Notes under the pieces: generated by a model
What the model was told of the DNA's origin: nothing
What the model saw: only the letters and a program-made list of their open reading frames with translations
Databases searched by the model: none
Part shown: in pieces, positions 1-64,000 of the stretch
How the letters are laid out: every line of letters begins with the position of its first letter
Position numbering within the stretch: position 1 is the stretch's first letter
Source: a virus
Virus record (IMG/VR): IMGVR_UViG_3300034092_002634
Coordinates: 18,653-82,652 of that record
Length of the DNA stretch: 64,000 nucleotides
Strand: one strand, 5' to 3'
Position numbers and translations under genes: made by a program

Positions 1-1322
1 GATTATTGAGATTATACTGGGCCATTTCATTGTAAGAGACTAGTGCTTCTTCAGGACCCATTGGCAAAGCCGAAAGCGCCGCAAGCTGCGTCGGATTTAA
101 TACCTTCGCCGCTTTAGGTTTAATAACTTCGTTAATAGCCCGCTCGCTTGCATTTACAAGACTCTGACGCAGCGCGTCACGTGCTGCTGAATCGGTCTCA
201 TCTCTCAGTCTTGCGGATACCTCATTTTTTGTAGATTCCAGAACATTAAAAGAAGCCTGGTCCGCAAACGAAACTTTTCTATATTTGTTAGCTCCTGCAC
301 GCGGATCTGCAGTTGGTTTTGGTCCGTAAGGACTTTCAGCATTACGTGTTGCACCAGCTGCACCAACTCGTTGCTCAGCCTGATTAAGCTCGGTCAAAGC
401 GTCTATAAGCTCGTGGACTTGCTGTATTTCTCTTTTAGTTCTCTCGATTGCTTCTTCACGACCCGGAGCATCTTCTCGCTCGCTCTCGATCATAAACAAT
501 CTACCGTTTAATTCGCTAAGTTTGCTCTGCGCCGCCTGACTATAGTTAACTAATGAGTCTTCTGGAGATGTTGATAAGGCGTCGACAGTATTTACAAAAC
601 CATAGCCAAGTAGCTTTGTTGCTTTCGGTTTAATAATATCTGCAATTGCTTTTTTGCTCGCACCGGTTAGTGTTTCTTTTAATCTTGCCCTGGCTTCTGG
701 ATCTTGCTCAGTTCTCAGCTGCTCGCTTATTGAATTTTTTGTAGCGTCGAGTACGGCTAATGAAGCACGATCTTCTGGAGACAACTTTCGATAACCGCTA
801 TTATTCGTAGGATATGCTGGTTTTTTTACTTCAGTAGGATCAACAATTGCTCTAGTTGAAGTTGCACTACCTACACGCTGCTCTGCTTGATTAAGTTCTG
901 TAAGCGCATTGATAAGTTCCTCAACTAACGATATTTGCTTTTGTATTCGCTGAATTTCTTCATCTCTTCCGTCAGTTCCTTCTGGAATTGCCTGTTGAGC
1001 TTCAAGTTGTGTAGTGAGGTCTTGATGTGCCTGTGCCACCGCGTCATTGTAATATGTCAACGATTCTTTAGAATCTGTTGTTTCATCCCCGTAGTAAAAA
1101 CGTTCGTTGACGTAAGGTTCCATACCTTCGCTATCAATTGCTTTTACCTTAGGCTCAATAATGGCGCGAATTGCTTGCCTGCTGACCTCATTGAGGTTAC
1201 CGCGCAACCGTTCTCGTGTTGCTGGGTCAGTTTCTGTTTGAAGTTGCCCAGCTATCTGGTTTTTTGCTGCGTCAAGTTGATTTAATATAGATCTGTCAGC
1301 AACTGACACCCGTCGATAGCCA
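1..1322 (-). repeat. Imperfect tandem repeats of about 172 residues inside the giant protein
   Basis: Three copies of a unit of roughly 513-525 bp are visible. They begin near 1320, 797 and 284 (reading leftward) and run off the edge. Each unit opens with a YR(R/K) motif. It then has a helical stretch containing D..KN (DAAKNQI, DATKNSI, ESTKNEV), a conserved II(E/K)PK motif, and near its end the conserved ALTELNQAEQRVG. The copies differ throughout, so this is old duplication of protein sequence rather than assembly error. Confidence 0.8.
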
Positions 1323-4300
1323 CCGCCACCACCGCCCGTACCTACACTAGTGACATCGCCGTTTACGTTCATACCATCTTTATTTGATATGTACACTAAC
1401 GATTTTTGCATTTTCTCTGCAGCGCCTGCACTGAAGTTGGCATCTATAGTAACGTTACCACCATGAATGTTTATCTCTACCGCACCGGCATGCAACGTGT
1501 CGATAGTAGCCGAAGCTATTGTAGTAATACCGCCGCCAGGACCACCACGCTCGCCAGAGTCCGCGTCGTCTGAGAAAGTAACTGGTGGTTCTCTTGGGGG
1601 TTCTTTTGAGCCGCCGTCCGAAGTACTTGCAGTTACCGATGGTGCAGATCCGGGAGTTTTCACTTTTGTCGGTCTTTCAGTTGCTAATGATATATCTTCA
1701 ATTGCATCGCCCACTGTTTCTTTACTTATGGCAGGACCAACTGTAACAGGCGACAAATCTGCAGTTGCAACTACATCCTCAATTGTTTTACCTTTAATGT
1801 CAGCAACACGTGCATCTTTTGCGCGAAAGTCACGAAACGACATACCTCCGCCTACTTTTTCTTCCAGCAGTCTTTTCATTCCGCCAAAATCTCCACCTAC
1901 TGCGGCATCTGCATTGGGTTCTAAGTATTCTGTATTTATTTTTTTAACAAACTCTCCTAATTCCTCAGGGTTAAGTTCTTCTATTTTTTTCCCTTTGAGA
2001 TCTCCTGCAAACATACTGTTCATTCGATCGAATAAACTAGATTTCTCAGATGCACTCATATCGTACCAGTCTTGTTCAGCAGCGACTGTTCTATCGGCGT
2101 CCCTCAATATTGTTTTATCGCCGCGTCTTGCGATACGACGTGTAAATTCCTGCATGTCTGCCAATGGTCGGTAGAAAGAATGCGCGGCCGCCACTCGACT
2201 AGTCGCTTTCTTTCGTTCTTCCGCATCCGCAATGTCTTCTAACTTAGGCGTAGCAACAAGCTGACCAACAGTAGAATCCACTGCAATTCCGTGTTTTGCT
2301 AAGTATGCTTCTGTTACTTTTGCACGTTCCTCTGGATCTGAAACTTGCGGAAATATTCTTTGCACTGCTCGCGTGTCGACTGCAGCATCGTGAGCGTCAA
2401 CTAACGGATCTCCAGTAACTGCTTCGTATGTTGCACCCAACGTATGTGATCCGGGATACATATCACGGCTCATCAACAAAGTGTCTTCTGTCTTTGCCTT
2501 TACTGCATCCGGAACGGCCATGGTACCGCCGTACACTGTTGGTAAGTCAAATTTTTGAATATTATGCCCTGCTACAGTAGTAGCACCTTCTATCTGCAGT
2601 TGTAAATTTTTACGTATTTGACCTTGAGACATTATCTGACGACCTGACATTGCGGTATCAACTAACTTGTCGATGACTCCAGAACTAACGTCATTACCGC
2701 TTGCTCTACCCTCAACTAACGGAAGTTTGCCCTCTCGTTTAAGAGCTAACGCTCTAATTAGTTTTCTCTTCTCGTCATCGGGAATTGTGGGATCCGCTGC
2801 TATTCTGTTTATTTCTTCAGCACTCGAATCTAACGGAACTGCGTACATATCGGTAACCGCCCCGTCGTTAACACCCGTAGCCGCTTGAAAGATTAGTCGA
2901 TCTTCCGGTTTTTTTGCAATATTTGTTTCTAAGTCAAAAAACAATCGCTTTGCCTCAGCAGCTGTCGAGGTCGTTGGTTCGTCCGGTTCAGGAACAACTA
3001 TACGTTCCCTTGCTCCTTTAATTGCCCCTAACAATCCCTTTGCTTCATCATATTCTGTTGTACCCGATCTAAATTTAAGAACAGATTCGATATCTTGGTC
3101 AGCCAGCATCGCCATAATAGGCTGCAAGGCCGGATCTCTAGAAAGTATGTCCATTTGCACTGGATTTGTTAAATCCGCATCTTTTAGTTTTGCCAATTGT
3201 ATTGGTTTTAAACTAGCCATTGCTTGTGATATTGCCGAAACACGGGCACTCTGCACGTCATCTTTTGCCCAATCGGGAGGAGTTAAACCGGCAACTACGT
3301 TTGCAATTTGCATCACGCCTTTGTTGTCCCCGAAATTAGTCGTCAACCGCTTCATTGCATAATTGTGTAATTTTTTTCTTGCTTCGCTTAATTGTCTTTT
3401 TTGTTCGGCTGTGAGGTCGGTTCTGCCAGCTAAAGCCCTTACCTGTGCTCGAGCATACTTTAACTGATTCTCAGTGTAAGGTTGTTCAACGTCTGCAACT
3501 ACATCAGCCGGGGCTCTTCTAGGTCTTCTCGGTGCTCTATCAGTAGAGCCTTTAATTTCAGGTATTCCCCCTTCAAAGCTTGAAATAGTTTTGTCCAATG
3601 CTACCGCTGTTTCTGCAGATCCAGCTGGAGCGCTATCTACTTCGGCTCTTGCGGAAGATGCTAAGAGCTCGTCCATTACCTCGCGCGCACTAAACGCAGG
3701 CTCTACTCCAAATTCTGTTTCATACGCTCTGACTGCTGCACGAGACGATCTGAATAAACGAGCGGCGAGTTGTAGAGGAGAAGCTGAAGATTCGGCTGCC
3801 GCAACTGCGGGAGCTGTCAAAGCAGCACGAGATGCGTCATGCTGAATTACTAAATTTTCTTGTTTTTGAATTTCATCGACAATTGTTTTAAGTTCCGGAT
3901 GAGTTTTCAAAAGTTCGTCTTTGCGATCTCCACTTGGAGTCCTATAGTATTCTTTTATTGCCGCAGATATCGGTCCCTCTGTGTTATACAACCTGCTGGC
4001 ATAGTTCTGTGCTTCTCTTGATTTTCTTTTCAATTCATCATCGATTGCTTGATCTTCTGGCGATAATGTAGCTCGAGGCATTTTGACAGCAGCGAGATCG
4101 GCATCGGACATTTTACTGATTTCGTCCATTAACTCGGCGGTTGGCTTGACTGCTTCTGCTTGATCTACGATATCTCTAACATTCAAATTAGAAACAAATC
4201 CTGATTCACCAGTGTCATCAACAGTCATTTTTGTCCGCACTAGCGGACGCAAAGAAGTTCGGTCAATTACCTGCTTATCTTCGTAACTTACCGGAATGCC

Positions 4301-7300
4301 TGTATTGTCAACAACAAAACGAATGTCGCTATCTTCCGTGTCTAAACCCTGGGCCTGTCTTTGCATTAACTCTATAACCTGTTGTGATTGTGCTACAGCT
4401 TGTTCGGCTTCTGCTATTTTTGCATCTACGTCTGCTTTTCTTTTTTGAATTTCTTCAGTAGGTACTTTGATGTCGGCGCTAACTTTTACGGTTTCATCTG
4501 CGACTCTTTTTGATTCTTCAGTAACTGCTGTAACATCCACACTTGGTGTTGAAGCTGCGGCTGCTTCTTGTTTGAGCGCTTCTGATCTTGCTTTTAAAGC
4601 TTCTAATTGCTGTTTTTGTTGTTCTAGTTGACTTTGAAGTTCTTGTGCTCTACGCTCAGTCTCGCTGTATTTTGCTTCTTCTCTAAGTGTTGGTTCTACC
4701 TGCAACGATAAAGATTCGCTACCTAGGTGTTTTGCAGTGTTGGGAATAACTGGGTCAAGAACAAGTGCAGTAGCCGCAGCATTAAACAAGTTTAAATGAA
4801 CCGGTGTGTTAGGATTGTGCTCGGCTCTGTATCTTATTGCGTCGTAACCCATGGCTACGGCTAACTCATCCGGTTTCGGTGCAGCAACAAACTCTTCGTG
4901 AAGGGCTTGAAGACGAGTCTGTACCTCTTCAGGAACATCTGTTCTTCTACTTACTGGGTAGCTTTTGACGCCGAGGTTAATGTTACTGCTTCCGCCACCA
5001 TATGGTAACATTAGCATGTCAGCTTCATTTAATATGTCAGATTGCAATCTTGCAGTGGGATCTACTTTTTCTCTGTACAACTCCTCCATAACATCTTCTA
5101 CACCGCCACGCATAGCCGAAGCTGTGTCTTTGGGCAAGGGAGTCAATCCTAGGGCTATTCGCCGTTCGTCAACACGTTGCTGAGCTTTTTGAATCATTTC
5201 TGAATCAGCATCTAAAAGAGAGGCCGTTGACAGTAAAGCGGATACATTCACACTAGATCTTATTTCCCCTTCTACGCTTTTCGATCTGTATCCGTGCGCG
5301 ACTTCTCTACTTGTATCTGGTGATTGTTCCTCATCAGTTTCACTGCCTGTTCTGGTTGACGTGTGATAAAGACCCTCGCCATAGCGGCTTCCGCCACCCA
5401 TAGCCATCGGAAACTCTGACGGAAACACAGCCAGTGGGTCTCCTTCCCTTTCAACGGCTTCGTAGGCTAGCGGAGTTTCGCCTTGTTTCGCTGCCACTTG
5501 ATCTTCGTCTTCCCCACGATAAATGAGTATAGGCTGACCGTCTTTATCGAGCAGTAGTTGATCTTTGTTTGCTAGTAGCCCCGCCAAAGTAGGTACTGTA
5601 ATAGCAGGACCAGTCATCCCTTGTGTTCTTCTAGCAGATTCAAATCCAATCGTCTCTCGCAGAGTATTTTTGTTTCCGGCTAAACCCACATCAAGAATTT
5701 CTTCAGGAAGTTTATGTAATTCTTCATTTCTGCCTACCCTCAACTCGTCAACAGACAGTACAGGTCGATCCGCAGAAGGTGCTCGATCTTCCAGAATCAT
5801 ACGAGCGATCTCGGTTGAAGCAGCATTTAGCACACTGGTAGTTACAGATTCAGATGAATCTGTAGGAGACACGGTTACTCCTAAATCTTGAAGAATTGCC
5901 TTATCTTCTTCAGCTAGCTTGTCTATTTCCTCGATTTTTTGAAGTCTTGCAGCAACATCTTCATTTTTTGCACGTATTCCTTGGTTAACTCTTCGCGCAC
6001 GCTGTATATCCCACGATGGCTGGTGCATTTCGGGAGGATTGGACTCATCCTCAATTGCAAAATCCTCAAGCATCGCCCGCTTAAGTTTTAAACGATCTCT
6101 TTTTTTACTTTCTTCTGATTTTTCCTTAGAAGCTGGATCAGACGCAAGTAAATTGGCGCGCTCTATCAGCGCTTGAGCTGCTTCAGGGTTTTCGGCTGCG
6201 TTGTTGAGTATAGCCGTAAGATCTTCCGGATTCCAAGAATCTCTATCTTTTTCGTCTTCCGGTGCCATAGATATGGCAGCACCTATAATATTTCCAAAGT
6301 CTAACCCAACGAATGGTGAATCTGTTGAAATTTCGCCATTTTCCATGTCCAGACCAAGTCTAGCAAACGCATCTAGAAGCGGCGGCATTCCGCTTTCTTG
6401 AGTGCCTTCTTTAATACCGCGATTTGCTCTTTTTTTGAGCGGTTCAAAACTCTCTATTTCTGCTTGTCTTTTTTCTTCTTCGGGTTTTAGTAAACTATCT
6501 AATTTTTCTATTTCAGAGTCTAATTGTGCTATGTATTCTTCTGAGGGCACGCTATCAAAAAGTTCTTCTACAAGTTCGTCAAAAACAGATTCTTGTTCTG
6601 CTCGGGACCCAGGTGCCTCATATGAGTATGCAAAGTTTGGCCGCTGGTATTCTTGTATAGTTACAGGGCCGGTAACAGATTGCTTCTCAATTTGTCTTTT
6701 TTTAGATCTTATTGTAACTTCTTGAAGTGTTTTTAGTTTTTCAGTACGTTGTATTTCCTGCTCAAGCGCTGCTACTTTTTCCTCCCCTGCAGCTATTTCC
6801 TGATCTACTATTGTTTGTGCATCTTCTCCGGTTATTGCTGCTTTTTTCTTTGCTTCTAGCTCAGTCAACTCAGCAGTCAATTCGATCATTTTTTGCGTTT
6901 GTTCGTTGCTAATTGGAGTTTCTTCTTGATCGTTTGTAATTTCCCCTGACGCTACCATTGCCTGCAGTGCTACTAAAGCTTCTCGACCAGCAGCCACGTC
7001 TCTTTGAGTACTCATTCTACTAGCGTCTATCTGACCAATTGCAGCGGAAAGCGGCAGTATTTGAACTCCTTGAGTTTCAAAATGAGTTGCCGCAGGTGAT
7101 ACGCTTTGAACTCTACGCATGTAAAACGCATCAGTTGTTGTTGGAGAAATTGCAACAGGCACGTCAGCTTTAGGGTCGAACACCACTCCGAGTTCTTCTT
7201 GCGCCTCTCTTTCAGCGGCTTGCCATTGTGTTTGACCAGGATCAACAGTACCCATTACCGGAATGGCTACTCCTCTCCCTTTGTACGATTTTGTAGACTG

Positions 7301-10300
7301 CCCGACAACAACCATTGGCTCGGATTGACCTGGTACAAAGAAATAAGGTACTGCTCCTGCAGAAGCTCGATTACTTGCAGAAGTATCGGGTACATTATCT
7401 GGTGTAATTGCCGAAACCTCCGGCATTACCTCAGGACCGACAGAAAGACCTAAAGTTTCGGCTACTGCAGCGTTTACAACTCTTGATGCATCACTGCCAG
7501 GAACTTCTGGAGAAATATCAATTCTACCCGTTTTTGCAAATCTTTCACTTATCTGCTCTGGATAATCTGCGGTCAGCGGTAAAGTGCTGCGTCTTGACAT
7601 GTACGTAAGCTCACCGTGTGATACATCTGGGTGAACATACGTTCGTCCTGCTACTTGACCTTGGCCCGTTACTCCTCTTTCTGCTGCTTCTCTTGCAAGT
7701 TTAGTTGCGGGAGATTCTAATGCTGCTATCTCTCCTTGTACTCTTGCTATTTCTTCGTCTATTGTTTCTGGTGTTGAAATTACTGATACTGGAGTTTCTG
7801 GTGTTGCAGTTTCCGATGCGGTAGTCAATATTCCCCGTTTTACAAGTTCTCCCTCAATTGCCTGAATATTAGCTTCTGTAACTACTTTAGCTTTTCTTGC
7901 ACTTATTGGCCGAGTTTGCTCAGCTGCTTCATACTCTTTTTGAGCTCGATGCGCCTCGTCTCTTGCTTTGAAAACTTTTTGCATTTCCGGTGTTTGTTGC
8001 AATCTTTGTAACGTGGCTTTATTTTCTTCAGCTTCCTCGTAACTTAGGGAATTTCTTTTTAAGCGTGCCTGTAATGCTGCATCGTATTCATCGACAATAT
8101 CTTTATGTGTTAGTTCAATCAGATTTAAAAGCGATTTTTTTCGCTCAAATTTATCTTTAGCTCTTTCTATATCTTCTTGACGTTCTTTTTCTAATCTTTC
8201 ATCTATGTCTGGCTCGTCAGTCATCGCTTGCTTTATCTGACTTAGTTTACGTTTTTCTTGTGCTAAAGACGCCTCTAAATGCTCGGTAGATTGAGTTTCG
8301 CTAAATGATTCTTTAACAAGTCCGCCAGTCTTTACTACAGGACCTATTTGCTCGCTTCCCGTAATACCTATAAAACTTCGGTCGTCTTGCAAAGTACCCA
8401 ACTCCCCCTCGTCAAGAAGCAGTCTTTCACCTAAGCCAACAAAACCTTCGGTATCGACCTCTGGATCTAGTTTACTAAATTGTCCGCTATGACTGTATGC
8501 ATCGGACGCTAAGAAAACACGTGCCGGAGTTTTTGATTCAACTGCCAAAACCCTGCCTTCATGCATAATTCCGCTTTCAGTAGCCCCAATTGCCGCAGTC
8601 GAAGGTCCTGTATATCCACCTTTATCTTCGCCCAGCGTTTCTTTAGAAATACCTAGGTCAGCTGATTCTATTAAAGCGTCTCCGGCAGTAACAAATTCAT
8701 GCTTGTAGCCTTCTGAACTTCTTGTTCTGCGGTAAGCCGCGAACGTAGCACCAGCAATTTGTCCGGAATCTTTTTTATCTTGCCTACTATGTAAATATTT
8801 TATAAGTTCGCCAACAGTTGGGCTTGTTCCGGCTTCTTCAAATGGTTTTAAAAATTCTATAAATTGGTTTCTTGATTCATCCGTTTTCTGCAAACCTGCG
8901 CGGTTTAACATAAGTCTAGCAGTCGAATCTTTGTCATCTGCTGCAAAAAGTTGTAAAAGGTCGTTTACTTCGGTTTGTGCTGATCTATTATTGACTCTTG
9001 CTAGAATTGATTCGGTTGTAAACGGCTCGTCTGCGGGTAAATTAGCAGCTTCCTGTACCAGCATTTCTGCTAAATGTGTAGAAAACCAAGCTTTACTGAC
9101 TCCATCAGCCACTGCTGCAGTAAGTGTACCTGTTTCCGCATTTTGACGGATGGCTAGTCTATCTTGATTTCCTTTTGCTTCTTGTTCTTCCTTAGAAGCT
9201 AAAAACGCGACAAAGGCCGGAGATTCTATAAGTTGATCTTCTCCAGTAGTCGAGTGTACAAAAACTGACTCATCCTCGGCTGTAACATCTTCGGTAATAT
9301 TTTTTCTTTCTGTAAGATTTATTCTAGGGATTTTTAAAGGTACGGCGTTTTCGTCTATTGCTATTTCTTCATCTATTGTATCAGCATAAGATAAAACATC
9401 AATCGCTTTTTCTGAACCCGCACCTTCTGACCTCATGTCACTAATGTCTTTTTTAACTGCTGCAATTTCCCCGTCAACGTCTGATTCTTTAATTACAGCT
9501 TCAACTGCCTTAGCGGGACCATCTCCAGGTAATTCTGCTTCTAACGCTGCTCGTTCTTCTCTTAGTTTTTGCAGATTATCTAGCTTAGCTTTATGAGCCA
9601 TCAAGTTAGTAAGGCGTTGCTCTTGAGTACCAGTTCCGTATCCTTGAGATTCGTCAATCTGGTATCGGCCAGTTTGATTAAAAATTTCCTGCATGATGCC
9701 TAAATCGTAAATTGCACCACTTCTCGTCGCGGGGTCAATATTGTCCATTTGGGCAATTGTGGAAAGATATTCAAATTTTTGAGAAATAGGATCTGGTTCC
9801 GATGCTTTGTAAGTAGCAAGTTTTTGCTTAAGGATCTTTAGTTGATTGTTTTTTTGATCTATAACCGGAAGTATTTTATCTGCTTCGTGAGGTGCTAAAG
9901 CTATTCTGCTTCGCATTTCTTCTATTTCTGCAGTTAATTGCTCAAACTCACGCATTGCTTCTTGAATTTTTATTTCATTTTCTACGTTGCGGCCATACGC
10001 ACCACCGACAACTTGACCAGACTCTTGGTTTGCAACTTCTGCACCCTTGCCCAACAAGCTGTAAGACGCTCCTTGATCAGGAACGGCTGCAGCTACATCC
10101 GGACCCGTACCAACTAGTCGGTCCTGTCTTCCTAAAACTCGGGCTGCAAACTGAGGCATACCTTCGCCTGACTGCACGTTGTCAGTTAATAAATTGCTGA
10201 ACAACGAAAGCGATCGGTTAACCGCTGCAGATACATCGGTTGTGTTTATGTTAGCAGGATCAAACATCGCTAAAGCGCGAAATTCATCTTGAAACCCTGC

Positions 10301-13264
10301 TGGAGCAACCCCGGCTGTTTCGTAATCCGAAATCATTTGAGTGACTTCATCAACTCCCATGCCGGCAGCGCCACCTCGTCGCCTAATTGAAGCAACTATT
10401 TGATTTTTTATTGCTGGGGCTGCCAAAGTCAACACGCGTTTAATTAATTCTTTGGGATCCATCGACGTGTCTAACTCAGCAAGTTGCTTAAGTGATTCAG
10501 AATCTATCGCTTGCAGATGCGGAAGTTTAGCTTGCACCTCTTGAAATAGACTCTGCTCTTCTGCGTCAAGGTCGGTTGAAGTTGCTAACTTAGCATACTC
10601 AATTAAGGGAATACCGCCAGAGCCGTAACTACCCATTTCTGCGGATGCTTGAACAATTGATTGCAAACCTTTCTTTGTTCTGTAGCCACCACCAAGCGAT
10701 TGATCAAGCTCTTCTCCCTCAAGCATTTTACCGCTGGCGTCTGTCGCACGTGCTGCATGATACATACCAGTAATGACATTACCCGCAGAAGCAGACTGTC
10801 GAGATAAACCAAAAGCATCACTTATAATTTCGATAAACTCTCGATTTTGCTGACCTGACGATACTGTGCCGGCTGAGTCTAACTGCTGCGTAATTGGCGT
10901 AGTTTGATAGCGGTCTAGTGCCATAGACTGACCGGACGTCATATACTCTACTAACGACTGTACGGGACTAGTTCCATAAGAGGGCCTTGCTGGAATTGTG
11001 AGTCCCGATTGTGCAAGTCCCGCAGAAACTTCCTGAGCCTTGCTCATAATCGGCGCTACCGCATCAGGTGTTGCAGGAATGGATCCAATAGACTGTTTAA
11101 ATAAAACAGTTAGTGCTTGATCTCGCGTTAACGCCGGAGCTGTGTTACTGCCCGGAAGTGCTATCTGTCCACGTCTTTGCGCTAACTTTTTTTCCTCTTC
11201 TGGATTTTCAGATTCAGCCAGAATCTCATCCAGTAACTGTATCTCTTTGCCAAGCTTTGCCGACTCAGTTCTGTAGCGATTAGCCATTGCTGGAGCCGCA
11301 GTTACCATACTGAGATCCGCCTGATCTCTCTGATAAACAAGTCTTTCGCGCAAACGTTTTGCGTGAGTTACTGCCAACGTAACTTCCTGTTCTTGTTCCG
11401 GAGCAACTGTCTGCTCTACAAAACGACTAGCGGACTGATCTGAAACAGCCCCTGTCGAAGTATATTGATTTATTAAATCGCCCGCAAACAAAGCAACAAA
11501 CTTTCGTACTGGATCTCCAGTAACTATCGCCCCTCTAGGTCCCCGAGTTCCAGCCATTCTACCAAAAGCTGTTGTGTGTTCTGACAAAATTGAACTAGAT
11601 TGAATCGCCTCCACAACCATTTTTGCAAGAGATTCAGGCAAGTCTACAGTCTGCCCTGCGATCGAAGCGGGCCTTATGTTTCCTTCTTCTATGTCCTGCA
11701 TAACGGTTGAAAAGAGCGCGTCAACCGCCTTTTGTACTTCGGCGTCCATGCCCCCACCGAAAACGGCGCTTGAGCTTCCGGCTACTACTTGGGAACCGGC
11801 ACGAACGTCTACGCCTTGCGCTTCCGAACTGTAACGACGCGTAGGATTTAGTGAAGCTTTAAGTGATTGAATATACTTTGAAATGTTAGCACCAATTCTG
11901 GTTACCTGTCCCGGAAATACTCGGCTACTCCGTAAAGCGTCTACTACTTGAGGACTACCGTCTTCTCCGGCATTTTGTATGCTAAAGTCAGTTCCCAAAA
12001 ATAACGCAGAAGAATCTACTTCTTCTGCAGTACCTGGATCGACTGTTCGGCTTCTTGGTATTACCGGTCGAGTCGTTGCTTCTGCAACTACCGTTTTCAA
12101 TCTTTTCAGCAACTGATCAAAAGCCGCCGGACGTAAAAACTCAAAACCTTCAGTACTTAAAGCTGTTTCTCCTACTCTTCCTGCTGCACCATTCTCAAGT
12201 CTAGTTACCAACATTTCAACGGCTCTGGTTAGAGCGGACTCAATTTCAGAACTGCTAGCTACTGGAGACATTGCCGCATTAAGTATAGGGTCGTCTAATT
12301 TTACTGCCCGCAATGCTTCAATAATTGGGGCAATAATTGATTCTTGTGCCGTTTGTCGCTGTGTGTTGCTTACTGTGCCAGAAGATTGATTTATCTTTTT
12401 GAATGCTTGCTTAATTTGCTGATTTATTCTATTTTTGTCCGCAGGAACAGTTGCCTCTTCTCGGTCTTTTACAAGTTTTTGAAGTTCGGCGACAATCGGG
12501 GCAATTTCCGGACGAGTTTCGGCTGGATTTTCGTGACGCAGTTGAGTATTCACATATTTAACAATTGCCGAAACGGAGGCGTTTTCGGGAGGCCTTGCTC
12601 CGCCCGATTGAGCTACGCTGACTCGTCCTCCTCGATTCGGTGTAACAGCATAACTTGTAGCGGAACGAGTATCCGGTGTAGTAAGTGCCCATTTCATGTC
12701 TGCGTACTCAGGATCCGCAACTGGTGAACTTGATTGAGAGCTTCTTACCGAAGTTCTCATCTTAGCTTGTGTTCTTCTAACCATATCCCTAAGAGTATCT
12801 TCTCGTTCATCTATTTGCTGATCTAGTTGTGCGAGCAAAAGTTCAAAGTTAATGCTTCTGTCTGTATGTCTTTTTACAACCGCTGGCCTGTTCTCACCAC
12901 GAATCTCCTGTACTCTTGCTCTTCTCTCTTCGTCTAGTTTGTCTTGTACTTCCTTACGCCTACGTGCTGCATCCGAAACTACAGGTGTTGAACGAACACC
13001 GCCCGAGACAGGACTTTCGTCAGCTGATGATTTTACTGAAAGTGAGCTTACAACTTTAATCTCATTTTCTAACTCGTTGATAACTTTGCTAGCTATTTTA
13101 GCATCTGCTGTAATTTCTTTTAAATATCCGGCTAAACCACCTTCGTGTGCGTTTGCTTTGCTTTGTATAACCTTCTCAAAAACAATAGCGGCTTCCTCAC
13201 TAGTACTTTTTAAAAGCGTTAGTGTTTCAATTAACTCTACTAATTGTTGTATTTTAACTGACAT
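1..13264 (-). CDS. Giant multidomain virion-type protein at the tape measure locus (partial, at least 4421 aa)
   Basis: The minus-strand frame starting at ATG 13264 stays open to the window edge, so the protein has at least 4421 residues and lacks its C-terminus here. It follows the frameshifted tail chaperones, which is the usual place of the tape measure protein. I see these signatures in order. A PP2C-like phosphatase spans about 1350-1640 (NQDR with D1368, VADGVS with D1387, a GD pair at 1529, DDRSF at 1627). A Nudix box has G2005, R2019, E2020, E2023, E2024 and G2026. An ADP-ribosyltransferase-like region spans about 2570-2830 (R2583, S2636, GYDAI at 2808). A DEDDh exonuclease has D3444, E3446, D3573, H3625 and D3630. 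A Gly-rich stretch and tandem repeats follow. Long helical, Glu/Gln-rich segments separate the domains. It could be a tape measure with fused effectors or a separate polyvalent protein. Function is inferred from motifs only. Confidence 0.85.
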   Translation of the reverse strand, partial: MSVKIQQLVELIETLTLLKSTSEEAAIVFEKVIQSKANAHEGGLAGYLKEITADAKIASKVINELENEIKVVSSLSVKSSADESPVSGGVRSTPVVSDAARRRKEVQDKLDEERRARVQEIRGENRPAVVKRHTDRSINFELLLAQLDQQIDEREDTLRDMVRRTQAKMRTSVRSSQSSSPVADPEYADMKWALTTPDTRSATSYAVTPNRGGRVSVAQSGGARPPENASVSAIVKYVNTQLRHENPAETRPEIAPIVAELQKLVKDREEATVPADKNRINQQIKQAFKKINQSSGTVSNTQRQTAQESIIAPIIEALRAVKLDDPILNAAMSPVASSSEIESALTRAVEMLVTRLENGAAGRVGETALSTEGFEFLRPAAFDQLLKRLKTVVAEATTRPVIPRSRTVDPGTAEEVDSSALFLGTDFSIQNAGEDGSPQVVDALRSSRVFPGQVTRIGANISKYIQSLKASLNPTRRYSSEAQGVDVRAGSQVVAGSSSAVFGGGMDAEVQKAVDALFSTVMQDIEEGNIRPASIAGQTVDLPESLAKMVVEAIQSSSILSEHTTAFGRMAGTRGPRGAIVTGDPVRKFVALFAGDLINQYTSTGAVSDQSASRFVEQTVAPEQEQEVTLAVTHAKRLRERLVYQRDQADLSMVTAAPAMANRYRTESAKLGKEIQLLDEILAESENPEEEKKLAQRRGQIALPGSNTAPALTRDQALTVLFKQSIGSIPATPDAVAPIMSKAQEVSAGLAQSGLTIPARPSYGTSPVQSLVEYMTSGQSMALDRYQTTPITQQLDSAGTVSSGQQNREFIEIISDAFGLSRQSASAGNVITGMYHAARATDASGKMLEGEELDQSLGGGYRTKKGLQSIVQASAEMGSYGSGGIPLIEYAKLATSTDLDAEEQSLFQEVQAKLPHLQAIDSESLKQLAELDTSMDPKELIKRVLTLAAPAIKNQIVASIRRRGGAAGMGVDEVTQMISDYETAGVAPAGFQDEFRALAMFDPANINTTDVSAAVNRSLSLFSNLLTDNVQSGEGMPQFAARVLGRQDRLVGTGPDVAAAVPDQGASYSLLGKGAEVANQESGQVVGGAYGRNVENEIKIQEAMREFEQLTAEIEEMRSRIALAPHEADKILPVIDQKNNQLKILKQKLATYKASEPDPISQKFEYLSTIAQMDNIDPATRSGAIYDLGIMQEIFNQTGRYQIDESQGYGTGTQEQRLTNLMAHKAKLDNLQKLREERAALEAELPGDGPAKAVEAVIKESDVDGEIAAVKKDISDMRSEGAGSEKAIDVLSYADTIDEEIAIDENAVPLKIPRINLTERKNITEDVTAEDESVFVHSTTGEDQLIESPAFVAFLASKEEQEAKGNQDRLAIRQNAETGTLTAAVADGVSKAWFSTHLAEMLVQEAANLPADEPFTTESILARVNNRSAQTEVNDLLQLFAADDKDSTARLMLNRAGLQKTDESRNQFIEFLKPFEEAGTSPTVGELIKYLHSRQDKKDSGQIAGATFAAYRRTRSSEGYKHEFVTAGDALIESADLGISKETLGEDKGGYTGPSTAAIGATESGIMHEGRVLAVESKTPARVFLASDAYSHSGQFSKLDPEVDTEGFVGLGERLLLDEGELGTLQDDRSFIGITGSEQIGPVVKTGGLVKESFSETQSTEHLEASLAQEKRKLSQIKQAMTDEPDIDERLEKERQEDIERAKDKFERKKSLLNLIELTHKDIVDEYDAALQARLKRNSLSYEEAEENKATLQRLQQTPEMQKVFKARDEAHRAQKEYEAAEQTRPISARKAKVVTEANIQAIEGELVKRGILTTASETATPETPVSVISTPETIDEEIARVQGEIAALESPATKLAREAAERGVTGQGQVAGRTYVHPDVSHGELTYMSRRSTLPLTADYPEQISERFAKTGRIDISPEVPGSDASRVVNAAVAETLGLSVGPEVMPEVSAITPDNVPDTSASNRASAGAVPYFFVPGQSEPMVVVGQSTKSYKGRGVAIPVMGTVDPGQTQWQAAEREAQEELGVVFDPKADVPVAISPTTTDAFYMRRVQSVSPAATHFETQGVQILPLSAAIGQIDASRMSTQRDVAAGREALVALQAMVASGEITNDQEETPISNEQTQKMIELTAELTELEAKKKAAITGEDAQTIVDQEIAAGEEKVAALEQEIQRTEKLKTLQEVTIRSKKRQIEKQSVTGPVTIQEYQRPNFAYSYEAPGSRAEQESVFDELVEELFDSVPSEEYIAQLDSEIEKLDSLLKPEEEKRQAEIESFEPLKKRANRGIKEGTQESGMPPLLDAFARLGLDMENGEISTDSPFVGLDFGNIIGAAISMAPEDEKDRDSWNPEDLTAILNNAAENPEAAQALIERANLLASDPASKEKSEESKKRDRLKLKRAMLEDFAIEDESNPPEMHQPSWDIQRARRVNQGIRAKNEDVAARLQKIEEIDKLAEEDKAILQDLGVTVSPTDSSESVTTSVLNAASTEIARMILEDRAPSADRPVLSVDELRVGRNEELHKLPEEILDVGLAGNKNTLRETIGFESARRTQGMTGPAITVPTLAGLLANKDQLLLDKDGQPILIYRGEDEDQVAAKQGETPLAYEAVEREGDPLAVFPSEFPMAMGGGSRYGEGLYHTSTRTGSETDEEQSPDTSREVAHGYRSKSVEGEIRSSVNVSALLSTASLLDADSEMIQKAQQRVDERRIALGLTPLPKDTASAMRGGVEDVMEELYREKVDPTARLQSDILNEADMLMLPYGGGSSNINLGVKSYPVSRRTDVPEEVQTRLQALHEEFVAAPKPDELAVAMGYDAIRYRAEHNPNTPVHLNLFNAAATALVLDPVIPNTAKHLGSESLSLQVEPTLREEAKYSETERRAQELQSQLEQQKQQLEALKARSEALKQEAAAASTPSVDVTAVTEESKRVADETVKVSADIKVPTEEIQKRKADVDAKIAEAEQAVAQSQQVIELMQRQAQGLDTEDSDIRFVVDNTGIPVSYEDKQVIDRTSLRPLVRTKMTVDDTGESGFVSNLNVRDIVDQAEAVKPTAELMDEISKMSDADLAAVKMPRATLSPEDQAIDDELKRKSREAQNYASRLYNTEGPISAAIKEYYRTPSGDRKDELLKTHPELKTIVDEIQKQENLVIQHDASRAALTAPAVAAAESSASPLQLAARLFRSSRAAVRAYETEFGVEPAFSAREVMDELLASSARAEVDSAPAGSAETAVALDKTISSFEGGIPEIKGSTDRAPRRPRRAPADVVADVEQPYTENQLKYARAQVRALAGRTDLTAEQKRQLSEARKKLHNYAMKRLTTNFGDNKGVMQIANVVAGLTPPDWAKDDVQSARVSAISQAMASLKPIQLAKLKDADLTNPVQMDILSRDPALQPIMAMLADQDIESVLKFRSGTTEYDEAKGLLGAIKGARERIVVPEPDEPTTSTAAEAKRLFFDLETNIAKKPEDRLIFQAATGVNDGAVTDMYAVPLDSSAEEINRIAADPTIPDDEKRKLIRALALKREGKLPLVEGRASGNDVSSGVIDKLVDTAMSGRQIMSQGQIRKNLQLQIEGATTVAGHNIQKFDLPTVYGGTMAVPDAVKAKTEDTLLMSRDMYPGSHTLGATYEAVTGDPLVDAHDAAVDTRAVQRIFPQVSDPEERAKVTEAYLAKHGIAVDSTVGQLVATPKLEDIADAEERKKATSRVAAAHSFYRPLADMQEFTRRIARRGDKTILRDADRTVAAEQDWYDMSASEKSSLFDRMNSMFAGDLKGKKIEELNPEELGEFVKKINTEYLEPNADAAVGGDFGGMKRLLEEKVGGGMSFRDFRAKDARVADIKGKTIEDVVATADLSPVTVGPAISKETVGDAIEDISLATERPTKVKTPGSAPSVTASTSDGGSKEPPREPPVTFSDDADSGERGGPGGGITTIASATIDTLHAGAVEINIHGGNVTIDANFSAGAAEKMQKSLVYISNKDGMNVNGDVTSVGTGGGGGGYRRVSVADRSILNQLDAAKNQIAGQLQTETDPATRERLRGNLNEVSRQAIRAIIEPKVKAIDSEGMEPYVNERFYYGDETTDSKESLTYYNDAVAQAHQDLTTQLEAQQAIPEGTDGRDEEIQRIQKQISLVEELINALTELNQAEQRVGSATSTRAIVDPTEVKKPAYPTNNSGYRKLSPEDRASLAVLDATKNSISEQLRTEQDPEARARLKETLTGASKKAIADIIKPKATKLLGYGFVNTVDALSTSPEDSLVNYSQAAQSKLSELNGRLFMIESEREDAPGREEAIERTKREIQQVHELIDALTELNQAEQRVGAAGATRNAESPYGPKPTADPRAGANKYRKVSFADQASFNVLESTKNEVSARLRDETDSAARDALRQSLVNASERAINEVIKPKAAKVLNPTQLAALSALPMGPEEALVSYNEMAQYNLNN

Positions 13265-13274
13265 TTAGCACCAC

Positions 13275-13649
13275 CTACATAAATAATTTGAACGTCTCCG
13301 CCTCCTCCTTCAAGTCTTTTTCTTCCTGTTTCTTTATTTGTTGAAGTTTGCGGCGGACGCTAGCTTCTAAAGATTTTTGTTTAATGGCAATAATAGCAGC
13401 CATGTCACCGTAACTTAGCTTACCAAGTTTCTTAGCGTTGAGTGCTGTGTACTGCGTCGAATTGAGAAAGTGATCAATCCACATTGCGAGCTCGTCTTTT
13501 GTTGACGTGGCTGTCGCAAGCAGTTGACCCGCCGCGTTATTCTTGGACGGGCTCCTGTACAGTGGCGTCCTTTTCAAGTGTCTCGAGGTATTTTTCGAAA
13601 GCATCTTTTGATATTTTTCCAAGAGTCCAAATATTTTCCGCGAGTTCAC
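13275..13649 (-). CDS. Tail assembly chaperone, frameshifted downstream part (GT-type extension)
   Basis: This open frame of up to 124 codons overlaps the end of the preceding gene in another frame and stops 10 bases before the giant gene. In long-tailed phages two overlapping small genes between tail tube and tape measure are made as a short protein and a frameshifted long one that fold the tape measure. The true product is probably the upstream protein joined to the part of this frame after about 13548, so an independent start at 13649 is unlikely. The frame change is +1 (or -2) relative to the upstream gene, not the common -1. The C-terminal region is Lys/Glu-rich, as is usual for this extension. 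Confidence 0.7.
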   Translation of the reverse strand: MNSRKIFGLLEKYQKMLSKNTSRHLKRTPLYRSPSKNNAAGQLLATATSTKDELAMWIDHFLNSTQYTALNAKKLGKLSYGDMAAIIAIKQKSLEASVRRKLQQIKKQEEKDLKEEAETFKLFM

Positions 13650-13938
13650 GTACTACCTCCCCATTCGCGTCAAGCAACTTCTTGGCCTGCGCTGAGTTCA
13701 TTTTTGGTCTGATTAGCCCTTCGACAATAGTATTAATAGTGAATTCGGAGTTGTCCATTTCTCCATTTTTCTGCGACAGTTGATTAATCTTTTCCATCTG
13801 TGCGAAGCTTAGTGCGCGAATGCGTAATCTTTTTTTCAGCCCCTTAATAGTCAAGTCAACCTCTAACATCGAATCATCCGTCAATAAATCATCTACGTTA
13901 TCGTAGTATTCTCCGGATCCGAATGCGTAATCTAACAT
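13537..13938 (-). CDS. Tail assembly chaperone (G-type)
   Basis: A 133-residue acidic, helical protein (starts MLDYAFGSGEYYDNVDD). It lies between the tail tube gene and the giant tape-measure-position gene and overlaps the next frame by over 100 bases. This is the standard position and architecture of the G protein of siphophages, which binds the tape measure during tail assembly. A ribosome binding site (AAGGAG) lies just before the ATG. The assignment rests on position and on the overlap, since chaperones are poorly conserved in sequence. Confidence 0.7.
   Translation of the reverse strand: MLDYAFGSGEYYDNVDDLLTDDSMLEVDLTIKGLKKRLRIRALSFAQMEKINQLSQKNGEMDNSEFTINTIVEGLIRPKMNSAQAKKLLDANGEVVRELAENIWTLGKISKDAFEKYLETLEKDATVQEPVQE
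13548..13551 (-). promoter_or_regulatory. Candidate +1 frameshift site (CCC-G)
   Basis: Near the end of the chaperone frame the mRNA reads GAG CCC GTC CAA GAA TAA. Slippage of the proline tRNA from CCC to CCG by one base would enter the frame that continues to 13275. Overlapping proline codons are known +1 slip sites in some Listeria phage genes. No strong -1 heptamer is seen, and the frame relation excludes a simple -1 shift. Confidence 0.4.
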
Positions 13939-13958
13939 CTTGTTTTCTCCTTAAATTT

Positions 13959-14001
13959 AAAAAAAAGTGACCCCCTCTAATAGTAATCTATCAGAGGGGG
14001 T
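13959..14001 (-). terminator. Rho-independent terminator after tail tube gene
   Basis: On the minus strand a 9-bp stem (ACCCCCTCT with AGAGGGGGT, 14-base loop) is followed within three bases by eight Ts. It lies between the tail tube stop and the chaperone start. It would lower expression of the chaperones and giant protein relative to the abundant tail tube. Confidence 0.8.
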
Positions 14002-14018
14002 GCATTAACTACTTAATA

Positions 14019-14456
14019 CTAAGCAGGGTAATCGCCGTTGACTGCCGTGGTGACCGAGAAACCGCCGTTGTCCATGAAGTCAAACGAAACAGTAACCTGG
14101 TCGTTTGCAGCATTGGTCAACTGGTAACCGGTGATGATTGCCGAAGGAATGGTCATGGTGTAGCCACCCTTGGAAACCAACGAAACACCGATGTATTCAC
14201 CGGAGTTCGAGATGTTGATCAAGCGGGTGTGCGTGTCCTGTTGTGCGATTGGCAACGTGACTTGGAATGAACCATTGACACGCTTCGTGGTGGTGAAGGT
14301 GTACATCTTGCCGTTGTCGTTCAAGAAAGGACCAGCATCGACCTGCTGGGTCTGGAGGCTGGCCTGCCACTGCGATACAAACTTAACATTGTCGTAACCA
14401 GTGTCAGCTGCGTTACGAATCTTCAAATACCCTTCAATACCTTTTACGATACTCAT
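14019..14456 (-). CDS. Probable major tail tube protein
   Basis: This 145-residue, beta-rich protein lies just upstream of the chaperones and downstream of the tail terminator-like gene. That is the usual site of the major tail tube subunit, which polymerises into the hollow tail shaft. It has many Thr, Ser, Asn and Gly residues and a pattern of short strands (VNGSFQVTLPI, TVSFDFMDNGGFSV). Length is within the normal range for a simple tube protein. A good Shine-Dalgarno (AGGAGAATTACGTTA) precedes the ATG. A strong terminator follows, consistent with high expression. The call rests on gene order and fold-like composition. Confidence 0.65.
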   Translation of the reverse strand: MSIVKGIEGYLKIRNAADTGYDNVKFVSQWQASLQTQQVDAGPFLNDNGKMYTFTTTKRVNGSFQVTLPIAQQDTHTRLINISNSGEYIGVSLVSKGGYTMTIPSAIITGYQLTNAANDQVTVSFDFMDNGGFSVTTAVNGDYPA

Positions 14457-14595
14457 TAACGTAATTCTCCTAAATTAAATTTGATTGGGTGCGGTTATAA
14501 ATCCGGCTTACTTTTAATAAGCCGAACAGAAGAGCGGAGAAAATAAGCGTGCTACATCCTCCGCGACTTTTTAATATAAAGCCAAGAACTGATAC

Positions 14596-15024
14596 TTACC
14601 TCGGGGTTATAAAAGTTTCAACACCAATAGCCGATGTATAAATAGCTGTGCTATTTAATCGCTCTACCGGATAAGAGTACACTTTATACGGGTAAAACTG
14701 AACGTCGTACGGTATCGAAATATTTGCAATACCTGAAACAACGAAAGGAACAGTGAAGTTGTTGGCCAGTTGAGCAAGGGAGTCTGATGCTCCGGCTAAT
14801 GTACTGTCGACGGAACGCATCGTTATAATGCCTTTCCAGGCAGACATGTTAAGCATGCTGTAACTGTAACCAAGACTGCTATCACTTTGATATATTAAAT
14901 AGGGATAGGGCGCTTCTGGCGGAGCAGCATTGAAAAATACGCGACCGCTGTACTGTCCAGATATCTGCACTAATGCCCTGGATACTATGCGCCAAATGTT
15001 TGGGTAGAGTGCGTTTATAATCAT
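14596..15024 (-). CDS. Probable tail terminator / tail completion protein
   Basis: A 142-residue protein located between the connector genes and the tail tube gene, where siphophages encode the protein that caps the tail tube and joins it to the head. It contains the pattern PYPLIYQSD near residue 40, common in this family, followed by alternating strands. The start overlaps the upstream stop by four bases, which suggests translational coupling. No catalytic motif is seen. Assignment is by position and weak motif resemblance. Confidence 0.5.
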   Translation of the reverse strand: MIINALYPNIWRIVSRALVQISGQYSGRVFFNAAPPEAPYPYLIYQSDSSLGYSYSMLNMSAWKGIITMRSVDSTLAGASDSLAQLANNFTVPFVVSGIANISIPYDVQFYPYKVYSYPVERLNSTAIYTSAIGVETFITPR

Positions 15025-15653
15025 GCGGTACCTTTACCAGATAATACACTATCTATTAATGTAGTTATATATTTGTCAATTTCCGGATCTAGCTCTTTCA
15101 TAAACTTGTCAAAATACAATGTTTGTACGCGATCTACTAACTCAGAAAGCATGTCTTCTATCTCAGGCATCGACGCGTCTCTTACTGCGCTATCTACGGC
15201 TTTTTCGACAATAACGTCTAGGCCGGGTCCATCGATTTTTCCATTTTTGATTAAAAGCACAATTTCGTTTGCTAGCTTGTACAGCTGCATAATTGAGTCG
15301 TCTAGCAGAGCTGTTTTTAAAGGATTCTCAAGTGTTTCTAAACTAAGAGAATCTTCTAAAGGATTTTTGAGGTTTTCTAAACTAAGCACAGGCTGACCTG
15401 TGTTTTGTTTTATTTCTTTATCTGTATCTTTAAATGAATTAAGTCTATCTCTAAATTTTTTATTATTTGTTACATCGGACTGCCGCAAGGTTCGACCGTA
15501 CATTTTTGCTTCTTCTTCAGGACTAATGTCCGCCAAAGTATCTAAGTACTCTTCGACATTCCTCTTTACAAGACTGTTAATAACTTGACCAATCTGGGAA
15601 TTGAGGTTATCTAACGTAGTAACAAATGACTTAATCCGATCGATTACGTCCAT
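15021..15653 (-). CDS. Unrecognised helical protein in the neck gene block
   Basis: The 210-residue product is almost wholly helical and highly charged, with no Cys and few aromatic residues. It contains two related segments around residues 90-115 (SLENLKNPLEDSLS and SLETLENPLKTAL), a small internal duplication. It sits between a head closure-like and a tail terminator-like gene and overlaps both neighbours by a few bases. Position suggests a neck or minor tail role such as the HK97 gp10 position, but the composition is unlike those compact proteins. I do not recognise a family. Confidence 0.45.
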   Translation of the reverse strand: MDVIDRIKSFVTTLDNLNSQIGQVINSLVKRNVEEYLDTLADISPEEEAKMYGRTLRQSDVTNNKKFRDRLNSFKDTDKEIKQNTGQPVLSLENLKNPLEDSLSLETLENPLKTALLDDSIMQLYKLANEIVLLIKNGKIDGPGLDVIVEKAVDSAVRDASMPEIEDMLSELVDRVQTLYFDKFMKELDPEIDKYITTLIDSVLSGKGTA

Positions 15654-16024
15654 TACTTCTGCTTCTCAATAGAAACAATAAAGGCACCCATTAAGGAGTG
15701 CTTTTCGGGGACACTTGTTACGTCGTATACCACAGAGTTAAAAACAATCTTATCTCTCGTATTAATTACAGTCGTGTACGGTAGTTGAATACGCAGTGCA
15801 GACTGACTAATTAAAATTTGAAGATTATCCTGAGAGTTTTGAGAAGCATTTATTTTTCCGGATTTATTGATAATGCGGCAGGGTGTGGCTGCAGAGTCTG
15901 TAAAGGACTCTGCATACTCACCGTCAATTGTGTTGAACCCGTTAAAAACTTTAATAATACAGGTATCAACCAGAAACAATTCTGACTGCTCCCGTATATA
16001 TAAAGCGTTACTAATCAACGACAT
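15653..16024 (-). CDS. Probable head closure (stopper) protein
   Basis: This 123-residue protein begins at ATG 16024, preceded by AAGGCGGTGCAGG, rather than at a longer upstream start. It is a small beta-rich protein (DKIVFNSVVYDVTSVPEK motif near residue 90, typical of head closure proteins that plug the connector). It lies third after the major capsid gene, matching the usual adaptor, stopper, terminator order. It overlaps both neighbouring genes slightly. Confidence 0.5.
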   Translation of the reverse strand: MSLISNALYIREQSELFLVDTCIIKVFNGFNTIDGEYAESFTDSAATPCRIINKSGKINASQNSQDNLQILISQSALRIQLPYTTVINTRDKIVFNSVVYDVTSVPEKHSLMGAFIVSIEKQK

Positions 16025-16523
16025 CCTGCACCGCCTTAATTCGAGCCTCAATGGCCTGAACTTTCTTTACCGATTTATTTTCGGAGACGGCATAATCTTT
16101 AATTCTTTCCAGAGTGGAAACAGAGTCGAACTTTTCCAGACGCGATGTAAACTCAACCATGGACCGCAAATCTACAATTTCTGCGACTTCCGAGTCAGAT
16201 ATAAAGTTTCTCGTGTCAATGGGGAGCTGCGACTCATGGTAATCTTTTAACAGCCCTTTTGCAAAAAGACCTTTGTTTAGGCGCCGAAACATCTTGTCTT
16301 CTATTTCTGAATAGATTTCAATTACCTCGTCTTCGTACACAAAAGCTTTTCTACTGTTTGACGATAAATCGAAATTCTCTTCGTCGGTACTCAGTAACCA
16401 CCCAACGTTGACTTTTGTGTCGGTGGGATCAACACGAAGACCGGCAAGCATGTTGATTGGCACCTTTGCGTATTTTTTATACGCCTCTTCCGCAACTGTT
16501 GGGTAAATGTTGTTCATTGCCAT
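16011..16523 (-). CDS. Probable head-tail adaptor protein
   Basis: The start ATG 16523 (MAMNNIYPTV) is preceded by AAAGGAATTAACT and is preferred over an upstream start that would reach into the capsid gene. The 170-residue product is mainly helical and lies immediately downstream of the major capsid gene, where the first connector (adaptor) that binds the portal is normally found. No catalytic motif. The call is by gene order. Confidence 0.5.
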   Translation of the reverse strand: MAMNNIYPTVAEEAYKKYAKVPINMLAGLRVDPTDTKVNVGWLLSTDEENFDLSSNSRKAFVYEDEVIEIYSEIEDKMFRRLNKGLFAKGLLKDYHESQLPIDTRNFISDSEVAEIVDLRSMVEFTSRLEKFDSVSTLERIKDYAVSENKSVKKVQAIEARIKAVQDVVD

Positions 16524-16534
16524 AGTTAATTCCT

Positions 16535-17488
16535 TTAAGAAGTAATCTTGATTACACCGATGTTTTGTGGCATGTCGACAACCAAACCGTAAGACATCCA
16601 AGCGTGAAGCGTGTAGTCTGCTGGTTGAATGTTCATGTCGACACTTTCTTGATATTCAGTACCGCCGTACAACAAGACCTCTCCTGCGTTGTTACCAACG
16701 AGAATAATCTTGTCTTCTGGAATGAGTGCTGCCCGTGGATTTGGGAGGTCGTTCTTGAACACCTGTGGAAGTTCAATCAACGGTACGCCCATGTAGTACG
16801 AAACACGATTTGTGTTGAGGTATTCGAGCAACTTCTCGTTAACCGGGTACGCAATTGTGTTCGATGTGCCACTGTAAATGTACTCGCGGAAAGCAGCAAA
16901 CTTATAAATAGGAAGCAATGCTTTACGAGTCCCAATGATAGCTTTGACACCGCCTGCGGTGTACATGACATTCTCCATCAACGTATCCAATGCCGTGTAG
17001 GTCAAGGCAGCGGTTTCGACGTAGTGTGAAGGCGTGTTGGCTGTGGTCCATACCGAGGACAGCAAGTTGAACACACGGTTCACCAAATTGTCGGTAAGGT
17101 CGAACGCAAGCTGCTGACGCATCATTTCGACCGTGATCATGTTGCCCTGCTGCACGTTCCAAAGACTCTCACGCACACCGCCGATCAAGCGATCGAACAC
17201 ATATGAATGATAATCCTGGACAGTGGTTGGCTGACTGACTAAATGACTGGTGCCTGGTACCATCGACTGAACCGAGTACTTACCACGACGAAGACGTCGG
17301 ATAATCGGGTCGCCGATGTTAGCTTGGCGGGTGGGCATAAATGTATTGAAAAGATCCAGTGTCAAGTGATTTGGCTCAACCATCTGTACAATCAATTCTG
17401 CGAATGCGGACTTACCTGAAAGAGTAGTCCCGGCCGTTTTTGCCGTCTCAGCCAGGGCTTTCTGAAATTTCTCTGTTTCGTTCATCAT
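16535..17488 (-). CDS. Major capsid protein, HK97-like
   Basis: A protein of 316-317 residues in the position of the major capsid protein, downstream of the protease/scaffold gene. It has a helical, charged N-terminal arm (residues 1-30), a motif on guanidine-like RRLRRGKYS near residue 65, and a C-terminal region with strands (ILVGNNAGEVLLYGG). These fit an HK97-fold shell protein of this length. Two ATG codons are adjacent: GGAG lies 3 bases from the first and 6 from the second, so the second (17485) may be used. No cleavage site can be assigned by eye. Confidence 0.7.
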   Translation of the reverse strand: MMNETEKFQKALAETAKTAGTTLSGKSAFAELIVQMVEPNHLTLDLFNTFMPTRQANIGDPIIRRLRRGKYSVQSMVPGTSHLVSQPTTVQDYHSYVFDRLIGGVRESLWNVQQGNMITVEMMRQQLAFDLTDNLVNRVFNLLSSVWTTANTPSHYVETAALTYTALDTLMENVMYTAGGVKAIIGTRKALLPIYKFAAFREYIYSGTSNTIAYPVNEKLLEYLNTNRVSYYMGVPLIELPQVFKNDLPNPRAALIPEDKIILVGNNAGEVLLYGGTEYQESVDMNIQPADYTLHAWMSYGLVVDMPQNIGVIKITS

Positions 17489-17498
17489 CTACTCCTAA

Positions 17499-18029
17499 TT
17501 AATGCATAATAATGTACAACATCTCAGTGTCAGGCTGATAACGCTCGACAGTGGCGATGGTGTGACTATTAGTGGTGGTGTAAGTAAGCAAGCCGGATGC
17601 GCCGACGGCAACGCGAGCGCCTGGGACCTTGATATCGGCCGAATTGACAAAACAACCCGAAGTGACGCCGATCTTACCGCGATGCATTGCAACGAGTTCG
17701 CCGGACACAATGAGTGGTTCTTTCCACATGGAACGCTTTACCAAGTATTGCTTTTTGTGGAAGACTGGATCTCCGTAGAGACCACCGTCATTCAAATTGT
17801 AGTTTTTCGTTCCTGGAACAGTGTACCAATCCTCATAAGTTGGGGACGGAAAATTGTCGGGTGGGAAGAATGCGATGAAAACGCCGTGCTGAGTCTCCGC
17901 TGCTGCGTACGAAACAGTAGGCAAATCTTCACGCACACCAGAAGCGCCAACAACAACGGCGCGCCCTTCAACGATTGTTGAAGATGCAACACCCTGCCGG
18001 CTGTGTAACGTGGTTACAATAACTGCCAT
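17499..18029 (-). CDS. Probable capsid decoration or head protein
   Basis: The 176-residue, strand-rich protein lies between the protease and the major capsid gene. Small proteins there are often decoration proteins or head fibres. The C-terminal half carries the pattern VAMHRGKIGVTSG and PGARVAVGASGLLTY, typical of beta-barrel surface-binding proteins of phage heads. A Shine-Dalgarno site GAGGTAAC precedes ATG 18029. It has no Cys-based metal site or catalytic motif. Confidence 0.5.
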   Translation of the reverse strand: MAVIVTTLHSRQGVASSTIVEGRAVVVGASGVREDLPTVSYAAAETQHGVFIAFFPPDNFPSPTYEDWYTVPGTKNYNLNDGGLYGDPVFHKKQYLVKRSMWKEPLIVSGELVAMHRGKIGVTSGCFVNSADIKVPGARVAVGASGLLTYTTTNSHTIATVERYQPDTEMLYIIMH

Positions 18030-18103
18030 TTTTAGTTACCTCATTTAAAATTTAGACTAATTCCGTAGTCTTCGGTCTATTCGTCTTACAAAGAAGAAAA
18101 AGG

Positions 18104-19672
18104 CTAGGCCTTGTTACCCTTCTTTAGAAAGTCTGCCAAAGCTTTGGCACTGACTGATTCAGTTCCAGAGCTCTGGGGTTCTGGAATTGAAATAGGTTCC
18201 TTAACGCTTGAATTTGATTTCACAGGAGCTGCTTTACGAAGATCCCCGATAATCTTACTCAACACGTCGTCAGTCAAAGACAAGTAGAATTCCAGTTTCT
18301 GCTCAATCTCACTCTGACTAAACACCGATGAAAGCTCGGCAATTACTTCGTTTTTCCGGGCTTCGGCTTTGGCATGCTGCTCGGCTTCTTCGAAGGCTTG
18401 GATTTTGGTCCGTAAGTCATTTGCTTCCTTCTCCTTCTCAGCCAAGGAGGCTGTAAGTTCTTCAATCTGTTTTTTCAGTTCTTCCATTTCTTCCTTCTCT
18501 TCTGCTACTGAAAGTAGCGGAGTTCTATTTCCATAGGCGGGATTGTCTACGATACAGGTGCCTGCAAAGACTACGTCTTTTAGCCACCTAATACCATCAA
18601 TCTCCTCAGCGGAGGAGTAGTACACTTCCCAGGAGGTTCCAATAAACTCACTATCATCTGCGCGCGATTTAAGCAGTTCGTATACTGCTGGGTACTGATC
18701 CTTCCAAATGAAAGCCCGTCCCATAATTACGTCACGCCCTTGATACGTGTCTACAAAAGCCTCTGTGATGGCTCCTACAGGATGTGCTCCTGTATGACCA
18801 CCGTAGCCATTTTCCGATACCGAAATCTTTATCGGAGTAAGCTTAGAAGTGCGAATTACGTTGTCAATTTCAGATCTGCTAATACCCTCACTGTTTGAGT
18901 TGGGTTCAAAGTCTGTCAGGACAACTTCGATTTCTTTTATGAATGGGTGGTTAATATCCGAGCTTCGCGCAAGGCGTAAACCACCTTTCACAGATGCCGA
19001 ACTTTTTTTGTCAGCTGCGTTCATTTGTTTTACAAGACGAGCAAACCACCCTCTGCCAGATGCTCCACCCCAAAGCAACCAGGAAACCCAAGCTGGGGAA
19101 TCCTTAGGTGCGTTCGCGAACCGAGCATTTCGACCGTAAAACCTGTTACCCATGCGGGCTCTTTCAGGACTTACAGAGTCACCGGACACGTACTTCCGTG
19201 CCCACGCAACTGTTGCAGGCTCTAAACCATTCCCGCTCAACCCTTTCTCGTGTAGAGCTAGGCCACGTTTTGCGGCTGAGCGTACACCAGCAGGAGGAGA
19301 AAAGTTAATATTAGCATAGCGGCCAGCAGAGTAGGATTCACTCGGATCTTCCTCTTCTTTATTATTTGAGTCGGGAACCGGTATAAAATCGGGAATGTTT
19401 AAATCTTCGTTTTCAATAACCCAGAACTTACAGATTGCGTCAGGTTCGATAACTCCTTCTACAACCGCACAGCTATTGCTGTCTTTTGCAAAGAAGGCAC
19501 AATTGAAACACACAAGGCCCTCGGCTTTAAATGGGTTACTTTCTGCCGGAGTATAATGCGATCCCTCGCTATCTGTACCCCATCCAAATTTTCCGTATTC
19601 GTCAGTTATTTGAATTAGCTCCTCAACAAGATCCTCTTGTCGCGGAGAAAGGTATTCTGCTGTTTCTTCCAT
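18104..19672 (-). CDS. Prohead protease fused to scaffold-like coiled coil, with four-Cys N-terminus
   Basis: This 522-residue protein has three visible parts. Residues 50-86 hold four Cys (55, 58, 68, 81) in a CxxC-x9-C-x12-C pattern, a small metal or iron-sulfur site known from some phage head proteins. Residues 120-215 hold a Trp-rich helical module (WARKYVSG, AWVSWLLWGG) common in phage capsid-maturation proteins. Residues 270-380 resemble XkdF-like prohead proteases (ITEAFVDTYQGRDVI and GTSWEVYYSS). From 390 on lies a Lys/Glu coiled coil like a scaffold. Such fusions cut themselves away during capsid maturation. No separate scaffold gene is seen. Confidence 0.65.
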   Translation of the reverse strand: MEETAEYLSPRQEDLVEELIQITDEYGKFGWGTDSEGSHYTPAESNPFKAEGLVCFNCAFFAKDSNSCAVVEGVIEPDAICKFWVIENEDLNIPDFIPVPDSNNKEEEDPSESYSAGRYANINFSPPAGVRSAAKRGLALHEKGLSGNGLEPATVAWARKYVSGDSVSPERARMGNRFYGRNARFANAPKDSPAWVSWLLWGGASGRGWFARLVKQMNAADKKSSASVKGGLRLARSSDINHPFIKEIEVVLTDFEPNSNSEGISRSEIDNVIRTSKLTPIKISVSENGYGGHTGAHPVGAITEAFVDTYQGRDVIMGRAFIWKDQYPAVYELLKSRADDSEFIGTSWEVYYSSAEEIDGIRWLKDVVFAGTCIVDNPAYGNRTPLLSVAEEKEEMEELKKQIEELTASLAEKEKEANDLRTKIQAFEEAEQHAKAEARKNEVIAELSSVFSQSEIEQKLEFYLSLTDDVLSKIIGDLRKAAPVKSNSSVKEPISIPEPQSSGTESVSAKALADFLKKGNKA

Positions 19673-20437
19673 TTACGTACCTCTCACTAAGTGAACTTCA
19701 AATGTTCCTGCAGCAGTTTCTGAAGGACTGAAAGAAATAATAATCCCGTTTACCGCACTCGCTAACAGCGGAATGCTGGTAATAATTCCTGTCGCTGGTA
19801 CAGATTCGGGAATAAAGCCGTAACGCACATTAGGGCTTAAAGACTTACTAAGAACACTCATATCGGCTGTGAGCGAGCCCAAATCGGCAAAAACGGTAAC
19901 TACACCCGCGGATGCTGACTTAATAGAGAACGATAGCTTTCTCCAGCCAGAACGTATCATCGGCACATAAATAAATCGACCGTTCATATACGAAGTGTCA
20001 AAGAATGTTCCGTAAGGGTCAATAACCTCTAACGATTCAGGTGAAAAAGAGTCAAGACATACAAAAATGTCGTCGTACCCATCTGCAATTGTCGAGATCA
20101 GTTCGTTAACTCTGCCGTCTCCGGCAGTTTTCAACCCACCCTTAGCAGTTACTCTAAGAACAGAAATCTCGTTGTCAACTAACTCAGCATTTGAATTGTT
20201 GAGCGTCTCGCTATAAAAAGTACCCGCACTCGGGAATAGAGTGTCGTTAGCGTTAAACGCTTGTGTGAATGAACCAGTTAAGTTCATTGATACGGGAATA
20301 GGATATTCCTCACTCCCTAAAGAAACACCGCTGGGACTAGTTATTACAAACTGCTGATAATGCGTTGTTGCTTCGTCGTTCAGTATTTCAACTGTACCCA
20401 ATGTAGTCGGTGTTGTTGACGGAATATTAATAGGCAT
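19673..20437 (-). CDS. Unrecognised beta-rich virion-module protein
   Basis: ATG 20437 has GGAGGG four bases upstream and is chosen over the TTG at 20449. The 254-residue product is Ser/Thr-rich and made of short predicted strands, with no Cys pair or catalytic motif beyond one isolated Cys. It stops one base before the prohead protease starts and is the first structural gene after the regulator. A head-decorating or head-fibre role would fit its place, but I do not recognise it. Confidence 0.5.
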   Translation of the reverse strand: MPINIPSTTPTTLGTVEILNDEATTHYQQFVITSPSGVSLGSEEYPIPVSMNLTGSFTQAFNANDTLFPSAGTFYSETLNNSNAELVDNEISVLRVTAKGGLKTAGDGRVNELISTIADGYDDIFVCLDSFSPESLEVIDPYGTFFDTSYMNGRFIYVPMIRSGWRKLSFSIKSASAGVVTVFADLGSLTADMSVLSKSLSPNVRYGFIPESVPATGIITSIPLLASAVNGIIISFSPSETAAGTFEVHLVRGT

Positions 20438-20470
20438 GTAACCCTCCAAAAGTATCCTCTAACAGTATAC

Positions 20471-20863
20471 TTATTTTTCTGTCAGTTTTATTTTGTTAAT
20501 GATCATTCGGACGCTCTCTCTTGAGACTGTTAACCCCGTCATATTACAAATTTTAGTCAGTTTCCGCACAGATAAATTTTTCTCGTAAATGCTTTTAATA
20601 AAAGATTCAATTATGTCTGTAGTTTTGGGTCTGCCTCTTGGTCTGGAAGATCCCCAAAATCTTTCAGGCTCTTTCGATAAATAATCAACTTCATAATTTG
20701 TTGATTCAATTTTTGTTATACGCCGTTGACGGCGCTCCATTGCAACTAATTCTAAAAACCATTCTGACGAAGAGTAAGGCCCATATAAAGAGCGGCAACT
20801 CAAACAGAGAAAATCTCCACTCTTTCTCCGATCATCACAGAATAAACAACGAACATACCTCAT
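20471..20863 (-). CDS. Small zinc-ribbon / helix-turn-helix regulator candidate
   Basis: The start ATG 20863 follows AGGTGATTTT. The 130-residue protein begins with two CxxC pairs (Cys 6, 9, 20, 23), a likely zinc ribbon. From about residue 75 it has a basic RPRGRPKTTD segment and a helix-turn-helix-like region (LTKICNMTGLTVSRESVRM). It is the first gene of the leftward structural operon, next to a divergent promoter region, so it may control late transcription. The exact family is not recognised. Confidence 0.55.
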   Translation of the reverse strand: MRYVRCLFCDDRRKSGDFLCLSCRSLYGPYSSSEWFLELVAMERRQRRITKIESTNYEVDYLSKEPERFWGSSRPRGRPKTTDIIESFIKSIYEKNLSVRKLTKICNMTGLTVSRESVRMIINKIKLTEK

Positions 20864-21033
20864 AAAATCACCTGACAAGTAAATTTGGGTATAATTACCC
20901 CGTTAGTATCTTACCACGAAAACAAGATGTCTCTGCTTTCTTAGTCTCTAACGGAATTCTAATACAAAGGAGTTGACAGGATTGTTATAATCCCTACAGA
21001 AGAAAAAAAAAGAATCGCATATAACATATGTTT

Positions 21034-21064
21034 ACATATTAGATATTAAGTCTAATATGTTTTT
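21034..21064 (+). promoter_or_regulatory. Hairpin with T tract in divergent region
   Basis: A perfect 10-bp inverted repeat (ACATATTAGA with TCTAATATGT, 7-base loop) is followed by TTTT. It has terminator form in the rightward direction but no rightward gene lies before it, so it may end a short leader RNA, bind a regulator as DNA, or insulate the two operons. Confidence 0.5.
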
Positions 21065-21091
21065 GTATTTTGAAGAAAAATATGATATATT
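21063..21091 (+). promoter_or_regulatory. Sigma70-like promoter for the mazG-nrdJ-terL operon
   Basis: TTGTAT at 21063 and TATATT at 21086 are separated by exactly 17 bases. Transcription would start about 25 bases before the first gene. Similar TTGnnT-17-TAnAnT boxes recur at 30103, 32402 and 36892. Confidence 0.55.
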
Positions 21092-21124
21092 GTTCATGTG
21101 TTTAATATTATCTAGGAGGGGTAG

Positions 21125-21463
21125 ATGGAAAAGGAATTGACTTGGTCTGAGTATCAAGAGTTTGTGGTGTCTACTAAGCGGTATTCCGAAAACTATCGAT
21201 TGTTATACCCAGTTCTTGGTCTTGCTTCTGAGGCAGGTGAAGTTGCTGGTAAGTTAAAGAAGATTCTCCGCGATAACAACGGAGAAATTTCTGAAGAGCA
21301 GGCTGGAAAATTATTTGACGAACTTTCCGATGTACTTTGGTACGTCACCTGCTGCCTAGATGATCTTGGATTGAGTCTTGAGGCATTGGCGCACTACAAT
21401 GTCGCAAAACTAACATCCCGTGTAGATCGCGGAGTTATCCAAGGTGATGGCGATAATCGATGA
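21125..21463 (+). CDS. MazG-like nucleotide pyrophosphohydrolase
   Basis: The 112-residue protein matches the all-alpha NTP pyrophosphatase (MazG-like) family in length and motif. A conserved SEAGEVAGKLKK stretch at about residues 37-48 supplies the ExxE metal ligands, and a second acidic motif (LFDELSDVLWYV) follows near 60-72. Such enzymes hydrolyse NTPs or dNTPs to monophosphates, and in phages they tune the nucleotide pool or alarmones. A strong Shine-Dalgarno (TAGGAGGGGTAG) precedes the ATG. It heads an operon with ribonucleotide reductase, which supports a dNTP-pool role. Confidence 0.85.
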   Translation: MEKELTWSEYQEFVVSTKRYSENYRLLYPVLGLASEAGEVAGKLKKILRDNNGEISEEQAGKLFDELSDVLWYVTCCLDDLGLSLEALAHYNVAKLTSRVDRGVIQGDGDNR

Positions 21464-21741
21464 GGTTCCGCATTGTTGACTGGGCTGAGTCAGAGGGAAT
21501 TTTTTCTGTTAGGTTTGTAGTGTCATCTAACAAAGACGATCGACTTGAGTCCTATGTTGTGAGCATCCCGTTTAACGGAGAAGACCCTCAGTTGTTTATG
21601 AATAAGCTACGTAACAATATGGTTAGTTACGTAGCTTATCTCGATAATATGAAGTCAGTTAAGAGTGTTATGACTGACTTTGCGTTTACAGACCCGACCG
21701 TTCATTATTATGAGAATATAGGAGTAAGTGATGTTACTTAG
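21460..21741 (+). CDS. Hypothetical protein between mazG and nrdJ
   Basis: A 93-residue acidic protein whose ATG overlaps the MazG-like stop by four bases and whose end overlaps the reductase start. The tight coupling suggests a role with its neighbours in nucleotide metabolism. It shows no metal motif or membrane segment, and I do not recognise the family. Confidence 0.55.
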   Translation: MRFRIVDWAESEGIFSVRFVVSSNKDDRLESYVVSIPFNGEDPQLFMNKLRNNMVSYVAYLDNMKSVKSVMTDFAFTDPTVHYYENIGVSDVT

Positions 21742-23881
21742 CAAATCGTTCCTAAACAAATTTGAAGACAATCCACAATGGCCGAGCTTGCTCGGTCAAT
21801 TTGTCTACCTGCGTACTTATAGCCGCTACCTGCCAAACAAAAAACGCAGAGAAACTTGGAAAGAGACTGTTACTCGTGTTGTCGAGTACAGCATGGGCTT
21901 GGATACTATAACTGATCGAGTAAAGCAGGAAGCAGAAGCGCGCAAACTTTTTGAATCAATGTACAATCTTTCAGTATTCCCGGCCGGCCGCACTTTGTGG
22001 ACTGGCGGAACTGAAGCCGCTAAAAAATACCCGCTGTCAAATTTTAACTGCTCGTTTATGATTGTAGACGACGTGCAAGCTTTTCTTGACGCGTTTTACT
22101 TAATGATGCTGGGAACAGGCGTAGGTTTTCGTGTACTTCCTCAAGATGTAGTTCAGTTTCCGCCAATTATTACTGGTGTGGCTATTGAGCATAAAGAATA
22201 CACCGCTAAACGCAAAGCAGATCGTGAAGAGAACTCACGCTACGCCATTGACAGCGACGTAATGTATCTTTCGGTAGGTGACAGCAAGGAAGGCTGGGTG
22301 TGGGGCTTAGAAGCCTTGTTTGAAGCTTTCTTTAAGGGTTACAAAAAGATTGTTGTCGATTACGACAGCGTTCGTCCTGCTGGCGAGCAACTTAAGACTT
22401 TTGGCGGTCGCGCTAGCGGTCATGTAGCATTGCGGGATATGTATGAGAAGATTGTCAAAGTGCTTAACGAGGGCACTGACCGCCTTTCGACGCTGCAGGC
22501 TATGGATGTAATGAATTTAATTGGCGAGGCAGTTGTTGTCGGCGGTGTTCGACGGTCTTCCGAAATTACGCTGTTTGACATTAATGATACTGCTGTTCTC
22601 GATGCAAAAGTCGACCTCTGGTCCGATCCCGCCAAAGAAGACAAGCGGTTTCGCTCAATGAGTAACAATTCTGTTTACTTCACTGAGAAACCAACCAAAG
22701 AGCAGCTTACACAGCTTTTCAGCCGCATCTTGAACAATGGTGAGCCGGGTTTCATTAATGCCGAAGCTGCTTCAAAACGCCGTCCTTGGTACGCTGGTAC
22801 AAATCCTTGCGCTGAAATTCTTTTGGCCGACAACGGTGTTTGTAATTTAAGCGAGATCAACGTTCGCAACTTCGTCAAGAATGACGAGTACGGCGGGTAT
22901 CTTGATATGATTGAGCTCGAAGGAGCAGTCGTTCAAGCTACGCGCCTTGGAGTCCGCATGGCTACACTTGAGCTTGAGCTGCCTCACTGGAATAAAGTGC
23001 AGCAACGAGATCGATTAACAGGAGTTAGTTTAACCGGTTATGTTGAGGCGTTTGACGCCCTTGGTGTCTCAACTACTGAAGAAGACTTGAACGCTATTCG
23101 CGTTATCGACCGAGATGGTGGAGGCCGTCCACGTTTGCGGTTTTACACATTGCGCGATGTCTTGGCAATTATCGGTTCAGTTGCTCAAGAAACAGCTTTA
23201 GGATACTCTGCCGAACTTCGTATCCCAGCCCCACTTCTGGTAACCACTGTAAAGCCGTCTGGTACAATTGCACAGCTTCCTACGGTATCGAGCGGTGCAC
23301 ACGCCTCCTACGCCCCCCTGTACGTCCGACGCGTGCGTATCTCGTCGAAAGACCCGCTGGCTCAGGCTATGCGCGAGTCAGGGTATCCGATCTTCCCAGA
23401 AGCCACCTCATGCATGCCTGAAGTTTTTGCATCTATGAGCGACGCAGACAAAGAAGAGACACTCAAGAATGCGCTGACTTGGGTTGTCGAATTCCCAATT
23501 AAAACGTCAGCAAAGAAGGCGTCTGCGGAGGAAAGTGCTGTCGAGCAACTTAACCGATACTTTATTTTGCAAAAATACTGGACGGACCACAACACGTCGA
23601 TTACGGTGACGTTCAGCCCTGAAGAGGTTGACGACATTATTGAGTTGCTGCTCCGCAAGTGGGAGAATTATATTGGCGTTTCATTCCTTCCGAAGTTTAC
23701 AACTGCTTACCCACTTATGCCTTATCAAGCGATTGACGAGGAAGAGTATCAGCGGCGGCTTGCAGAAGTCTCGGGCGTGACAGGGAAATCTATTATTGAA
23801 CTTCTCGAAAAACACGAGAACGTAGAGGTAGACGACGATCTAGGTACCGACTGTGAAGGCGGCGCATGCCCCATACGCTGA
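21731..23881 (+). CDS. nrdJ: Adenosylcobalamin-dependent ribonucleotide reductase (class II)
   Basis: The 716-residue protein resembles the monomeric class II ribonucleoside-triphosphate reductase family, which makes dNTPs using B12 and needs no second subunit. Visible key parts are NFNCSF near residue 107 (redox Cys), the pair NPCAEI and GVCNLSEIN in the active site (thiyl-radical Cys and second redox Cys), TVKPSGTIAQL, and a C-terminal CEGGACP tail that shuttles electrons. The ATG at 21731 is 11 bases after AGGAG and is preferred to the GTG three bases earlier. B12 dependence suggests that the host makes or imports cobalamin. Confidence 0.92.
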   Translation: MLLSKSFLNKFEDNPQWPSLLGQFVYLRTYSRYLPNKKRRETWKETVTRVVEYSMGLDTITDRVKQEAEARKLFESMYNLSVFPAGRTLWTGGTEAAKKYPLSNFNCSFMIVDDVQAFLDAFYLMMLGTGVGFRVLPQDVVQFPPIITGVAIEHKEYTAKRKADREENSRYAIDSDVMYLSVGDSKEGWVWGLEALFEAFFKGYKKIVVDYDSVRPAGEQLKTFGGRASGHVALRDMYEKIVKVLNEGTDRLSTLQAMDVMNLIGEAVVVGGVRRSSEITLFDINDTAVLDAKVDLWSDPAKEDKRFRSMSNNSVYFTEKPTKEQLTQLFSRILNNGEPGFINAEAASKRRPWYAGTNPCAEILLADNGVCNLSEINVRNFVKNDEYGGYLDMIELEGAVVQATRLGVRMATLELELPHWNKVQQRDRLTGVSLTGYVEAFDALGVSTTEEDLNAIRVIDRDGGGRPRLRFYTLRDVLAIIGSVAQETALGYSAELRIPAPLLVTTVKPSGTIAQLPTVSSGAHASYAPLYVRRVRISSKDPLAQAMRESGYPIFPEATSCMPEVFASMSDADKEETLKNALTWVVEFPIKTSAKKASAEESAVEQLNRYFILQKYWTDHNTSITVTFSPEEVDDIIELLLRKWENYIGVSFLPKFTTAYPLMPYQAIDEEEYQRRLAEVSGVTGKSIIELLEKHENVEVDDDLGTDCEGGACPIR

Positions 23882-23902
23882 CAAATTATTAGATACATTG
23901 AT

Positions 23903-23936
23903 GAGAGATAGTCTGCACTTTAGCGGACTATCTCTC
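23903..23936 (+). promoter_or_regulatory. Intergenic 11-bp hairpin
   Basis: A perfect 11-bp inverted repeat (GAGAGATAGTC with GACTATCTCTC, 12-base loop) lies between nrdJ and the next gene, 16 bases before its ATG. No T tract follows, so it is not a standard terminator. It could be an RNA processing or stability site. Confidence 0.6.
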
Positions 23937-23952
23937 GCAAATTGGAGGAAGA

Positions 23953-24603
23953 ATGGCAAGAAATCGAAGGTTTGATGAGATTTTGAAGGATTATTCCGAC
24001 AAGTATGACCTTGCTACGCTTTCATCTCCAAATGACAAAGCTAATTTGGAGATGCTTATTAACAATCAAATTATTGTTGAAAGCGTTCAGGCCAAACTTC
24101 AAGAACTTACGCAGGATGATCCTGTTGACAACATCGATATGATTCAGCGACTCAGCTCTTCCCTTAAGGACATTATTGAGCGTAATCTTCAATTAGAACG
24201 CGCACTAGCTCTGGACCGCAAAACAAGAAACCAGAACTCTTCAGAATCAGTCGCTGAATACATTGTCCATCTTAAGCAAACAGCACAGGAGTTTTTAGAG
24301 AAACGTCTTGTTCGTATGTATTGCCCTAACTGTAAGATCTTGCTGGCTCGTTTTTCAATTATGCACGATCACAGCGCGTTTGCTCTAAAAGTAAACTGCA
24401 ATCAGTGTAACAAGTCGGTAAGTGCAGAACGTGAGGAAAAAGACATCTTTTTTGACATTAAAGATTCGGGCTGGAGAAAGAAACATAAGTACTCAGTTAA
24501 AAGTGCTAAATCTTCTGGATCGAGCAGCTCGGACATAGAAGATGACATTGTTCTTGAAGACGAGGACCAGGAGGAAAATTTAAATGCTGAAAGCGAAGAT
24601 TGA
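23953..24603 (+). CDS. Possible small terminase subunit, zinc-ribbon protein
   Basis: A 216-residue protein directly upstream of, and overlapping, the large terminase gene, where the small DNA-recognition subunit is usual. Residues 1-115 are helical and charged. Cys 124, 127, 149 and 152 form two CxxC pairs of a zinc ribbon. The tail from 180 is Ser-rich then strongly acidic. A start site GGAGGAAGA precedes ATG. The position supports terminase small subunit, but the zinc ribbon is unusual for that family, so the call is inference. Confidence 0.5.
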   Translation: MARNRRFDEILKDYSDKYDLATLSSPNDKANLEMLINNQIIVESVQAKLQELTQDDPVDNIDMIQRLSSSLKDIIERNLQLERALALDRKTRNQNSSESVAEYIVHLKQTAQEFLEKRLVRMYCPNCKILLARFSIMHDHSAFALKVNCNQCNKSVSAEREEKDIFFDIKDSGWRKKHKYSVKSAKSSGSSSSDIEDDIVLEDEDQEENLNAESED

Positions 24604-27178
24604 CGACGCAGAGTTGGCGTTAATTGAGGTTTTGGAGGATCCTGTGTGGTTGAACGAATTCCTTCGCTCTACAAATAACGGCGATATGAACCGTTCAAAC
24701 TGGCCTTCCGAGGAATTCACTTTTCGCCCTTATCAAAAAGAAATCTTGACCGACCAGACACGACACGTAGTAATCACTGGTGGCCGAGCAATCGGAAAAT
24801 GCCAACCAGCCTCCGCTAAGGTTTTTACAAACGAGGGGTATAAAACAATTACGGATCTTCTTAAGAAGCCATCTTTTGTTACCTATGGTTATTCCGTGAA
24901 CGGTGATTTTACACAACGGCGTGCTTTTGTGCGTAAAGACAGGTGGAAGAAGTGCTACTCAATTACTACTAAATCAGGACATATGCTTAAGGCAACGGAC
25001 GTTCATCCTGTAATGACTCCAAAAGGATTTATCTTAATGGCGGATCTTCAAGTCGGTGATTTAGTTGCGGTTATGAATAAATTGCCAACTGATCACTGCG
25101 TCAGTAACACACTGAGTTGGGCGGAACTTCGCATACTTGGTTATTTAGCAGCAGGTAGTATTTACTTCAAGCCCGCAGGAGGCATTGTCCCTCGTTACAA
25201 GAGAATAGATGCCGAGATTAAAGAGATAGCAAACTCACTGTACCTCAACTATCGTAAAGACAGCGAAGGTCGCGTTTATATAGAGCGCATGAAGGCTGGC
25301 GGAGTCCGTCACTATCTGAATCAGCTCAAGATTGAACTTGGGGCTTACGGCAAAGACTATAGACGAGTTTTTAAACTTGACTGGCTAAAGACGCAGCGCA
25401 CTGAAAACATAAAAACGTTTCTCGAGGCTGCTTACGCTCAGCACGGTGAGCTGACTCTCGATCGCGTGGCTATTAAACTGCACAACTGGAAATACGTGCA
25501 GGACTGGCAAGAACTTCTGCTTTACTTCGGCGTAAAAACGCGATCGTACAAGGTTGCTGATCACGCAGACGAGCATCACATATTTGACATAGACGACTCA
25601 CAATGGATTGTTGAATCGTACGACAAAAACGCCGCTCACGTTTTTTGGAACCAGTTCAAAGTTCCCGGAGTTTCGGCATCCATAAAGGATCCCGCTTTGG
25701 TATCGAGTGACTGGTACTGTTGGGAGCCCATTAGTAGTAAGCAGCGCCACGGAATGCAGCTGACATACTCTGTTCATGTTTACCACGACGAAACATACAT
25801 CAGTGAGAATGTTGTTGTGCACAATTCTGTAATTTTAGAAGATCTAATAACTTATCAGGTTCTAAACTCTGCAATCGAGTTTCCAAAAACTCCAGAACAG
25901 CTTATGGTTACGCCTAACAGCAACCAATTGAATCCTATTCTAGACAAAGTTATTTTAAAGTTTACAATTTCCCCGCTGCTTAAGGACTTTTTGAACAATA
26001 ACGTAAACCGATCTAAAGGTACGTTAGACTTTCAAATGGGTACTCGAAGACATCGGTTAAATGCGCGTATTGCAGGCAGTCGCGGTGAAAATAACTTGGT
26101 TGGTCTTCACATTCCCAAAATTATGGGAGACGAGTTTCAGCTGTTTCCCATGCCTGCATTTGATCAAATGCAGCCAACGCTAAATACCTGGGAACCGAAA
26201 GTGGAAGAACGATACTTCGGTGTTCCTAACGGAATGAGAAATACGGCTTTGTATGTCTTAGACGTAAAAACACCAAAGTTTAAGAAGTACCGTATTCCCG
26301 CACCAAATAACCCTTACTTTACAAAAGAGGACTGGGACGATGCTTTGTCTAAATACGGTGGTGAATCTGCAGATATCTTTCAGCAGTTAATTCTGGGTAA
26401 GCACGGATCTCCCTCGTTCCAGGTTATTTCTCGTGATCAAATGAAAATACTGCCGTTTGATTTCTACACGTATCGATACAGTTCCAACGAAAAAGATAAA
26501 GGTAGAACATATCAAGAGGCTTTGCCAGTCGTCAAGATACCCAAGTGCGACAGCGTTATTTTCGCAATAGACACCGGCTTTAGCGATCCGACAATTATAC
26601 AAGTAATTGGATTGATTGATAATGTTTGGCATTCGCTGGTTCGTTACAGAATACAGCGTATTGACTATCCGGAACAAGAAAAAATTATAGACTACCTCGC
26701 GCGCGGGTACAACGCAAGCAGAATCGCCATCGACGTAGGAGCTGGCGGCGGAGGGGCAGGAATTGTACAGAGTCTTAAAACTCGTCCCGAATTCGCCTCA
26801 AGTAATTACGCAGCCAGAATAGAAGCAATTCAGTTCAACGAAAAGGTGGGCGTAGGCTCTATCTCCGACGAACAGGAAATAACTGAGTCGTTTAAAGCTT
26901 GGGCAACCACTGAGTTAATTCGTCAAATTACCAACGGGAATCTTGTATTTTCCGAGGTAGACGCTGAGGGTATTTCACAGTTAGAGCGCGTAGCTCGACA
27001 ACGCAGAGCTTCAGGACACATGCACTACTACGTCGTATCCCCACGCGGACACGGTGAGAGTAATGATGACCACATCTACGCAAGCTATCTTTGTTTTATT
27101 GGCGCACTTCGTCTTCCGGTGGTTGCTCCTAAAAGCAACACATTGGCACGATCAGCAGCCTATCACACAGTGAGGTGA
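24584..27178 (+). CDS. terL: Terminase large subunit interrupted by an intein
   Basis: The 864-residue precursor is a packaging ATPase-nuclease of about 522 residues with a 342-residue intein at positions 73-414. The extein has Walker A GGRAIGK at 66-72, continuing after splicing with S415 VILEDL. The Walker B segment is IMGDE near 513-517. The C-terminal nuclease half carries acidic motifs AIDTG and IAIDVG and a late NDDH. It drives DNA into the prohead and cuts concatemers. Its start overlaps the preceding gene. The intein breaks the ATP-binding loop, so packaging needs splicing first. Confidence 0.9.
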   Translation: MLKAKIDDAELALIEVLEDPVWLNEFLRSTNNGDMNRSNWPSEEFTFRPYQKEILTDQTRHVVITGGRAIGKCQPASAKVFTNEGYKTITDLLKKPSFVTYGYSVNGDFTQRRAFVRKDRWKKCYSITTKSGHMLKATDVHPVMTPKGFILMADLQVGDLVAVMNKLPTDHCVSNTLSWAELRILGYLAAGSIYFKPAGGIVPRYKRIDAEIKEIANSLYLNYRKDSEGRVYIERMKAGGVRHYLNQLKIELGAYGKDYRRVFKLDWLKTQRTENIKTFLEAAYAQHGELTLDRVAIKLHNWKYVQDWQELLLYFGVKTRSYKVADHADEHHIFDIDDSQWIVESYDKNAAHVFWNQFKVPGVSASIKDPALVSSDWYCWEPISSKQRHGMQLTYSVHVYHDETYISENVVVHNSVILEDLITYQVLNSAIEFPKTPEQLMVTPNSNQLNPILDKVILKFTISPLLKDFLNNNVNRSKGTLDFQMGTRRHRLNARIAGSRGENNLVGLHIPKIMGDEFQLFPMPAFDQMQPTLNTWEPKVEERYFGVPNGMRNTALYVLDVKTPKFKKYRIPAPNNPYFTKEDWDDALSKYGGESADIFQQLILGKHGSPSFQVISRDQMKILPFDFYTYRYSSNEKDKGRTYQEALPVVKIPKCDSVIFAIDTGFSDPTIIQVIGLIDNVWHSLVRYRIQRIDYPEQEKIIDYLARGYNASRIAIDVGAGGGGAGIVQSLKTRPEFASSNYAARIEAIQFNEKVGVGSISDEQEITESFKAWATTELIRQITNGNLVFSEVDAEGISQLERVARQRRASGHMHYYVVSPRGHGESNDDHIYASYLCFIGALRLPVVAPKSNTLARSAAYHTVR
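24800..25825 (+). mobile_element. Intein in the terminase P-loop with degenerate LAGLIDADG domain
   Basis: The element begins with Cys73 directly after the P-loop lysine and ends in His413-Asn414 before extein Ser415. Splicing blocks are visible: block A CQPASAKVFTNEGYKTI, block B with TDVH, block F near YHDETYISENV and block G VVVHN. The middle has endonuclease-like helices LRILGYLAAGSIY and FLEAAYAQHGEL, but the Asp expected in each LAGLIDADG motif is absent. Splicing residues look intact, while homing activity is probably lost. Confidence 0.88.
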
Positions 27179-27180
27179 TT

Positions 27181-28611
27181 ATGAATAAATCCTTTTCAAG
27201 TAAAGCCGTGGCGGGTTTTTCGCCAAATCCAATTTTTACTTACAATTTAAATGTAGTAGGTTACTACGATCCACTTAATCAACCGTTCGATAATACGAAG
27301 CGGTATACGTATCACGAAATGATTGTTTTTTGTCGGTACTTTTATGAGCGAGACACAATCGCACGTACGGTTATTAACCGACTAGTCAATCTAGGCGTCA
27401 CTAAACTTCGAAATAAGAAAACAAGTGATGACGTTAACGCCCTATTTTTTGATGCAGTAGCCGAAAAAATACAACCTTTTCTGAAGCTAATGGCGACTGA
27501 GTATTTTGTACACGGTTTAGTTGTCCCAGGGATTACTTACAAAACAATTATGATGAATAAACTTAATCCAGCACTCGGTCGAAAAAGAGTAGAAGTACCG
27601 GACGAGATGTGGGTGCGGAACGTAGCAAATATTAAACTGCGTAAGCGGCCAACCGGTATGCAACGTGGGATTTACTTACAAATACCTGAAGAGGAAGCTA
27701 CCTTTATCCAGCATAAGGGAAAGCGCTTAGACGGTACAGACGACACGGAAGCATACAAAGAGTTACTTCGACAATCACCTGAATATGTACGCGCTGTGCA
27801 GAACGGCCAGCGTATATTCCCGCTTACCGATAGTAGAGCTATTTACGGAGATTTGACTTCGTACACAGACTATCCAGTACCTTATCTTCAAAATGCGCTT
27901 TCGGCCATGCAGCACAAAGAATACTTGAAAATAATGGACCGCACGATTGTCTCCAGATCTATTGAGCTTCTGCGGCAGGTTAAGATAGGCAGCGACGAGT
28001 ATCCGGCTACCGACGATGACATCGAGGCCACTCAAAAGGCAATCGCGCAGGCATCGGCATCGGGAGATCGAGTTTTTAATTTATTTACCAATCACACGGT
28101 AGATATCCAATGGGTGCTACCGCCACTTGACGCGTTGCTTAATGAATCTAAGTATGCGGAACCAAACGCAGACATTTTTCTCGCTATGGGTTTTCCCCGT
28201 ATTCTTACAGTCGGCGAATCTCTGCGTAGTAACTCTTCAGATAGCCGAATAGCTACCTTAGGTCCGATGTCAACACTTACGGAAGTTCGCGAACGCATTC
28301 TGAGTTGGATTGAGTGGTTCTACGAAGATCTTGCCGAAAGAAATAACATGGCAACCTGGCCCAAACCTTACTTCAGTCCAATTCAATTTCAGGACATGAC
28401 CGCTCTAACCCAATTTGCTATTCAAGCTCAGCAGATTGGCGCTATTAGCAAGGATACAATCTCCCAACTTTACGGGACGACTTACGAGGAAGAGCAGCAA
28501 AAAATAAGTTTTGAGGTACAAGCTGATGACACAAATCAACAAGAACCCGGAACACCAGAAGAACCTGGTAATGTCCCCGGGACAAGGGTACAGCCTCCGG
28601 AAGAGCAATGA
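27181..28611 (+). CDS. Portal protein
   Basis: The 476-residue product follows terminase directly, and its length suits the dodecameric portal through which DNA enters the head. It contains an N-terminal helical wing (HEMIVFCRYFYERDTIARTV), a middle strand-rich part and a long C-terminal helical crown region ending in a Pro/Glu-rich tail. ATG 27181 has GAGGTGATT just upstream and is preferred to GTG 27175. Unusually, portal and terminase are on the strand opposite to protease, capsid and tail genes. Confidence 0.75.
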   Translation: MNKSFSSKAVAGFSPNPIFTYNLNVVGYYDPLNQPFDNTKRYTYHEMIVFCRYFYERDTIARTVINRLVNLGVTKLRNKKTSDDVNALFFDAVAEKIQPFLKLMATEYFVHGLVVPGITYKTIMMNKLNPALGRKRVEVPDEMWVRNVANIKLRKRPTGMQRGIYLQIPEEEATFIQHKGKRLDGTDDTEAYKELLRQSPEYVRAVQNGQRIFPLTDSRAIYGDLTSYTDYPVPYLQNALSAMQHKEYLKIMDRTIVSRSIELLRQVKIGSDEYPATDDDIEATQKAIAQASASGDRVFNLFTNHTVDIQWVLPPLDALLNESKYAEPNADIFLAMGFPRILTVGESLRSNSSDSRIATLGPMSTLTEVRERILSWIEWFYEDLAERNNMATWPKPYFSPIQFQDMTALTQFAIQAQQIGAISKDTISQLYGTTYEEEQQKISFEVQADDTNQQEPGTPEEPGNVPGTRVQPPEEQ

Positions 28612-29239
28612 TCCCTACAAATCGTTTGTTGTGCACACCACGAACGGTGCACCGAATTCACGCAGCCTGGCTGAGCTTTCCTTTCTTGTCAAATCCCCTA
28701 ACGTGTCTGCTCATTACTTAGTTGGAAAAGACGGCACCATTTATCAAATACTGGCGCCAGAAAACTATGTAGCATGGCATGCAGGTGAGGTTAGTAAGGA
28801 CGCATACAGTAATTTTAGTTCAATAGGTGTGGAAGTGCATTTTACTCCTAAAGAAATTAGTTGGAACGGGTTTATGTACGCGGGGTTAACACGTTTAGCA
28901 CGCGTTTATTCCAATCTCGAGATGGTGACACATCGATTTATTGCTCGCCCGGCCGGTAGAAAAATTGATCCTTCCGGATTTACAGACGCACAGTTTAAGC
29001 AGTGGTCATCTAACTTAAACAAGGAATATCGATTAGCCAAACTGACTGTTAACTGCAATGTACGAAGCCGGGCAGAATTTGGTAACAATATTATTGGAGT
29101 TTATCCGAAAGGCTCGGTTGTTGTTGTAGACAAGAATCCAACTGAAGGGGCAAGTTACAATAACAACAATTTGTGGTATAATGCTAACTGGGCTGGATAC
29201 ATACACGCATCTCTAATTGAATTAGGAGAAACTGTATGA
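28526..29239 (+). CDS. N-acetylmuramoyl-L-alanine amidase with SH3-like tail (endolysin)
   Basis: The 237-residue protein has an Amidase_2-type domain at about residues 25-165. His37 in VVHTT, His136 in VTHRF and Asp148 in KIDPSG are the expected zinc ligands. A C-terminal bacterial SH3-like domain (about 170-235) would bind the cell wall. The enzyme cuts the bond between muramic acid and the peptide stem of peptidoglycan and probably lyses the host. It overlaps the portal gene by about 86 bases. ATG 28526 follows GAGGTACAAGCTG. No signal peptide is seen, so release would need a holin. Confidence 0.88.
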   Translation: MTQINKNPEHQKNLVMSPGQGYSLRKSNDPYKSFVVHTTNGAPNSRSLAELSFLVKSPNVSAHYLVGKDGTIYQILAPENYVAWHAGEVSKDAYSNFSSIGVEVHFTPKEISWNGFMYAGLTRLARVYSNLEMVTHRFIARPAGRKIDPSGFTDAQFKQWSSNLNKEYRLAKLTVNCNVRSRAEFGNNIIGVYPKGSVVVVDKNPTEGASYNNNNLWYNANWAGYIHASLIELGETV

Positions 29240-29562
29240 GCGAAGAAAGCACAATGCCTGCAATTGTTAGCGCACTTGTAACGCTGCTTCTCGCCTGGGT
29301 TGGCTTTAAGAAAAGCAGTCAGGACGCAAACACAAAGTTTCAAGAAAGCTTACTCTCTCGTATAGAGTCGCTTGAAAATGATAACGAGTCTCTTCGGAAA
29401 AAGAACGAAGAACTACTTAGCGACAATCTGCAAGAGCGCCAAAAACAAATGGAACTTGAGCAGAAGATACAGCAGATGGAGCACGAAAAATTACGAATGC
29501 TCGATCGTATTCAAGACTTGGAGATGAAAGTTAAGAATCTTATTGACTCGCGAACGAGTTAA
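29236..29562 (+). CDS. Small membrane protein with coiled coil (lysis cassette)
   Basis: A 108-residue protein with one N-terminal membrane segment (residues about 7-24, PAIVSALVTLLLAWVGF) and a long charged coiled coil from residue 35 to the end. It starts within the amidase stop codon. The topology resembles spanin-like or single-pass holin partners. Role in lysis is inferred from position between endolysin and a second holin-like gene. Confidence 0.6.
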   Translation: MSEESTMPAIVSALVTLLLAWVGFKKSSQDANTKFQESLLSRIESLENDNESLRKKNEELLSDNLQERQKQMELEQKIQQMEHEKLRMLDRIQDLEMKVKNLIDSRTS

Positions 29563-29615
29563 TTAGTTCAATTTTCACTTAAGTATATTTTATTCGGTTA
29601 TAGGAGAACATCTTT

Positions 29616-30053
29616 ATGGAATCTCAATCAATGGAAAACCTGTACACAGTTCTTATCGGTATTGTCATCCCTGTGTTTGTTTCGCGGCTTAAGAAGACAT
29701 CCTGGTCCAGTCAGTTTAAGTTTTTGGTGGCTTTTCTGTTTTCAATTGCAGCTTCTGCGGTTGTACCAATGGCTCAGCTTTTGGCAGTCGGTACATTTGA
29801 CTTCGGTAACTTGCTTACGTCGCTCACTGTGATTTTTACAACTTCTCAGGTTGTGTATCAAGGTGTATTTAAGATGCTGCATGCCGAGGAGATTGTTAAT
29901 CCGCAGGCGGCACTTCTTTCACTGATTAAGGAAGAGGTTTCAATGTACATTGACACCCTTGATGAGCGCGACGTTAAAAATGTGCTTAATCCGGCTACTT
30001 CGGCTTCGCTGGAGATTGACATTAAGCAAGTCGACGATTCAGAAGACGCGTAA
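29616..30053 (+). CDS. Holin-like membrane protein
   Basis: The 145-residue protein has three likely membrane segments (about residues 8-23, 35-57 and 62-84), then an acidic cytoplasmic tail of about 50 residues. It follows the amidase and coiled-coil genes and has a good binding site (TAGGAGAACATCTTT). Such proteins form membrane holes that let endolysin reach the wall. The tail is longer than in simple holins. Confidence 0.6.
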   Translation: MESQSMENLYTVLIGIVIPVFVSRLKKTSWSSQFKFLVAFLFSIAASAVVPMAQLLAVGTFDFGNLLTSLTVIFTTSQVVYQGVFKMLHAEEIVNPQAALLSLIKEEVSMYIDTLDERDVKNVLNPATSASLEIDIKQVDDSEDA

Positions 30054-30102
30054 ACACGACAGACAACGACAAAGTGATCTGAGGCACGTTCCGCATAGCT
30101 AG

Positions 30103-30131
30103 TTGCTTTGCTTTTACCGCTGTGATATACT
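30103..30131 (+). promoter_or_regulatory. Sigma70-like promoter
   Basis: TTGCTT and TATACT are separated by 17 bases. The site lies in the gap after the holin-like gene and about 19 bases before the next ATG, and would start a transcript for the second lysis gene group. Confidence 0.55.
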
Positions 30132-30149
30132 CCGTTAATAGGAGGTGAC

Positions 30150-30341
30150 ATGGACTACTCAAAAGCGTGGTTGGTGACGAAGCGAGATGGAACACAGTGT
30201 GTGATGAGGACTTTCTCCCCATCAGCGACTCTGTATAATGCGGATGGTTCTCTGGCAAAAGAAGTATCTGAGGAAGAAGCAAAAGCACCAAAAGCAAAAA
30301 AGCGAGGGCGGCCCAGGAAGGACAAGGATAATGGTGCTTAA
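30150..30341 (+). CDS. Small basic-tailed protein with AT-hook-like motif
   Basis: A 63-residue protein preceded by AGGAGGTGAC. The C-terminus has KKRGRPRKDK, which matches the AT-hook (GRP core flanked by basic residues) that binds the minor groove of AT-rich DNA. The N-terminal 40 residues look like a small beta structure. It overlaps the next gene by 11 bases. Function is unknown. Confidence 0.6.
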   Translation: MDYSKAWLVTKRDGTQCVMRTFSPSATLYNADGSLAKEVSEEEAKAPKAKKRGRPRKDKDNGA

Positions 30342-30762
30342 ACTACTAACAATAATTACACTGGCCTGCAGCATGGAATGCTCAACAATTGAGGTAACCC
30401 CGCAGGCGGCCGCGATAGCCGCCTGCGAGTCAGGAAACACAAAAACTCTGGGCAGCGTGTCGTGGAGAGCTTCAAACTTTAACGACAACGGCACAGTCGA
30501 CACCGGTGCGTTTCAATTCAACTCCTACTGGATGTGGAATTTGGAAAAACCGTGGATGCTGAAAAAAGCGTTCGGTGAGCAATGGGAAGATGTGATCTGG
30601 GAATACAGGTCTGCCGGATCGGCCCCTGAGCATATTCAGTATGAAATGTTCAGATCTGTCTGGAACGACGGTAAAGGGTGGAAGCATTGGAAGGCATCGC
30701 AGAAGTGTTGGTCACAGTGGATGTACATAAATTCGGACGGTATTGCAACATGGAGGGATTGA
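30331..30762 (+). CDS. Secreted transglycosylase / Rpf-like muralytic protein
   Basis: From ATG 30331 the 143-residue product starts with a hydrophobic signal-like segment (VLKLLTIITLACSMEC), possibly a lipoprotein signal. It then has a lysozyme-like core with IAACESGN, whose Glu would be catalytic, and DNGTVDTGAFQFN. These match the small transglycosylase-like domains related to resuscitation-promoting factors. It would cleave the glycan strands of peptidoglycan. The longer upstream frame overlaps the previous gene and is not needed. Confidence 0.7.
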   Translation: MVLKLLTIITLACSMECSTIEVTPQAAAIAACESGNTKTLGSVSWRASNFNDNGTVDTGAFQFNSYWMWNLEKPWMLKKAFGEQWEDVIWEYRSAGSAPEHIQYEMFRSVWNDGKGWKHWKASQKCWSQWMYINSDGIATWRD

Positions 30763-31533
30763 GTGAAGATACGGTACTGCATACTTACTCTTAATCAGTT
30801 TGAATGGGTAGTGGACCAACACTTACCCAGTCTGGATCCGTCACTAATTGACGGCGTGCACATTCACATTAGTGAGGTAGGTGCACTGACGTACAACAAC
30901 GCGGAGATTGCCGATCCCTTCGATGTTCCCGAGTTGATTACACAGATGAACAGGTTCTCGGAATGTAAAGTCTCTGTGTCTTTAAACAACTTGGGAGTTG
31001 CTAATGGATGGAATCATTTTATCAAAGAAGCAGCACGCGACGGTTTTGACGCAGTTGTTGTCGCTAACGATGACATTATTCTTTATCCCGGCGTACTTGA
31101 TCGATTTGTAGAGCAGATGAGAGAGCACGACTTTGTGTGCTTTTCCGGTCAGAACGCGTTTTCTTTCTACGGTATGCACACACGTCTTTTTGAAAAGGTG
31201 GGGGAGTTTGATGAGAACTTTTGGCCAGCTTATTTTGAAGACAACGACTATCACTATCGAATGAAGTTAATGGGTTTGCCTACTGCTTACGTAGAAGATC
31301 CTTCCTACTTTCATCGTGTAAGCGCCACGCTTACGGCTTTTGATTTTCAGCGGAAGATGATGCATCATCACAACTTCCGAAAGAACACAGAGTACTTTGT
31401 AAGAAAATGGGGAGGAATGCCGCATGAAGAAACCTACACAATCCCCTTTGGTTATCAAGACGCTGATAACTCTGAAAGCGAATTTGCTCAAGCAGCCTTT
31501 GACCGATTTAAATCGTCTTCTGCTGAAGATTGA
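30763..31533 (+). CDS. Family 2-like glycosyltransferase
   Basis: The 256-residue protein starts at GTG 30763 one base after the previous stop. It has a GT-A fold pattern. A DDI acidic motif near residue 104 (VVANDDIIL) would bind the metal and nucleotide sugar. A downstream GEFDENFWPAYFEDNDYHYR block near 150 is the acceptor-side signature of family 2 enzymes. It may decorate virion proteins, DNA or the host wall. A second glycosyltransferase-like gene lies at 52.3-52.9 kb. Confidence 0.8.
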   Translation: MKIRYCILTLNQFEWVVDQHLPSLDPSLIDGVHIHISEVGALTYNNAEIADPFDVPELITQMNRFSECKVSVSLNNLGVANGWNHFIKEAARDGFDAVVVANDDIILYPGVLDRFVEQMREHDFVCFSGQNAFSFYGMHTRLFEKVGEFDENFWPAYFEDNDYHYRMKLMGLPTAYVEDPSYFHRVSATLTAFDFQRKMMHHHNFRKNTEYFVRKWGGMPHEETYTIPFGYQDADNSESEFAQAAFDRFKSSSAED

Positions 31534-31687
31534 AAGATCGCTAGGAAGTGTTGGATTCACCACAGTTTCCGATAATACGCTTATTTGGCAAATTTATGCG
31601 GATAACTATGATAAAAACCTGTGGGATACAGTTTCTTTAGGAAACGACGTCGAAGTTTATGTACAGCAGATCGATCGAGTTTGGTAA
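31424..31687 (+). CDS. Small hypothetical protein overlapping the glycosyltransferase end
   Basis: An 87-codon frame starts inside the previous gene, with GGAGG eight bases before its ATG, and continues 150 bases beyond that gene's stop. The strong binding site and the extension into otherwise empty sequence support a real gene. The product has no recognised motif. Confidence 0.45.
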   Translation: MKKPTQSPLVIKTLITLKANLLKQPLTDLNRLLLKIERSLGSVGFTTVSDNTLIWQIYADNYDKNLWDTVSLGNDVEVYVQQIDRVW

Positions 31688-31706
31688 ATTAGCTAAGGAG
31701 ACTACT

Positions 31707-31964
31707 ATGAGTAACGTCTACTACGAAGAAATTCCGGGAACTCCTTTTGGTGTTTTGGTACTACCTGATATTTCCGGTGGTTACCGCTGGTTTATTGCTC
31801 AGGGGGATGTAGATTTGTCAGACAATGAGTTTATTATGGAATGTCAGGAAACCTACAGCACCCCGTATGAGGCAGTTGAGGCAGCGCTTAAAGAAGCAGC
31901 TGCGGGATACGCTCGGTGGTCCGGAATCTTTGAGACTAAGCTTAAAGAATGGGTCTCTAACTAA
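31707..31964 (+). CDS. Small hypothetical protein
   Basis: The 85-residue product starts at ATG 31707 after AAGGAGACTACT. It is a compact acidic protein with several aromatic residues (GGYRWFIAQGD) and no Cys. It is the last gene before a strong two-way terminator. I do not recognise it. Confidence 0.55.
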   Translation: MSNVYYEEIPGTPFGVLVLPDISGGYRWFIAQGDVDLSDNEFIMECQETYSTPYEAVEAALKEAAAGYARWSGIFETKLKEWVSN

Positions 31965-31975
31965 TAGGTAAGGGA

Positions 31976-32011
31976 AGAGGGTGTAGCTGCATAAGCTACA
32001 CCCTCTTTTTT
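31976..32011. terminator. Bidirectional rho-independent terminator
   Basis: A perfect 13-bp stem (AGAGGGTGTAGCT with its complement, 5-base loop) is followed by six Ts on the plus strand. It lies between converging genes ending at 31964 and 32010. On the minus strand the T tract is poor, so it acts best rightward. Confidence 0.9.
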
Positions 32012-32354
32012 AGTTTGGATGTTCGGCAGTAACTAAATAAACATCCTCAGCAAGCACTGCTTTAAGCTTTTTCTGAATGCTCTCGCGGTTGCCCCAATAC
32101 TTTAAAGCAATCCTTGCGGATTCTTCGTCGTACAAAATAACTTTAAATACGTTCAGCGGGTCGTTAAATAAAACGTATTCAGCGAGTACCGGCAAAATGT
32201 CAATCTTCCAATGTTGAGGCAGTCCTGGTGCCGTAAAACTAGCGGTCCAGCCAGGAAACGCCCAGTTCTGCGAATCGGCTTTCGACAGCTTGTCAGTCAA
32301 AAAAAGTGTACGTTCGAGCGGTATGATCAAAGTAGACTCAAAATAATCAGTCAT
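32010..32354 (-). CDS. Lone leftward hypothetical protein
   Basis: A 114-residue protein that is the only minus-strand gene in the 21-48 kb region. It is bounded by a terminator on its left and a rightward promoter on its right. A GGGGGGAAATATG start context gives a usable binding site. The sequence has no recognised domain. Being a single gene in reverse orientation, it may have been inserted as a small independent cassette. Confidence 0.55.
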   Translation of the reverse strand: MTDYFESTLIIPLERTLFLTDKLSKADSQNWAFPGWTASFTAPGLPQHWKIDILPVLAEYVLFNDPLNVFKVILYDEESARIALKYWGNRESIQKKLKAVLAEDVYLVTAEHPN

Positions 32355-32401
32355 ATTTCCCCCCTTTCCGGTAACTCCGGTATTCTTTAGTATAGCACGA
32401 C

Positions 32402-32430
32402 TTGATTTTATTGTAGGATTGACGTATTAT
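32402..32430 (+). promoter_or_regulatory. Sigma70-like promoter for the small-gene cluster
   Basis: TTGATT and TATTAT are separated by 17 bases, about 40 bases before the first gene of the rightward cluster. Confidence 0.55.
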
Positions 32431-32471
32431 CTTATTGGTTAACTTGCGCGTTTTGCACAAAGGAGTAAGTA

Positions 32472-32717
32472 ATGCAGTTTGATCAGAATCTGCCAAACCC
32501 ATGGCCCGACGATTTGTACTGGTTTGACCTGTACGATCGGTTCCCTTTACTCGTCAGGTACAGAAGTTTTTACTCGACTGACTTTCAAAGTAGAGAGGAC
32601 AACGTGCAAGTATGGTATTACGGTAAGTATGCCAGTATGGATGCAACTCCGGAAAATCATATTGACGTAGTGAATCGACTTCTGGTACACTTGGAAGCGA
32701 GTGAATTCTTACAGTGA
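32472..32717 (+). CDS. Small hypothetical protein
   Basis: An 81-residue protein with AAAGGAG upstream of the ATG. It is rich in Tyr, Trp and Asp at the N-terminus (DDLYWFDLYDRF). It begins a series of four small genes of similar style (32472-33759) that may be distant paralogues, since each has short aromatic strands and a C-terminal helix. No known family. Confidence 0.55.
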   Translation: MQFDQNLPNPWPDDLYWFDLYDRFPLLVRYRSFYSTDFQSREDNVQVWYYGKYASMDATPENHIDVVNRLLVHLEASEFLQ

Positions 32718-32725
32718 GGTGTTTT

Positions 32726-32971
32726 ATGGAAGAGAATGTATTGCCACAGGGCGAAGTACGGATTGAATATCCGTTTCCATCCTGCCCGTTGGGATTCGCG
32801 CTATTTACTCACGCGGTAAACAGCTATGAATTGTGTCTTGTTGAAGTCATAACCACGCAGATCTTGCTACGAATTGGCACTTTCGAAACGATAGCCGAGG
32901 TGCAAGAAGAATACAGGAACTTTGTCGACACGTTTGCAGTTTCTATGCGCCAGATTGATTGGAACGATTAA
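32726..32971 (+). CDS. Small hypothetical protein
   Basis: The 81-residue product starts at ATG 32726 after GAGGTGTTTT, eight bases past the previous stop. It has a strand-rich middle and a C-terminal helix (TIAEVQEEYRNFVDTF). Its neighbours show the same layout. Function unknown. Confidence 0.55.
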   Translation: MEENVLPQGEVRIEYPFPSCPLGFALFTHAVNSYELCLVEVITTQILLRIGTFETIAEVQEEYRNFVDTFAVSMRQIDWND

Positions 32972-32996
32972 GGCGATTACGCTGAAAGGAACAGGA

Positions 32997-33431
32997 ATGA
33001 CGTACTATTCTTCAGTTCGGGAAAAAGGAGTGTGGGTAGCATGGGGTTTCTACGATCAAGCACCTTCCAGCATCTTCACGTTTCTTGAGGAGACCGTCCG
33101 CACCTCGACAGTGTTTCGCATGTCTGGTGTTGTCAAAGTGTGGTGTGTGGGTCACAAGCACAGGCAGCATTTGGCGTTGGTGCTCTGCTCGAATCCTGAG
33201 GTTGCTCGCGACTACAAATATTGCGTATTCTGGTGGAACGAGGAGAATCGTTCAAGCATTGACGGTATGGTTTTGCCTGAGTGCGAGAACAACGCGCAAG
33301 CCTTTTACCGAATCGGTATGTGCGAGCACAGAGAACCGATTACACAAGTGTACGAAGGCACATCGGTTGGCGAACATGTTGTAGTTTGGTACCGCTGGAC
33401 ATCCGAGAAGGAGCTTGCAAGCTATGAATGA
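32997..33431 (+). CDS. Hypothetical protein
   Basis: ATG 32997 follows AAAGGAACAGG and is preferred to a longer frame overlapping the previous gene. The 144-residue product is rich in Val, Trp and Cys, with repeated short strands (VWVAWGFYD, VKVWCVGHKH). It overlaps the next gene by eight bases, indicating coupling. Not recognised. Confidence 0.55.
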   Translation: MTYYSSVREKGVWVAWGFYDQAPSSIFTFLEETVRTSTVFRMSGVVKVWCVGHKHRQHLALVLCSNPEVARDYKYCVFWWNEENRSSIDGMVLPECENNAQAFYRIGMCEHREPITQVYEGTSVGEHVVVWYRWTSEKELASYE

Positions 33432-33759
33432 ATTTACATTAGAATGGGTACAGGTGAGTCCTATTGACTCACCTCTCCTTTTTGGATCGACACAACTTGA
33501 GCGGTACAAGCTTATGTACGGTTTTATGCCTCGAAACATTGAGTTGGTTTTCTGGCATCATGATGGCGAGATTCAGAATTTTATTGTTCCACTTGAGGAC
33601 AAGGAAGACTCTTACACAATCGAGCTCAGTGTTACACGGTTTGACGATTATAACCTGCTTATTAGCCGCACTGACACCAAGGATCTGGCATCTGCTCGGG
33701 CCTGTGTCGACTTCTACAAGAAACTCTGCACGCGAGGACTAGACGATGAATTTGAATAG
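33424..33759 (+). CDS. Hypothetical protein
   Basis: The 111-residue product starts at ATG 33424 with AAGGAG nine bases upstream, overlapping the previous stop. It has the same strand pattern and terminal helix (ASARACVDFYKKL) as the preceding small genes. No function can be given. Confidence 0.55.
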   Translation: MNEFTLEWVQVSPIDSPLLFGSTQLERYKLMYGFMPRNIELVFWHHDGEIQNFIVPLEDKEDSYTIELSVTRFDDYNLLISRTDTKDLASARACVDFYKKLCTRGLDDEFE

Positions 33760-33826
33760 ATATGATACAATAAAAGAGCCACACAGTGGCCGCTCGAAAA
33801 TTTTTGAATGGTATAGGAGTTTACGT

Positions 33827-33937
33827 ATGGAGCATCTTGTTGGACTGATTATGAGTGGCGTTTTTATTGTTCTTGTTGTTTCTAGCGCGTGGTACATGCT
33901 CACACTCTCCGAGCGCGGAGAGTCTGTTGATGAGTAA
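33827..33937 (+). CDS. 36-residue single-pass membrane protein
   Basis: ATG 33827 follows TAGGAGTTTACGT. The peptide has one membrane span (about residues 4-24, VGLIMSGVFIVLVVSSAWYM) and a short acidic tail. It overlaps the ATPase gene by eight bases. Similar miniature membrane proteins recur at 36690, 36787, 37224 and 40511. Confidence 0.6.
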   Translation: MEHLVGLIMSGVFIVLVVSSAWYMLTLSERGESVDE

Positions 33938-35324
33938 TGAAGATATTCCAGCATTTTTAGGTATTATGCCACGGTGGGTTGTCTATCAACTTCACACAGC
34001 GGATCACCAGATTGACGACTTGTTCGAGGTTGTTTTGGACTTGGGACGTGTTCCCGAGGCACGCTACCGAAACGCAACAATTCTTTTAGGCGACCGGGAG
34101 GTCACTGACTGGGATCTTGAAGAGTCGGTTAAAATGCTGAAGTTCGGTGAAGACAACCGTGCAGGCCTTCCCCGCATGCTTCACCGCATTTCAGCTATTC
34201 GCAGCCGCTCTGGCAAGATTGTGGGTCTTACGTGTCGATTTGGGCGAGCTATTACCGGTACGATCTCCCTGATTGAGGACTTGGTGGCATCTGGCAAGAG
34301 CGTGCTCATTCTTGGCCGCCCCGGTGTTGGTAAGACAACCATGCTTCGCGAGACCGCCCGTGTGTTGGCCGACGAGATGAAGAAGCGTGTCATTATTGTC
34401 GACACGTCGAACGAAATCGCAGGTGATGGGGATATTGCACATGATGGCATTGGTCGCGCTCGCCGTATGCAGGTGCAGCGCCCAAGCGAACAGCACGCAG
34501 TCATGATTGAGGCAGTGGAAAACCACATGCCTGAGGTTATCATCATTGATGAGATTGGCACTGAACTGGAAGCGCTGGCCTCGCGTACCATTGCTGAACG
34601 CGGTGTTCAACTCATCGGTACGGCTCACGGTCAGTTACTCGAGAACCTCATGGCCAATCCGACGTTGTCGGATCTGGTGGGTGGTATCCAAAGCGTCACT
34701 CTTGGGGACGAGGAAGCTCGTCGTCGGGGCACGCAGAAGACCGTTCTCGAGCGTAAGCAACCACCGACGTTCGATGTCCTTATCGAGATCCGTAGCTGGG
34801 ATGAAGTCCTTGTCTATGACAACGTGGGTGAGGCAGTCGATTCCTTGCTTGCTGGCGAGGCTCCAGAGGGCGAGCAGCGCACAAGGGGTACCGATGGTAC
34901 CATTACGGTAGAACGCGTCGTCTCAGAGGCAGCTGAGGGCCTAGCTGGGCAATCTGCGCAAAGCGTTCGTCGAGCACACAACAAGGCGCCTACCGCGAAA
35001 GGTCAGCGTCAGCGGGGAGACGGTCTTTCCGAGGTTACCAGCTTTCCCAAGATCAAGACTGTACCGGTGACGCAGCGCATCTACGCGTTTGGCTTGAACC
35101 GGAACAAGTTGGAGAAGGCGATTCAAGTGACTGGCGTACCTGCTACAATTGTGCACGACATCGAGGAGGCCACGATGATCTTTACGCTGAAGAGCTATTA
35201 TCGTCAGGGCTCGACTCGGCTTCGCGGGGCACGGCAAAAGAACATTCCGGTGCACGCGTTGCGTTCTCCGAGTGTGAATCAGATTGAACAGTCTCTGCGT
35301 AAGGTATTTCAGATAGAGTACTAA
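33930..35324 (+). CDS. Ycf45 / SpoIIIAA-like AAA ATPase
   Basis: The 464-residue protein has a RecA/AAA-type core with Walker A GRPGVGKTT at about 129-137, Walker B VIIIDEIG at about 203-210, and conserved DTSNEIAGDGD and GTAHG motifs. These match the Ycf45 and SpoIIIAA-related ATPases, known chiefly from Cyanobacteria, plastids and some other bacteria. After a low-complexity linker (about 320-385) the C-terminus has the IPVHALRS motif seen at the end of Ycf45-type proteins. The start at 33930 has GGAGAG upstream. GC content is higher than in the head genes, consistent with acquisition from a host. Confidence 0.82.
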   Translation: MSNEDIPAFLGIMPRWVVYQLHTADHQIDDLFEVVLDLGRVPEARYRNATILLGDREVTDWDLEESVKMLKFGEDNRAGLPRMLHRISAIRSRSGKIVGLTCRFGRAITGTISLIEDLVASGKSVLILGRPGVGKTTMLRETARVLADEMKKRVIIVDTSNEIAGDGDIAHDGIGRARRMQVQRPSEQHAVMIEAVENHMPEVIIIDEIGTELEALASRTIAERGVQLIGTAHGQLLENLMANPTLSDLVGGIQSVTLGDEEARRRGTQKTVLERKQPPTFDVLIEIRSWDEVLVYDNVGEAVDSLLAGEAPEGEQRTRGTDGTITVERVVSEAAEGLAGQSAQSVRRAHNKAPTAKGQRQRGDGLSEVTSFPKIKTVPVTQRIYAFGLNRNKLEKAIQVTGVPATIVHDIEEATMIFTLKSYYRQGSTRLRGARQKNIPVHALRSPSVNQIEQSLRKVFQIEY

Positions 35325-35335
35325 GGAGAATAGCT

Positions 35336-35653
35336 ATGTATGTAAACAAAGTAGCGGAATCAGTCGAACTGTTTGAACGGGTGCAGCATGCGGTCCAGAA
35401 TCCGCGTTCGACGACGATTGTGATGTCGAAGCCGGTGTACATGTCTACCTTGGTGTACCCACTGTACAATTATGCAACTGTGCACGTGGGTACACTCCTT
35501 CAGATTTACATACATAGCATTCGCCGGGCTGAGAAGGTGTATTTTGGCCTGATCAGTTTTGAGGATGTTGACCTCTTGCTGTTCAAGGCACTGAAGGTAT
35601 ACAATCGCGCAGAACTTGTGGAGCGTGAAACTCGTTCTACGCTCCACAAATAG
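35336..35653 (+). CDS. Hypothetical protein
   Basis: A 105-residue protein with AAGGAGAATAGCT before ATG, 11 bases after the ATPase stop. Mixed helix and strand with several Tyr and Val, no Cys. Its C-terminal coding end (CTCGTTCTACGCTCC) and the following leader contain related CGCTCC(A/G)CAAATA elements. Unrecognised. Confidence 0.55.
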   Translation: MYVNKVAESVELFERVQHAVQNPRSTTIVMSKPVYMSTLVYPLYNYATVHVGTLLQIYIHSIRRAEKVYFGLISFEDVDLLLFKALKVYNRAELVERETRSTLHK

Positions 35654-35697
35654 CGTAGAGTAAATCTCACGCTCCGCAAATAATAGGAGACTGTAAA

Positions 35698-36327
35698 ATG
35701 GCAACACTTAACGCGAACTTACCTTACGTAGACGCCTACATCCGTAAGGAATACACGGGGCATACGGAGCACCTCAGTGGGTACATCTTTGGGGTAAAGT
35801 CGTGGCTTAACCGCCCGATGCACTTCCACTTCCTGTCGTCGATCGGGGCGATTTTTTGGAACATGCCAATTTCCGCGTTTGTGCACGACTTGGAATTTGA
35901 TAAACTGTCGGACGTCGAGCAGACACGGCTATCGTTGCTGCAGACATGGGATTGCCAGTCAAACCACATCGCCGTGACGGTGTTTGCATTCTTGCAGAAT
36001 CGTCGTGTCGATGTGCACTGCCGGGACGATGTTTGGCGAAGTGGTATATATCAGTTCACCATTGACGACTATGATGGTGATCTTAACGAGACGCCTCTCG
36101 GGTATGCCAATCACCAGGATAGTAAGTGCTACCAGTTTATTCGCCTGGATGATGGCAACTTTGGCATTCATCCGAACAACTTGTTACGCTGGCACAACCC
36201 TGACTTCATCGTACCGTATGATAAGAACAACAAGCCTCGGCTTCACGTCTACAGCGAGGAGATGTCGAGTGAGGACATCGATCGCACCTATGGCAACAGT
36301 CCGTATTACTTCTACAGCGCCGAGTAA
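35698..36327 (+). CDS. Hypothetical protein
   Basis: This 209-residue protein is among the longer unknowns of the cluster. It is rich in His, Asp, Tyr and Phe, and contains HFHFLSS and a C-terminal YFYSAE. The sequence suggests a compact alpha/beta protein but no motif for catalysis is clear. AATAGGAGACTGTAAA precedes the ATG. It is followed nine bases later by the next gene. Confidence 0.55.
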   Translation: MATLNANLPYVDAYIRKEYTGHTEHLSGYIFGVKSWLNRPMHFHFLSSIGAIFWNMPISAFVHDLEFDKLSDVEQTRLSLLQTWDCQSNHIAVTVFAFLQNRRVDVHCRDDVWRSGIYQFTIDDYDGDLNETPLGYANHQDSKCYQFIRLDDGNFGIHPNNLLRWHNPDFIVPYDKNNKPRLHVYSEEMSSEDIDRTYGNSPYYFYSAE

Positions 36328-36336
36328 GGAGAAAGT

Positions 36337-36690
36337 ATGAACACGAACGCACGAACAGAATTCTTGGAGCACGTTGGCAACCGCATCGTGGTCGCCGCCC
36401 GCATGGCACCGACTGACTATGGTATAGAAAGCGACCGCATCGATTTGCAGGAGAAAGTCTATCTTAAGTTTGGTCTTTACCTCCCCGGTGTCGAGGGGCA
36501 AACCGAGTACGAGGAGTTTCTCAGCAAGCTGGAATTCCTCTATTACAACGGGTACGGCCTGCAGTACATGGACGGTGTGATTTGGTACGAGGATGGCAGT
36601 TGGTCGGACCGCGACGAGTACGATGGCGCTGAGTGGTGGGTGCACCGTTCGCGGCCACGCATCCCCGATGAGTGTATGAAGGATCTGTGA
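36337..36690 (+). CDS. Hypothetical protein
   Basis: A 117-residue acidic protein rich in Tyr and Trp (IWYEDGSWSDRDEYDGAEWW). The next mini-gene starts within its stop codon. AAGGAGAAAGT precedes the start. Not recognised. Confidence 0.55.
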   Translation: MNTNARTEFLEHVGNRIVVAARMAPTDYGIESDRIDLQEKVYLKFGLYLPGVEGQTEYEEFLSKLEFLYYNGYGLQYMDGVIWYEDGSWSDRDEYDGAEWWVHRSRPRIPDECMKDL

Positions 36691-36782
36691 TGAGTAAGAT
36701 CGCTATGGCTCTCTTGTGTGCTGTTCTCCTGTCGCTGGCGTTGCGTTTGCTTTATTATGTATTTGACTGGAGGTGGTATTAA
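36690..36782 (+). CDS. 30-residue membrane peptide
   Basis: ATG overlaps the previous stop (TGATG). The product is one hydrophobic helix (KIAMALLCAVLLSLALRLLY) with a basic and aromatic C-terminus. The GGAGGTGG near its end serves the next mini-gene. Confidence 0.5.
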   Translation: MSKIAMALLCAVLLSLALRLLYYVFDWRWY

Positions 36783-36786
36783 TGAT

Positions 36787-36879
36787 ATGGATAATCTCAT
36801 TATTGCTGTGTTCTTCGGTGTATTACTGGCGTTCGTAGGGCTGATGTGTTACTTCGCACTCGGATGGTCTTGGTTTTAA
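36787..36879 (+). CDS. 30-residue membrane peptide
   Basis: ATG 36787 lies about ten bases after GGAGGTGG. The product is a single hydrophobic span (LIIAVFFGVLLAFVGLMCYF). It directly follows another peptide of the same size, and the pair could act together in the membrane. Confidence 0.5.
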   Translation: MDNLIIAVFFGVLLAFVGLMCYFALGWSWF

Positions 36880-36891
36880 CGAGATCGAGGC

Positions 36892-36920
36892 TTGCATTTT
36901 GTTTTGAGTTGGTGTAGACT
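36892..36920 (+). promoter_or_regulatory. Sigma70-like promoter before a terminator (small RNA promoter)
   Basis: TTGCAT and TAGACT are separated by 17 bases. The first downstream element is not a gene but a strong terminator ending near 37015, so the predicted product is a short RNA. Confidence 0.5.
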
Positions 36921-36926
36921 ACGTAT

Positions 36927-37015
36927 GTGCTACTAAGCATGTGTTGTTTCCCAGACGACACCACCTGGGACCCCCTCACGTTACGGCAGAACACGTGAGG
37001 GGTTCTTTTTTTTTT
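36927..37015 (+). ncRNA. Candidate small RNA of about 90 nt
   Basis: The segment lies between a promoter-like pair and a strong terminator and has no open frame. It can form two hairpins: TCCCAG at 36949 with CTGGGA at 36965, and the terminator stem. A third weak stem lies near its 5' end. This has the shape of a stand-alone regulatory RNA. Confidence 0.5.
36972..37015 (+). terminator. Strong rho-independent terminator
   Basis: A 10-bp stem (CCCCTCACGT with ACGTGAGGGG, 11-base loop) is followed after three bases by ten Ts. It separates the first part of the cluster from the ribozyme and pseudoknot part. Confidence 0.9.
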
Positions 37016-37063
37016 ATTTTTTTTCTGGCGTCTGCTGGCACTCTGGGGCTTTCTAGGGAGCAT

Positions 37064-37078
37064 TGAACATTATGTTCA
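37064..37078. promoter_or_regulatory. 15-bp palindrome, operator candidate
   Basis: TGAACAT-T-ATGTTCA is a perfect 7-1-7 palindrome between the terminator and the next gene. Its GAAC/GTTC halves recall LexA boxes of Gram-positive bacteria, but the spacing is five rather than four. The 37016-37223 stretch holds no other convincing feature. An open frame through it overlaps the leader and the next gene and is not credible. Confidence 0.4.
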
Positions 37079-37223
37079 GTTGTCGAAACGGGTTGATGCT
37101 TTTTGAAATTTTTCAGTATGACAAAGGTATGGAAGGTGTAGGTATGTATAGGGTTTTTGACTACCTACCATCTACTGCTTGTGTAAGTAGTAGTAATCAA
37201 CTGTCTTTGAAAGGACAAACATC

Positions 37224-37388
37224 ATGTCGAGCATCATCATCATCACCGTCGTCGTCATCGTCGTCACCATCGTCGTTATCATCGCTATCCCTCAGTTGAT
37301 CATGAAGGGTGCAAAGACGTCTCATGAGCTGTGGGTTGAGCGCAACAACGAGGCAATCGCTCAGAACAATGCAGCGCGCCGCAAGTAA
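37224..37388 (+). CDS. 54-residue membrane protein
   Basis: ATG 37224 follows TTTGAAAGGACAAACATC. The first 25 residues are a run of Ile and Val (a single membrane span, IIIITVVVIVVTIVVIIAIP), followed by a charged C-terminus. The same leader TTTGAAAGGACAAA is used before 37499 and 38479, which also encode membrane-anchored proteins. Confidence 0.65.
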   Translation: MSSIIIITVVVIVVTIVVIIAIPQLIMKGAKTSHELWVERNNEAIAQNNAARRK

Positions 37389-37390
37389 CC

Positions 37391-37456
37391 ACAGCGAAAC
37401 AATCTACTCAGTAATGAGTAGGTTGTATGCAGTTTATAACTGCACTGACGAGCTGT
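37391..37456 (+). ncRNA. Type II hammerhead ribozyme (copy A)
   Basis: The order fits a type II hammerhead opened at stem II. Stem II strand ACAGC (37391) is followed by GAAA (37396). Stem III is a 10-bp hairpin (37400-37425) closed by the A-U pair, with a GUA cleavage triplet ending at 37427. Stem I is TGCAG/CTGCA (37428-37444). The core CTGACGA (37445) is followed by GCTGT, which pairs exactly with ACAGC. All invariant core bases are present. Predicted cleavage is after A37427. It lies two bases after the 54-residue gene and about 40 bases before the next. Confidence 0.93.
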
Positions 37457-37498
37457 TCGTTAGTAATCAGTATTGTCTCTTTGAAAGGACAAACAACC

Positions 37499-37981
37499 AT
37501 GTTCGCAGTCATCATCACCGTCTTCGCAGTCATCGTCGCCATCCGCATCATCAGCAGCATCACCGTCGAGATCACCACCCACCAGTACGATGTCGAGTGT
37601 GAGTGTGTCAAGTGTCAGCAGACCAGCAAGGAGATTCGCAACATGAGTAAGTTGAACGTCAAGTCCATCGAGGAATACGCAGCCATCTACGCTCAATGGG
37701 TATCAGTCGACACCTCAGTCGAAGAGTACTCGGCAGCTGCAGTTGACGTCATCATCACCACAACCGGCACTTGGAAGATGACTTACGTCGTCAACAAGTC
37801 GGTTAAGTTCACTGGCCGCACGTCATACACCGGCAAGACTTCGGGTTGGTTGTTCGAAAACGTCAACACCGGTGCAAGCGACATGTACCTCCAGATCAGT
37901 GGTAAGTCCTCCGCATGGGAAGCTCGCAACTGGTTCGGTAACGGTAACTTCGCTGTCAACACCAAGGTCGCTGTCAAGTAA
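37499..37981 (+). CDS. Membrane-anchored protein with CECxxC motif
   Basis: ATG 37499 follows TTTGAAAGGACAAACAACC and is preferred over an upstream ATG inside the ribozyme. The 160-residue product has an N-terminal membrane span (residues 1-24), then YDVECECVKCQ near 32-42. This Cys motif recurs in proteins at 40180 and 41172. A C-terminal strand-rich domain (about 75-160) has Ser, Thr and Gly. The Cys motif may bind metal. Function unknown. Confidence 0.6.
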   Translation: MFAVIITVFAVIVAIRIISSITVEITTHQYDVECECVKCQQTSKEIRNMSKLNVKSIEEYAAIYAQWVSVDTSVEEYSAAAVDVIITTTGTWKMTYVVNKSVKFTGRTSYTGKTSGWLFENVNTGASDMYLQISGKSSAWEARNWFGNGNFAVNTKVAVK

Positions 37982-37990
37982 CTAACCAAC

Positions 37991-38020
37991 TAGCAACGCT
38001 CACCTGCTACAGGATGTGAG
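37991..38020 (+). promoter_or_regulatory. RNA pseudoknot, class C, copy 1
   Basis: Stem 1 is TAGCA (37991) with TGCTA (38005). Stem 2 is CTCAC (37999) with GTGAG (38016), crossing stem 1. A GCCC-aataa-GGGC hairpin follows at 38034-38046 before the ribosome binding site of the next gene. Confidence 0.7.
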
Positions 38021-38063
38021 AATTATCAACATTGCCCAATAAGGGCTAGAGAGAGTGACTACA

Positions 38064-38378
38064 ATGGAGAACATGCTCAACATCACCGCAATCGCCGCCA
38101 ACGACTGGAACGTCTGGACCTGTGCTCACTGTGAGTCGTGCAACTTCGGTGACACGAAGGTCTGCATCGTGTGTGACATGGGCCGCTGGACCAGCTGTGA
38201 CATCGAGTGCGAGCACAACCGGCCAGCACCTGCTTCGGTAGCGGTATACGTCAACTTGGATGAGGTTGTCCAGGTGCCGTTGCCATACACCAACATCCAT
38301 CAGGTGCCTGCTAATTACAAGGAACTGATGGACATGGAGCGCGAAGGTGCTCTGCAGTTGGAAATGCGCTTGTCGTAG
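38064..38378 (+). CDS. Zinc-finger-like small protein
   Basis: The 104-residue protein starts at ATG 38064 after GAGAGAGTGACTACA. It holds a zinc-ribbon pattern (WTCAHCESCNFGDTKVC then IVCDMG), similar in form to RanBP2-type or double-CxxC fingers, followed by CDIECEHN, which echoes the YDVECEC motif of neighbours. The C-terminal half is helical. Probably binds RNA, DNA or protein through zinc; target unknown. Confidence 0.6.
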   Translation: MENMLNITAIAANDWNVWTCAHCESCNFGDTKVCIVCDMGRWTSCDIECEHNRPAPASVAVYVNLDEVVQVPLPYTNIHQVPANYKELMDMEREGALQLEMRLS

Positions 38379-38388
38379 TCTTGTTCAC

Positions 38389-38420
38389 CTGCAACGCTCA
38401 CCTGCAGTAATGGATGTGAG
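38389..38420 (+). promoter_or_regulatory. RNA pseudoknot, class C, copy 2
   Basis: Stem 1 is CTGCA (38389) with TGCAG (38403). Stem 2 is CTCAC (38397) with GTGAG (38416). Compared with copy 1, stem 1 has changed on both sides and still pairs. The leader then runs to TTTGAAAGGACAAAA before the next gene. Confidence 0.7.
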
Positions 38421-38478
38421 ATGTCCGTATGTCCGTATGTGTGTTTATTATTATGTTCTTTGAAAGGACAAAACTACC

Positions 38479-38844
38479 ATGAAGTCAGTCATCAACGCAG
38501 TCATCGGCATGTTCGTGTTGGTCGTCAGCCACTTGGTCATCTACTTCGTTCGCAACCTGAAGATGGGCTTCATCTTCGGCGTCGTCATGCTCACCTTGCT
38601 TGGCTTGGGCATCAGCGGCGAATTGCCTTCTATCGACATTGTCACCGCTAAGTGGGTAGGCATTCTGACCGTTGGGTACGCAGCTGTCGTTGCTGTATTC
38701 GGTGTGTTCGTAACCGCTTACGAGATTCGTAAGTACATGGCCAAGGAAGCAAAGGGCCAAGACACCTGGATTGAGCGGATTAACCTTCTTAAGGTTGTCT
38801 ACAATGTTCCAGGATACAGCTTCCGCAACAACATCACCAAGTAG
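38479..38844 (+). CDS. Three-span membrane protein
   Basis: A 121-residue protein with likely membrane segments at about residues 5-25, 29-47 and 60-82, then a charged C-terminal tail. It has a Shine-Dalgarno in TTTGAAAGGACAAAA. Unrecognised. Its leader sequence groups it with the membrane-anchored genes at 37224 and 37499. Confidence 0.6.
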   Translation: MKSVINAVIGMFVLVVSHLVIYFVRNLKMGFIFGVVMLTLLGLGISGELPSIDIVTAKWVGILTVGYAAVVAVFGVFVTAYEIRKYMAKEAKGQDTWIERINLLKVVYNVPGYSFRNNITK

Positions 38845-38849
38845 TCAAC

Positions 38850-38913
38850 ACCGGAGTGGGCGGCAACCGGTCAACTTGCCCACCATTGGAGAAGTGATGC
38901 ATCTCCAGCATAG
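38850..38913 (+). promoter_or_regulatory. RNA pseudoknot, class A, copy 1, with 3' hairpin
   Basis: Stem 1 is ACCGG (38850) with CCGGT (38867). Stem 2 is GTGGGC (38856) with GCCCAC (38878). Then CATT and a third hairpin, TGGAG with CTCCA, ending in GCATAG. It lies between two genes on the same strand. Confidence 0.75.
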
Positions 38914-38955
38914 ATCAGCATCCTTGCTGCGTTTGCAGCTAGAGGGGTATTACCA

Positions 38956-39138
38956 ATGGGTAAGTACTATCGGTCCTCGGTGGTTGTTCGTTGGTTGGTG
39001 CACAGTCTGAGCGATTGTGCTATGAGACTGATGCCAATTGGTTTGTCTGATGTCGAGGACGGTAGTCTTCGGTGGAAAGCAGCCAACTGGCTGATGCGCA
39101 AGACTAGCGACTGGGCTGTCGCGCTTAAGAAGGTCTAG
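38956..39138 (+). CDS. 60-residue hypothetical protein
   Basis: Starts at ATG 38956 after AGAGGGGTATTACCA. Basic, with helix-forming segments (WLVHSLSDCAMRLMP, KAANWLMRKTSDWAVALKK). Its opening MGKYY matches MGKKY of the gene at 39281, and both have the same kind of pseudoknot leader, so they may be linked by duplication of leader plus start. Confidence 0.5.
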   Translation: MGKYYRSSVVVRWLVHSLSDCAMRLMPIGLSDVEDGSLRWKAANWLMRKTSDWAVALKKV

Positions 39139-39143
39139 TCCAC

Positions 39144-39212
39144 CGTGGAGTAAGCGGATAACCACGTTAAAAACTTGCTTACCATTGGAGAAGTAATGCA
39201 ACTCCAGCATAG
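39144..39212 (+). promoter_or_regulatory. RNA pseudoknot, class A, copy 2, with 3' hairpin
   Basis: Stem 1 is CGTGG (39144) with CCACG (39162). Stem 2 is GTAAGC (39150) with GCTTAC (39177). CATT and TGGAG/CTCCA plus GCATAG follow as in copy 1. Both stems differ from copy 1 by paired changes. Confidence 0.8.
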
Positions 39213-39280
39213 CACTGCATTCTCGGATGACAATCATCTGAGCTATAGCTGCCATTGCAGCTAGAAAGGTACGCCTTACC

Positions 39281-39763
39281 ATGGGTAAGAAGTACAACAC
39301 GTCCGCAGTCACCGTTCGTCCGATTGCCACCGGGGAGCTTGCCTTCCTGGTCGAGGCATGGGAGGGCATCAAGCCTTCCCGCAAAGCCGCGGTGACGGTG
39401 CGGATTGCTCGGGAGACCGAGCGTCCGGCCAACTGGCGGCCAAAGACCGACAAGATCGGTCGCCGTCCTCGGATTGAGGCGGTGGTGGCTGAGCGAGAAG
39501 TGGAGGAAGGGCCGCACGAGTGCGACTTCTCGATCAGCCGGTGGGAGGATGTCATCTACCACCATAGCGGGTGGATTGACGTAACTATCGCACGGTGTGA
39601 GTGCGGTAGTTACAACATCACTCCGGAAGACCCGGAGATCCACATCTCCGAAGACGACCACGCTCACCAAGTGTGGATTATTAAAAAGTATAGGTGTAAT
39701 CCTGTGGCGTACGTTTCCGAGTCGTACGAGGGCAGTTCGCCCTTCAAGAAGCTCGACCGGTAG
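39281..39763 (+). CDS. Hypothetical protein with possible metal site
   Basis: A 160-residue protein. The first half is basic and helical. The second half has HECDFS near 84, a CECGS at about 106 and HISEDDHAHQ at about 123, so several Cys and His that could bind a metal. The start follows AGAAAGGTACGCCTTACC. No family recognised. Confidence 0.55.
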   Translation: MGKKYNTSAVTVRPIATGELAFLVEAWEGIKPSRKAAVTVRIARETERPANWRPKTDKIGRRPRIEAVVAEREVEEGPHECDFSISRWEDVIYHHSGWIDVTIARCECGSYNITPEDPEIHISEDDHAHQVWIIKKYRCNPVAYVSESYEGSSPFKKLDR

Positions 39764-39767
39764 TCAC

Positions 39768-39840
39768 ACGTGGAGTCAACGGATAACCACGTTAAAAACT
39801 TGTTGACCATTGTATATACATAATTCTGTGTATATACTAG
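39768..39840 (+). promoter_or_regulatory. RNA pseudoknot, class A, copy 3, with 3' hairpin
   Basis: Stem 1 is ACGTGG (39768) with CCACGT (39787). Stem 2 is GTCAAC (39775) with GTTGAC (39802). After CATT a 9-bp hairpin GTATATACA/TGTATATAC ends in TAG, then GCTCtcgaaaGGAGC carries the ribosome binding site. Confidence 0.82.
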
Positions 39841-39860
39841 CTCTCGAAAGGAGCACGGCT

Positions 39861-40085
39861 ATGGAATTCCTTGAGGTATTAGTTCGCGGTAAGACGGTCA
39901 AAGATGTCAGCGTCGAGCAGATCGCGCGCAACATCTACGAAGTCACGGTGGGCCATGGCGGCGGGGAAGAGGGCCCCGACGGTGAATGGCGTGGCTACGT
40001 AATCGGTCGTAGCCAAATTATCATCGCCAGTAGCATGTACGATGCGTGCTACAAGGCGCATCACTTAGCCAAGATAATTGGCTAA
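39861..40085 (+). CDS. 74-residue hypothetical protein
   Basis: ATG 39861 follows CGAAAGGAGCACGGCT, fixing the start downstream of the pseudoknot. A small alpha/beta protein with a flexible Gly-rich turn (VGHGGGEEGPDGEW) and a C-terminal helix containing YDACYKAHHLAK. Unrecognised. Confidence 0.55.
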   Translation: MEFLEVLVRGKTVKDVSVEQIARNIYEVTVGHGGGEEGPDGEWRGYVIGRSQIIIASSMYDACYKAHHLAKIIG

Positions 40086-40091
40086 GTGTGT

Positions 40092-40160
40092 TGCAGAGTG
40101 GGCGGTAACTGCATAACTTGCCCACCATTGCATACAGTATAATTCGGTATTGTATGCTAG
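40092..40160 (+). promoter_or_regulatory. RNA pseudoknot, class A, copy 4, with 3' hairpin
   Basis: Stem 1 is TGCAG (40092) with CTGCA (40109). Stem 2 is GTGGGC (40098) with GCCCAC (40120). CATT then hairpin GCATACA/TGTATGC ending in TAG. The following GCTCtcgaaaGGAGC holds the binding site. Confidence 0.82.
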
Positions 40161-40179
40161 CTCTCGAAAGGAGCATATC

Positions 40180-40461
40180 ATGCATAAGTATGATGTAGAG
40201 TGTGAGTGTGTAGTGTGTGTGGCGTGGACCGACCGGATCGGGCATAAGTTGGAAACTGTGGCAACATACGTTGACAACAGTGGACACGATTACGACATTG
40301 AGTGCGAATGCACTGAGTGTCAGAAGATCACGGTGGCCGAGCGCGAAATCCAGATGTATGTCCTGGGGGAACCAATCTCTGTCCCGGTTACGATCAATCC
40401 AGAGGTTCAGGAATTCGCTGACAAGAAGTTGTCGGATAGTATTCGGTTCGATCAGCACTAA
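40180..40461 (+). CDS. Protein with two CECxxC motifs
   Basis: From ATG 40180 the 93-residue protein opens HKYDVECECVVC and repeats YDIECECTECQK near residues 44-55. It is therefore an internal duplication of the Cys motif also found at 37499 and 41172. Six closely placed Cys suggest metal binding or a redox site. C-terminal half unknown. Confidence 0.6.
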   Translation: MHKYDVECECVVCVAWTDRIGHKLETVATYVDNSGHDYDIECECTECQKITVAEREIQMYVLGEPISVPVTINPEVQEFADKKLSDSIRFDQH

Positions 40462-40470
40462 TCAGCACTA

Positions 40471-40501
40471 GAGCTCTCGGCAAAGCTCGTTAAACACCGA
40501 G
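40471..40501 (+). promoter_or_regulatory. RNA pseudoknot, class B, copy 1
   Basis: Stem 1 is GAGCT (40471) with AGCTC (40484). Stem 2 is CTCGG (40476) with CCGAG (40497). The linker GTTAAACA is shared with other class B copies. The next ATG is nine bases downstream. Confidence 0.75.
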
Positions 40502-40510
40502 TAGAAGGGA

Positions 40511-40588
40511 ATGTCTATGTATGACATTCTGGTTGTGACGGTGTTGGCATTCGTGATGATGGCCGTGTTATTGAAAGGTGGTCGGTAA
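40511..40588 (+). CDS. 25-residue membrane peptide
   Basis: ATG 40511 (or 40517) follows GAAGGGA. One hydrophobic helix (DILVVTVLAFVMMAVLL) with a basic end. It overlaps the next gene by one base (TAATG). Confidence 0.5.
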   Translation: MSMYDILVVTVLAFVMMAVLLKGGR

Positions 40589-40788
40589 TGAGTCCTGCAG
40601 AACAACTATACGTCGAGAAGTTGTGTCGCCAGTACTATCAGGCGCTCTATGGCGTAGATTACGTCGTAGAGTTCGGGCATATCTTGCTGTTTCCGCATAA
40701 GCATGCGGAGGCTGTGGTCAAGCTCGAGAAACTCATGGAGAATGTCGGTTACCAGGTAGTTCGCCTGGTAGAAATTCGGAAAGGGTAA
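40588..40788 (+). CDS. 66-residue hypothetical protein
   Basis: Coupled to the preceding membrane peptide by overlap, with GAAAGGTGG upstream. A helix-strand-helix protein (EQLYVEKLCRQYYQALYG; HAEAVVKLEKLMENVGY) of unknown role. Confidence 0.55.
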   Translation: MSPAEQLYVEKLCRQYYQALYGVDYVVEFGHILLFPHKHAEAVVKLEKLMENVGYQVVRLVEIRKG

Positions 40789-40792
40789 ACTA

Positions 40793-41101
40793 GTGCACAA
40801 GATCACCCTGTTAGACGTTCGGCATAGTGCTGCCGAAAAGCTGGCCAAAGAGAAACTGCGGGTAGAAGTACCCGCAGAATACAACGGGGATTGGTTCCCC
40901 GCTGTCATGTACGTACCTGCGTATCCCCGTCAGGAGGATCACAGCGTGGATGCTTACACGTTCAAATGTGTGAGCGTCAACGCTAGCCTGAAACGTCTTA
41001 GACGGCTCTACACGGCCCTTGGTGGACGCGCAATGCCTCCGTGGTCCGGTATATTGGTTGACGGCGTCGAGGTCAACGGGAACGTCAAGGACGGCGAGTA
41101 G
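40793..41101 (+). CDS. Hypothetical protein
   Basis: A 102-residue protein starting at GTG 40793 after GGAAAGGGTAAACTA, four bases after the previous stop. It is basic and shows mixed alpha/beta character with no Cys motif. Unrecognised. Confidence 0.5.
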   Translation: MHKITLLDVRHSAAEKLAKEKLRVEVPAEYNGDWFPAVMYVPAYPRQEDHSVDAYTFKCVSVNASLKRLRRLYTALGGRAMPPWSGILVDGVEVNGNVKDGE

Positions 41102-41106
41102 TCCAC

Positions 41107-41140
41107 CTGGAGTGAGGGGTAACCAGTATAACTTCCTCAT
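41107..41140 (+). promoter_or_regulatory. RNA pseudoknot, class A, copy 5
   Basis: Stem 1 is CTGG (41107) with CCAG (41123). Stem 2 is TGAGG (41113) with CCTCA (41135). Shorter than copies 1-4 and lacking a clear third hairpin; followed by GCTCttgaaaGGAGC. Confidence 0.65.
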
Positions 41141-41171
41141 GTACTAATTTAGCTCTTGAAAGGAGCGTGTC

Positions 41172-41423
41172 ATGCACAAGTATGACGTTGAGTGCGAGTG
41201 TGTCGAGTGTCAGAAATCCTGGAGGGTGGAGCACATCTGGGAGACCGTCAACTCCCAGGCGGAAGCAGACTGGACTTTCTCGGGTGACACCGAGGACGAG
41301 GTCGTCGCCGCTGCGTACAAGCGCAAAGAGACTCTTCGCCCCACTGAAGAAGAGTGGATGGCTGTGGAGGACAAGTTCTTTCTCTACAAAAAGGGGAAGT
41401 TCTTGGGAGAGTTTTCCCTTTAG
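41172..41423 (+). CDS. CECxxC-motif protein
   Basis: The 83-residue protein opens HKYDVECECVECQK, nearly identical to the start of the protein at 40180. It then diverges into an acidic, Trp-rich sequence (RPTEEEWMAVEDKFF). The shared N-terminus with unrelated remainder suggests a reused targeting or metal-binding module. Confidence 0.6.
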   Translation: MHKYDVECECVECQKSWRVEHIWETVNSQAEADWTFSGDTEDEVVAAAYKRKETLRPTEEEWMAVEDKFFLYKKGKFLGEFSL

Positions 41424-41429
41424 TAGTCC

Positions 41430-41463
41430 ACGTGGTAGTCGGATAACCACGTTAAACACCGAC
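41430..41463 (+). promoter_or_regulatory. RNA pseudoknot, class B, copy 2
   Basis: Stem 1 is ACGTGG (41430) with CCACGT (41447). Stem 2 is GTCGG (41438) with CCGAC (41459). Linker TAAACA. A GTGC-aaaa-GCAC hairpin then precedes AAGGAG. Confidence 0.78.
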
Positions 41464-41497
41464 ATCATTTTATGTGCAAAAGCACAAGGAGAATCCA

Positions 41498-41974
41498 ATG
41501 CCTAATTGGTGCAGTAACGTTGTTCAACTCAGCAAAGACGGGTACGACTTTACGAGCATGGAAAAACGCATCCCTACCGAGGGACTCTATGCGCAATTCC
41601 TTCCCGCACCCGAGGGACTTGACGACCACCAACTGACGGATTGGTGCTACGAGAATTGGGGCGTTAAGTGGGACACCCAGAACGCAGATGCCGGCGTCGA
41701 TGGCGACCGCATTCAACTGTGTTTTGATAGCCCATGGAGCGCACCACGGCAGTGGCTCGCCTATATGGTGAGCATCGGGTTCGATGTCCGAGGTGCATTC
41801 TGGGAGCCAGGCATGGCCATGGGCGGTGTCTACACTACCTTGCACGATGGAGCACTAGTTGCTCCAGCATTGGAGTGGACGCAGGACAACCTCGTCGAAC
41901 GGGGTAGCGAAATGTACGAATATCTCATCAGTTACGGACTGATCTCAGAAGATGATGAAATGATCAACGACTAG
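41498..41974 (+). CDS. YubB-like (DUF1281-type) ferredoxin-fold protein
   Basis: The 158-residue protein begins MPNWCSNVVQL and has LTDWCYENWGVKWDT near 46-60 and SPWSAPRQWLAYM near 78-90. These are hallmarks of a family spread among phages and plasmids (YubB / Api92-like), with a ferredoxin-like fold but no iron site. Its molecular role is not known. ATG 41498 follows AAGGAGAATCCA. Confidence 0.75.
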   Translation: MPNWCSNVVQLSKDGYDFTSMEKRIPTEGLYAQFLPAPEGLDDHQLTDWCYENWGVKWDTQNADAGVDGDRIQLCFDSPWSAPRQWLAYMVSIGFDVRGAFWEPGMAMGGVYTTLHDGALVAPALEWTQDNLVERGSEMYEYLISYGLISEDDEMIND

Positions 41975-41979
41975 CTCGC

Positions 41980-42013
41980 ACGAGGTAACCGGCAAACCTC
42001 GTTAAACACCGGT
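41980..42013 (+). promoter_or_regulatory. RNA pseudoknot, class B, copy 3
   Basis: Stem 1 is ACGAGG (41980) with CCTCGT (41997). Stem 2 is ACCGG (41988) with CCGGT (42009). Linker TAAACA. GCTCacgaaaGGAGC follows with the binding site. Confidence 0.75.
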
Positions 42014-42043
42014 ATCTTTTTATGCTCACGAAAGGAGCACGGT

Positions 42044-42313
42044 ATGTTGTATTGCATGATGGCGGTGTCTCGATGGCTTACTGGTGACCCGGACTTCGGG
42101 TACGATGGGGAGATGATCCCCAAGGTCACCGCGGTGATCTACATCCGTGAACAGCCCTTTGAGGACTGGGAGCGGGAGGAAGGCAGGAATATCTGGAAAA
42201 TCAAGCTCGGTGAGTCTACTGTTGTGTCAATGCATAGGTGGACAACTGATCTCTCTCCAGTGGAGATCAGTACCAAGCATGACTGCGAAGTCATTGACTG
42301 GTCCAAGCGGTAA
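42044..42313 (+). CDS. Hypothetical protein
   Basis: An 89-residue protein starting after CGAAAGGAGCACGGT. Mixed alpha/beta with Trp-rich stretches (DWEREEGRNIWKIKL). The TCGG-type pseudoknot follows its stop. Unrecognised. Confidence 0.55.
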   Translation: MLYCMMAVSRWLTGDPDFGYDGEMIPKVTAVIYIREQPFEDWEREEGRNIWKIKLGESTVVSMHRWTTDLSPVEISTKHDCEVIDWSKR

Positions 42314-42322
42314 GTGGAGATC

Positions 42323-42356
42323 TCGGAGTGAGGGGATAACCGATGTAACTTCCTCA
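42323..42356 (+). promoter_or_regulatory. RNA pseudoknot, class A, copy 6
   Basis: Stem 1 is TCGG (42323) with CCGA (42340). Stem 2 is TGAGG (42329) with CCTCA (42352). Followed by GCTCttgaaaGGAGC as in copy 5. Confidence 0.62.
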
Positions 42357-42389
42357 ATAGTTATATTAGCTCTTGAAAGGAGCAACGCT

Positions 42390-42644
42390 ATGCAAGTACT
42401 GCAAGCACGGGGAATTATCCTGGAAAATCTGGAAGCGCTTCGCGAGTTCAAGCCCGAGGACTTGCGGCTGGTTGCGTTATACAACGCAGCAGCAGGGCAG
42501 TCCTGGGCCGAGTTCAACCTTATCCGCACAACGTGTGCGGACTGGGACGAGCTCACCTACAACAACTTTGAGGAGGAAGACCTCAAGAATTTGTGGGACG
42601 AACTCTCTGAGCATTTCAGCAAAATCTGGGAAGGAACCAAGTAA
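42390..42644 (+). CDS. 84-residue hypothetical protein
   Basis: ATG 42390 follows TTGAAAGGAGCAACGCT. Entirely helical and acidic (LENLEALREFKPEDL; NNFEEEDLKNLWDEL). It overlaps the next gene by one base (TAATG), so the two are likely coupled. Unknown function. Confidence 0.55.
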   Translation: MQVLQARGIILENLEALREFKPEDLRLVALYNAAAGQSWAEFNLIRTTCADWDELTYNNFEEEDLKNLWDELSEHFSKIWEGTK

Positions 42645-43018
42645 TGCGAGTACGTGGCAAGCAGCCGCATGTCTATCGTGAGTCAGAAACGGCTACGATA
42701 GCGCGGTACACCAACTTGCTCCCTCCTGTGTACGAGGCAAGTGCACAGGAGTGGAAGGTGTTTGGCCGTCAGGATACCATTGTCCGTGTTGGTACGCGGG
42801 CGACTATGCTGACGTATCTCAAGGGTAGGCGCGATCAGTATACTCGTATGCACGGATACGAGGATTTGACTGACCCCTGCCTCAGGCTGAGGTGGGATAC
42901 TAGTCTGCGGTGCTTTCACGTGACAGAGCCGCAGTTGGACCTACCCGTGTTCTCAGGTACTAAGTACATGTGTACGTGGTATCTGGTTGGCCGGTCGGAC
43001 GAGTTCCAAGGCCTGTAG
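42644..43018 (+). CDS. Hypothetical protein
   Basis: A 124-residue basic protein coupled to the preceding gene. It has strands at its C-terminus (YMCTWYLVGRSDE) and several Arg. No recognised domain. Confidence 0.5.
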   Translation: MRVRGKQPHVYRESETATIARYTNLLPPVYEASAQEWKVFGRQDTIVRVGTRATMLTYLKGRRDQYTRMHGYEDLTDPCLRLRWDTSLRCFHVTEPQLDLPVFSGTKYMCTWYLVGRSDEFQGL

Positions 43019-43024
43019 TGTGTT

Positions 43025-43052
43025 GACAACGCTCACCTGTGTCGGATGTGAG
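43025..43052 (+). promoter_or_regulatory. RNA pseudoknot, class C, copy 3
   Basis: Stem 1 is GACA (43025) with TGTC (43040). Stem 2 is CTCAC (43032) with GTGAG (43048). A GCCC-tgag-GGGC hairpin and AAGGAGAG follow. Confidence 0.68.
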
Positions 43053-43094
43053 AAAGTAATTATAGCCCTGAGGGGCAAGAAGGAGAGTGTGACT

Positions 43095-43373
43095 ATGGGT
43101 AAGGTTATCACCGCAGCGGTCTTCATCAGCATGTTCAACAGCTCATTCCGGGACAGGCTCGAGTGGATGAGTGAGGAAGTTCGCGACCTCACGGTGGACG
43201 CGCTCACCCGGGAAGGCTACGACGAGGACGATTTGCGTCGGATGTCGGATGCCTTTGCCAAGCTGGAGGAAAAGTCCAGCGACTTGATCGAGACAGACTA
43301 CGCCAACGATCTGCTGAACGTGGACGAAGAGAGTCTCGATGAGGGTTACTACTCGGATGGTGAAGACGAGTAG
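43095..43373 (+). CDS. Acidic hypothetical protein
   Basis: From ATG 43095 after AAGGAGAGTGTGACT. The 92-residue product has a helical core and a very acidic C-terminus (DEESLDEGYYSDGEDE), a composition seen in DNA mimics and small host-takeover proteins. No family can be assigned. Confidence 0.55.
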   Translation: MGKVITAAVFISMFNSSFRDRLEWMSEEVRDLTVDALTREGYDEDDLRRMSDAFAKLEEKSSDLIETDYANDLLNVDEESLDEGYYSDGEDE

Positions 43374-43382
43374 TAGGTAGCG

Positions 43383-43414
43383 GACTGGCAACTCTCGCCT
43401 GCGTCGGATGCGAG
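43383..43414 (+). promoter_or_regulatory. RNA pseudoknot, class C, copy 4 (bulged stem 1)
   Basis: Stem 2 is CTCGC (43394) with GCGAG (43410). Stem 1 is weaker: GAC with GTC plus an inner GC pair step separated by a TG bulge. The GCCC-tgag-GGGC hairpin follows. Confidence 0.55.
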
Positions 43415-43457
43415 GAAGTAATGTATAGCCCTGAGGGGCAAGAAGGAGAGTGTGACT

Positions 43458-43919
43458 ATGGGGACTCAGCATTGCGTCTTGATCCAGGACCGTTTCGACA
43501 ACGAGGCCAAGTTCAACTTGGTCATCACCCACGACGTACCCTTCCACCCGGAAGCGGTCTTGTGGATTGCTCAGCTGTACACGGCAAAGCGTTGGGGGTC
43601 ACAGCCCGACGTGTACCGCACTGCCGAGCTCGATGTCAGCGTCGACTGGAACGACATCGTGTACGTTCCGGCGCTAAATGTCCTGGACTTCGAGTCCTCG
43701 GACTACTGGCCAACACAGAAGCAGCTGAGGTTGGCTCGGATGGCGTTGGATTCGTACCGTATGTTTTATGACGAGTTGGCAAGGCAGGAGAAGATTATCT
43801 CCGGCTATGTCCGTCAGGAGATGCACAAGCAGTACGGTGAGGACACCGTCGCTATGCGTCTTCCCACCTTCCACAGCCGTGCTTCGGCATTGGACATCCT
43901 AGTTCATCTGGCACGGTAA
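43458..43919 (+). CDS. Hypothetical protein
   Basis: The 153-residue protein starts at ATG 43458 after AAGGAGAGTGTGACT. It has an N-terminal strand region and a helical C-terminus (MFYDELARQEKIISGYVRQ). Leader and start are closely like those of the gene at 43095. Unrecognised. Confidence 0.55.
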   Translation: MGTQHCVLIQDRFDNEAKFNLVITHDVPFHPEAVLWIAQLYTAKRWGSQPDVYRTAELDVSVDWNDIVYVPALNVLDFESSDYWPTQKQLRLARMALDSYRMFYDELARQEKIISGYVRQEMHKQYGEDTVAMRLPTFHSRASALDILVHLAR

Positions 43920-43925
43920 GTCCAC

Positions 43926-43958
43926 ACGAGGTAGCCGGCGAACCTCGTTAAACACCGG
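43926..43958 (+). promoter_or_regulatory. RNA pseudoknot, class B, copy 4
   Basis: Stem 1 is ACGAGG (43926) with CCTCGT (43943). Stem 2 is CCGG (43935) with CCGG (43955). Linker TAAACA. Followed by GTGC-aaga-GCAC and AAAGGAG. Confidence 0.72.
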
Positions 43959-43996
43959 TATAGTATTATAAGTGCAAGAGCACAAAGGAGAGCAAG

Positions 43997-44323
43997 ATGC
44001 GTTACTCAATCAAGTTCGTGGCGAGTGCGAAGAAGTCCGTTCCCTTCGGCCTGGGTATGAGCAAGAAGTTCCACGACGCTGTGTGGAAGGGTGGGTGTAA
44101 GCGCCAGTGGCACGACATTGGTATCAAGGCCACGGAGTACTGCCTGCGGACACGTTCGTGCATGATCGACGTCGAGGCCTCGGACGCTGCTGAGTTGTCG
44201 TTTAAGCAGGAGGTGTGCCAGAGCCTGGTCGACTACATCTGGCAGGCAAGCAACAAGCCCTTTACAAGCGTAGAGGTGTTCGAGACGTGGAGTCACAAGG
44301 TTATCTACAAGGCTGATCTCTAG
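43997..44323 (+). CDS. Hypothetical protein
   Basis: A 108-residue basic protein (MRYSIKFVASAKKSVPFGLG) with two Cys and a C-terminal strand-helix pattern. AAAGGAGAGCAAG precedes the ATG. Unrecognised. Next downstream is the antirestriction gene. Confidence 0.55.
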   Translation: MRYSIKFVASAKKSVPFGLGMSKKFHDAVWKGGCKRQWHDIGIKATEYCLRTRSCMIDVEASDAAELSFKQEVCQSLVDYIWQASNKPFTSVEVFETWSHKVIYKADL

Positions 44324-44327
44324 GAAT

Positions 44328-44359
44328 GTCTGGCAACTCCCACCTGCGACGGATGTGGG
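44328..44359 (+). promoter_or_regulatory. RNA pseudoknot, class C, copy 5 (bulged stem 1)
   Basis: Stem 2 is CCCAC (44339) with GTGGG (44355). Stem 1 is GTC with GAC plus an inner GC pair step, a paired swap of copy 4. A GTGC-aagt-GCAC hairpin and AAAGGAG follow. Confidence 0.6.
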
Positions 44360-44398
44360 CAAGCAAAGCAATGTGCAAGTGCACAAAGGAGCAACAGC

Positions 44399-45259
44399 AT
44401 GTCTGATGTCAAAGTCCCTGCAGCAGAGCGTATTGGGTCCGCGATGGTTGAGAAGCTGATCGAGTCACTCGAAGCGGGAGTGGCAAACGGTCAATGGAAG
44501 CAGCCGTGGACAACGTCAAAGCAGATCAATGCGGTCACCGGGGCTAGCTACTCCGGTGCCAATGCGATCAACTTGATGTTGATTGGCGCGGAATGCCCTT
44601 ACTGGGCTACCTTCAATCAGTGGTCGACAGCCGGTTACCGTATTCCACAGGGTACGGAATCCAGCGGTTTTGTCCACACCCCTCCGAGACGGAACAAGAA
44701 GACGGAGAGCGGCGAAGAGATCACCATATTCGTCCCATCAAAGACGTTTGTGGTGTTCAACGGTTCACAAGTCGTTGACGCCGATGGCAACCCGTTCACG
44801 TGGGAATCTTCGCCACCTGTTCCGGTTCTTCCAGAGATCGAGGCCTTCTTCGCCAAGCACAATCCAACGATTGTGCATGACGATCCCAGTAGTGCATATT
44901 ATCATCCGTCGAAAGACTTGATCAATATGCCGCCGATCAACTCGTTTGTTGACAATGTTTCATACTATGGAACGTTAGCGCACGAGATGATTCACTGGAC
45001 TGCACACAAGGACCGGCTGGATCGCGATCTGTCTCAGTATGGCCGTGATCGTAAAGTACGCGCATTCGAAGAACTCATAGCTGAGTTCGGCGCGGCCATT
45101 ATCGGTAGTGAACTTGGTCTAACTACTGAGGTGAGAGATGACCATCTGCAGTATCTAGCTTCTTGGCTATCCTCCCTTAAGGAGGATAAGACGGTACTGC
45201 GGCGGGCGGTTACCGAAGCAGGTAAGGCTTCAGCCTACGTCAGCAGAGATGCTGAGTAG
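44399..45259 (+). CDS. ardC: ArdC-like antirestriction protein
   Basis: The 286-residue protein has the ArdC arrangement: an N-terminal single-stranded DNA-binding domain (about 10-125, with WKQPW, GANAINLML and FVVFNGSQV) and a C-terminal metalloprotease-like domain with HEMIH at 195-199 and a following EELIAEF that can supply the third ligand. ArdC proteins protect incoming DNA from restriction endonucleases early after entry, and often form part of polyvalent phage proteins. AAAGGAGCAACAGC precedes the ATG. It is the only protein of known family in its neighbourhood. Confidence 0.88.
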   Translation: MSDVKVPAAERIGSAMVEKLIESLEAGVANGQWKQPWTTSKQINAVTGASYSGANAINLMLIGAECPYWATFNQWSTAGYRIPQGTESSGFVHTPPRRNKKTESGEEITIFVPSKTFVVFNGSQVVDADGNPFTWESSPPVPVLPEIEAFFAKHNPTIVHDDPSSAYYHPSKDLINMPPINSFVDNVSYYGTLAHEMIHWTAHKDRLDRDLSQYGRDRKVRAFEELIAEFGAAIIGSELGLTTEVRDDHLQYLASWLSSLKEDKTVLRRAVTEAGKASAYVSRDAE

Positions 45260-45304
45260 TTTACATATACCGGTTAGCTCTCACAGAAAGGGGGTGATTA
45301 CCAC

Positions 45305-45607
45305 TTGCCACCATTCGGATTCATGGTGTTAGTTTTCTTCCATCTCCGGTACAAGACTGGAGGTGGTCGGTTCGCCTGGAGTCTGTACTCACTGCGCGCG
45401 TCGCTCAAGTATCAGGACGGTTCGATCTACGGTCGAATACTTTACGACGGGTCGCGTCCGTTGCTAGAGACCTGGGAGAACGGCGTGCGTATCTGGGTAA
45501 GTCCTGACTACGATGCGTATATGGCTGAGTCTCAGCGACGTATCGATCAGGCTGCCAAAGAGTACCGCGTCACGGAGACTTTCGGTCCTGGCGATTCCAT
45601 GCCCTAG
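45305..45607 (+). CDS. Hypothetical protein
   Basis: A 100-residue protein with probable TTG start at 45305 after AAAGGGGGTGATTACCAC; ATG 45323 is an alternative. It is rich in Arg and Tyr with strands at the start and a C-terminal helix. Unrecognised. Confidence 0.5.
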   Translation: MPPFGFMVLVFFHLRYKTGGGRFAWSLYSLRASLKYQDGSIYGRILYDGSRPLLETWENGVRIWVSPDYDAYMAESQRRIDQAAKEYRVTETFGPGDSMP

Positions 45608-45624
45608 TGTCTGATTATTAATCA

Positions 45625-45649
45625 GCGGTAGGGTACTGTGCCCTACCGC
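45625..45649 (+). promoter_or_regulatory. Leader hairpin, class D, copy 1
   Basis: A 9-bp stem GCGGTAGGG/CCCTACCGC encloses loop TACTGTG, directly before GGGAG of the next gene. Copies 2 and 3 have the same stem length and a TAnnGTG loop with changed stems. Confidence 0.75.
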
Positions 45650-45669
45650 ATATGGGAGATGCAACTACT

Positions 45670-46488
45670 ATGCGTAAGCAAGCACAAAAGACCGCAGTGA
45701 CCGTAGTCGAGAACACTGGCAACACCAAGCTGGTTGGTACGTCCGCGATGTACAACTGGATCACCACCTACACCGAGGTGGGGCCGACCTGTCCTACGAC
45801 GTGTTGGTTCCACCCCGAGTCTCTGTATGCCGACGATCTCAAGAAGCTCAAACTCAAGGCCTGCTACACCAAGCGTGGGCATGTGTCCTTCAGTGTTGCG
45901 GCTTCCAAGTTCGCTGGTGCAGATACGTCTGACGGTGCGTTGACTCCTGTGCGTGAGCGCTTCGATCGCATCTTCTTGATGCACGAGGCCGGACGCAAGA
46001 CAGTCGACGGCATTCGCTTCCAGACGGGTGGCGATATTCTCCATCCAGTTACGGGTCAGCCGTGGGTGGAGTTCATCGACCTGATCCTGTACGTTATCGA
46101 GCGTGCATTACCTCTGGGGATACCAGTCATCGGCTTCACCGCTACGTGGCGGTATCCCGAGGTGCAGGTGCTACGTCGCAAGTTCCATGCTTCTGTTCAG
46201 ACGTTTGCTGATGCTCGGCAGGCGACTGAGATGGGTTGGACCGTGGCGTATGCAGTGGGCGAGCAGGACGTACTACAGGCTGTCAGTGAGCTCAGGAGTC
46301 TCGGTCAACGTGCTGTATACTGTCCTGAACAGGCAGGTAAGGCAAAGAGCTGCAGTGACTGTGGTCTGTGTGCAGTGGCCGATAGCAGTAGACTCGACAG
46401 AGTTCTTTGGGAAGAGAACTACATGCTGTATCGGAAGCGTTTTGTGTTGACCGACATCCCAGTGTCGATCGTACTCAAGAACCACTAG
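45670..46488 (+). CDS. Cysteine-rich phage protein, radical-SAM-like family
   Basis: The 272-residue protein starts at ATG 45670. It has VGPTCPTTCWF near 37-47 and a downstream Cys (CYTKRGH), then a predicted alpha/beta barrel segment (GIRFQTGGDIL, IPVIGFTATWRY, VAYAVGEQ) and a C-terminal CPEQ...CSDCGLC cluster. This combination occurs in a family of small phage proteins thought related to radical-SAM enzymes, with iron-sulfur-binding Cys. Its reaction is unknown. The resemblance is from memory of motif order. Confidence 0.6.
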   Translation: MRKQAQKTAVTVVENTGNTKLVGTSAMYNWITTYTEVGPTCPTTCWFHPESLYADDLKKLKLKACYTKRGHVSFSVAASKFAGADTSDGALTPVRERFDRIFLMHEAGRKTVDGIRFQTGGDILHPVTGQPWVEFIDLILYVIERALPLGIPVIGFTATWRYPEVQVLRRKFHASVQTFADARQATEMGWTVAYAVGEQDVLQAVSELRSLGQRAVYCPEQAGKAKSCSDCGLCAVADSSRLDRVLWEENYMLYRKRFVLTDIPVSIVLKNH

Positions 46489-46501
46489 TCGGTAAGTCTA
46501 T

Positions 46502-46529
46502 GACCCGGGGACAATTCGGTTCCCGGGTC
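46502..46529 (+). promoter_or_regulatory. Leader hairpin, GC-rich
   Basis: An 8-bp stem GACCCGGG/CCCGGGTC, extendable inward, lies between two genes and 10 bases before AAAGGAG. No T tract follows. Loop sequence differs from class D. Confidence 0.7.
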
Positions 46530-46553
46530 TATTACAAAGGAGTGTGTAGGGTT

Positions 46554-47027
46554 ATGGAAAAGCGCGCATTGATCCGGTGGAATGACGGTGAAGATCTCCA
46601 GGTGTTGATTGGCATCGGTAAGTGGGATGGTAAGTCGAACGACGACCACATCTTCTACTGGATGGAAGAGTTGACTGACTACCAGGTTGGGTACCGCAAC
46701 GGTGATGGGTGGACCATCATCCAGATCGAGAAGGAGACTGCGTTGAGTACTAAGTGGACATTGAATCGGCCTGAGCTGGCAGACAACGACGAGGAGGTAG
46801 TGGTGGGTCTCGACTACAACAACGAGCGGTCAGACTTCAATCTGGCGCGCGTACAGTTTGTCGAGCTGTACAACGGTATCCCTGAGCCATACTTCCACAT
46901 CAGCTTCGACGAGGCTATGTGCTACAGTGTGTCTGCCAAAGAGTTGTTGTCCGACACCTACAAGACCATCTACGTACCAGGTGCTTGGGGTGCGACTCTC
47001 TGCTGGATTCCGATCCACCGAGCGTAG
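46554..47027 (+). CDS. Hypothetical protein
   Basis: A 157-residue protein with ATG 46554 downstream of AAAGGAG. It is acidic and strand-rich, with a repeated Tyr/Trp pattern (FYWMEELTDYQVGYRN). No recognised family. Confidence 0.55.
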   Translation: MEKRALIRWNDGEDLQVLIGIGKWDGKSNDDHIFYWMEELTDYQVGYRNGDGWTIIQIEKETALSTKWTLNRPELADNDEEVVVGLDYNNERSDFNLARVQFVELYNGIPEPYFHISFDEAMCYSVSAKELLSDTYKTIYVPGAWGATLCWIPIHRA

Positions 47028-47041
47028 TTGTTGTGGTCCAT

Positions 47042-47066
47042 GCGGGATAGTAATGTGCTATCCCGC
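47042..47066 (+). promoter_or_regulatory. Leader hairpin, class D, copy 2
   Basis: Stem GCGGGATAG/CTATCCCGC with loop TAATGTG, followed by TAGGAGG. Stem bases differ from copies 1 and 3 in paired fashion. Confidence 0.75.
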
Positions 47067-47085
47067 TTACCTATAGGAGGATGCA

Positions 47086-47544
47086 ATGAGCATCAAGATT
47101 ACTGTGACTGAAAAAGTGCTGAAGGACTCGTTGATCTCGGCCGTGTCGGATCTCTATCATGTCGACAACTGCGAAGAGTTCGGCGAGTGGATGTTCGTGC
47201 GGTACTTCGGTAACCGCGCTGACCTCGAGAACGATCTGTCCGAGCAGCTGGGTCACTCTAGCTACAACATCGGCATCTCGCTTCTCAACCTGGCACCAGA
47301 CTCAGATGAGTTGCGGCGTGACTACTTCCGCCACAATCACCGCAACAACTTGCTCACACTCGAGCAGGCGGTGCATATGATTCAGTTCGGTCACGAGATC
47401 TGGGTCTGCAACTACAATGCAGATCAGGAGATTGATCTGTTCACGACCGTCACTATCTCGGACTTCGACGAGGACCGTGACGAGTCATTGACCGAGTGGC
47501 TCAAGGACATGCAGGCCTGGGCTAAGCAGGACTGGGCTAAGTAG
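47086..47544 (+). CDS. Hypothetical protein
   Basis: A 152-residue protein starting after TATAGGAGGATGCA. Highly acidic toward the C-terminus, with a helical pattern and a terminal WAKQDWAK duplication. Unrecognised. Confidence 0.55.
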   Translation: MSIKITVTEKVLKDSLISAVSDLYHVDNCEEFGEWMFVRYFGNRADLENDLSEQLGHSSYNIGISLLNLAPDSDELRRDYFRHNHRNNLLTLEQAVHMIQFGHEIWVCNYNADQEIDLFTTVTISDFDEDRDESLTEWLKDMQAWAKQDWAK

Positions 47545-47563
47545 TCTACACAGTGGGGTCCCT

Positions 47564-47588
47564 GCGGAGTAGTAAAGTGCTACTCCGC
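47564..47588 (+). promoter_or_regulatory. Leader hairpin, class D, copy 3
   Basis: Stem GCGGAGTAG/CTACTCCGC with loop TAAAGTG, followed by TAAGGAG. It completes a set of three covarying 9-bp hairpins. Confidence 0.75.
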
Positions 47589-47612
47589 TTTCTTATAAGG
47601 AGCGCGAGAGTT

Positions 47613-47912
47613 ATGCATCACACCTACGTGGCAATTGAGCTTTCATCGGAAGACATGGAGCAGGCTCTAATTCAGATCAGGGACGTCGTCGAGCATGATC
47701 CTGAGGAATGTGACGTCAACGATACGGAGATCGAGTTGGCTCCTAAGCTGGCTTCTCTCTGTATCCTGTTCCTGCATGAGTTCGCAGAGGCACAGGCGCA
47801 AGGTAAGGTCAACCTCGATTCAATCTGGCTACCGAATTACGAGCTTCGGCTCTTGGTGGCTACGGCCGCGAAGTTATTAATGGCAGCATCTGAAGAGAAA
47901 GAGGGTGAGTAA
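47613..47912 (+). CDS. Hypothetical protein
   Basis: A 99-residue acidic helical protein beginning MHHTYVAIEL at ATG 47613. Binding site AAGGAGCGCGAGAGTT. Ends one base before the next start region. Unrecognised. Confidence 0.55.
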   Translation: MHHTYVAIELSSEDMEQALIQIRDVVEHDPEECDVNDTEIELAPKLASLCILFLHEFAEAQAQGKVNLDSIWLPNYELRLLVATAAKLLMAASEEKEGE

Positions 47913-47913
47913 C

Positions 47914-48183
47914 ATGGCTAAGTTCACTGTAATTGAGTACATGGACCCAGCAGGCGACGTCGACAGCATTGAAGTTGACTTGGCGTGGCCACTTGCAGAC
48001 GTTCAGCTGCTACTGGCGTACCAGACACGGCGTCACGAGACACAGTGGAAGGAGCACTTCGGTCCTACTGACTACTTCAATCGTCAGTACCCGCGGATGA
48101 TGGCCGTGATTGCGGATGCTAAGCGTCGTTTCGGTAACGGTACCCCTATCGATGAGCTGACTATCATCGACTGGCAGGAATAG
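47914..48183 (+). CDS. Hypothetical protein, last gene of the cluster
   Basis: The 89-residue product starts at ATG 47914 after GAGGGTGAGTAAC. It has an N-terminal strand hairpin and a helical middle (LLLAYQTRRHETQWKEHF). Its stop codon is two bases upstream of the second hammerhead ribozyme. Unrecognised. Confidence 0.55.
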   Translation: MAKFTVIEYMDPAGDVDSIEVDLAWPLADVQLLLAYQTRRHETQWKEHFGPTDYFNRQYPRMMAVIADAKRRFGNGTPIDELTIIDWQE

Positions 48184-48185
48184 TC

Positions 48186-48253
48186 ACGGCGAAACGGTCC
48201 ACTCACACGCGTGGGTGGGCCGTATGCAGATCACATCTGCACTGATGAGCCGT
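48186..48253 (+). ncRNA. Type II hammerhead ribozyme (copy B)
   Basis: Stem II strand ACGGC (48186) is followed by GAAA (48191). Stem III is a hairpin of up to 12 pairs, with some G-U (48195-48222), closed by the A-U pair, with a GUA triplet ending at 48224. Stem I is TGCAGAT/ATCTGCA (48225-48241). The core CTGATGA (48242) is followed by GCCGT, which pairs exactly with ACGGC. All core bases match, and every stem differs from copy A by compensating changes. Predicted cleavage is after A48224. Confidence 0.95.
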
Positions 48254-48470
48254 CAGGTTCTCTCAGTAGTACAGCAGCGAGGGAATTGATGCATCTTGTC
48301 TGCTGTATTTTTTATGGCAGAGGCCATAGCTACAACAAGTGGGGGCTATTTTTATGTGGGAGCCCTCTTTTTATGCCGGCGCTCGTTGATGATGACGGAC
48401 ATGATTGCAATCGCAAGGGAGGGGTGCCGAGGGGAACCAAGCGCTAGGGGGTGCCGAGGGGGATGCCGCT

Positions 48471-48699
48471 TTGTGCGCTTTTTCACATAAGCGTTTGTAC
48501 ACATTTTCACAAGCTCACGACGATTTCTGCGATCTTGCACAGCTTTTTGGCCAAAGCAACATAATTGAAACTAATGTTGCTTTGGAAATGCACGCACTTT
48601 GCACAGACTTTGGCCAGATCGTAAAGTTTCCTTCATTTTTTAAATAAAATTGTGAACATATTCACAATCTTACCCTACTTTGTGCACGTTTTCACAGGC
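48471..48699. repeat. Four iteron-like repeats (TTGTGCACRTTTTCACARGC)
   Basis: Copies start at 48471, 48495, 48650 and 48680, in two pairs spaced 24 and 30 bases. They share TTGTRnrC followed by TTCACA and a trailing GC or TC. Regular short repeats of this type bind initiator proteins at phage and plasmid origins. Confidence 0.6.
48551..48585. repeat. 11-bp inverted repeat in origin region
   Basis: CCAAAGCAACA at 48551 and TGTTGCTTTGG at 48575 pair perfectly around a 13-base AT-rich loop, between the two iteron pairs. Confidence 0.75.
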
Positions 48700-48829
48700 C
48701 AGCATGGCTTTCTGCTGCCATTTGTGCTACTTTTCTGCACTTTTAAAACCGAAAATTGATCCCAAGGAAGTGCTGCGACAATGTTATTCATGGCTTGTGC
48801 AGGGATGCGTGTGTCTATAGACATAAAAC

Positions 48830-48871
48830 AAAAATGACTGGGTAGTCATCATAGAGATGGCCCCCAGTCAT
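48830..48871 (-). terminator. Leftward rho-independent terminator
   Basis: On the minus strand ATGACTGGG pairs with CCCAGTCAT (48863-48871 and 48834-48842), followed by TTTTGTTTTATG. It ends the long leftward replication operon. Confidence 0.7.
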
Positions 48872-48873
48872 AA

Positions 48874-48904
48874 TGTGGACAAATTGTGGATAGATTGTGG
48901 ATAA
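48874..48904. promoter_or_regulatory. Three DnaA boxes at 11-bp spacing
   Basis: TGTGGACAA at 48874, TGTGGATAG at 48885 and TGTGGATAA at 48896 lie exactly 11 bases apart, one helical turn each. The last is a perfect DnaA box on the minus strand (TTATCCACA). This suggests use of host DnaA for replication start or gene control. Confidence 0.7.
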
Positions 48905-48906
48905 CT

Positions 48907-49296
48907 CTATGAGACTTTAGCCTGATGCAGCGTCATGTGCAGGGATGCTTCTTGATACTCAAAGACATTCTCGTCTAGGTTTTTGAGAAACTCTGATCGT
49001 ACATAGATGCTGTCACCTTTATTGTTGAGCTTTACCTTATGAACGAATGCATACTCATTATAGAATTCATTGAAGAATGGTGTTGGATAGTGAGTAATGT
49101 ATTCTGTTAGGGCGGCGATCTCTTTAAAGCTGGTGAGCTCCCTCAGCATACATACGAACTCATATCCTCTTATTGTTTCTTCTGATTGTTTTAAGAAAGA
49201 GAGTGGTATTGATACCCGGGGATTATTATTGTATGACTGCTCGGTCATCTCTTCCTCGGTCCACAAGGTTGTCTGATTCATAGGTGACTGTTTCAT
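48907..49296 (-). CDS. Hypothetical protein, last gene of the leftward operon
   Basis: A 129-residue protein starting four bases inside the previous gene's end. It has a helix-rich N-terminus and a basic strand region (EYAFVHKVKLNNKGDSIYVRSE). No family recognised. Its stop lies next to the DnaA boxes. Confidence 0.55.
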   Translation of the reverse strand: MKQSPMNQTTLWTEEEMTEQSYNNNPRVSIPLSFLKQSEETIRGYEFVCMLRELTSFKEIAALTEYITHYPTPFFNEFYNEYAFVHKVKLNNKGDSIYVRSEFLKNLDENVFEYQEASLHMTLHQAKVS

Positions 49297-49913
49297 TTCT
49301 GTCCTTCTTTCTTGATCATGCCATTACAGTGAGCGGCGAGTTTATCTGCATATCCCTTACCTGGTACAGCCCATGTTCCTTCTAATCCTGCCAGTGTTGG
49401 TGCACATCCTATGATACGAGCGGGGACACTTCTGCGGGCTGTGTGTAGGCTGAAGTAGTACCACTGATTGTCGTCCATCTGCTTAGGTGAAAGAGCATAG
49501 CCCAGTAAGCGGGCCATGTGTGCAGGAACGCTGTTGAATACCCACGATTCGAAAGGCAAACCTTTCTTCCAGATCTTCTCAGTAGCATCATAAGCCCATT
49601 CGTTAATACCTGCATTTGGTGGTAAGTGCGGGGCTGTTTGTCCTGTTACACCGATACCTGCGGGATTTCTTCTTGGCCGTGCACACCACCAGCTGGTAAG
49701 ATACCCCGTTTCATGGATCATCTGAGCTATGGCCACAGTAGGATTTACTCCAGATTTCCGTCCTTGCTCATAATATGCAGGAATGATTGCATCCTTAATG
49801 TCTGCATCTGTGTACTTGCAATTCTTTTTTCCTTTTAGATACTCGAATGCTGCCTCTTGTGTGCAGCTGGGATCTCCCATAATAGAAGAGTCCCGAGTTA
49901 TTACCCCTGTCAT
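49293..49913 (-). CDS. GH73-like glucosaminidase
   Basis: The 206-residue protein carries AIAQMIHETGY near 61-71, whose Glu68 matches the catalytic Glu of GH73-type N-acetylglucosaminidases, and a following RRNPAGIGVTGQ that fits the usual N-x-FG(I/L)KG-type loop. No signal peptide is seen. It would cut glycan strands of peptidoglycan, either as a virion wall-penetration enzyme or a lysis enzyme. It lies far from the lysis cassette, at the end of the replication operon. Start ATG 49913 follows GAGGTAACAAC. Confidence 0.72.
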   Translation of the reverse strand: MTGVITRDSSIMGDPSCTQEAAFEYLKGKKNCKYTDADIKDAIIPAYYEQGRKSGVNPTVAIAQMIHETGYLTSWWCARPRRNPAGIGVTGQTAPHLPPNAGINEWAYDATEKIWKKGLPFESWVFNSVPAHMARLLGYALSPKQMDDNQWYYFSLHTARRSVPARIIGCAPTLAGLEGTWAVPGKGYADKLAAHCNGMIKKEGQK

Positions 49914-50167
49914 GTTGTTACCTCATCATCATAATAAAGATCCGCACCCATAAGAAACCAAATACCGGGAATCCCTTCTGCATCATTATGTAGGTTTATC
50001 ATCTCGATAGTACCATCGACAAGATAATCTAACATCATTGACCCAAAATTGTCGTCCGTAATACCTAGTGTAACTCCCGTCGGTATGTACGGAGACAATT
50101 CCTTCATCATGGCCTGGCGCCAAGCTTCCCCATATAGGCTACTCCCCAGCACTTTCAACTTGATCAT
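49910..50167 (-). CDS. Hypothetical protein
   Basis: An 85-residue acidic protein overlapping both neighbours. Mixed alpha/beta; no Cys or catalytic motif. Unrecognised. Confidence 0.5.
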   Translation of the reverse strand: MIKLKVLGSSLYGEAWRQAMMKELSPYIPTGVTLGITDDNFGSMMLDYLVDGTIEMINLHNDAEGIPGIWFLMGADLYYDDEVTT

Positions 50168-50489
50168 TTTGTTTCCTAATATGATTCACTAACTGAGTAC
50201 CTCCCGAAAAGTACTCTGAATCCTTACCGGCGGTCCTTTCTAATTCTAACAGATTTGCGATGTCTTCGAGCAGTAAAGTCGGATCTTGTCTTTTAAGTTC
50301 GCGATAGTACTCAATGTAGTGCAAGGTCCAGGTCACCGCGGTTTTAATCTCGGTGAGCGACTGCTCTCGGATGTCTTTCTCTTGCTCAGAGTACTCATCC
50401 TCAAGCACGCTTTTACGCATTGAAGCACACACTTGAGTAATAATCTTGGCTAATTCGCCGAGACTGGTTTGATCAATCTCTAGTGGCAT
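50139..50489 (-). CDS. Helical hypothetical protein
   Basis: A 116-residue, strongly helical and charged protein (EYSEQEKDIREQSLTEIK), probably coiled coil in its middle part. Overlaps the flanking genes by 29 and 17 bases. Unrecognised. Confidence 0.5.
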   Translation of the reverse strand: MPLEIDQTSLGELAKIITQVCASMRKSVLEDEYSEQEKDIREQSLTEIKTAVTWTLHYIEYYRELKRQDPTLLLEDIANLLELERTAGKDSEYFSGGTQLVNHIRKQNDQVESAGE

Positions 50490-50904
50490 TGCTATCTCCT
50501 AAGAAAGACCAACGCTTTTCTGTAGTAATCGACTTCGACTCGGGTGATATGTAGACGTTAATCATGGCGAGCATCTTGTAGAATGTCTCAGCGTCCGCTG
50601 GAACCTCAATAAGATCTTCGCTGTCCTCTTCATCTCCCTCCGTATCTGCGGAGCTAGCCTCATTCGCAATGATGCCACCGACGTACTCGTAATCATCCGG
50701 AATACTGTCTCCCTCAAGAGCGAATAGTACCGACCGGCGATGGACCTTCTTGTAGTTCGTGCTGTAATGGAGCAAAAGATACACGTGATTGCTGTATTGC
50801 TGACACTCAACAGTACATCCCTCTGGAAGTGTTATCTCAGCTTGAGTAGGAAAAGACTCGTCGTTCAAGTTAGCCAGTGGCTGAATTGAGAACTGCTTAG
50901 GCAT
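50473..50904 (-). CDS. Hypothetical protein
   Basis: A 143-residue acidic protein with strands near the start (VYLLLHYSTNYKKVHRRSVLFA) and an acidic stretch near 90-100 (DTEGDEEDSEDLIEV). Overlaps both neighbours. Unrecognised. Confidence 0.5.
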   Translation of the reverse strand: MPKQFSIQPLANLNDESFPTQAEITLPEGCTVECQQYSNHVYLLLHYSTNYKKVHRRSVLFALEGDSIPDDYEYVGGIIANEASSADTEGDEEDSEDLIEVPADAETFYKMLAMINVYISPESKSITTEKRWSFLGDSNATRD

Positions 50905-51202
50905 CTAATCCCTCCTGAAGTTGCTTCATAATAGCGGAAACGGTTTCCTTGGGCACAAAGCCGATTACGTCTGAGGTTTTCAGCGCCTTGCCGTTCTCGT
51001 CCTTTAGCGGTAAATTGTAGAGTATCCGCTTGAAGTCGCCGTCAAAGACAGCAACTTCGTAAGTATCCTTCTCGGTACTGCCGTACGTCTGCTCCCCCTG
51101 AACTACAGAGATTGCATAGTCGTTGCTCATTTTCATCTGAGCCATCTGCACAGAATCCCACCGAGGGTGATCTGCAAAACGCAAATGATCGAAGTTAAAC
51201 AT
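50897..51202 (-). CDS. Hypothetical protein
   Basis: A 101-residue protein with an alpha/beta pattern (YEVAVFDGDFKRILYNLPL). AAGGAGTCTTCT lies before its ATG. The next gene overlaps its end. Unrecognised. Confidence 0.5.
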   Translation of the reverse strand: MFNFDHLRFADHPRWDSVQMAQMKMSNDYAISVVQGEQTYGSTEKDTYEVAVFDGDFKRILYNLPLKDENGKALKTSDVIGFVPKETVSAIMKQLQEGLDA

Positions 51203-51212
51203 AGAAGACTCC

Positions 51213-51872
51213 TTACTTAACGCGCTTAATAAAGTTGGTCAGGTCGTTGATCCAGCCCTGAATGTTAGGATCTTTCGAATTGCCGTCGTTCATTCCCATA
51301 CGAATCAGATAGAACGCATCCCACAGCTTGGACCAGACAATCTCGGCGATCTTTGCTTCATTGACGGGCTGAGATCCTCCAGATTTTTCGAGTGCAGTGA
51401 CTCGCTCCTTCAATTTGGCCACTTCAGTAAGAACGGCACCGATCTTTCCCTCTGCGTTTGCTGCGGATTGTCGAGCGGCCGCTACTTGATCTTGGGCTGT
51501 CTTGAGTTGCTGACGAATTCCGGCTAATTGTGAGTCGTTGATGTTTACGATTGTCCCAGAAACAGTGTCTGTTTCGTGAATGTAGCCTTCGATAAGCGTT
51601 CGTTTTTGTCTACCCAGGGGCTTGTCTGCTGTGTTCCAGTAGAACCAAAGCTTACGATGAACTACCATAAGCGTACCGTGGCAGCCTGGCTTGGTAATAA
51701 TTAGTTCTGCGGGTTTTCCCTTAGAAACGCGCCAAACGTTAATACCAAAAGAACCACCGGCCGCACTCATAGACGTGTTGTACTCGGCTCCTGTTTTGTC
51801 CCCGATTGCAAATGTAGGAGTAGCCGTATAGGATCCTCCGGGGGATTTTAAGTCTTCTGTCTTGTCTGTCAT
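51213..51872 (-). CDS. Hypothetical protein with central coiled coil
   Basis: A 219-residue protein. Residues 1-105 form a strand-rich region ending in VSGTIVNIND. Residues 110-165 are a coiled coil (LKTAQDQVAAARQSAANAEG, LTEVAKLKERVTALEK). The C-terminus is helical. This head-stalk shape is seen in tail-fibre-like or minor virion proteins. It lies outside the structural module, so the role is uncertain. AAGGAGAAAACCAG precedes the ATG. Confidence 0.5.
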   Translation of the reverse strand: MTDKTEDLKSPGGSYTATPTFAIGDKTGAEYNTSMSAAGGSFGINVWRVSKGKPAELIITKPGCHGTLMVVHRKLWFYWNTADKPLGRQKRTLIEGYIHETDTVSGTIVNINDSQLAGIRQQLKTAQDQVAAARQSAANAEGKIGAVLTEVAKLKERVTALEKSGGSQPVNEAKIAEIVWSKLWDAFYLIRMGMNDGNSKDPNIQGWINDLTNFIKRVK

Positions 51873-51915
51873 CTGGTTTTCTCCTTATTCTTTACTACCC
51901 TTCAAGGGGTTTTGG

Positions 51916-51998
51916 TGCCAAAGACGGGAGTCGAACCCGTACGAGGAAACCCTCAGCAGTTTTTAAGACTGCAGCGTCTGCCATTCCGCCACTCTGGC
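51916..51998 (-). tRNA. tRNA-Leu (anticodon TAA)
   Basis: The 83-nt sequence folds with acceptor GCCAGAG/CTTTGGC, anticodon stem GCAGT/ACTGC around loop CTTAAAA, a long variable arm (TGAGGGTTTCCTCGT) as in class II tRNAs, and T arm ACGGG-TTCGACT-CCCGT. CCA is not encoded. It reads UUA, a codon used in the AT-richer structural genes. Confidence 0.93.
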
Positions 51999-52036
51999 TT
52001 GTTTTTTACTACCCCTCCTCGTGGAGGATGTGTAAT

Positions 52037-52112
52037 TGGTGGGCCAAGCAGGATTCGAACCTGCAACCAAATCGTTATGAGCGATCTGCTCTGACCTTTG
52101 AGCTATTGGCCC
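52037..52112 (-). tRNA. tRNA with CAT anticodon (Met or Ile2)
   Basis: The 76-nt sequence has acceptor GGGCCAA/TTGGCCC, encoded ACCA end, T arm GCAGG-TTCGAAT-CCTGC and anticodon loop CTCATAA. An acceptor starting G-C excludes a standard initiator. Whether it is elongator Met or lysidine-modified Ile cannot be told from sequence alone. Its 5' half overlaps the end of a protein gene. Confidence 0.92.
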
Positions 52113-52284
52113 TGATTGTCTTGATCGTCTCAACAGCCTCAATTACTTGCTTTGCTGCTTCGAGTGCCTCGTCAAAACCCTCAATGTCTGTCTCAGTTAA
52201 ATTACCATCATACAGCAAGTGATCCGCATACTGACGCATGACTGTACTTGCCTGACTGCCTAGATGCTCTCTCATGTCGCTCAT
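52075..52284 (-). CDS. Small helical protein overlapping a tRNA
   Basis: A 69-residue protein with binding site GAGGTAAGTT before ATG 52284. Mostly helical and acidic (FDEALEAAKQVIEAVETIK). Its last 12 codons and stop lie inside the CAT tRNA gene, with the TAA formed at the anticodon loop. Unrecognised. Confidence 0.55.
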   Translation of the reverse strand: MSDMREHLGSQASTVMRQYADHLLYDGNLTETDIEGFDEALEAAKQVIEAVETIKTIRANSSKVRADRS

Positions 52285-52342
52285 AACTTACCTCGTAAAT
52301 ACCAGCGGAGCATTTACCCCGCTGGTATCTATTATACACGAC

Positions 52343-52900
52343 TTAGTACATTCGATCTTCTGGAGTACGCAGGTAGTTGTAATAGCCGAGATACTCGTCT
52401 AACCGAAGCACATCTCCGTACTTCGCGGCGTACTCGGCCATGATACCGTCTGCTACGTAATCCATTGAGTAGCGAAGAGTCTTCATTAATCTCCCCCTCA
52501 CCATGTAACATGACGTATCAATGTTTCCAACTTGCGGATAAAATGGCGGAGTAAGACGAATACTGTTGTTTCTCCAAACCTGCCCCCAAGTAACCATGTT
52601 TATCTGAGTGTAATTAATACTAGATACGCGTGCATACCAGTCGGGATGAATAATGTTGTCGTCGTCCAAAATGTACACCCAGTCCAAATCATCGAATTCT
52701 ATAGAATCAAGCGCAAAATTTCTATTAGGATTTCCAGCAAAGCCTGTGTATGGTGAATATAATGTAGTTGCCCCTTCTACTAACGTCGCGTCTTTAACAG
52801 AGGCGTCGTACACAACTACCCAATGACACTCTTTAGGAATACTTTCAGCAAGATATGGTAAATTTTCGGGTCGAGTACACGGTGTAATTATGTGGATCAT
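52343..52900 (-). CDS. Glycosyltransferase-like protein
   Basis: The 185-residue protein has a GT-A pattern: IITPCTRPENLPYLAESI at the N-terminus, DLDWVYILDDDNIIHP near 72-87 with the metal-binding DDD, and later DEYLGYYNYLR. It is short but complete for small family 2-like enzymes. It overlaps the methyltransferase start and probably works with it on a sugar or wall component. Confidence 0.72.
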   Translation of the reverse strand: MIHIITPCTRPENLPYLAESIPKECHWVVVYDASVKDATLVEGATTLYSPYTGFAGNPNRNFALDSIEFDDLDWVYILDDDNIIHPDWYARVSSINYTQINMVTWGQVWRNNSIRLTPPFYPQVGNIDTSCYMVRGRLMKTLRYSMDYVADGIMAEYAAKYGDVLRLDEYLGYYNYLRTPEDRMY

Positions 52901-53559
52901 TTTTCGTTCCTCACCATAACCAAGAGCTTATCGTTGTCCCAGCCAGGTGAATACTTGTTAGCATGCTCGGCATTGATAAACGTAATGCTGTGGTAGTATT
53001 GAGTAATGTCGGCGAGCTCTCTGGCATAATCGTCTTCTGATCTACTTCTAAAGATGTCTTCTATGACAAAAAAACCGCCAGGCTTTACAAAACGATGTGC
53101 AACTTTTGCAATTCTAATCTGATCTTCAAACGAGTGTGTCGAATCGTCAATAAGAATGTCAAACTGCACACCTGATGTTTCAAGACCGTCTACAATAGAT
53201 TGTTCGTGATGCACATTCATAGGTATATACACAGTATCGGTTAGTCTGTCTTTGAGAGCGGCCGTAATCTTCTCAGGATAAAATTCCCAACCCCACAGTT
53301 TTGCTTTAGTAAAATAGTTTCTCCAGCAAATCATAGATTGATTATACTCAATCCCAATCTCCCCGAAGTTAATCTCCTTATGACGCAGGGAAGCAAACAG
53401 TAAGTCGTACACTGCCGTGTAGGGATGACGATGTCCGCTACTTGACCCTATGTTGTAAGGAGACTTGTCTGTCGGGAACCTGATACCTAGGTCACACAGT
53501 GCGGTTTTTGCATTTGTGGAATCAATTACCAATTGATTAAATTTTGTTACGTCCATCAA
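52897..53559 (-). CDS. SAM-dependent methyltransferase
   Basis: A 220-residue protein of the class I fold. FGEIGIEYNQSM near 71 is the SAM-binding motif I region, WGWEFYPEK near 93 places the acidic residue after strand 2, and FDILIDDSTHSFEDQ near 133 is the post-motif II segment. FVKPGGFFVIED near 162 is typical of Methyltransf_24 and sugar O-methyltransferases. It overlaps the glycosyltransferase gene. Confidence 0.75.
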   Translation of the reverse strand: MMDVTKFNQLVIDSTNAKTALCDLGIRFPTDKSPYNIGSSSGHRHPYTAVYDLLFASLRHKEINFGEIGIEYNQSMICWRNYFTKAKLWGWEFYPEKITAALKDRLTDTVYIPMNVHHEQSIVDGLETSGVQFDILIDDSTHSFEDQIRIAKVAHRFVKPGGFFVIEDIFRSRSEDDYARELADITQYYHSITFINAEHANKYSPGWDNDKLLVMVRNEK

Positions 53560-53588
53560 CGTTCTCCCTTATTCCACTGAGTAGTGGT

Positions 53589-53664
53589 TGGTACCGGCGG
53601 AGGGTCTCGAACCCCCGACAACCTGCTTAGAAGGCAGGTGCTCTATCCGCTGAGCTACGCCGGC
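53589..53664 (-). tRNA. tRNA-Arg (anticodon TCT)
   Basis: The 76-nt sequence has acceptor GCCGGCG/CGCCGGT, D arm with AGCTCAGCGGATAGAGC, anticodon stem CCTGC/GCAGG around loop CTTCTAA, T arm and encoded ACCA end. It reads AGA. Confidence 0.95.
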
Positions 53665-53706
53665 AAGCGTGTACCAGTGGGGATTAACCACTGGTACCAG
53701 TTAACC

Positions 53707-53955
53707 TTATTGATCTGATTCCATGCGCTGAATTGCAGCTGCTTCCTCTAGTTCTTCCGGCGACGTCATAGACAACACCATGTGAAATATACCCGATGAG
53801 CAGTTAGGACACATGGAAAGCGGCAGCATGCCAATCCAACCCATCAAGCCCCAATCCTCATCCTCGTACTCGGTGCTACAAATAGTGCAGTCTTTACCCA
53901 CAGGACTCAGCGGATCTTCGGCTGAATCGTAACTCAATTCGTTTAGTTCACTCAT
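53707..53955 (-). CDS. Small zinc-ribbon protein
   Basis: An 82-residue acidic protein with CTIC near 23 and CPNC near 49, a two-CxxC zinc ribbon, and a Trp-rich loop between. The last residues are helical and acidic. It starts one base after the next gene's stop region. Function unknown. Confidence 0.55.
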   Translation of the reverse strand: MSELNELSYDSAEDPLSPVGKDCTICSTEYEDEDWGLMGWIGMLPLSMCPNCSSGIFHMVLSMTSPEELEEAAAIQRMESDQ

Positions 53956-53956
53956 T

Positions 53957-54391
53957 TTATATACCCCACTTTCCTCGTCGTAAAATAATCATAATAATTG
54001 CGTAGCTAGCCAGGTCCATAAGAGTATCGTCGACTGACTCGTTCTTTGGTTCTTTTGGCTGCGACCATTTTCCAGTACCGATATCCCAGCCCATCAAGTT
54101 CATAAGACGGGCTGTCTTATCCCACAAGCGAACAGCTACTCCCTGCTCGCCAGCCCCTTTAATGTTCCAAGAGGAGTAGTCAGCGGTCTTTTTTTTGTGC
54201 ATCTGAAACAAATCATCGAGAATCGTTTTAAATTCTTTCGATTGCTCTGACATCAGATGCTCATTCTTGGGCATGTATCCCGTAGACTTCAGTAACGGTG
54301 TAAAGTCAGGCCCTTCCTTTTCGGATTGAAGCAAAGCGCTCAGTTTTGTCTGAGCTTCTATTGCTTTTTGAAATAATTCTTCGTCGTACAT
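53957..54391 (-). CDS. DUF1599-type (nucleotide modification associated) protein
   Basis: The 144-residue protein contains MHKKKTADYSSWNIKG near 63-78, RLWDKTARLMNLM near 87-99 and DDTLMDLASYAIIMI near 120-134. This helical arrangement with D/E-rich motifs matches DUF1599 proteins, a MazG-related all-alpha group found in phages and predicted to act on nucleotides. It lies directly downstream of thyX, which fits a dNTP role. Confidence 0.7.
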   Translation of the reverse strand: MYDEELFQKAIEAQTKLSALLQSEKEGPDFTPLLKSTGYMPKNEHLMSEQSKEFKTILDDLFQMHKKKTADYSSWNIKGAGEQGVAVRLWDKTARLMNLMGWDIGTGKWSQPKEPKNESVDDTLMDLASYAIIMIILRRGKWGI

Positions 54392-54392
54392 G

Positions 54393-55070
54393 CTAATCCT
54401 CCCATAAAGTAATGTGTTGCAGCGATGTGATTGCCTGCTGAATTTCTCCCCAAGCTTGACGTGCTATCAAACGATGTTCTTCTTGGGTATCATTGGTTAC
54501 ACGGACTTGACAGTAATGCATCCAAGAGCGAAGGGTGCCACTCACATACATACGAGAGAGAGTTAATCCCTCTGGCAGTACACTGCGGGCGACCTCTTTA
54601 GCAACACCGTTCTGAATGGCCCAATCGTAAACGCGTGTAGTCTCCGATTGCAGATAAAGAAGTTTAGCTTCCCACGCATCGTGCAGATCCTGATCGTCAG
54701 TATGAATGCTACTTTGACGATTATTCGCATCCTGTAACCGAACTTCCCTACTTACCATCCCCAAGCTTTCAACAGGATTTGCGTATCGTTGACTGAATTC
54801 CTGAAAGGAAAAACTGCGATGGCGAAGTATCTGACGTGCAATGTCTCTTGTCGTATTGATTTCCATTACGATTGTGATCATCTCGAAAGGAGACCAGTGA
54901 CGATGCTTCATCAAGTACTGCAGTAACTTATCAGCAGTAAGATGATTGTTCTGATTCTGAGGATTTGAAACGCGAGCAACATACGCCACAAATTCCGAGA
55001 CACTGACGTCACCAAGCTTCCCTGTAGGTTGCGTAACTGCTATAATTTCAGCTGATCCGTGAGACGGCAT
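54393..55070 (-). CDS. thyX: Flavin-dependent thymidylate synthase
   Basis: The 225-residue enzyme carries the ThyX signature RHRSFSFQEFSQRY at about 83-96, preceded by HRHWSPFEM. It makes dTMP from dUMP using FAD, NADPH and methylene-tetrahydrofolate, and acts as a tetramer. Typical length is 220-250 residues. Together with the class II reductase and MazG-like protein, it shows that the phage supplies its own thymidylate and dNTPs. It ends one base before the DUF1599 gene. Confidence 0.95.
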   Translation of the reverse strand: MPSHGSAEIIAVTQPTGKLGDVSVSEFVAYVARVSNPQNQNNHLTADKLLQYLMKHRHWSPFEMITIVMEINTTRDIARQILRHRSFSFQEFSQRYANPVESLGMVSREVRLQDANNRQSSIHTDDQDLHDAWEAKLLYLQSETTRVYDWAIQNGVAKEVARSVLPEGLTLSRMYVSGTLRSWMHYCQVRVTNDTQEEHRLIARQAWGEIQQAITSLQHITLWED

Positions 55071-55071
55071 C

Positions 55072-55275
55072 TTACTTACCTCCTAGAAATAACATAGGCT
55101 CGAGATCAAAGAACTGAGCAAGTGCGATGCCCTCTGCAACCGACGGCTTACGCTCTCCTTTAATGATTTCCTCTAGCCGTACAAGTGCAATACCTGCGAA
55201 ATCGGCTAGCTCTTCCTTTGTTGCTTTGGCTTGCTTCAGCTCTGCAAGTATTAGCTTAGGAATGTTTCCGTTCAT
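55072..55275 (-). CDS. Small XRE-type helix-turn-helix protein
   Basis: A 67-residue protein made almost wholly of a Cro/CI-type domain: ATKEELADFAGIALVRLEEIIKG supplies the two recognition helices (quoted in part, residues 18-40), followed by PSVAEGIALAQFF. It probably represses a nearby promoter. It overlaps the upstream gene by 20 bases and lies between the small zinc protein and thyX. Confidence 0.75.
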   Translation of the reverse strand: MNGNIPKLILAELKQAKATKEELADFAGIALVRLEEIIKGERKPSVAEGIALAQFFDLEPMLFLGGK

Positions 55276-55456
55276 GGTCCACCTGCCCGTAATGATGTCG
55301 CTTCAGTATCTCAAACTCTTCAAGTTTGCGTTGCTCTTCCTCGTACCGTTCTCGACTGGTAATCAAAGTTCTCAGCTGTGGGGCGTGTATACTGTACGAA
55401 ATATCCTCACAGGTACAGTCGCTTACATACTCACCGCAGAATGCACAAGCATCCAT
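55256..55456 (-). CDS. Small Cys-rich protein
   Basis: A 66-residue protein starting MDACAFCGEYVSDCTC, a four-Cys N-terminal zinc-like site, followed by a basic and acidic helix (RYEEEQRKLEEFEIL). Its ATG overlaps the previous stop. Function unknown. Confidence 0.55.
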   Translation of the reverse strand: MDACAFCGEYVSDCTCEDISYSIHAPQLRTLITSRERYEEEQRKLEEFEILKRHHYGQVDHERKHS

Positions 55457-56469
55457 TACTTACCTCCACGTAGATACTTAAGATAGTCACAAGCTATCTC
55501 TAAGTCAGAATTATACCACATTTTACCGTTCGGCATAAAAATGATAGCACCACATCCATTGCCGGCTGTTTCTGCGTAGCCGATCTCTTTCGAGAACGAG
55601 TCAATGCGCTTGTAGGCACCAGTCAACAAGGCTAGGCGTTCCTGACTGTGACGGTAAAAAGGGCGAAACAGAGTGCCGATGTGCGTATGCCCGCCTACAC
55701 CAATGTCAAACGGCATAGTTAAACGATCGAAGCCGACCTCGATACCGTGGGTTGGGTTAAAGATACTGCTATACTTCCACTTATGGCGAATCAGTGTCTC
55801 CCAGGATCCGTTACCGCAGGTAACTGTTGTGCGTACTTCAAAAGGATCGTACAGCACGTGAGTATCCCCTAAAAATGTAGGAATGATATCGATGCCTGAC
55901 AATTTATTCGTCCAGTTATCGTGGTTACCGCTGACAACAAGCAGCAACTTTTCCTGAATCATCTCGAGCCAGCGTCGAAACATAGTTAGTTCATTCTGAA
56001 AACTAACCGCTTGGTTTCGCTGCAGGCCTTGTAACTTAGTTGTAATCCAGTTGTCGATGCCATCCCCGTGAAAAGCAGCGTACATGCCCGGTGTTGAAGA
56101 GATAAGCTTAGTGTCCTTAAGCACAGCATTATAGTCGGTGCCAGCATTGCCAAGATGCAGGTCCGAAAGGAACGCAATGCCCGTTGGCTGATCACCTAAG
56201 TGAATTGACTGCTTTTTCTTCTGCTGATGCACTTCACGCACTTCTTGGTATACAGAAGCGGCGGCTGTCCATAAGCGATCTGCATAGTCCACATCATAAC
56301 GATTCGAGTCTACCCCTCGGATGGTTGGCGTTTGATCGGACCCGCGAGCCTCTAGCGCCTTAATAGCCTCTTGCTCTGTAGCGAAACGACCACCGTGTAT
56401 CATCTTCTGCTGTTCCTTGTCCCACCAACGGATACCGTAGCGACCGTTACTGTAATAAATCCCCTTCAT
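55456..56469 (-). CDS. Metallophosphoesterase with N-terminal AP2-like domain
   Basis: The 337-residue protein has calcineurin-type motifs: SDLHLG at 102-107, GDGIDNW near 135-141, GNHDN at 181-185 and GGHTH at 259-263, so all metal ligands look present. Residues 1-42 (KGIYYSNGRYGIRWWDKEQQ, then RFATEQEAIKALE) look like an AP2/integrase-type DNA-binding domain, as found on phage and homing enzymes. Such a fusion suggests a nuclease or phosphatase directed to DNA. It lies beside recombination genes. Confidence 0.78.
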   Translation of the reverse strand: MKGIYYSNGRYGIRWWDKEQQKMIHGGRFATEQEAIKALEARGSDQTPTIRGVDSNRYDVDYADRLWTAAASVYQEVREVHQQKKKQSIHLGDQPTGIAFLSDLHLGNAGTDYNAVLKDTKLISSTPGMYAAFHGDGIDNWITTKLQGLQRNQAVSFQNELTMFRRWLEMIQEKLLLVVSGNHDNWTNKLSGIDIIPTFLGDTHVLYDPFEVRTTVTCGNGSWETLIRHKWKYSSIFNPTHGIEVGFDRLTMPFDIGVGGHTHIGTLFRPFYRHSQERLALLTGAYKRIDSFSKEIGYAETAGNGCGAIIFMPNGKMWYNSDLEIACDYLKYLRGGK

Positions 56470-56480
56470 AAAACCTCCTG

Positions 56481-56864
56481 CTAAACGTCTAAATCTTGTT
56501 CTGGTAATTCCGTAAATGTATCGTAGTACGCATTAAACACATTCCGAGCTGTAGTGTGTAGTTGCGGCGGAACTTCGCGAAGTACACTTCCGTCGTCTAT
56601 TTGAAGTTTCCGCCCGAGTAACTCAAAAGCAAACTTTAGGGCATCCTTTGCAACCCCTGCGTGTAAATTGTGGCGCTGTGCTATCTCGTGAAGTGCATAG
56701 CCTGATCCCCAGTCTTCCAGCATCTGCATAGTTAGCGGGTGGTTATCCCGTAAGAAGTGGCTGTTAGCCTTAACCACCATTTCCAAATTGATTCGATCCT
56801 CGTCATTCAGTCGGTTTGCAAACCAGTCTCTGAATAACTCACGTAATAAAAGACGACTCTTCAT
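56481..56864 (-). CDS. Hypothetical helical protein, HTH-like
   Basis: A 127-residue helical protein. Residues 53-78 (GYALHEIAQRHNLHAG) resemble a helix-turn-helix. It overlaps the RecB-like nuclease gene by 26 bases. It might be a small DNA-binding partner, but I do not recognise a family. Confidence 0.5.
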   Translation of the reverse strand: MKSRLLLRELFRDWFANRLNDEDRINLEMVVKANSHFLRDNHPLTMQMLEDWGSGYALHEIAQRHNLHAGVAKDALKFAFELLGRKLQIDDGSVLREVPPQLHTTARNVFNAYYDTFTELPEQDLDV

Positions 56865-57591
56865 AATTTATAGGCGGCCAGCACAGTTCGACATGAGCAC
56901 AGATCCGATTACAAAAATATCCTTGATCAATCTTTGTAAACTCTGTATCGTTAAGTATGTGCACGAGCGACTCCTCCAATTTCTGTATTTTTGTATCGTA
57001 GTCCACCATTACAGCAGCCTCGACCAGATCGAGTGTCCGCAGATGATGCCAATAGACTGCCTTTGGTTTTACTCCAAATAGTTGTTCGTAAGCCCACACA
57101 TAAATCAGCAGTTGCGGATTGTTTGCGAGTTCGGGGCCAGTTGGTTTTTTACTACCACTCTTGTGATCGATAATGCAACCATCCTCGGTGATCATGTCGA
57201 TAAAACCGCGCATGAGTACTAGCGGATTTTCTGCTGGGAATGGAAGTCTAAATCCATATTCAATACGAGCGGGAACAAACTGATCCCAATTCAGTCCACG
57301 CAGGATTGTTTGACCTAATTGTGAAGCCTTACCGATAAGGTTAGAGGCCACTAATCCCTTCTCGCTGCCTACTGCCGAGGCAATTGCCTCGTTAAAGTAG
57401 TTTGAAAACACCGGCAGAAAGTTTGTTTTGCCTGCATAGTACTCCTCGATCGCGTGATGCAGTGCTGAGCCCATGACCGTGTACACATGCTTGTTTCCCT
57501 CGAGGCCTTCGATGTACTGCATTTTGTACAAGCGCGGGCAAGTCTTGTAGAGGTTGAAGCGAGAAGCTGAAAAATCGGGCAAAGTACTCAT
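56839..57591 (-). CDS. RecB/Cas4-like PD-(D/E)XK exonuclease
   Basis: The 250-residue protein has the RecB-family nuclease order: SASRFNLYKTCPRLYKM at the start, GSALHHAIEEYY near 41, RGFIDMI near 123 and CIIDHKSGS near 134 with the catalytic D and K. One Cys near 19 and CNRICAHVELC near 226-236 form the four-Cys iron-sulfur site known in AddB and Cas4. It probably makes single-stranded ends for recombination or degrades host DNA. Confidence 0.85.
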   Translation of the reverse strand: MSTLPDFSASRFNLYKTCPRLYKMQYIEGLEGNKHVYTVMGSALHHAIEEYYAGKTNFLPVFSNYFNEAIASAVGSEKGLVASNLIGKASQLGQTILRGLNWDQFVPARIEYGFRLPFPAENPLVLMRGFIDMITEDGCIIDHKSGSKKPTGPELANNPQLLIYVWAYEQLFGVKPKAVYWHHLRTLDLVEAAVMVDYDTKIQKLEESLVHILNDTEFTKIDQGYFCNRICAHVELCWPPINYEESSFIT

Positions 57592-57935
57592 TATTCGTTA
57601 CCTGTAGGTGCGTCAAAACGCATCTTAATTGTGTAAGCAGCACTTGCAAACATAGACTTGTGATACTCCAGCGACTTAACATAAGCTTCGTGTTCTGCAA
57701 ACTGTGCTTTGAGCTCGGCCAGCTCATCAAGCAGCGAAGAGGTCTCCTGAATTTTACGGGATCTAGCTACGTTGCTTCGTGGCTTGTCCTCTTCTACAGC
57801 AATCTGCTGCTCAATGCGCTCAATATCCCGCTCTTTTAGAATGATCATCTGCTTTAGCCTTCCGTATCCCTTGTAAGCCTGAGTCACTTCATAGTAGTCG
57901 GGTGAATTCTGTACCCACATTTCTAAATCACTCAC
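57591..57935 (-). CDS. Coiled-coil hypothetical protein
   Basis: A 114-residue helical protein (LKERDIERIEQQIAVEEDK; LLDELAELKAQFAEHEAY) between the RecA-like and RecB-like genes, overlapping both. A recombination accessory role is plausible by position only. Confidence 0.55.
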   Translation of the reverse strand: MSDLEMWVQNSPDYYEVTQAYKGYGRLKQMIILKERDIERIEQQIAVEEDKPRSNVARSRKIQETSSLLDELAELKAQFAEHEAYVKSLEYHKSMFASAAYTIKMRFDAPTGNE

Positions 57936-58887
57936 CGAGTTGCTCCTCTAGGCACTTATTGATTTTCTCTGTCAAAGAGTCTAAATCAAAAGTAAGTACA
58001 CAATTGTCCATTCCCTGAGCCTTCTGGCCCTGATACTCGTACCATGCTCCAGACTTCTGAATTATATCATATTCCAGAGCTAACGACATAATGTCGTACG
58101 AGGGCGCCAAGCCTTTACCTTTTAGCATTATGTATTCACACTTCTGCCCCTCAGCGGCTTGCTTATTCTTAGATATCGTTGCCTGTATGTGAGACTTTTC
58201 TTCTTCGTTCTTTATCTTGACTAGGTCAAGGATAATGCGGCTAAAGTAGCGCAAAGATCGAGGACCGAACGGCTTCTTCTCTGAACGAGCCATGGGTGAG
58301 ATATTTGCACGGTACTGATTAATAAAGATAAACAATGCGTCTGCATTGTCTACCGGACCAATAAGGCGGATAATCCATCGAGACAGAAGGTTAGCGGCAC
58401 CTGCCATACGTGCTGGATCGTCCACTTCCTTCTCAAATTCATCCTTTGTCACAATAGCAGGAACCGAATCGAATACTACAATTTGAATACCCTGATTAAG
58501 AAAGTATTCAATTTGCGGTAAGCATTGCTCGGCATAGTCTGGGCGGTATACCAACAGCTTCGACACGTCAACACCGATAGTTTTGGCGTAGTCGGTGTCG
58601 AATGTACGTTCGAGATCGACAAATAAAGCGTTGACGAGTCGAGTAGTTTTGCCTATAGTAAGACTGACATCCTTAATACCGAGCTTCTGCGCTTGAGATA
58701 CGTAATCCAGCGCCAAAGTAGTTTTGCCGTGGCCCGGTTCAGCCAGCAGTTGCATGATGGTTCCGCCGCGAACTCCCTTTGAACTACCCATAGCTCTGTT
58801 GAGTGAGCGGATAGAGGAGGGAAAGTATTGATGAGATCGTGGGGTATCACCAAAATCCATGCCGTCTAGGTTTAGTTTCTTAGCCAC
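57928..58887 (-). CDS. RecA/UvsX-like recombinase
   Basis: The 319-residue protein has Walker A AEPGHGKTT at 49-57, a Walker B-like segment IQIVVFDSVPAI near 133-144, and the strand ADALFIFINQYR near 184-195, the RecA core order. After it comes SPMARSEKKPFGPRSLRYFS, similar to the loop 2 and ATPase-coupling region of phage recombinases. It would form filaments on single-stranded DNA and pair homologous strands, for repair and for recombination-dependent replication. Confidence 0.85.
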   Translation of the reverse strand: MAKKLNLDGMDFGDTPRSHQYFPSSIRSLNRAMGSSKGVRGGTIMQLLAEPGHGKTTLALDYVSQAQKLGIKDVSLTIGKTTRLVNALFVDLERTFDTDYAKTIGVDVSKLLVYRPDYAEQCLPQIEYFLNQGIQIVVFDSVPAIVTKDEFEKEVDDPARMAGAANLLSRWIIRLIGPVDNADALFIFINQYRANISPMARSEKKPFGPRSLRYFSRIILDLVKIKNEEEKSHIQATISKNKQAAEGQKCEYIMLKGKGLAPSYDIMSLALEYDIIQKSGAWYEYQGQKAQGMDNCVLTFDLDSLTEKINKCLEEQLGE

Positions 58888-58897
58888 AAGTCGCTCC

Positions 58898-60844
58898 TTA
58901 CTTATCGTATTTCATTGTAATCGCTGGATCTACCTCGACCGTGCTCCCCAGATTGGGAAGTACTTCTCTTGCAGACTCTTCCATCGCCTGCTTTAGAATA
59001 ATCCTCGCTTCCTCTGCGTAGTCTTTGGTACTCTCCAAGATAATCTCGTCGTGCACCGTAGAGACAATGACCGCTCGCTTCATATCCAAACGCTCGAAGG
59101 TCTTGATTAAGGCCAACTTCACCATTGTAGCAGACAGCGCCTGAATAGGAAAATTCGCTGCCTCTCGTTCAGCAGCCTCCTTCTTCCACTTCATTGTAAA
59201 GTCATCCCTGTTCCAGAATCTTTTACGGCCGAAGCTATCTGCTACCCAGCCGTTTACAACGGCCGACCTAGAACTCTTCTTAAGCCACTTAGTGGCCTCC
59301 GGAAACATCGCCTTCCACTGCTCTATTATCAAGTCTCCCTGCTTGGGTGAGTATTTAGCGCCCACGGGAGCCAGTTTAATAGTCATCTGCTTAGCCAGAT
59401 TATCCCCGCCGACTGAATAAGCGATCGAGTAATTAACCATCTTAGCGGCCTCTCTCCATACTTTATAAGGATGTTCCTTCTTGTTATCCGTAGTTATGTC
59501 CTCTACCTTCAGCACATGCTTTGCAACGTACGTGTGCAAGTCATCCAGGTTGGCAATCAAACCCTCGTCACCACTGGCATCAGCAATGATTACCAATTCA
59601 ATAGTTGAGTAGTCTGCTATAATCATTCGGCGGCTTTCGTTCTTCACTGCGAATGCGTGTCGAATACTCTGCCCAATTCCCAAGTCCTTCATCTTTTGAT
59701 CCGAAGGCAGGTTCTGTAGGTTAGGACGTGAACTACTAAACCGCCCGGTAGCCGCTCCGACTTGGTTAAAGGTGCAGTGAATGCGTCCCGTAACTGGGTT
59801 CTCCATCTCCTGCAAGCCCCGAACGTAAGTGGACTGAAGCTTGCGAGCACCTACAAGAAATGCATAGGAATTCAAACGGTAGTTATCGTACCTACCGTAA
59901 GACTCAATCGAACCGACAAGATCCCCATCGAACTGAGCAGTGTCCACTACGTGATCTTTGGCAGTCTTACGGTTCTTAAAGTCCCACTCGGTGACCGTCT
60001 GAGCGTTTAGATTCTCTAGGTCCATCTCGAGAGAGTGGAAGTACTTCAACATTTGTTGGTTAGAGGCGGTGTTAATTGCTGAGTACCCGTCCCTCGTAAA
60101 CACAATCTCTTCGGCTACCCCCGCATCGATCACCATGCGTTGCAACATCTTCTCAGCGTTGTCTATAAGCGTTTCAAACGTGGGCTCCATCTGCTTTAAG
60201 TGGCTGGCATTAAACGGCATACCGAAGTACTCCATCATGGCGACAACCTTTGTAAGCTTAGATTCAAGCCTATACACATTCTGCATGCTGTGCTGCTTTA
60301 TCTCGGCAATCTGCTGCAGAAAGATATCCTTAAGAACAATTACATCCTTGGCTGCGTACTCAATCTGCTCACTGCTAATACCCGCAAAGGACTCGGATAC
60401 AAACTGAGTCCGAATCGTTTTGTCTAGCGTGACATTCAGACGACGCTGCGAGATGCTTGCTAGGTCGTTGCGTACACCTACAATACCAGCACAAAGCAAC
60501 GCCTCGGTAACACGAGTATCGTGTATAGGGTCGACGACAAACCTACCAGCCTGATAGAAAACCTTTATGTCGAAGCTCGCATTCTGAAACACTTTAATAA
60601 TCGTTGGGTCGGTAAGCAATGCTGCAAAACAAGCAACATGCTCCACAGGTATAAGGGTAAAATCGTATACAAACACTTCCTCAAACGTAGCAATTTGCAC
60701 GAGAAGCAGCATCGACATTCTGGGATCAAGCCCTGTGGTCTCTGTGTCCACTAGCAAGCGCCGTGGATTTCTATTGAGCTGCTCTTCAATAGTAATTAAA
60801 GACTGCTCGAGATCCTGCAACGACTTCACAACGTTAACCTTCAT
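58898..60844 (-). CDS. Family A DNA polymerase with proofreading exonuclease
   Basis: From ATG 60844 (MKVNVVKSL) the protein has 648 residues. The exonuclease motifs are DTETTG near 33 (Exo I), FQNASFDIK (Exo II) and YAAKDVIVL (Exo III). Polymerase motifs are DYSTIEL (A), KMVNYSIAYS (B) and STVHDEII (C). It lacks the 5' nuclease domain, as usual in phage replicative enzymes. In the O helix the position corresponding to E. coli Phe762 is Tyr, as in T7 polymerase. The longer upstream start overlaps the previous gene and lacks a binding site. Confidence 0.93.
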   Translation of the reverse strand: MKVNVVKSLQDLEQSLITIEEQLNRNPRRLLVDTETTGLDPRMSMLLLVQIATFEEVFVYDFTLIPVEHVACFAALLTDPTIIKVFQNASFDIKVFYQAGRFVVDPIHDTRVTEALLCAGIVGVRNDLASISQRRLNVTLDKTIRTQFVSESFAGISSEQIEYAAKDVIVLKDIFLQQIAEIKQHSMQNVYRLESKLTKVVAMMEYFGMPFNASHLKQMEPTFETLIDNAEKMLQRMVIDAGVAEEIVFTRDGYSAINTASNQQMLKYFHSLEMDLENLNAQTVTEWDFKNRKTAKDHVVDTAQFDGDLVGSIESYGRYDNYRLNSYAFLVGARKLQSTYVRGLQEMENPVTGRIHCTFNQVGAATGRFSSSRPNLQNLPSDQKMKDLGIGQSIRHAFAVKNESRRMIIADYSTIELVIIADASGDEGLIANLDDLHTYVAKHVLKVEDITTDNKKEHPYKVWREAAKMVNYSIAYSVGGDNLAKQMTIKLAPVGAKYSPKQGDLIIEQWKAMFPEATKWLKKSSRSAVVNGWVADSFGRKRFWNRDDFTMKWKKEAAEREAANFPIQALSATMVKLALIKTFERLDMKRAVIVSTVHDEIILESTKDYAEEARIILKQAMEESAREVLPNLGSTVEVDPAITMKYDK

Positions 60845-61148
60845 GGCGAATCTCCAAGGAGTAATCGGCGAACATAAACGCAACACCGTTCCGTATAGCT
60901 ACTAGAGTATAATCCTCCTGCACTACGACTAATGCCCCCGCCTCACAAACGAGGCGAAGGCACTTGGGTGTGTACGATTTACCGTCCGAGTTCTTTCGTT
61001 TCTCGGGAGGATTAGCCATCCCCGTCAGCTTTTGAGACTCGGCTGTCAGCAGGGTTGTGACAAACGATAGGTTGTCAAACTTCACCGTAACCTGCTTGCC
61101 GTACATTGGCGATAGTAGTACCTGTTCTGGAAACTCTTTTGTCTTCAT
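60834..61148 (-). CDS. Hypothetical protein
   Basis: A 104-residue protein between resolvase and polymerase, overlapping both. It is strand-rich (VTVKFDNLSFVTTLL; GALVVVQEDYTLVAIRNG) and could be a small nucleic-acid-binding beta protein. Unrecognised. Confidence 0.5.
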   Translation of the reverse strand: MKTKEFPEQVLLSPMYGKQVTVKFDNLSFVTTLLTAESQKLTGMANPPEKRKNSDGKSYTPKCLRLVCEAGALVVVQEDYTLVAIRNGVAFMFADYSLEIRHEG

Positions 61149-61750
61149 ACCTCGTCTATTAGCTCCTTAAATCGCTCAAGCGTCATGAGGTAATATAGCA
61201 CGAAGTCTATGGTGACACAAGCAATACCAGATCCTTCTTTACAGACAAGCGAACGAGCTTGAGGCATCGCAAATGTTTTTGTTTTGAGATTGTCAAAACT
61301 TAGCTCAGCCGTAGCCTCTAAGGCTATCTTTACGACCTTTCGCATATCTGCGGACCTGATCAGTACAAAGTCTTCAGGCCTGCCGTGATACCTATAGACG
61401 AGCATTCCAAACACTGCATTCATTTGCTGAGCTTCTCGATGAATCTTCTGCAACCATGCCTTACTAATTGTTATTGACGGGCCGTGCCTGTCAAATAGCT
61501 CCGTTAACTTACACTCTATTAAGTATCTACCTGGTCGGTTAGCAAAGAGAACTGTAACATCCCCTTTGCTATTTCCGGCACCAGACTGGGGAGTTCGATC
61601 TCCACCTAAATACTTAGCTATGCGGCGTTCCATGGTCTTAGCTCTCTGACGATTAAGGCGGTTGCGTTGCCGCCGTTCTTCTTTAAGCTGCTCTGCGGTT
61701 TGTGGACTAGTAATCGGCTTGCTGACTACTGAACTTTTGCGTACTCCCAT
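61145..61750 (-). CDS. Holliday-junction-resolvase-like endonuclease
   Basis: The 201-residue protein has a PD-(D/E)XK core. KTMERRIAKYLGGDRTPQSG near 38-57 gives the first Glu, SKGDVTVL near 63 gives the Asp, and YLIECKL near 76-82 supplies the E-x-K. This order is that of phage resolvases related to archaeal Hjc. It may resolve replication intermediates before packaging. The basic N-terminus (residues 20-45) could bind DNA. Confidence 0.78.
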   Translation of the reverse strand: MGVRKSSVVSKPITSPQTAEQLKEERRQRNRLNRQRAKTMERRIAKYLGGDRTPQSGAGNSKGDVTVLFANRPGRYLIECKLTELFDRHGPSITISKAWLQKIHREAQQMNAVFGMLVYRYHGRPEDFVLIRSADMRKVVKIALEATAELSFDNLKTKTFAMPQARSLVCKEGSGIACVTIDFVLYYLMTLERFKELIDEV

Positions 61751-62912
61751 TAAATATCACCGTGCTCACTCCGAGCTTCCCATTACGATTTTTATGAAAC
61801 TTCAAACTAATAGCGCGATTTCCGGCATCGTCAGGGACGTCATCAATAGGCGCCATTTCAATGACTGCGTCTGCTACCTGAGCTACCTCACCCGAGTCGC
61901 GGACAGCGTCTAAACCTTCCCTACCCTTGGTCATTTGGCTGAGCAGTACAATTGCAATGTTAGCTTCCTTGGCTGCTTCCTTCAATGTCTGAGCCACCTC
62001 ACCAAGGTCGTTGTTACGATTCGATGTAGGCGAATGACGAACAATCTGTAGATAGTCCAAAAACACTACCTTACAGCCAACTCGTGCGGAGTCGCGTATC
62101 TCTTTGCGTATCGTCGACAAACCAATTGTAGGGTCGTCGATAACAGACATAGGTAAGGACTGAAGATACATTACGGCCTGCTCAATCTTATCAGCCTGCT
62201 CTTTGTTTACACGACCGAACTGAAGATTACTGGCATCCATCTTTAACAGGTAAGCAACCCAGCGGCTAATCAACTGCTCCTTGCTCATTTCTAAAGAAAA
62301 GAAAAGAGATCGGGTACTGTACTGCCGCGCCATTTCTAGCATCGACTGACCAATAAGAGCAGTCTTGCCAGTTCCCGGCTTGGCCATGATAATGTTCAGC
62401 GTCTTCGGCAACCACTCCCCACCGAGCATCGTGTCCAAAAACTTAATACCTGTGTGTGTAAACTTGTACGTACCATCTATCTTTTGATTAAGATCTCCAA
62501 GCATACGTTGAGCGCCTGGCACAAGAGTAGTGTCGTGCGACTGCAGTATCGGTGCAAAGTTCAATGCACCTTCAATCTTCTCTTCGTTAGGGTAGTACTG
62601 GCGGGATTCAAAGTCAAGCGCCTTAGCTGCCTCAAATAGCTGCCGACGTCTGCCTATAAAGCCTAGCTCGTCGATCACTGCCTGCTGATTTACATTTACC
62701 TGAACAAGCATTTGTGCCGGAACATCTCCAGCCAAAGCCATGCGCATAACCTCGTACGAACACTCACCGTAGCGAACGTAAGCGTCCTTCATAGCAAGAA
62801 GTATGTCTTTGCGTTCATCAGAGAACAGTGCAGGAGTAATGATGTGCAGACTTTCTGGGTTGGCCATTAAAGATGATAGAAGTCTCCACTCAGCGTCCTT
62901 GTCGTAGTACAT
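61707..62912 (-). CDS. dnaB: DnaB-like replicative helicase
   Basis: From ATG 62912, with GGAGG four bases upstream, the protein has 401 residues. An N-terminal helical domain (about 1-100) is followed by the RecA-type motor: Walker A AKPGTGKT at 177-184, LFFSLEMSKEQLISRW, Walker B VVFLDYLQI and an arginine-finger region KFHKNRNGKLG near the C-terminus. It unwinds DNA at the fork as a hexamer. It overlaps the primase gene and the resolvase gene. Confidence 0.93.
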   Translation of the reverse strand: MYYDKDAEWRLLSSLMANPESLHIITPALFSDERKDILLAMKDAYVRYGECSYEVMRMALAGDVPAQMLVQVNVNQQAVIDELGFIGRRRQLFEAAKALDFESRQYYPNEEKIEGALNFAPILQSHDTTLVPGAQRMLGDLNQKIDGTYKFTHTGIKFLDTMLGGEWLPKTLNIIMAKPGTGKTALIGQSMLEMARQYSTRSLFFSLEMSKEQLISRWVAYLLKMDASNLQFGRVNKEQADKIEQAVMYLQSLPMSVIDDPTIGLSTIRKEIRDSARVGCKVVFLDYLQIVRHSPTSNRNNDLGEVAQTLKEAAKEANIAIVLLSQMTKGREGLDAVRDSGEVAQVADAVIEMAPIDDVPDDAGNRAISLKFHKNRNGKLGVSTVIFNGSTQKFSSQQADY

Positions 62913-63825
62913 ATGGCCTCCGTAATAATTGAGCCCATTCATTGTAAGGAAGGGCCTTGCTTAAGATTAGTGTAAACTCGGCAGGACCCTTTGTCAACAA
63001 GTAGGTATCCAAGTCCATCTTGTTTTGTTTGCCCAGAGGAAGCGTAGCAATTCGTAAGTTTGGGAGTCGTTGAGCCAGCTTATCAACTGCCTGATACACG
63101 GACTCTCTTACAGAGGATTGTGCTTGTGAGTCAAACACGACAGTCTGAGTTCCCTTGGCCATAGAGCGCAGTCTCCAGCGCCATACCGCAATACCCGGAA
63201 GTCCTACTGCCTTAAAGCCAAACTGACTAGCTACAATGGTCTTTATTTCTCCCTCGGTGATCAGATGGTCGTACTTGAGATCTTCTGCGTTGTAAGGCCA
63301 CTCACCAGCGCCTCTAGAAGATGTTGTACCAAACGGTCCCTTGTACTTTGGCTCAGCATTAATCATAGATCTTCCGCGGATGTCTACGACGCCTGAAGTC
63401 AGCGGGTCGAGGTAAGGGAAGGTTAGCCTGTCTGCGAGCGTTGGCGTGCCTCCTGAGGTCATCAAACCAGACTTTAGAAACATATCAGAGCGCCCGCGAT
63501 CAAACGCCTGAGTACTTGGGCAATACCCAATCCGCAACCGTTGAATAGACTCGTCTGTAATTCCACGCTCGCGAGCATATGCTCGTGCCTGTGGCGTAAG
63601 GCAAGCATGATAATAGTTTGCTATCTCAGTATATACTTCCCGTATCTCTAAAAGATCGGCGGGCTCTCCTTGAAATGGCAGACCGCGCTCTGAATCGTAT
63701 TGCTCAGCCTTTTCAGGAGATGAGCGATACTCACAGTTAAAGCAGTAAGCCATCCCGTTATCGGGAGTTACGTAGAGGTTATCCCCTCCGCAGCTGGGAC
63801 ATTCAGACTTGTAGCCCCTTCCCAT
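62890..63825 (-). CDS. DnaG-like primase (zinc ribbon plus Toprim)
   Basis: ATG 63825 follows GGAGGCGCT. The 311-residue protein has a zinc ribbon with Cys 9, 12, 28 and 31, a helical linker, and a Toprim-like domain with LITEGEIKT and later TVVFDSQAQ. The second acidic motif departs from the usual DxD, reading D-S-Q. It resembles T7-type primases that lack the helicase half, and the adjacent helicase gene supplies that function. A terminator lies just upstream. Confidence 0.85.
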   Translation of the reverse strand: MGRGYKSECPSCGGDNLYVTPDNGMAYCFNCEYRSSPEKAEQYDSERGLPFQGEPADLLEIREVYTEIANYYHACLTPQARAYARERGITDESIQRLRIGYCPSTQAFDRGRSDMFLKSGLMTSGGTPTLADRLTFPYLDPLTSGVVDIRGRSMINAEPKYKGPFGTTSSRGAGEWPYNAEDLKYDHLITEGEIKTIVASQFGFKAVGLPGIAVWRWRLRSMAKGTQTVVFDSQAQSSVRESVYQAVDKLAQRLPNLRIATLPLGKQNKMDLDTYLLTKGPAEFTLILSKALPYNEWAQLLRRPYVLRQGR

Positions 63826-63846
63826 AGCGCCTCCAAATAAAAAAGT

Positions 63847-63869
63847 GGGCGGTGTGGTTAGCACCGCCC
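63847..63869 (-). terminator. Terminator or attenuator before primase
   Basis: GGGCGGTG pairs with CACCGCCC around a 7-base loop. On the minus strand it is followed by ACTTTTTTATTT. It would end transcripts of the upstream SSB-like gene and reduce read-through into primase. Confidence 0.75.
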
Positions 63870-63883
63870 GAGACAAGAGAGAA

Positions 63884-64000
63884 CTAGTCGTCAAATAATG
63901 TGTCAGCAGCCGGCACAGCGGGAGTGCGTTCAGGTGTTGCGTTCATCTGCTTAGCAACAACCTGTGCAACTGTTTGTTCAGAGCGCTCAATTAGATGAAC
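63884..64000 (-). CDS. C-terminal end of a probable single-stranded DNA-binding protein (partial)
   Basis: The last 38 codons of a minus-strand gene enter the window, ending ...VPAADTLFDD. A Pro/Ala linker ending in an acidic tip with a hydrophobic residue is typical of single-stranded DNA-binding proteins, whose tail recruits replication partners. It is the first visible gene of the replication operon and has its own terminator. The identification rests on the tail and position only. Confidence 0.5.
   Translation of the reverse strand, partial: VHLIERSEQTVAQVVAKQMNATPERTPAVPAADTLFDD

Follow-up and report, generated by a model that had tools for sequence, protein, structure and literature searches.

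H-type pseudoknots of at least three classes follow stop codons in the small-gene cluster of an uncultivated phage lineage

Results

The window, by which we mean the whole 64,000-nt stretch of DNA that was analyzed, comes from a phage lineage that is uncultivated and in which the stop codon of nearly every accessory-region gene is followed by a fold existing in at least three versions. In this region, small genes cluster and are read rightward, and the gaps between them are laid out as a stop codon, 4–12 nt, an H-type pseudoknot, usually a hairpin, a Shine–Dalgarno sequence, and a start codon. Between positions 37981 and 44399, a pseudoknot is found in 15 of the 15 gaps longer than 20 nt, with six copies of class A, four of class B, and five of class C (Table 1). 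A sequence-only reading had proposed the six class A H-type pseudoknots, and we recovered all of them where it had placed them and with the S1 and S2 pairs that it had assigned. Its list therefore holds for class A but is incomplete, since the same set of gaps also holds the class B and class C knots. Class A copies are 33–40 nt long, and all six keep the element order S1-A-S2-GG(N)(N)AA-S1'-...AACTT-S2'; the stretch upstream of S1 is variable in sequence. As had also been proposed, CATT and a third hairpin follow the first four copies. For C3–C5, a longer bulged S1 was considered and dropped because it is inconsistent in G005.

Table 1. Pseudoknots and leader hairpins in the small-gene cluster (positions in the window)
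Element	Class	Position	Strand	Composition	Context
A1	A	38850..38883	+	ACCGG-A-GTGGGC-GGCAA-CCGGT-CAACTT-GCCCAC	stop TAG (38842-38844) 5 nt before
A2	A	39144..39182	+	CGTGG-A-GTAAGC-GGATAA-CCACG-TTAAAAACTT-GCTTAC	stop TAG 5 nt before
A3	A	39768..39807	+	ACGTGG-A-GTCAAC-GGATAA-CCACGT-TAAAAACTT-GTTGAC	stop TAG 4 nt before
A4	A	40092..40125	+	TGCAG-A-GTGGGC-GGTAA-CTGCA-TAACTT-GCCCAC	stop TAA 6 nt before
A5	A	41107..41139	+	CTGG-A(G)-TGAGG-GGTAA-CCAG-TATAACTT-CCTCA	stop TAG 5 nt before
A6	A	42323..42356	+	TCGG-A(G)-TGAGG-GGATAA-CCGA-TGTAACTT-CCTCA	stop TAA 9 nt before
B1	B	40471..40501	+	GAGCT-CTCGG-CAA-AGCTC-GTTAAACA-CCGAG	
B2	B	41430..41463	+	ACGTGGT-A-GTCGG-ATA-ACCACGT-TAAACA-CCGAC	
B3	B	41980..42013	+	ACGAGGT-A-ACCGG-CAA-ACCTCGT-TAAACA-CCGGT	
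B4	B	43926..43958	+	ACGAGGT-AG-CCGG-CGA-ACCTCGT-TAAACA-CCGG	conserved in G005/L005
C1	C	37991..38020	+	TAGCA-ACG-CTCAC-C-TGCTA-CAGGAT-GTGAG	
C2	C	38389..38420	+	CTGCA-ACG-CTCAC-C-TGCAG-TAATGGAT-GTGAG	
C3	C	43024..43052	+	S2 CTCAC/GTGAG; S1 of just 3-4 pairs	
C4	C	43386..43414	+	compensated S2 CTCGC/GCGAG; S1 is the inner 3 pairs	
C5	C	44331..44359	+	compensated S2 CCCAC/GTGGG	leader of antirestriction-like gene 44399-45259
Third hairpin		39812..39837	+	GTATATACATAATTCTGTGTATATAC	between A3 and ribosome-binding site; similar hairpins after A1, A2, A4
Small hairpin		39840..39854	+	GCTCTCGAAAGGAGC	Shine–Dalgarno in 3' arm; recurrent in many of these leaders

That the class A elements are a real RNA fold, with pairing kept while sequence changes, is strongly supported in a wider alignment. 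When stems were permuted among copies that had been chosen by core letters only, without regard to pairing, both S1 and S2 paired far better within their own copy than across permuted copies, with 0 of 20,000 permutations matching the observed value for either stem. Covariation was then scored in class A sequences drawn from this phage, its relatives, and unrelated contigs (21 distinct sequences after trimming), where eight of the nine pairs vary on both sides and 93.1% of cells pair. Both sides change in 63 cells vs. 20.2 after shuffling, and the covariation score is 0.844 vs. 0.242 for shuffled sequences, with slid-partner controls at 0.07–0.15. Twelve columns of the trimmed alignment are invariant, some of which had served as selection letters. 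Nested folding alone chooses S1 in some copies and S2 in others; only a pseudoknot accounts for the covariation of both. The class A element thus consists of two interleaved helices, each with compensatory changes, as expected of an H-type pseudoknot.

Five related contigs contain dozens of further pseudoknots. Class A also occurs in the unrelated contigs L015, L020, and L021, and class B in L030/L032. Matches to the class A core letters in L070/L072, and likewise in L014 and L016, were not counted, since S2 does not pair. Covariance models of Rfam 15 (4227 families) gave no match in 37900–44200 at E up to 1, and at gathering scores the whole window returned tRNAs only. One class A sub-pattern, searched in 84,980 bacterial and archaeal genomes, had a single match (Thermoprotei), which is non-pairing. 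Blastn of class A, B, and C motifs against isolate phages gave partial matches only (E of 5–9), and the one that was checked, in Felix O1, falls within a coding gene. As for other parts of this phage, its DNA polymerase is nearest to those of Pseudanabaena phages (29%), its ribonucleotide reductase is nearest to those of Thermus phages (41%), and no match was found for a large 864-aa packaging/head-like protein.

The anatomy of the knots and the Rfam search bear on two readings. A novel class of self-cleaving ribozymes separating the cistrons would suit a pseudoknot at a phage intergenic site, and different ribozyme classes might be interchangeable. In the pistol ribozyme, which occurs in phages, the loop of the P1 hairpin pseudoknots with downstream sequence (PMC4604425), much as in the knots described here. 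However, pistol requires P2, P3, and 10 conserved nucleotides, and our knots have no counterpart of its P2 or cleavage loop, so that pistol, like other known ribozymes, was rejected (anatomy compared with PMC4604425; no Rfam ribozyme match). A novel ribozyme is itself very improbable, considering the variable sequence 5' of S1 and the small size of class A. Even less probable is a decoy or antitoxin-like RNA acting against a ToxN-type endoribonuclease (type III toxin–antitoxin), although type III antitoxins are likewise short RNA pseudoknots, as a 2013 study in PNAS reportedly found. ToxI units are tandem repeats beside the toxin gene, whereas the copies here are single and separated by genes, and no family in Rfam matched them at E up to 1.

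The position of the knots is tightly defined: 40 of 41 lie 4–12 nt after a stop codon, with a peak 5–9 nt past the stop (39 vs. ~6 per bin). Strong pseudoknots right after stops number 78 in six genomes of the lineage, vs. 8.8 in shuffles. Among control phages, little or no excess is seen in T4 (3 vs. 0.8 expected), Pam2 (2 vs. 0.7), and TM4 (10 vs. 8.3), while P23-45 has 13 vs. 3.1 expected, several of its hits being terminator-like. The spacing, the sharp peak, their independence of class, and a mild excess of UAG stops (63% of knot gaps vs. 44% of gaps without a knot) would fit a ribosome-linked insulator, in which a terminating ribosome meets the knot within a few nucleotides and the drift of post-termination ribosomes into the next gene is stopped, or termination and re-initiation are tuned. 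We nevertheless consider this unlikely, since gap compaction alone could yield the spacing, UAG is common at knot-less gaps too, and the same folds lie 10–45 nt or more past the upstream stop in L015, L020, L021, and L030. Programmed stop readthrough, which the layout of stop, short spacer, and pseudoknot fits, was rejected on the same UAG frequencies and because, in those copies inspected by eye, the reading frames end shortly past the stop, leaving no readthrough product to support the insulator either. Ribosome sensing, an option raised by the sequence-only reading, may still apply because the knots sit so close to the stop codon. In L020/L021, the knot is preceded by a hairpin that, with its T run, looks like a terminator; here as in L030 (hsp20-like gene), the knot is not near the upstream stop yet precedes the downstream start, which suggests a 5'-leader role.

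Start codons lie 52–137 nt downstream of the start of S1, and the knots end ~20–100 nt 5' of the start codon, leaving the Shine–Dalgarno sequence uncovered. Between knot and start codon, the leader has more structure than its shuffles do (mean z -1.45, n=39), and ribosome-binding sites are often within weak hairpins. A search of the gaps for terminator-like sites found none, and promoters showed no excess, which fits a post-transcriptional role. No pairing between knot and Shine–Dalgarno was seen in the folds examined; a possible CUCC/GGAG switch is present downstream of A1 only.

Classes are exchanged at orthologous genes. The antirestriction-like gene is preceded by class C here and by class A in G001 and G002, and orthologous downstream genes (54% protein identity) carry class C at 25752 in G001 but class A at 10416 in G004. 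Class B at 41430 vs. class A at 11839 in G004 is a weak case (25% identity). Since orthologues carry different classes in different phages, the fold rather than one specifically recognized sequence seems to be important. This interchange weighs against metabolite riboswitches, each serving a single gene, which are very unlikely even though the topology of compact H-type knots whose loops are conserved is like that of small riboswitch aptamers. Per-gene ligand sensing, as the earlier reading had suggested, is further disfavored by the many copies ahead of unrelated small genes and by the gaps themselves, where no aptamer coupled to a terminator or Shine–Dalgarno switch was found; the Rfam result and the near absence of the class A sub-pattern from bacterial and archaeal genomes point the same way. 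It is also rather unlikely, if less so than the ribosome-linked insulator, that the knots are operators, bound by a protein of the phage or the host that would control all the small genes together by repressing or activating their translation, much as gp32 acts on its own leader. Such operators have a precedent in T4 gene 32 and would explain why the class A loop letters (A, GG, AA, and AACTT) are common to the lineage and unrelated contigs, and the weakly paired ribosome-binding sites would suit them. However, one protein could not read the loop sequence of at least three classes that have different loops and swap at orthologues, and the knots leave the Shine–Dalgarno uncovered.

Discussion

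The explanation that we tentatively favor, although with less than even confidence, is that the knot is a mechanical leader plug that would, once the cistrons are processed, shield each of them at its 5' end. It builds on features that we observed, namely, the fold, its covariation and position, its lineage specificity, the interchange of classes at orthologues, and the structured downstream leader. The small-gene cluster would be transcribed as one polycistronic RNA, which would be cut near the gene junctions. The knot at each new 5' end would then stop 5'-end-dependent decay of the RNase J or RNase E type, so that each cistron would become a separately stable mRNA, and the structured leader may additionally insulate translation. 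A block to 5'–3' exonucleases, which the sequence-only reading had listed among its options, may be involved, being compatible with both knot position and class interchange. Three points count against a plug. Within a class, the loop letters are more conserved than a generic plug needs; the tight stop-codon spacing suits a ribosome-linked role too; and the T4 gene 32 precedent ties the knot to gp32 autoregulation, with mRNA stability also credited to translation.

To our knowledge, very few phage leader pseudoknots have a known role. The plug is proposed by analogy with T4 gene 32, whose mRNA is more stable than any other of T4; RNase E cuts it at -71, and an H-type pseudoknot lies at about -67 (PMC3014915). 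Like the knots described here, those of T4/T2 gene 32 are H-type pseudoknots in a phage 5' leader, tens of nucleotides before the start codon. They differ in being single-copy, serving one gene, and being bound by gp32, whereas we find many copies of several classes; moreover, the T4 knot is followed by an unstructured A+U stretch that serves cooperative protein binding ahead of the Shine–Dalgarno, whereas the leaders here are structured. The T2 gene 32 knot has the one-nucleotide A loop 1 seen in class A, and we know of no GG(N)AA joint in it. Small pseudoknots are also found in ToxI and in xrRNAs, which come from eukaryotic RNA viruses and mechanically block 5'–3' decay; ours share the small size but have no Rfam match.

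Cluster K mycobacteriophages likewise have leader elements, SAS/ESAS, that recur ahead of many small genes within a phage (PMC3203893). In both, the Shine–Dalgarno lies between self-complementary ends (GGGATAGGAGCCC in cluster K vs. GCTC..GAAAGGAGC here), and about half of the cluster K SAS have an upstream inverted repeat (PMC3203893). ESAS, however, has been reported as an imperfect inverted repeat, 17 bp long and conserved in sequence, that lies upstream of GGGATAGGAGCCC, and not as a pseudoknot (PMC3203893), and by inspection its sequence differs from those here. The cluster K phage TM4 also has no excess of post-stop knots, unlike the present lineage.

This lineage, then, carries dozens of pseudoknots of at least three classes, which are absent from Rfam and exchanged at orthologous genes. 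That modular plugs are a general phage strategy, in which interchangeable families at cistron junctions would yield independently stable mRNAs and would in effect give DNA phages a system of exoribonuclease-resistant RNAs, is a bolder idea that we regard as doubtful but worth stating. The knots provide new RNA families for annotating viral metagenomes, and their natural compensated variants offer a means of testing what knots at cistron junctions do in bacteria, whether they govern the decay of mRNA, insulate translation, or bind proteins.

Pseudoknots of three classes occupy the gene gaps

All six class A pseudoknots, proposed in the sequence-only reading as covarying H-type folds in intergenic gaps, are present in the window, with their two interleaved stems (S1/S1' and S2/S2') as originally drawn. 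A mechanical + strand search for H-type pseudoknots with at least five exact pairs in both stems returned 37 rows, several of them registers of one site, and these included the six class A copies. Shuffled windows gave 16–23 rows, so chance alone yields such folds; the case for the pseudoknots rests on repetition, position, and covariation rather than on mere fold occurrence. Two further classes, B and C, lie at the same place as class A (see the table below). Within 37981–44399, 15 gaps exceed 20 nt, and each of these 15 holds a pseudoknot of one of the three classes; the other gene junctions there overlap or span 4 nt.

Pseudoknots and associated elements, with positions in the window unless a contig is named
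Feature	Position	Layout or remark
Class A copy A1	38850–38883 (+)	
Class B	40471–40501, 41430–41463, 41980–42013, 43926–43958	S1 (ends T) - ~1 nt - S2 (..CGG) - (N)AA region - S1' (starts A) - TAAACA (L3) - S2' (CCG..)
Class C	37991–38020, 38389–38420, 43024–43052, 43386–43414, 44331–44359	S1 - AC(G/T) - S2 - C - S1' - ..GGAT - S2'
Possible fourth class	G001 16242 (L048), G004 ~2110 (L058)	..GGTACTCCCG..TTAATATCGGGG..; S1-GT-ACTCCC-G-S1'-TTAATATCG-GGGAGT
Class A-like variant	G004 1753, G003 73951	AA-TGGGC-GTG.. with ..AAAACTCT-GCCCA replacing AACTT
Mini-hairpin	39840–39854; many leaders, G003, G005	GCTC(T/C)(T/C)GAAAGGAGC, Shine-Dalgarno in 3' arm
Hairpin downstream of knots	3' flanks of G001 13661, 16527, 17027, 25752; G002 30824; G003 72066; G004 762	Near-palindromic tip CTACACAGTGTAG
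Hairpin with T run	L020 (rc) 4443, L021 (rc) 3126	Covarying, terminator-like; directly precedes class A knot
Direct repeat	37191–37271, 37461–37543	~86 bp, 78% identity; terminator-like hairpin and T run just upstream (~37000)

The IMG/VR source record is linear (82,652 bases, of which the window is 18653–82652), and a second contig, 99.97% identical to the window, spans 34399–55256. No isolate phage close to the window by DNA was found. The window encodes a phage-like DNA polymerase, DnaB-like helicase, ribonucleotide reductase, and portal. The ten small proteins from the 38–44 kb region that were compared with Pfam had no match; of ten compared with PHROGs, one matched two entries, both of function unknown. 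Gene 44399 encodes a product similar to antirestriction proteins. The small proteins at 40180–40461 and 41172–41423 are apparent paralogues, with N-terminal stretches ~60% alike over 30 aa.

Stem pairing is kept while sequence changes

Class A candidates were chosen in one pass by core letters, and stem pairing was compared afterwards. Own-copy pairing was reached by 0 of 20,000 permutations for S1 and S2 alike, the pass misreading some S2 boundaries, errors that work against this result. Across 21 distinct sequences, trimmed to one length with one row re-parsed manually and S1' required to start with C, 93.1% of cells were paired, eight of nine pairs changed on both sides, and the covariation score was 0.844 versus 0.242 when shuffled; covariation collapsed with slid partners. 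Because rows were chosen by letters, the 12 invariant columns include the selected A, GG, AA, C, and AACTT. In class C, 93.6% of cells were paired, with 12 double-change cells versus 3.2 in shuffles. Its loops ACG and GGAT are conserved, and S2 differs between copies in compensated forms (CTCAC/GTGAG, CTCGC/GCGAG, CCCAC/GTGGG, and CCCGC/GCGGG). Conserved loop letters favor a serious rival explanation, in which the knots would be binding sites for an RNA-binding protein.

Knots follow stop codons and precede structured leaders

Of the 41 copies listed, 40 have S1 starting 4–12 nt 3' of the upstream stop; the lone exception, at G004 12464, is scored at 21 nt. When every called gene end of six genomes was scanned blind, 78 knots reached an energy of −16 or better, some of them terminator-like stems with T runs; dinucleotide shuffles gave 8.8. 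With long T-run hits taken out, positions peak 5–9 nt past the stop, a result for which stops matter most, our simple custom gene caller having missed some genes and starts. The same scan of control phages gave 3 knots versus 0.8 shuffled in T4, 2 versus 0.7 in Pam2, 10 versus 8.3 in TM4, and 13 (several terminator-like) versus 3.1 in P23-45. This stop spacing favors a second serious rival, a ribosome-linked insulator. In the six lineage genomes, UAG accounts for 44–63% of gap-followed gene ends versus 20% where genes overlap or are tightly packed.

Leader RNA from the knot to the start codon has more structure than its shuffled counterparts (mean z −1.45, n = 39). A small hairpin, e.g., GCTCTCGAAAGGAGC, often carries the Shine-Dalgarno in its 3' arm; the recurring mini-hairpin is reminiscent of cluster K SAS. 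Neither an excess of promoters nor a terminator-like site turned up in the + strand gaps. The CTACACAGTGTAG-tipped hairpin, whose outer stem covaries, lies 3' of several class B and C knots. Downstream of A1 (38845–38955), a third hairpin (GGAG/CUCC) excludes CUCC pairing with the Shine-Dalgarno region, possibly a switch in that copy only.

Knots occur beyond the lineage and are exchanged within it

Class A is found in unrelated contigs, upstream of a small uncharacterized gene (L015) and between a covarying terminator-like hairpin and a scaffold-like gene (L020 and L021), in a contig setting that, by reading of ORFs, appears to include portal- and capsid-like genes. L021 DNA matches streptococcal phages at ~70–75% over short stretches. 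In L030/L032, class B precedes a gene read as hsp20-like. All these knots lack a tie to an upstream stop, and in L020, L021, and L030 a hairpin and the Shine-Dalgarno come after the knot, an arrangement that favors a function serving the gene downstream. A pattern scan of 84,980 genomes for one class A form only (GGTAAC) gave a single, nonpairing hit; the possible fourth-class pattern matched only two contigs of the viral collection. No Rfam family matches these pseudoknots, and the arrangement was not found in the literature searched, which left out most subscription journals. Leader pseudoknots are already known from phages; to judge from these searches, a multiclass set that is interchangeable and present at almost all junctions appears to be undescribed.

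The related contigs G001 to G005 all carry additional pseudoknots. For the antirestriction-like gene, the leader is class C in the window versus class A in G001 and G002 (33–41% protein identity). For a second gene, G001 has class C and G004 class A (54%), and a weaker third pair has class B in the window versus class A in G004 (25%). Thus, the same junction is served by different folds of the same kind, and it is mainly for this reason that we prefer a mechanical role. There is a precedent in T4 gene 32, where RNase E cuts at −71 and a knot lies at about −67; its mRNA is the most stable in T4 (PMC3014915). In the favored plug model, of which we infer every step beyond fold and position, polycistronic RNA would be cut near the gene junction and the knot would shield the new 5' end.
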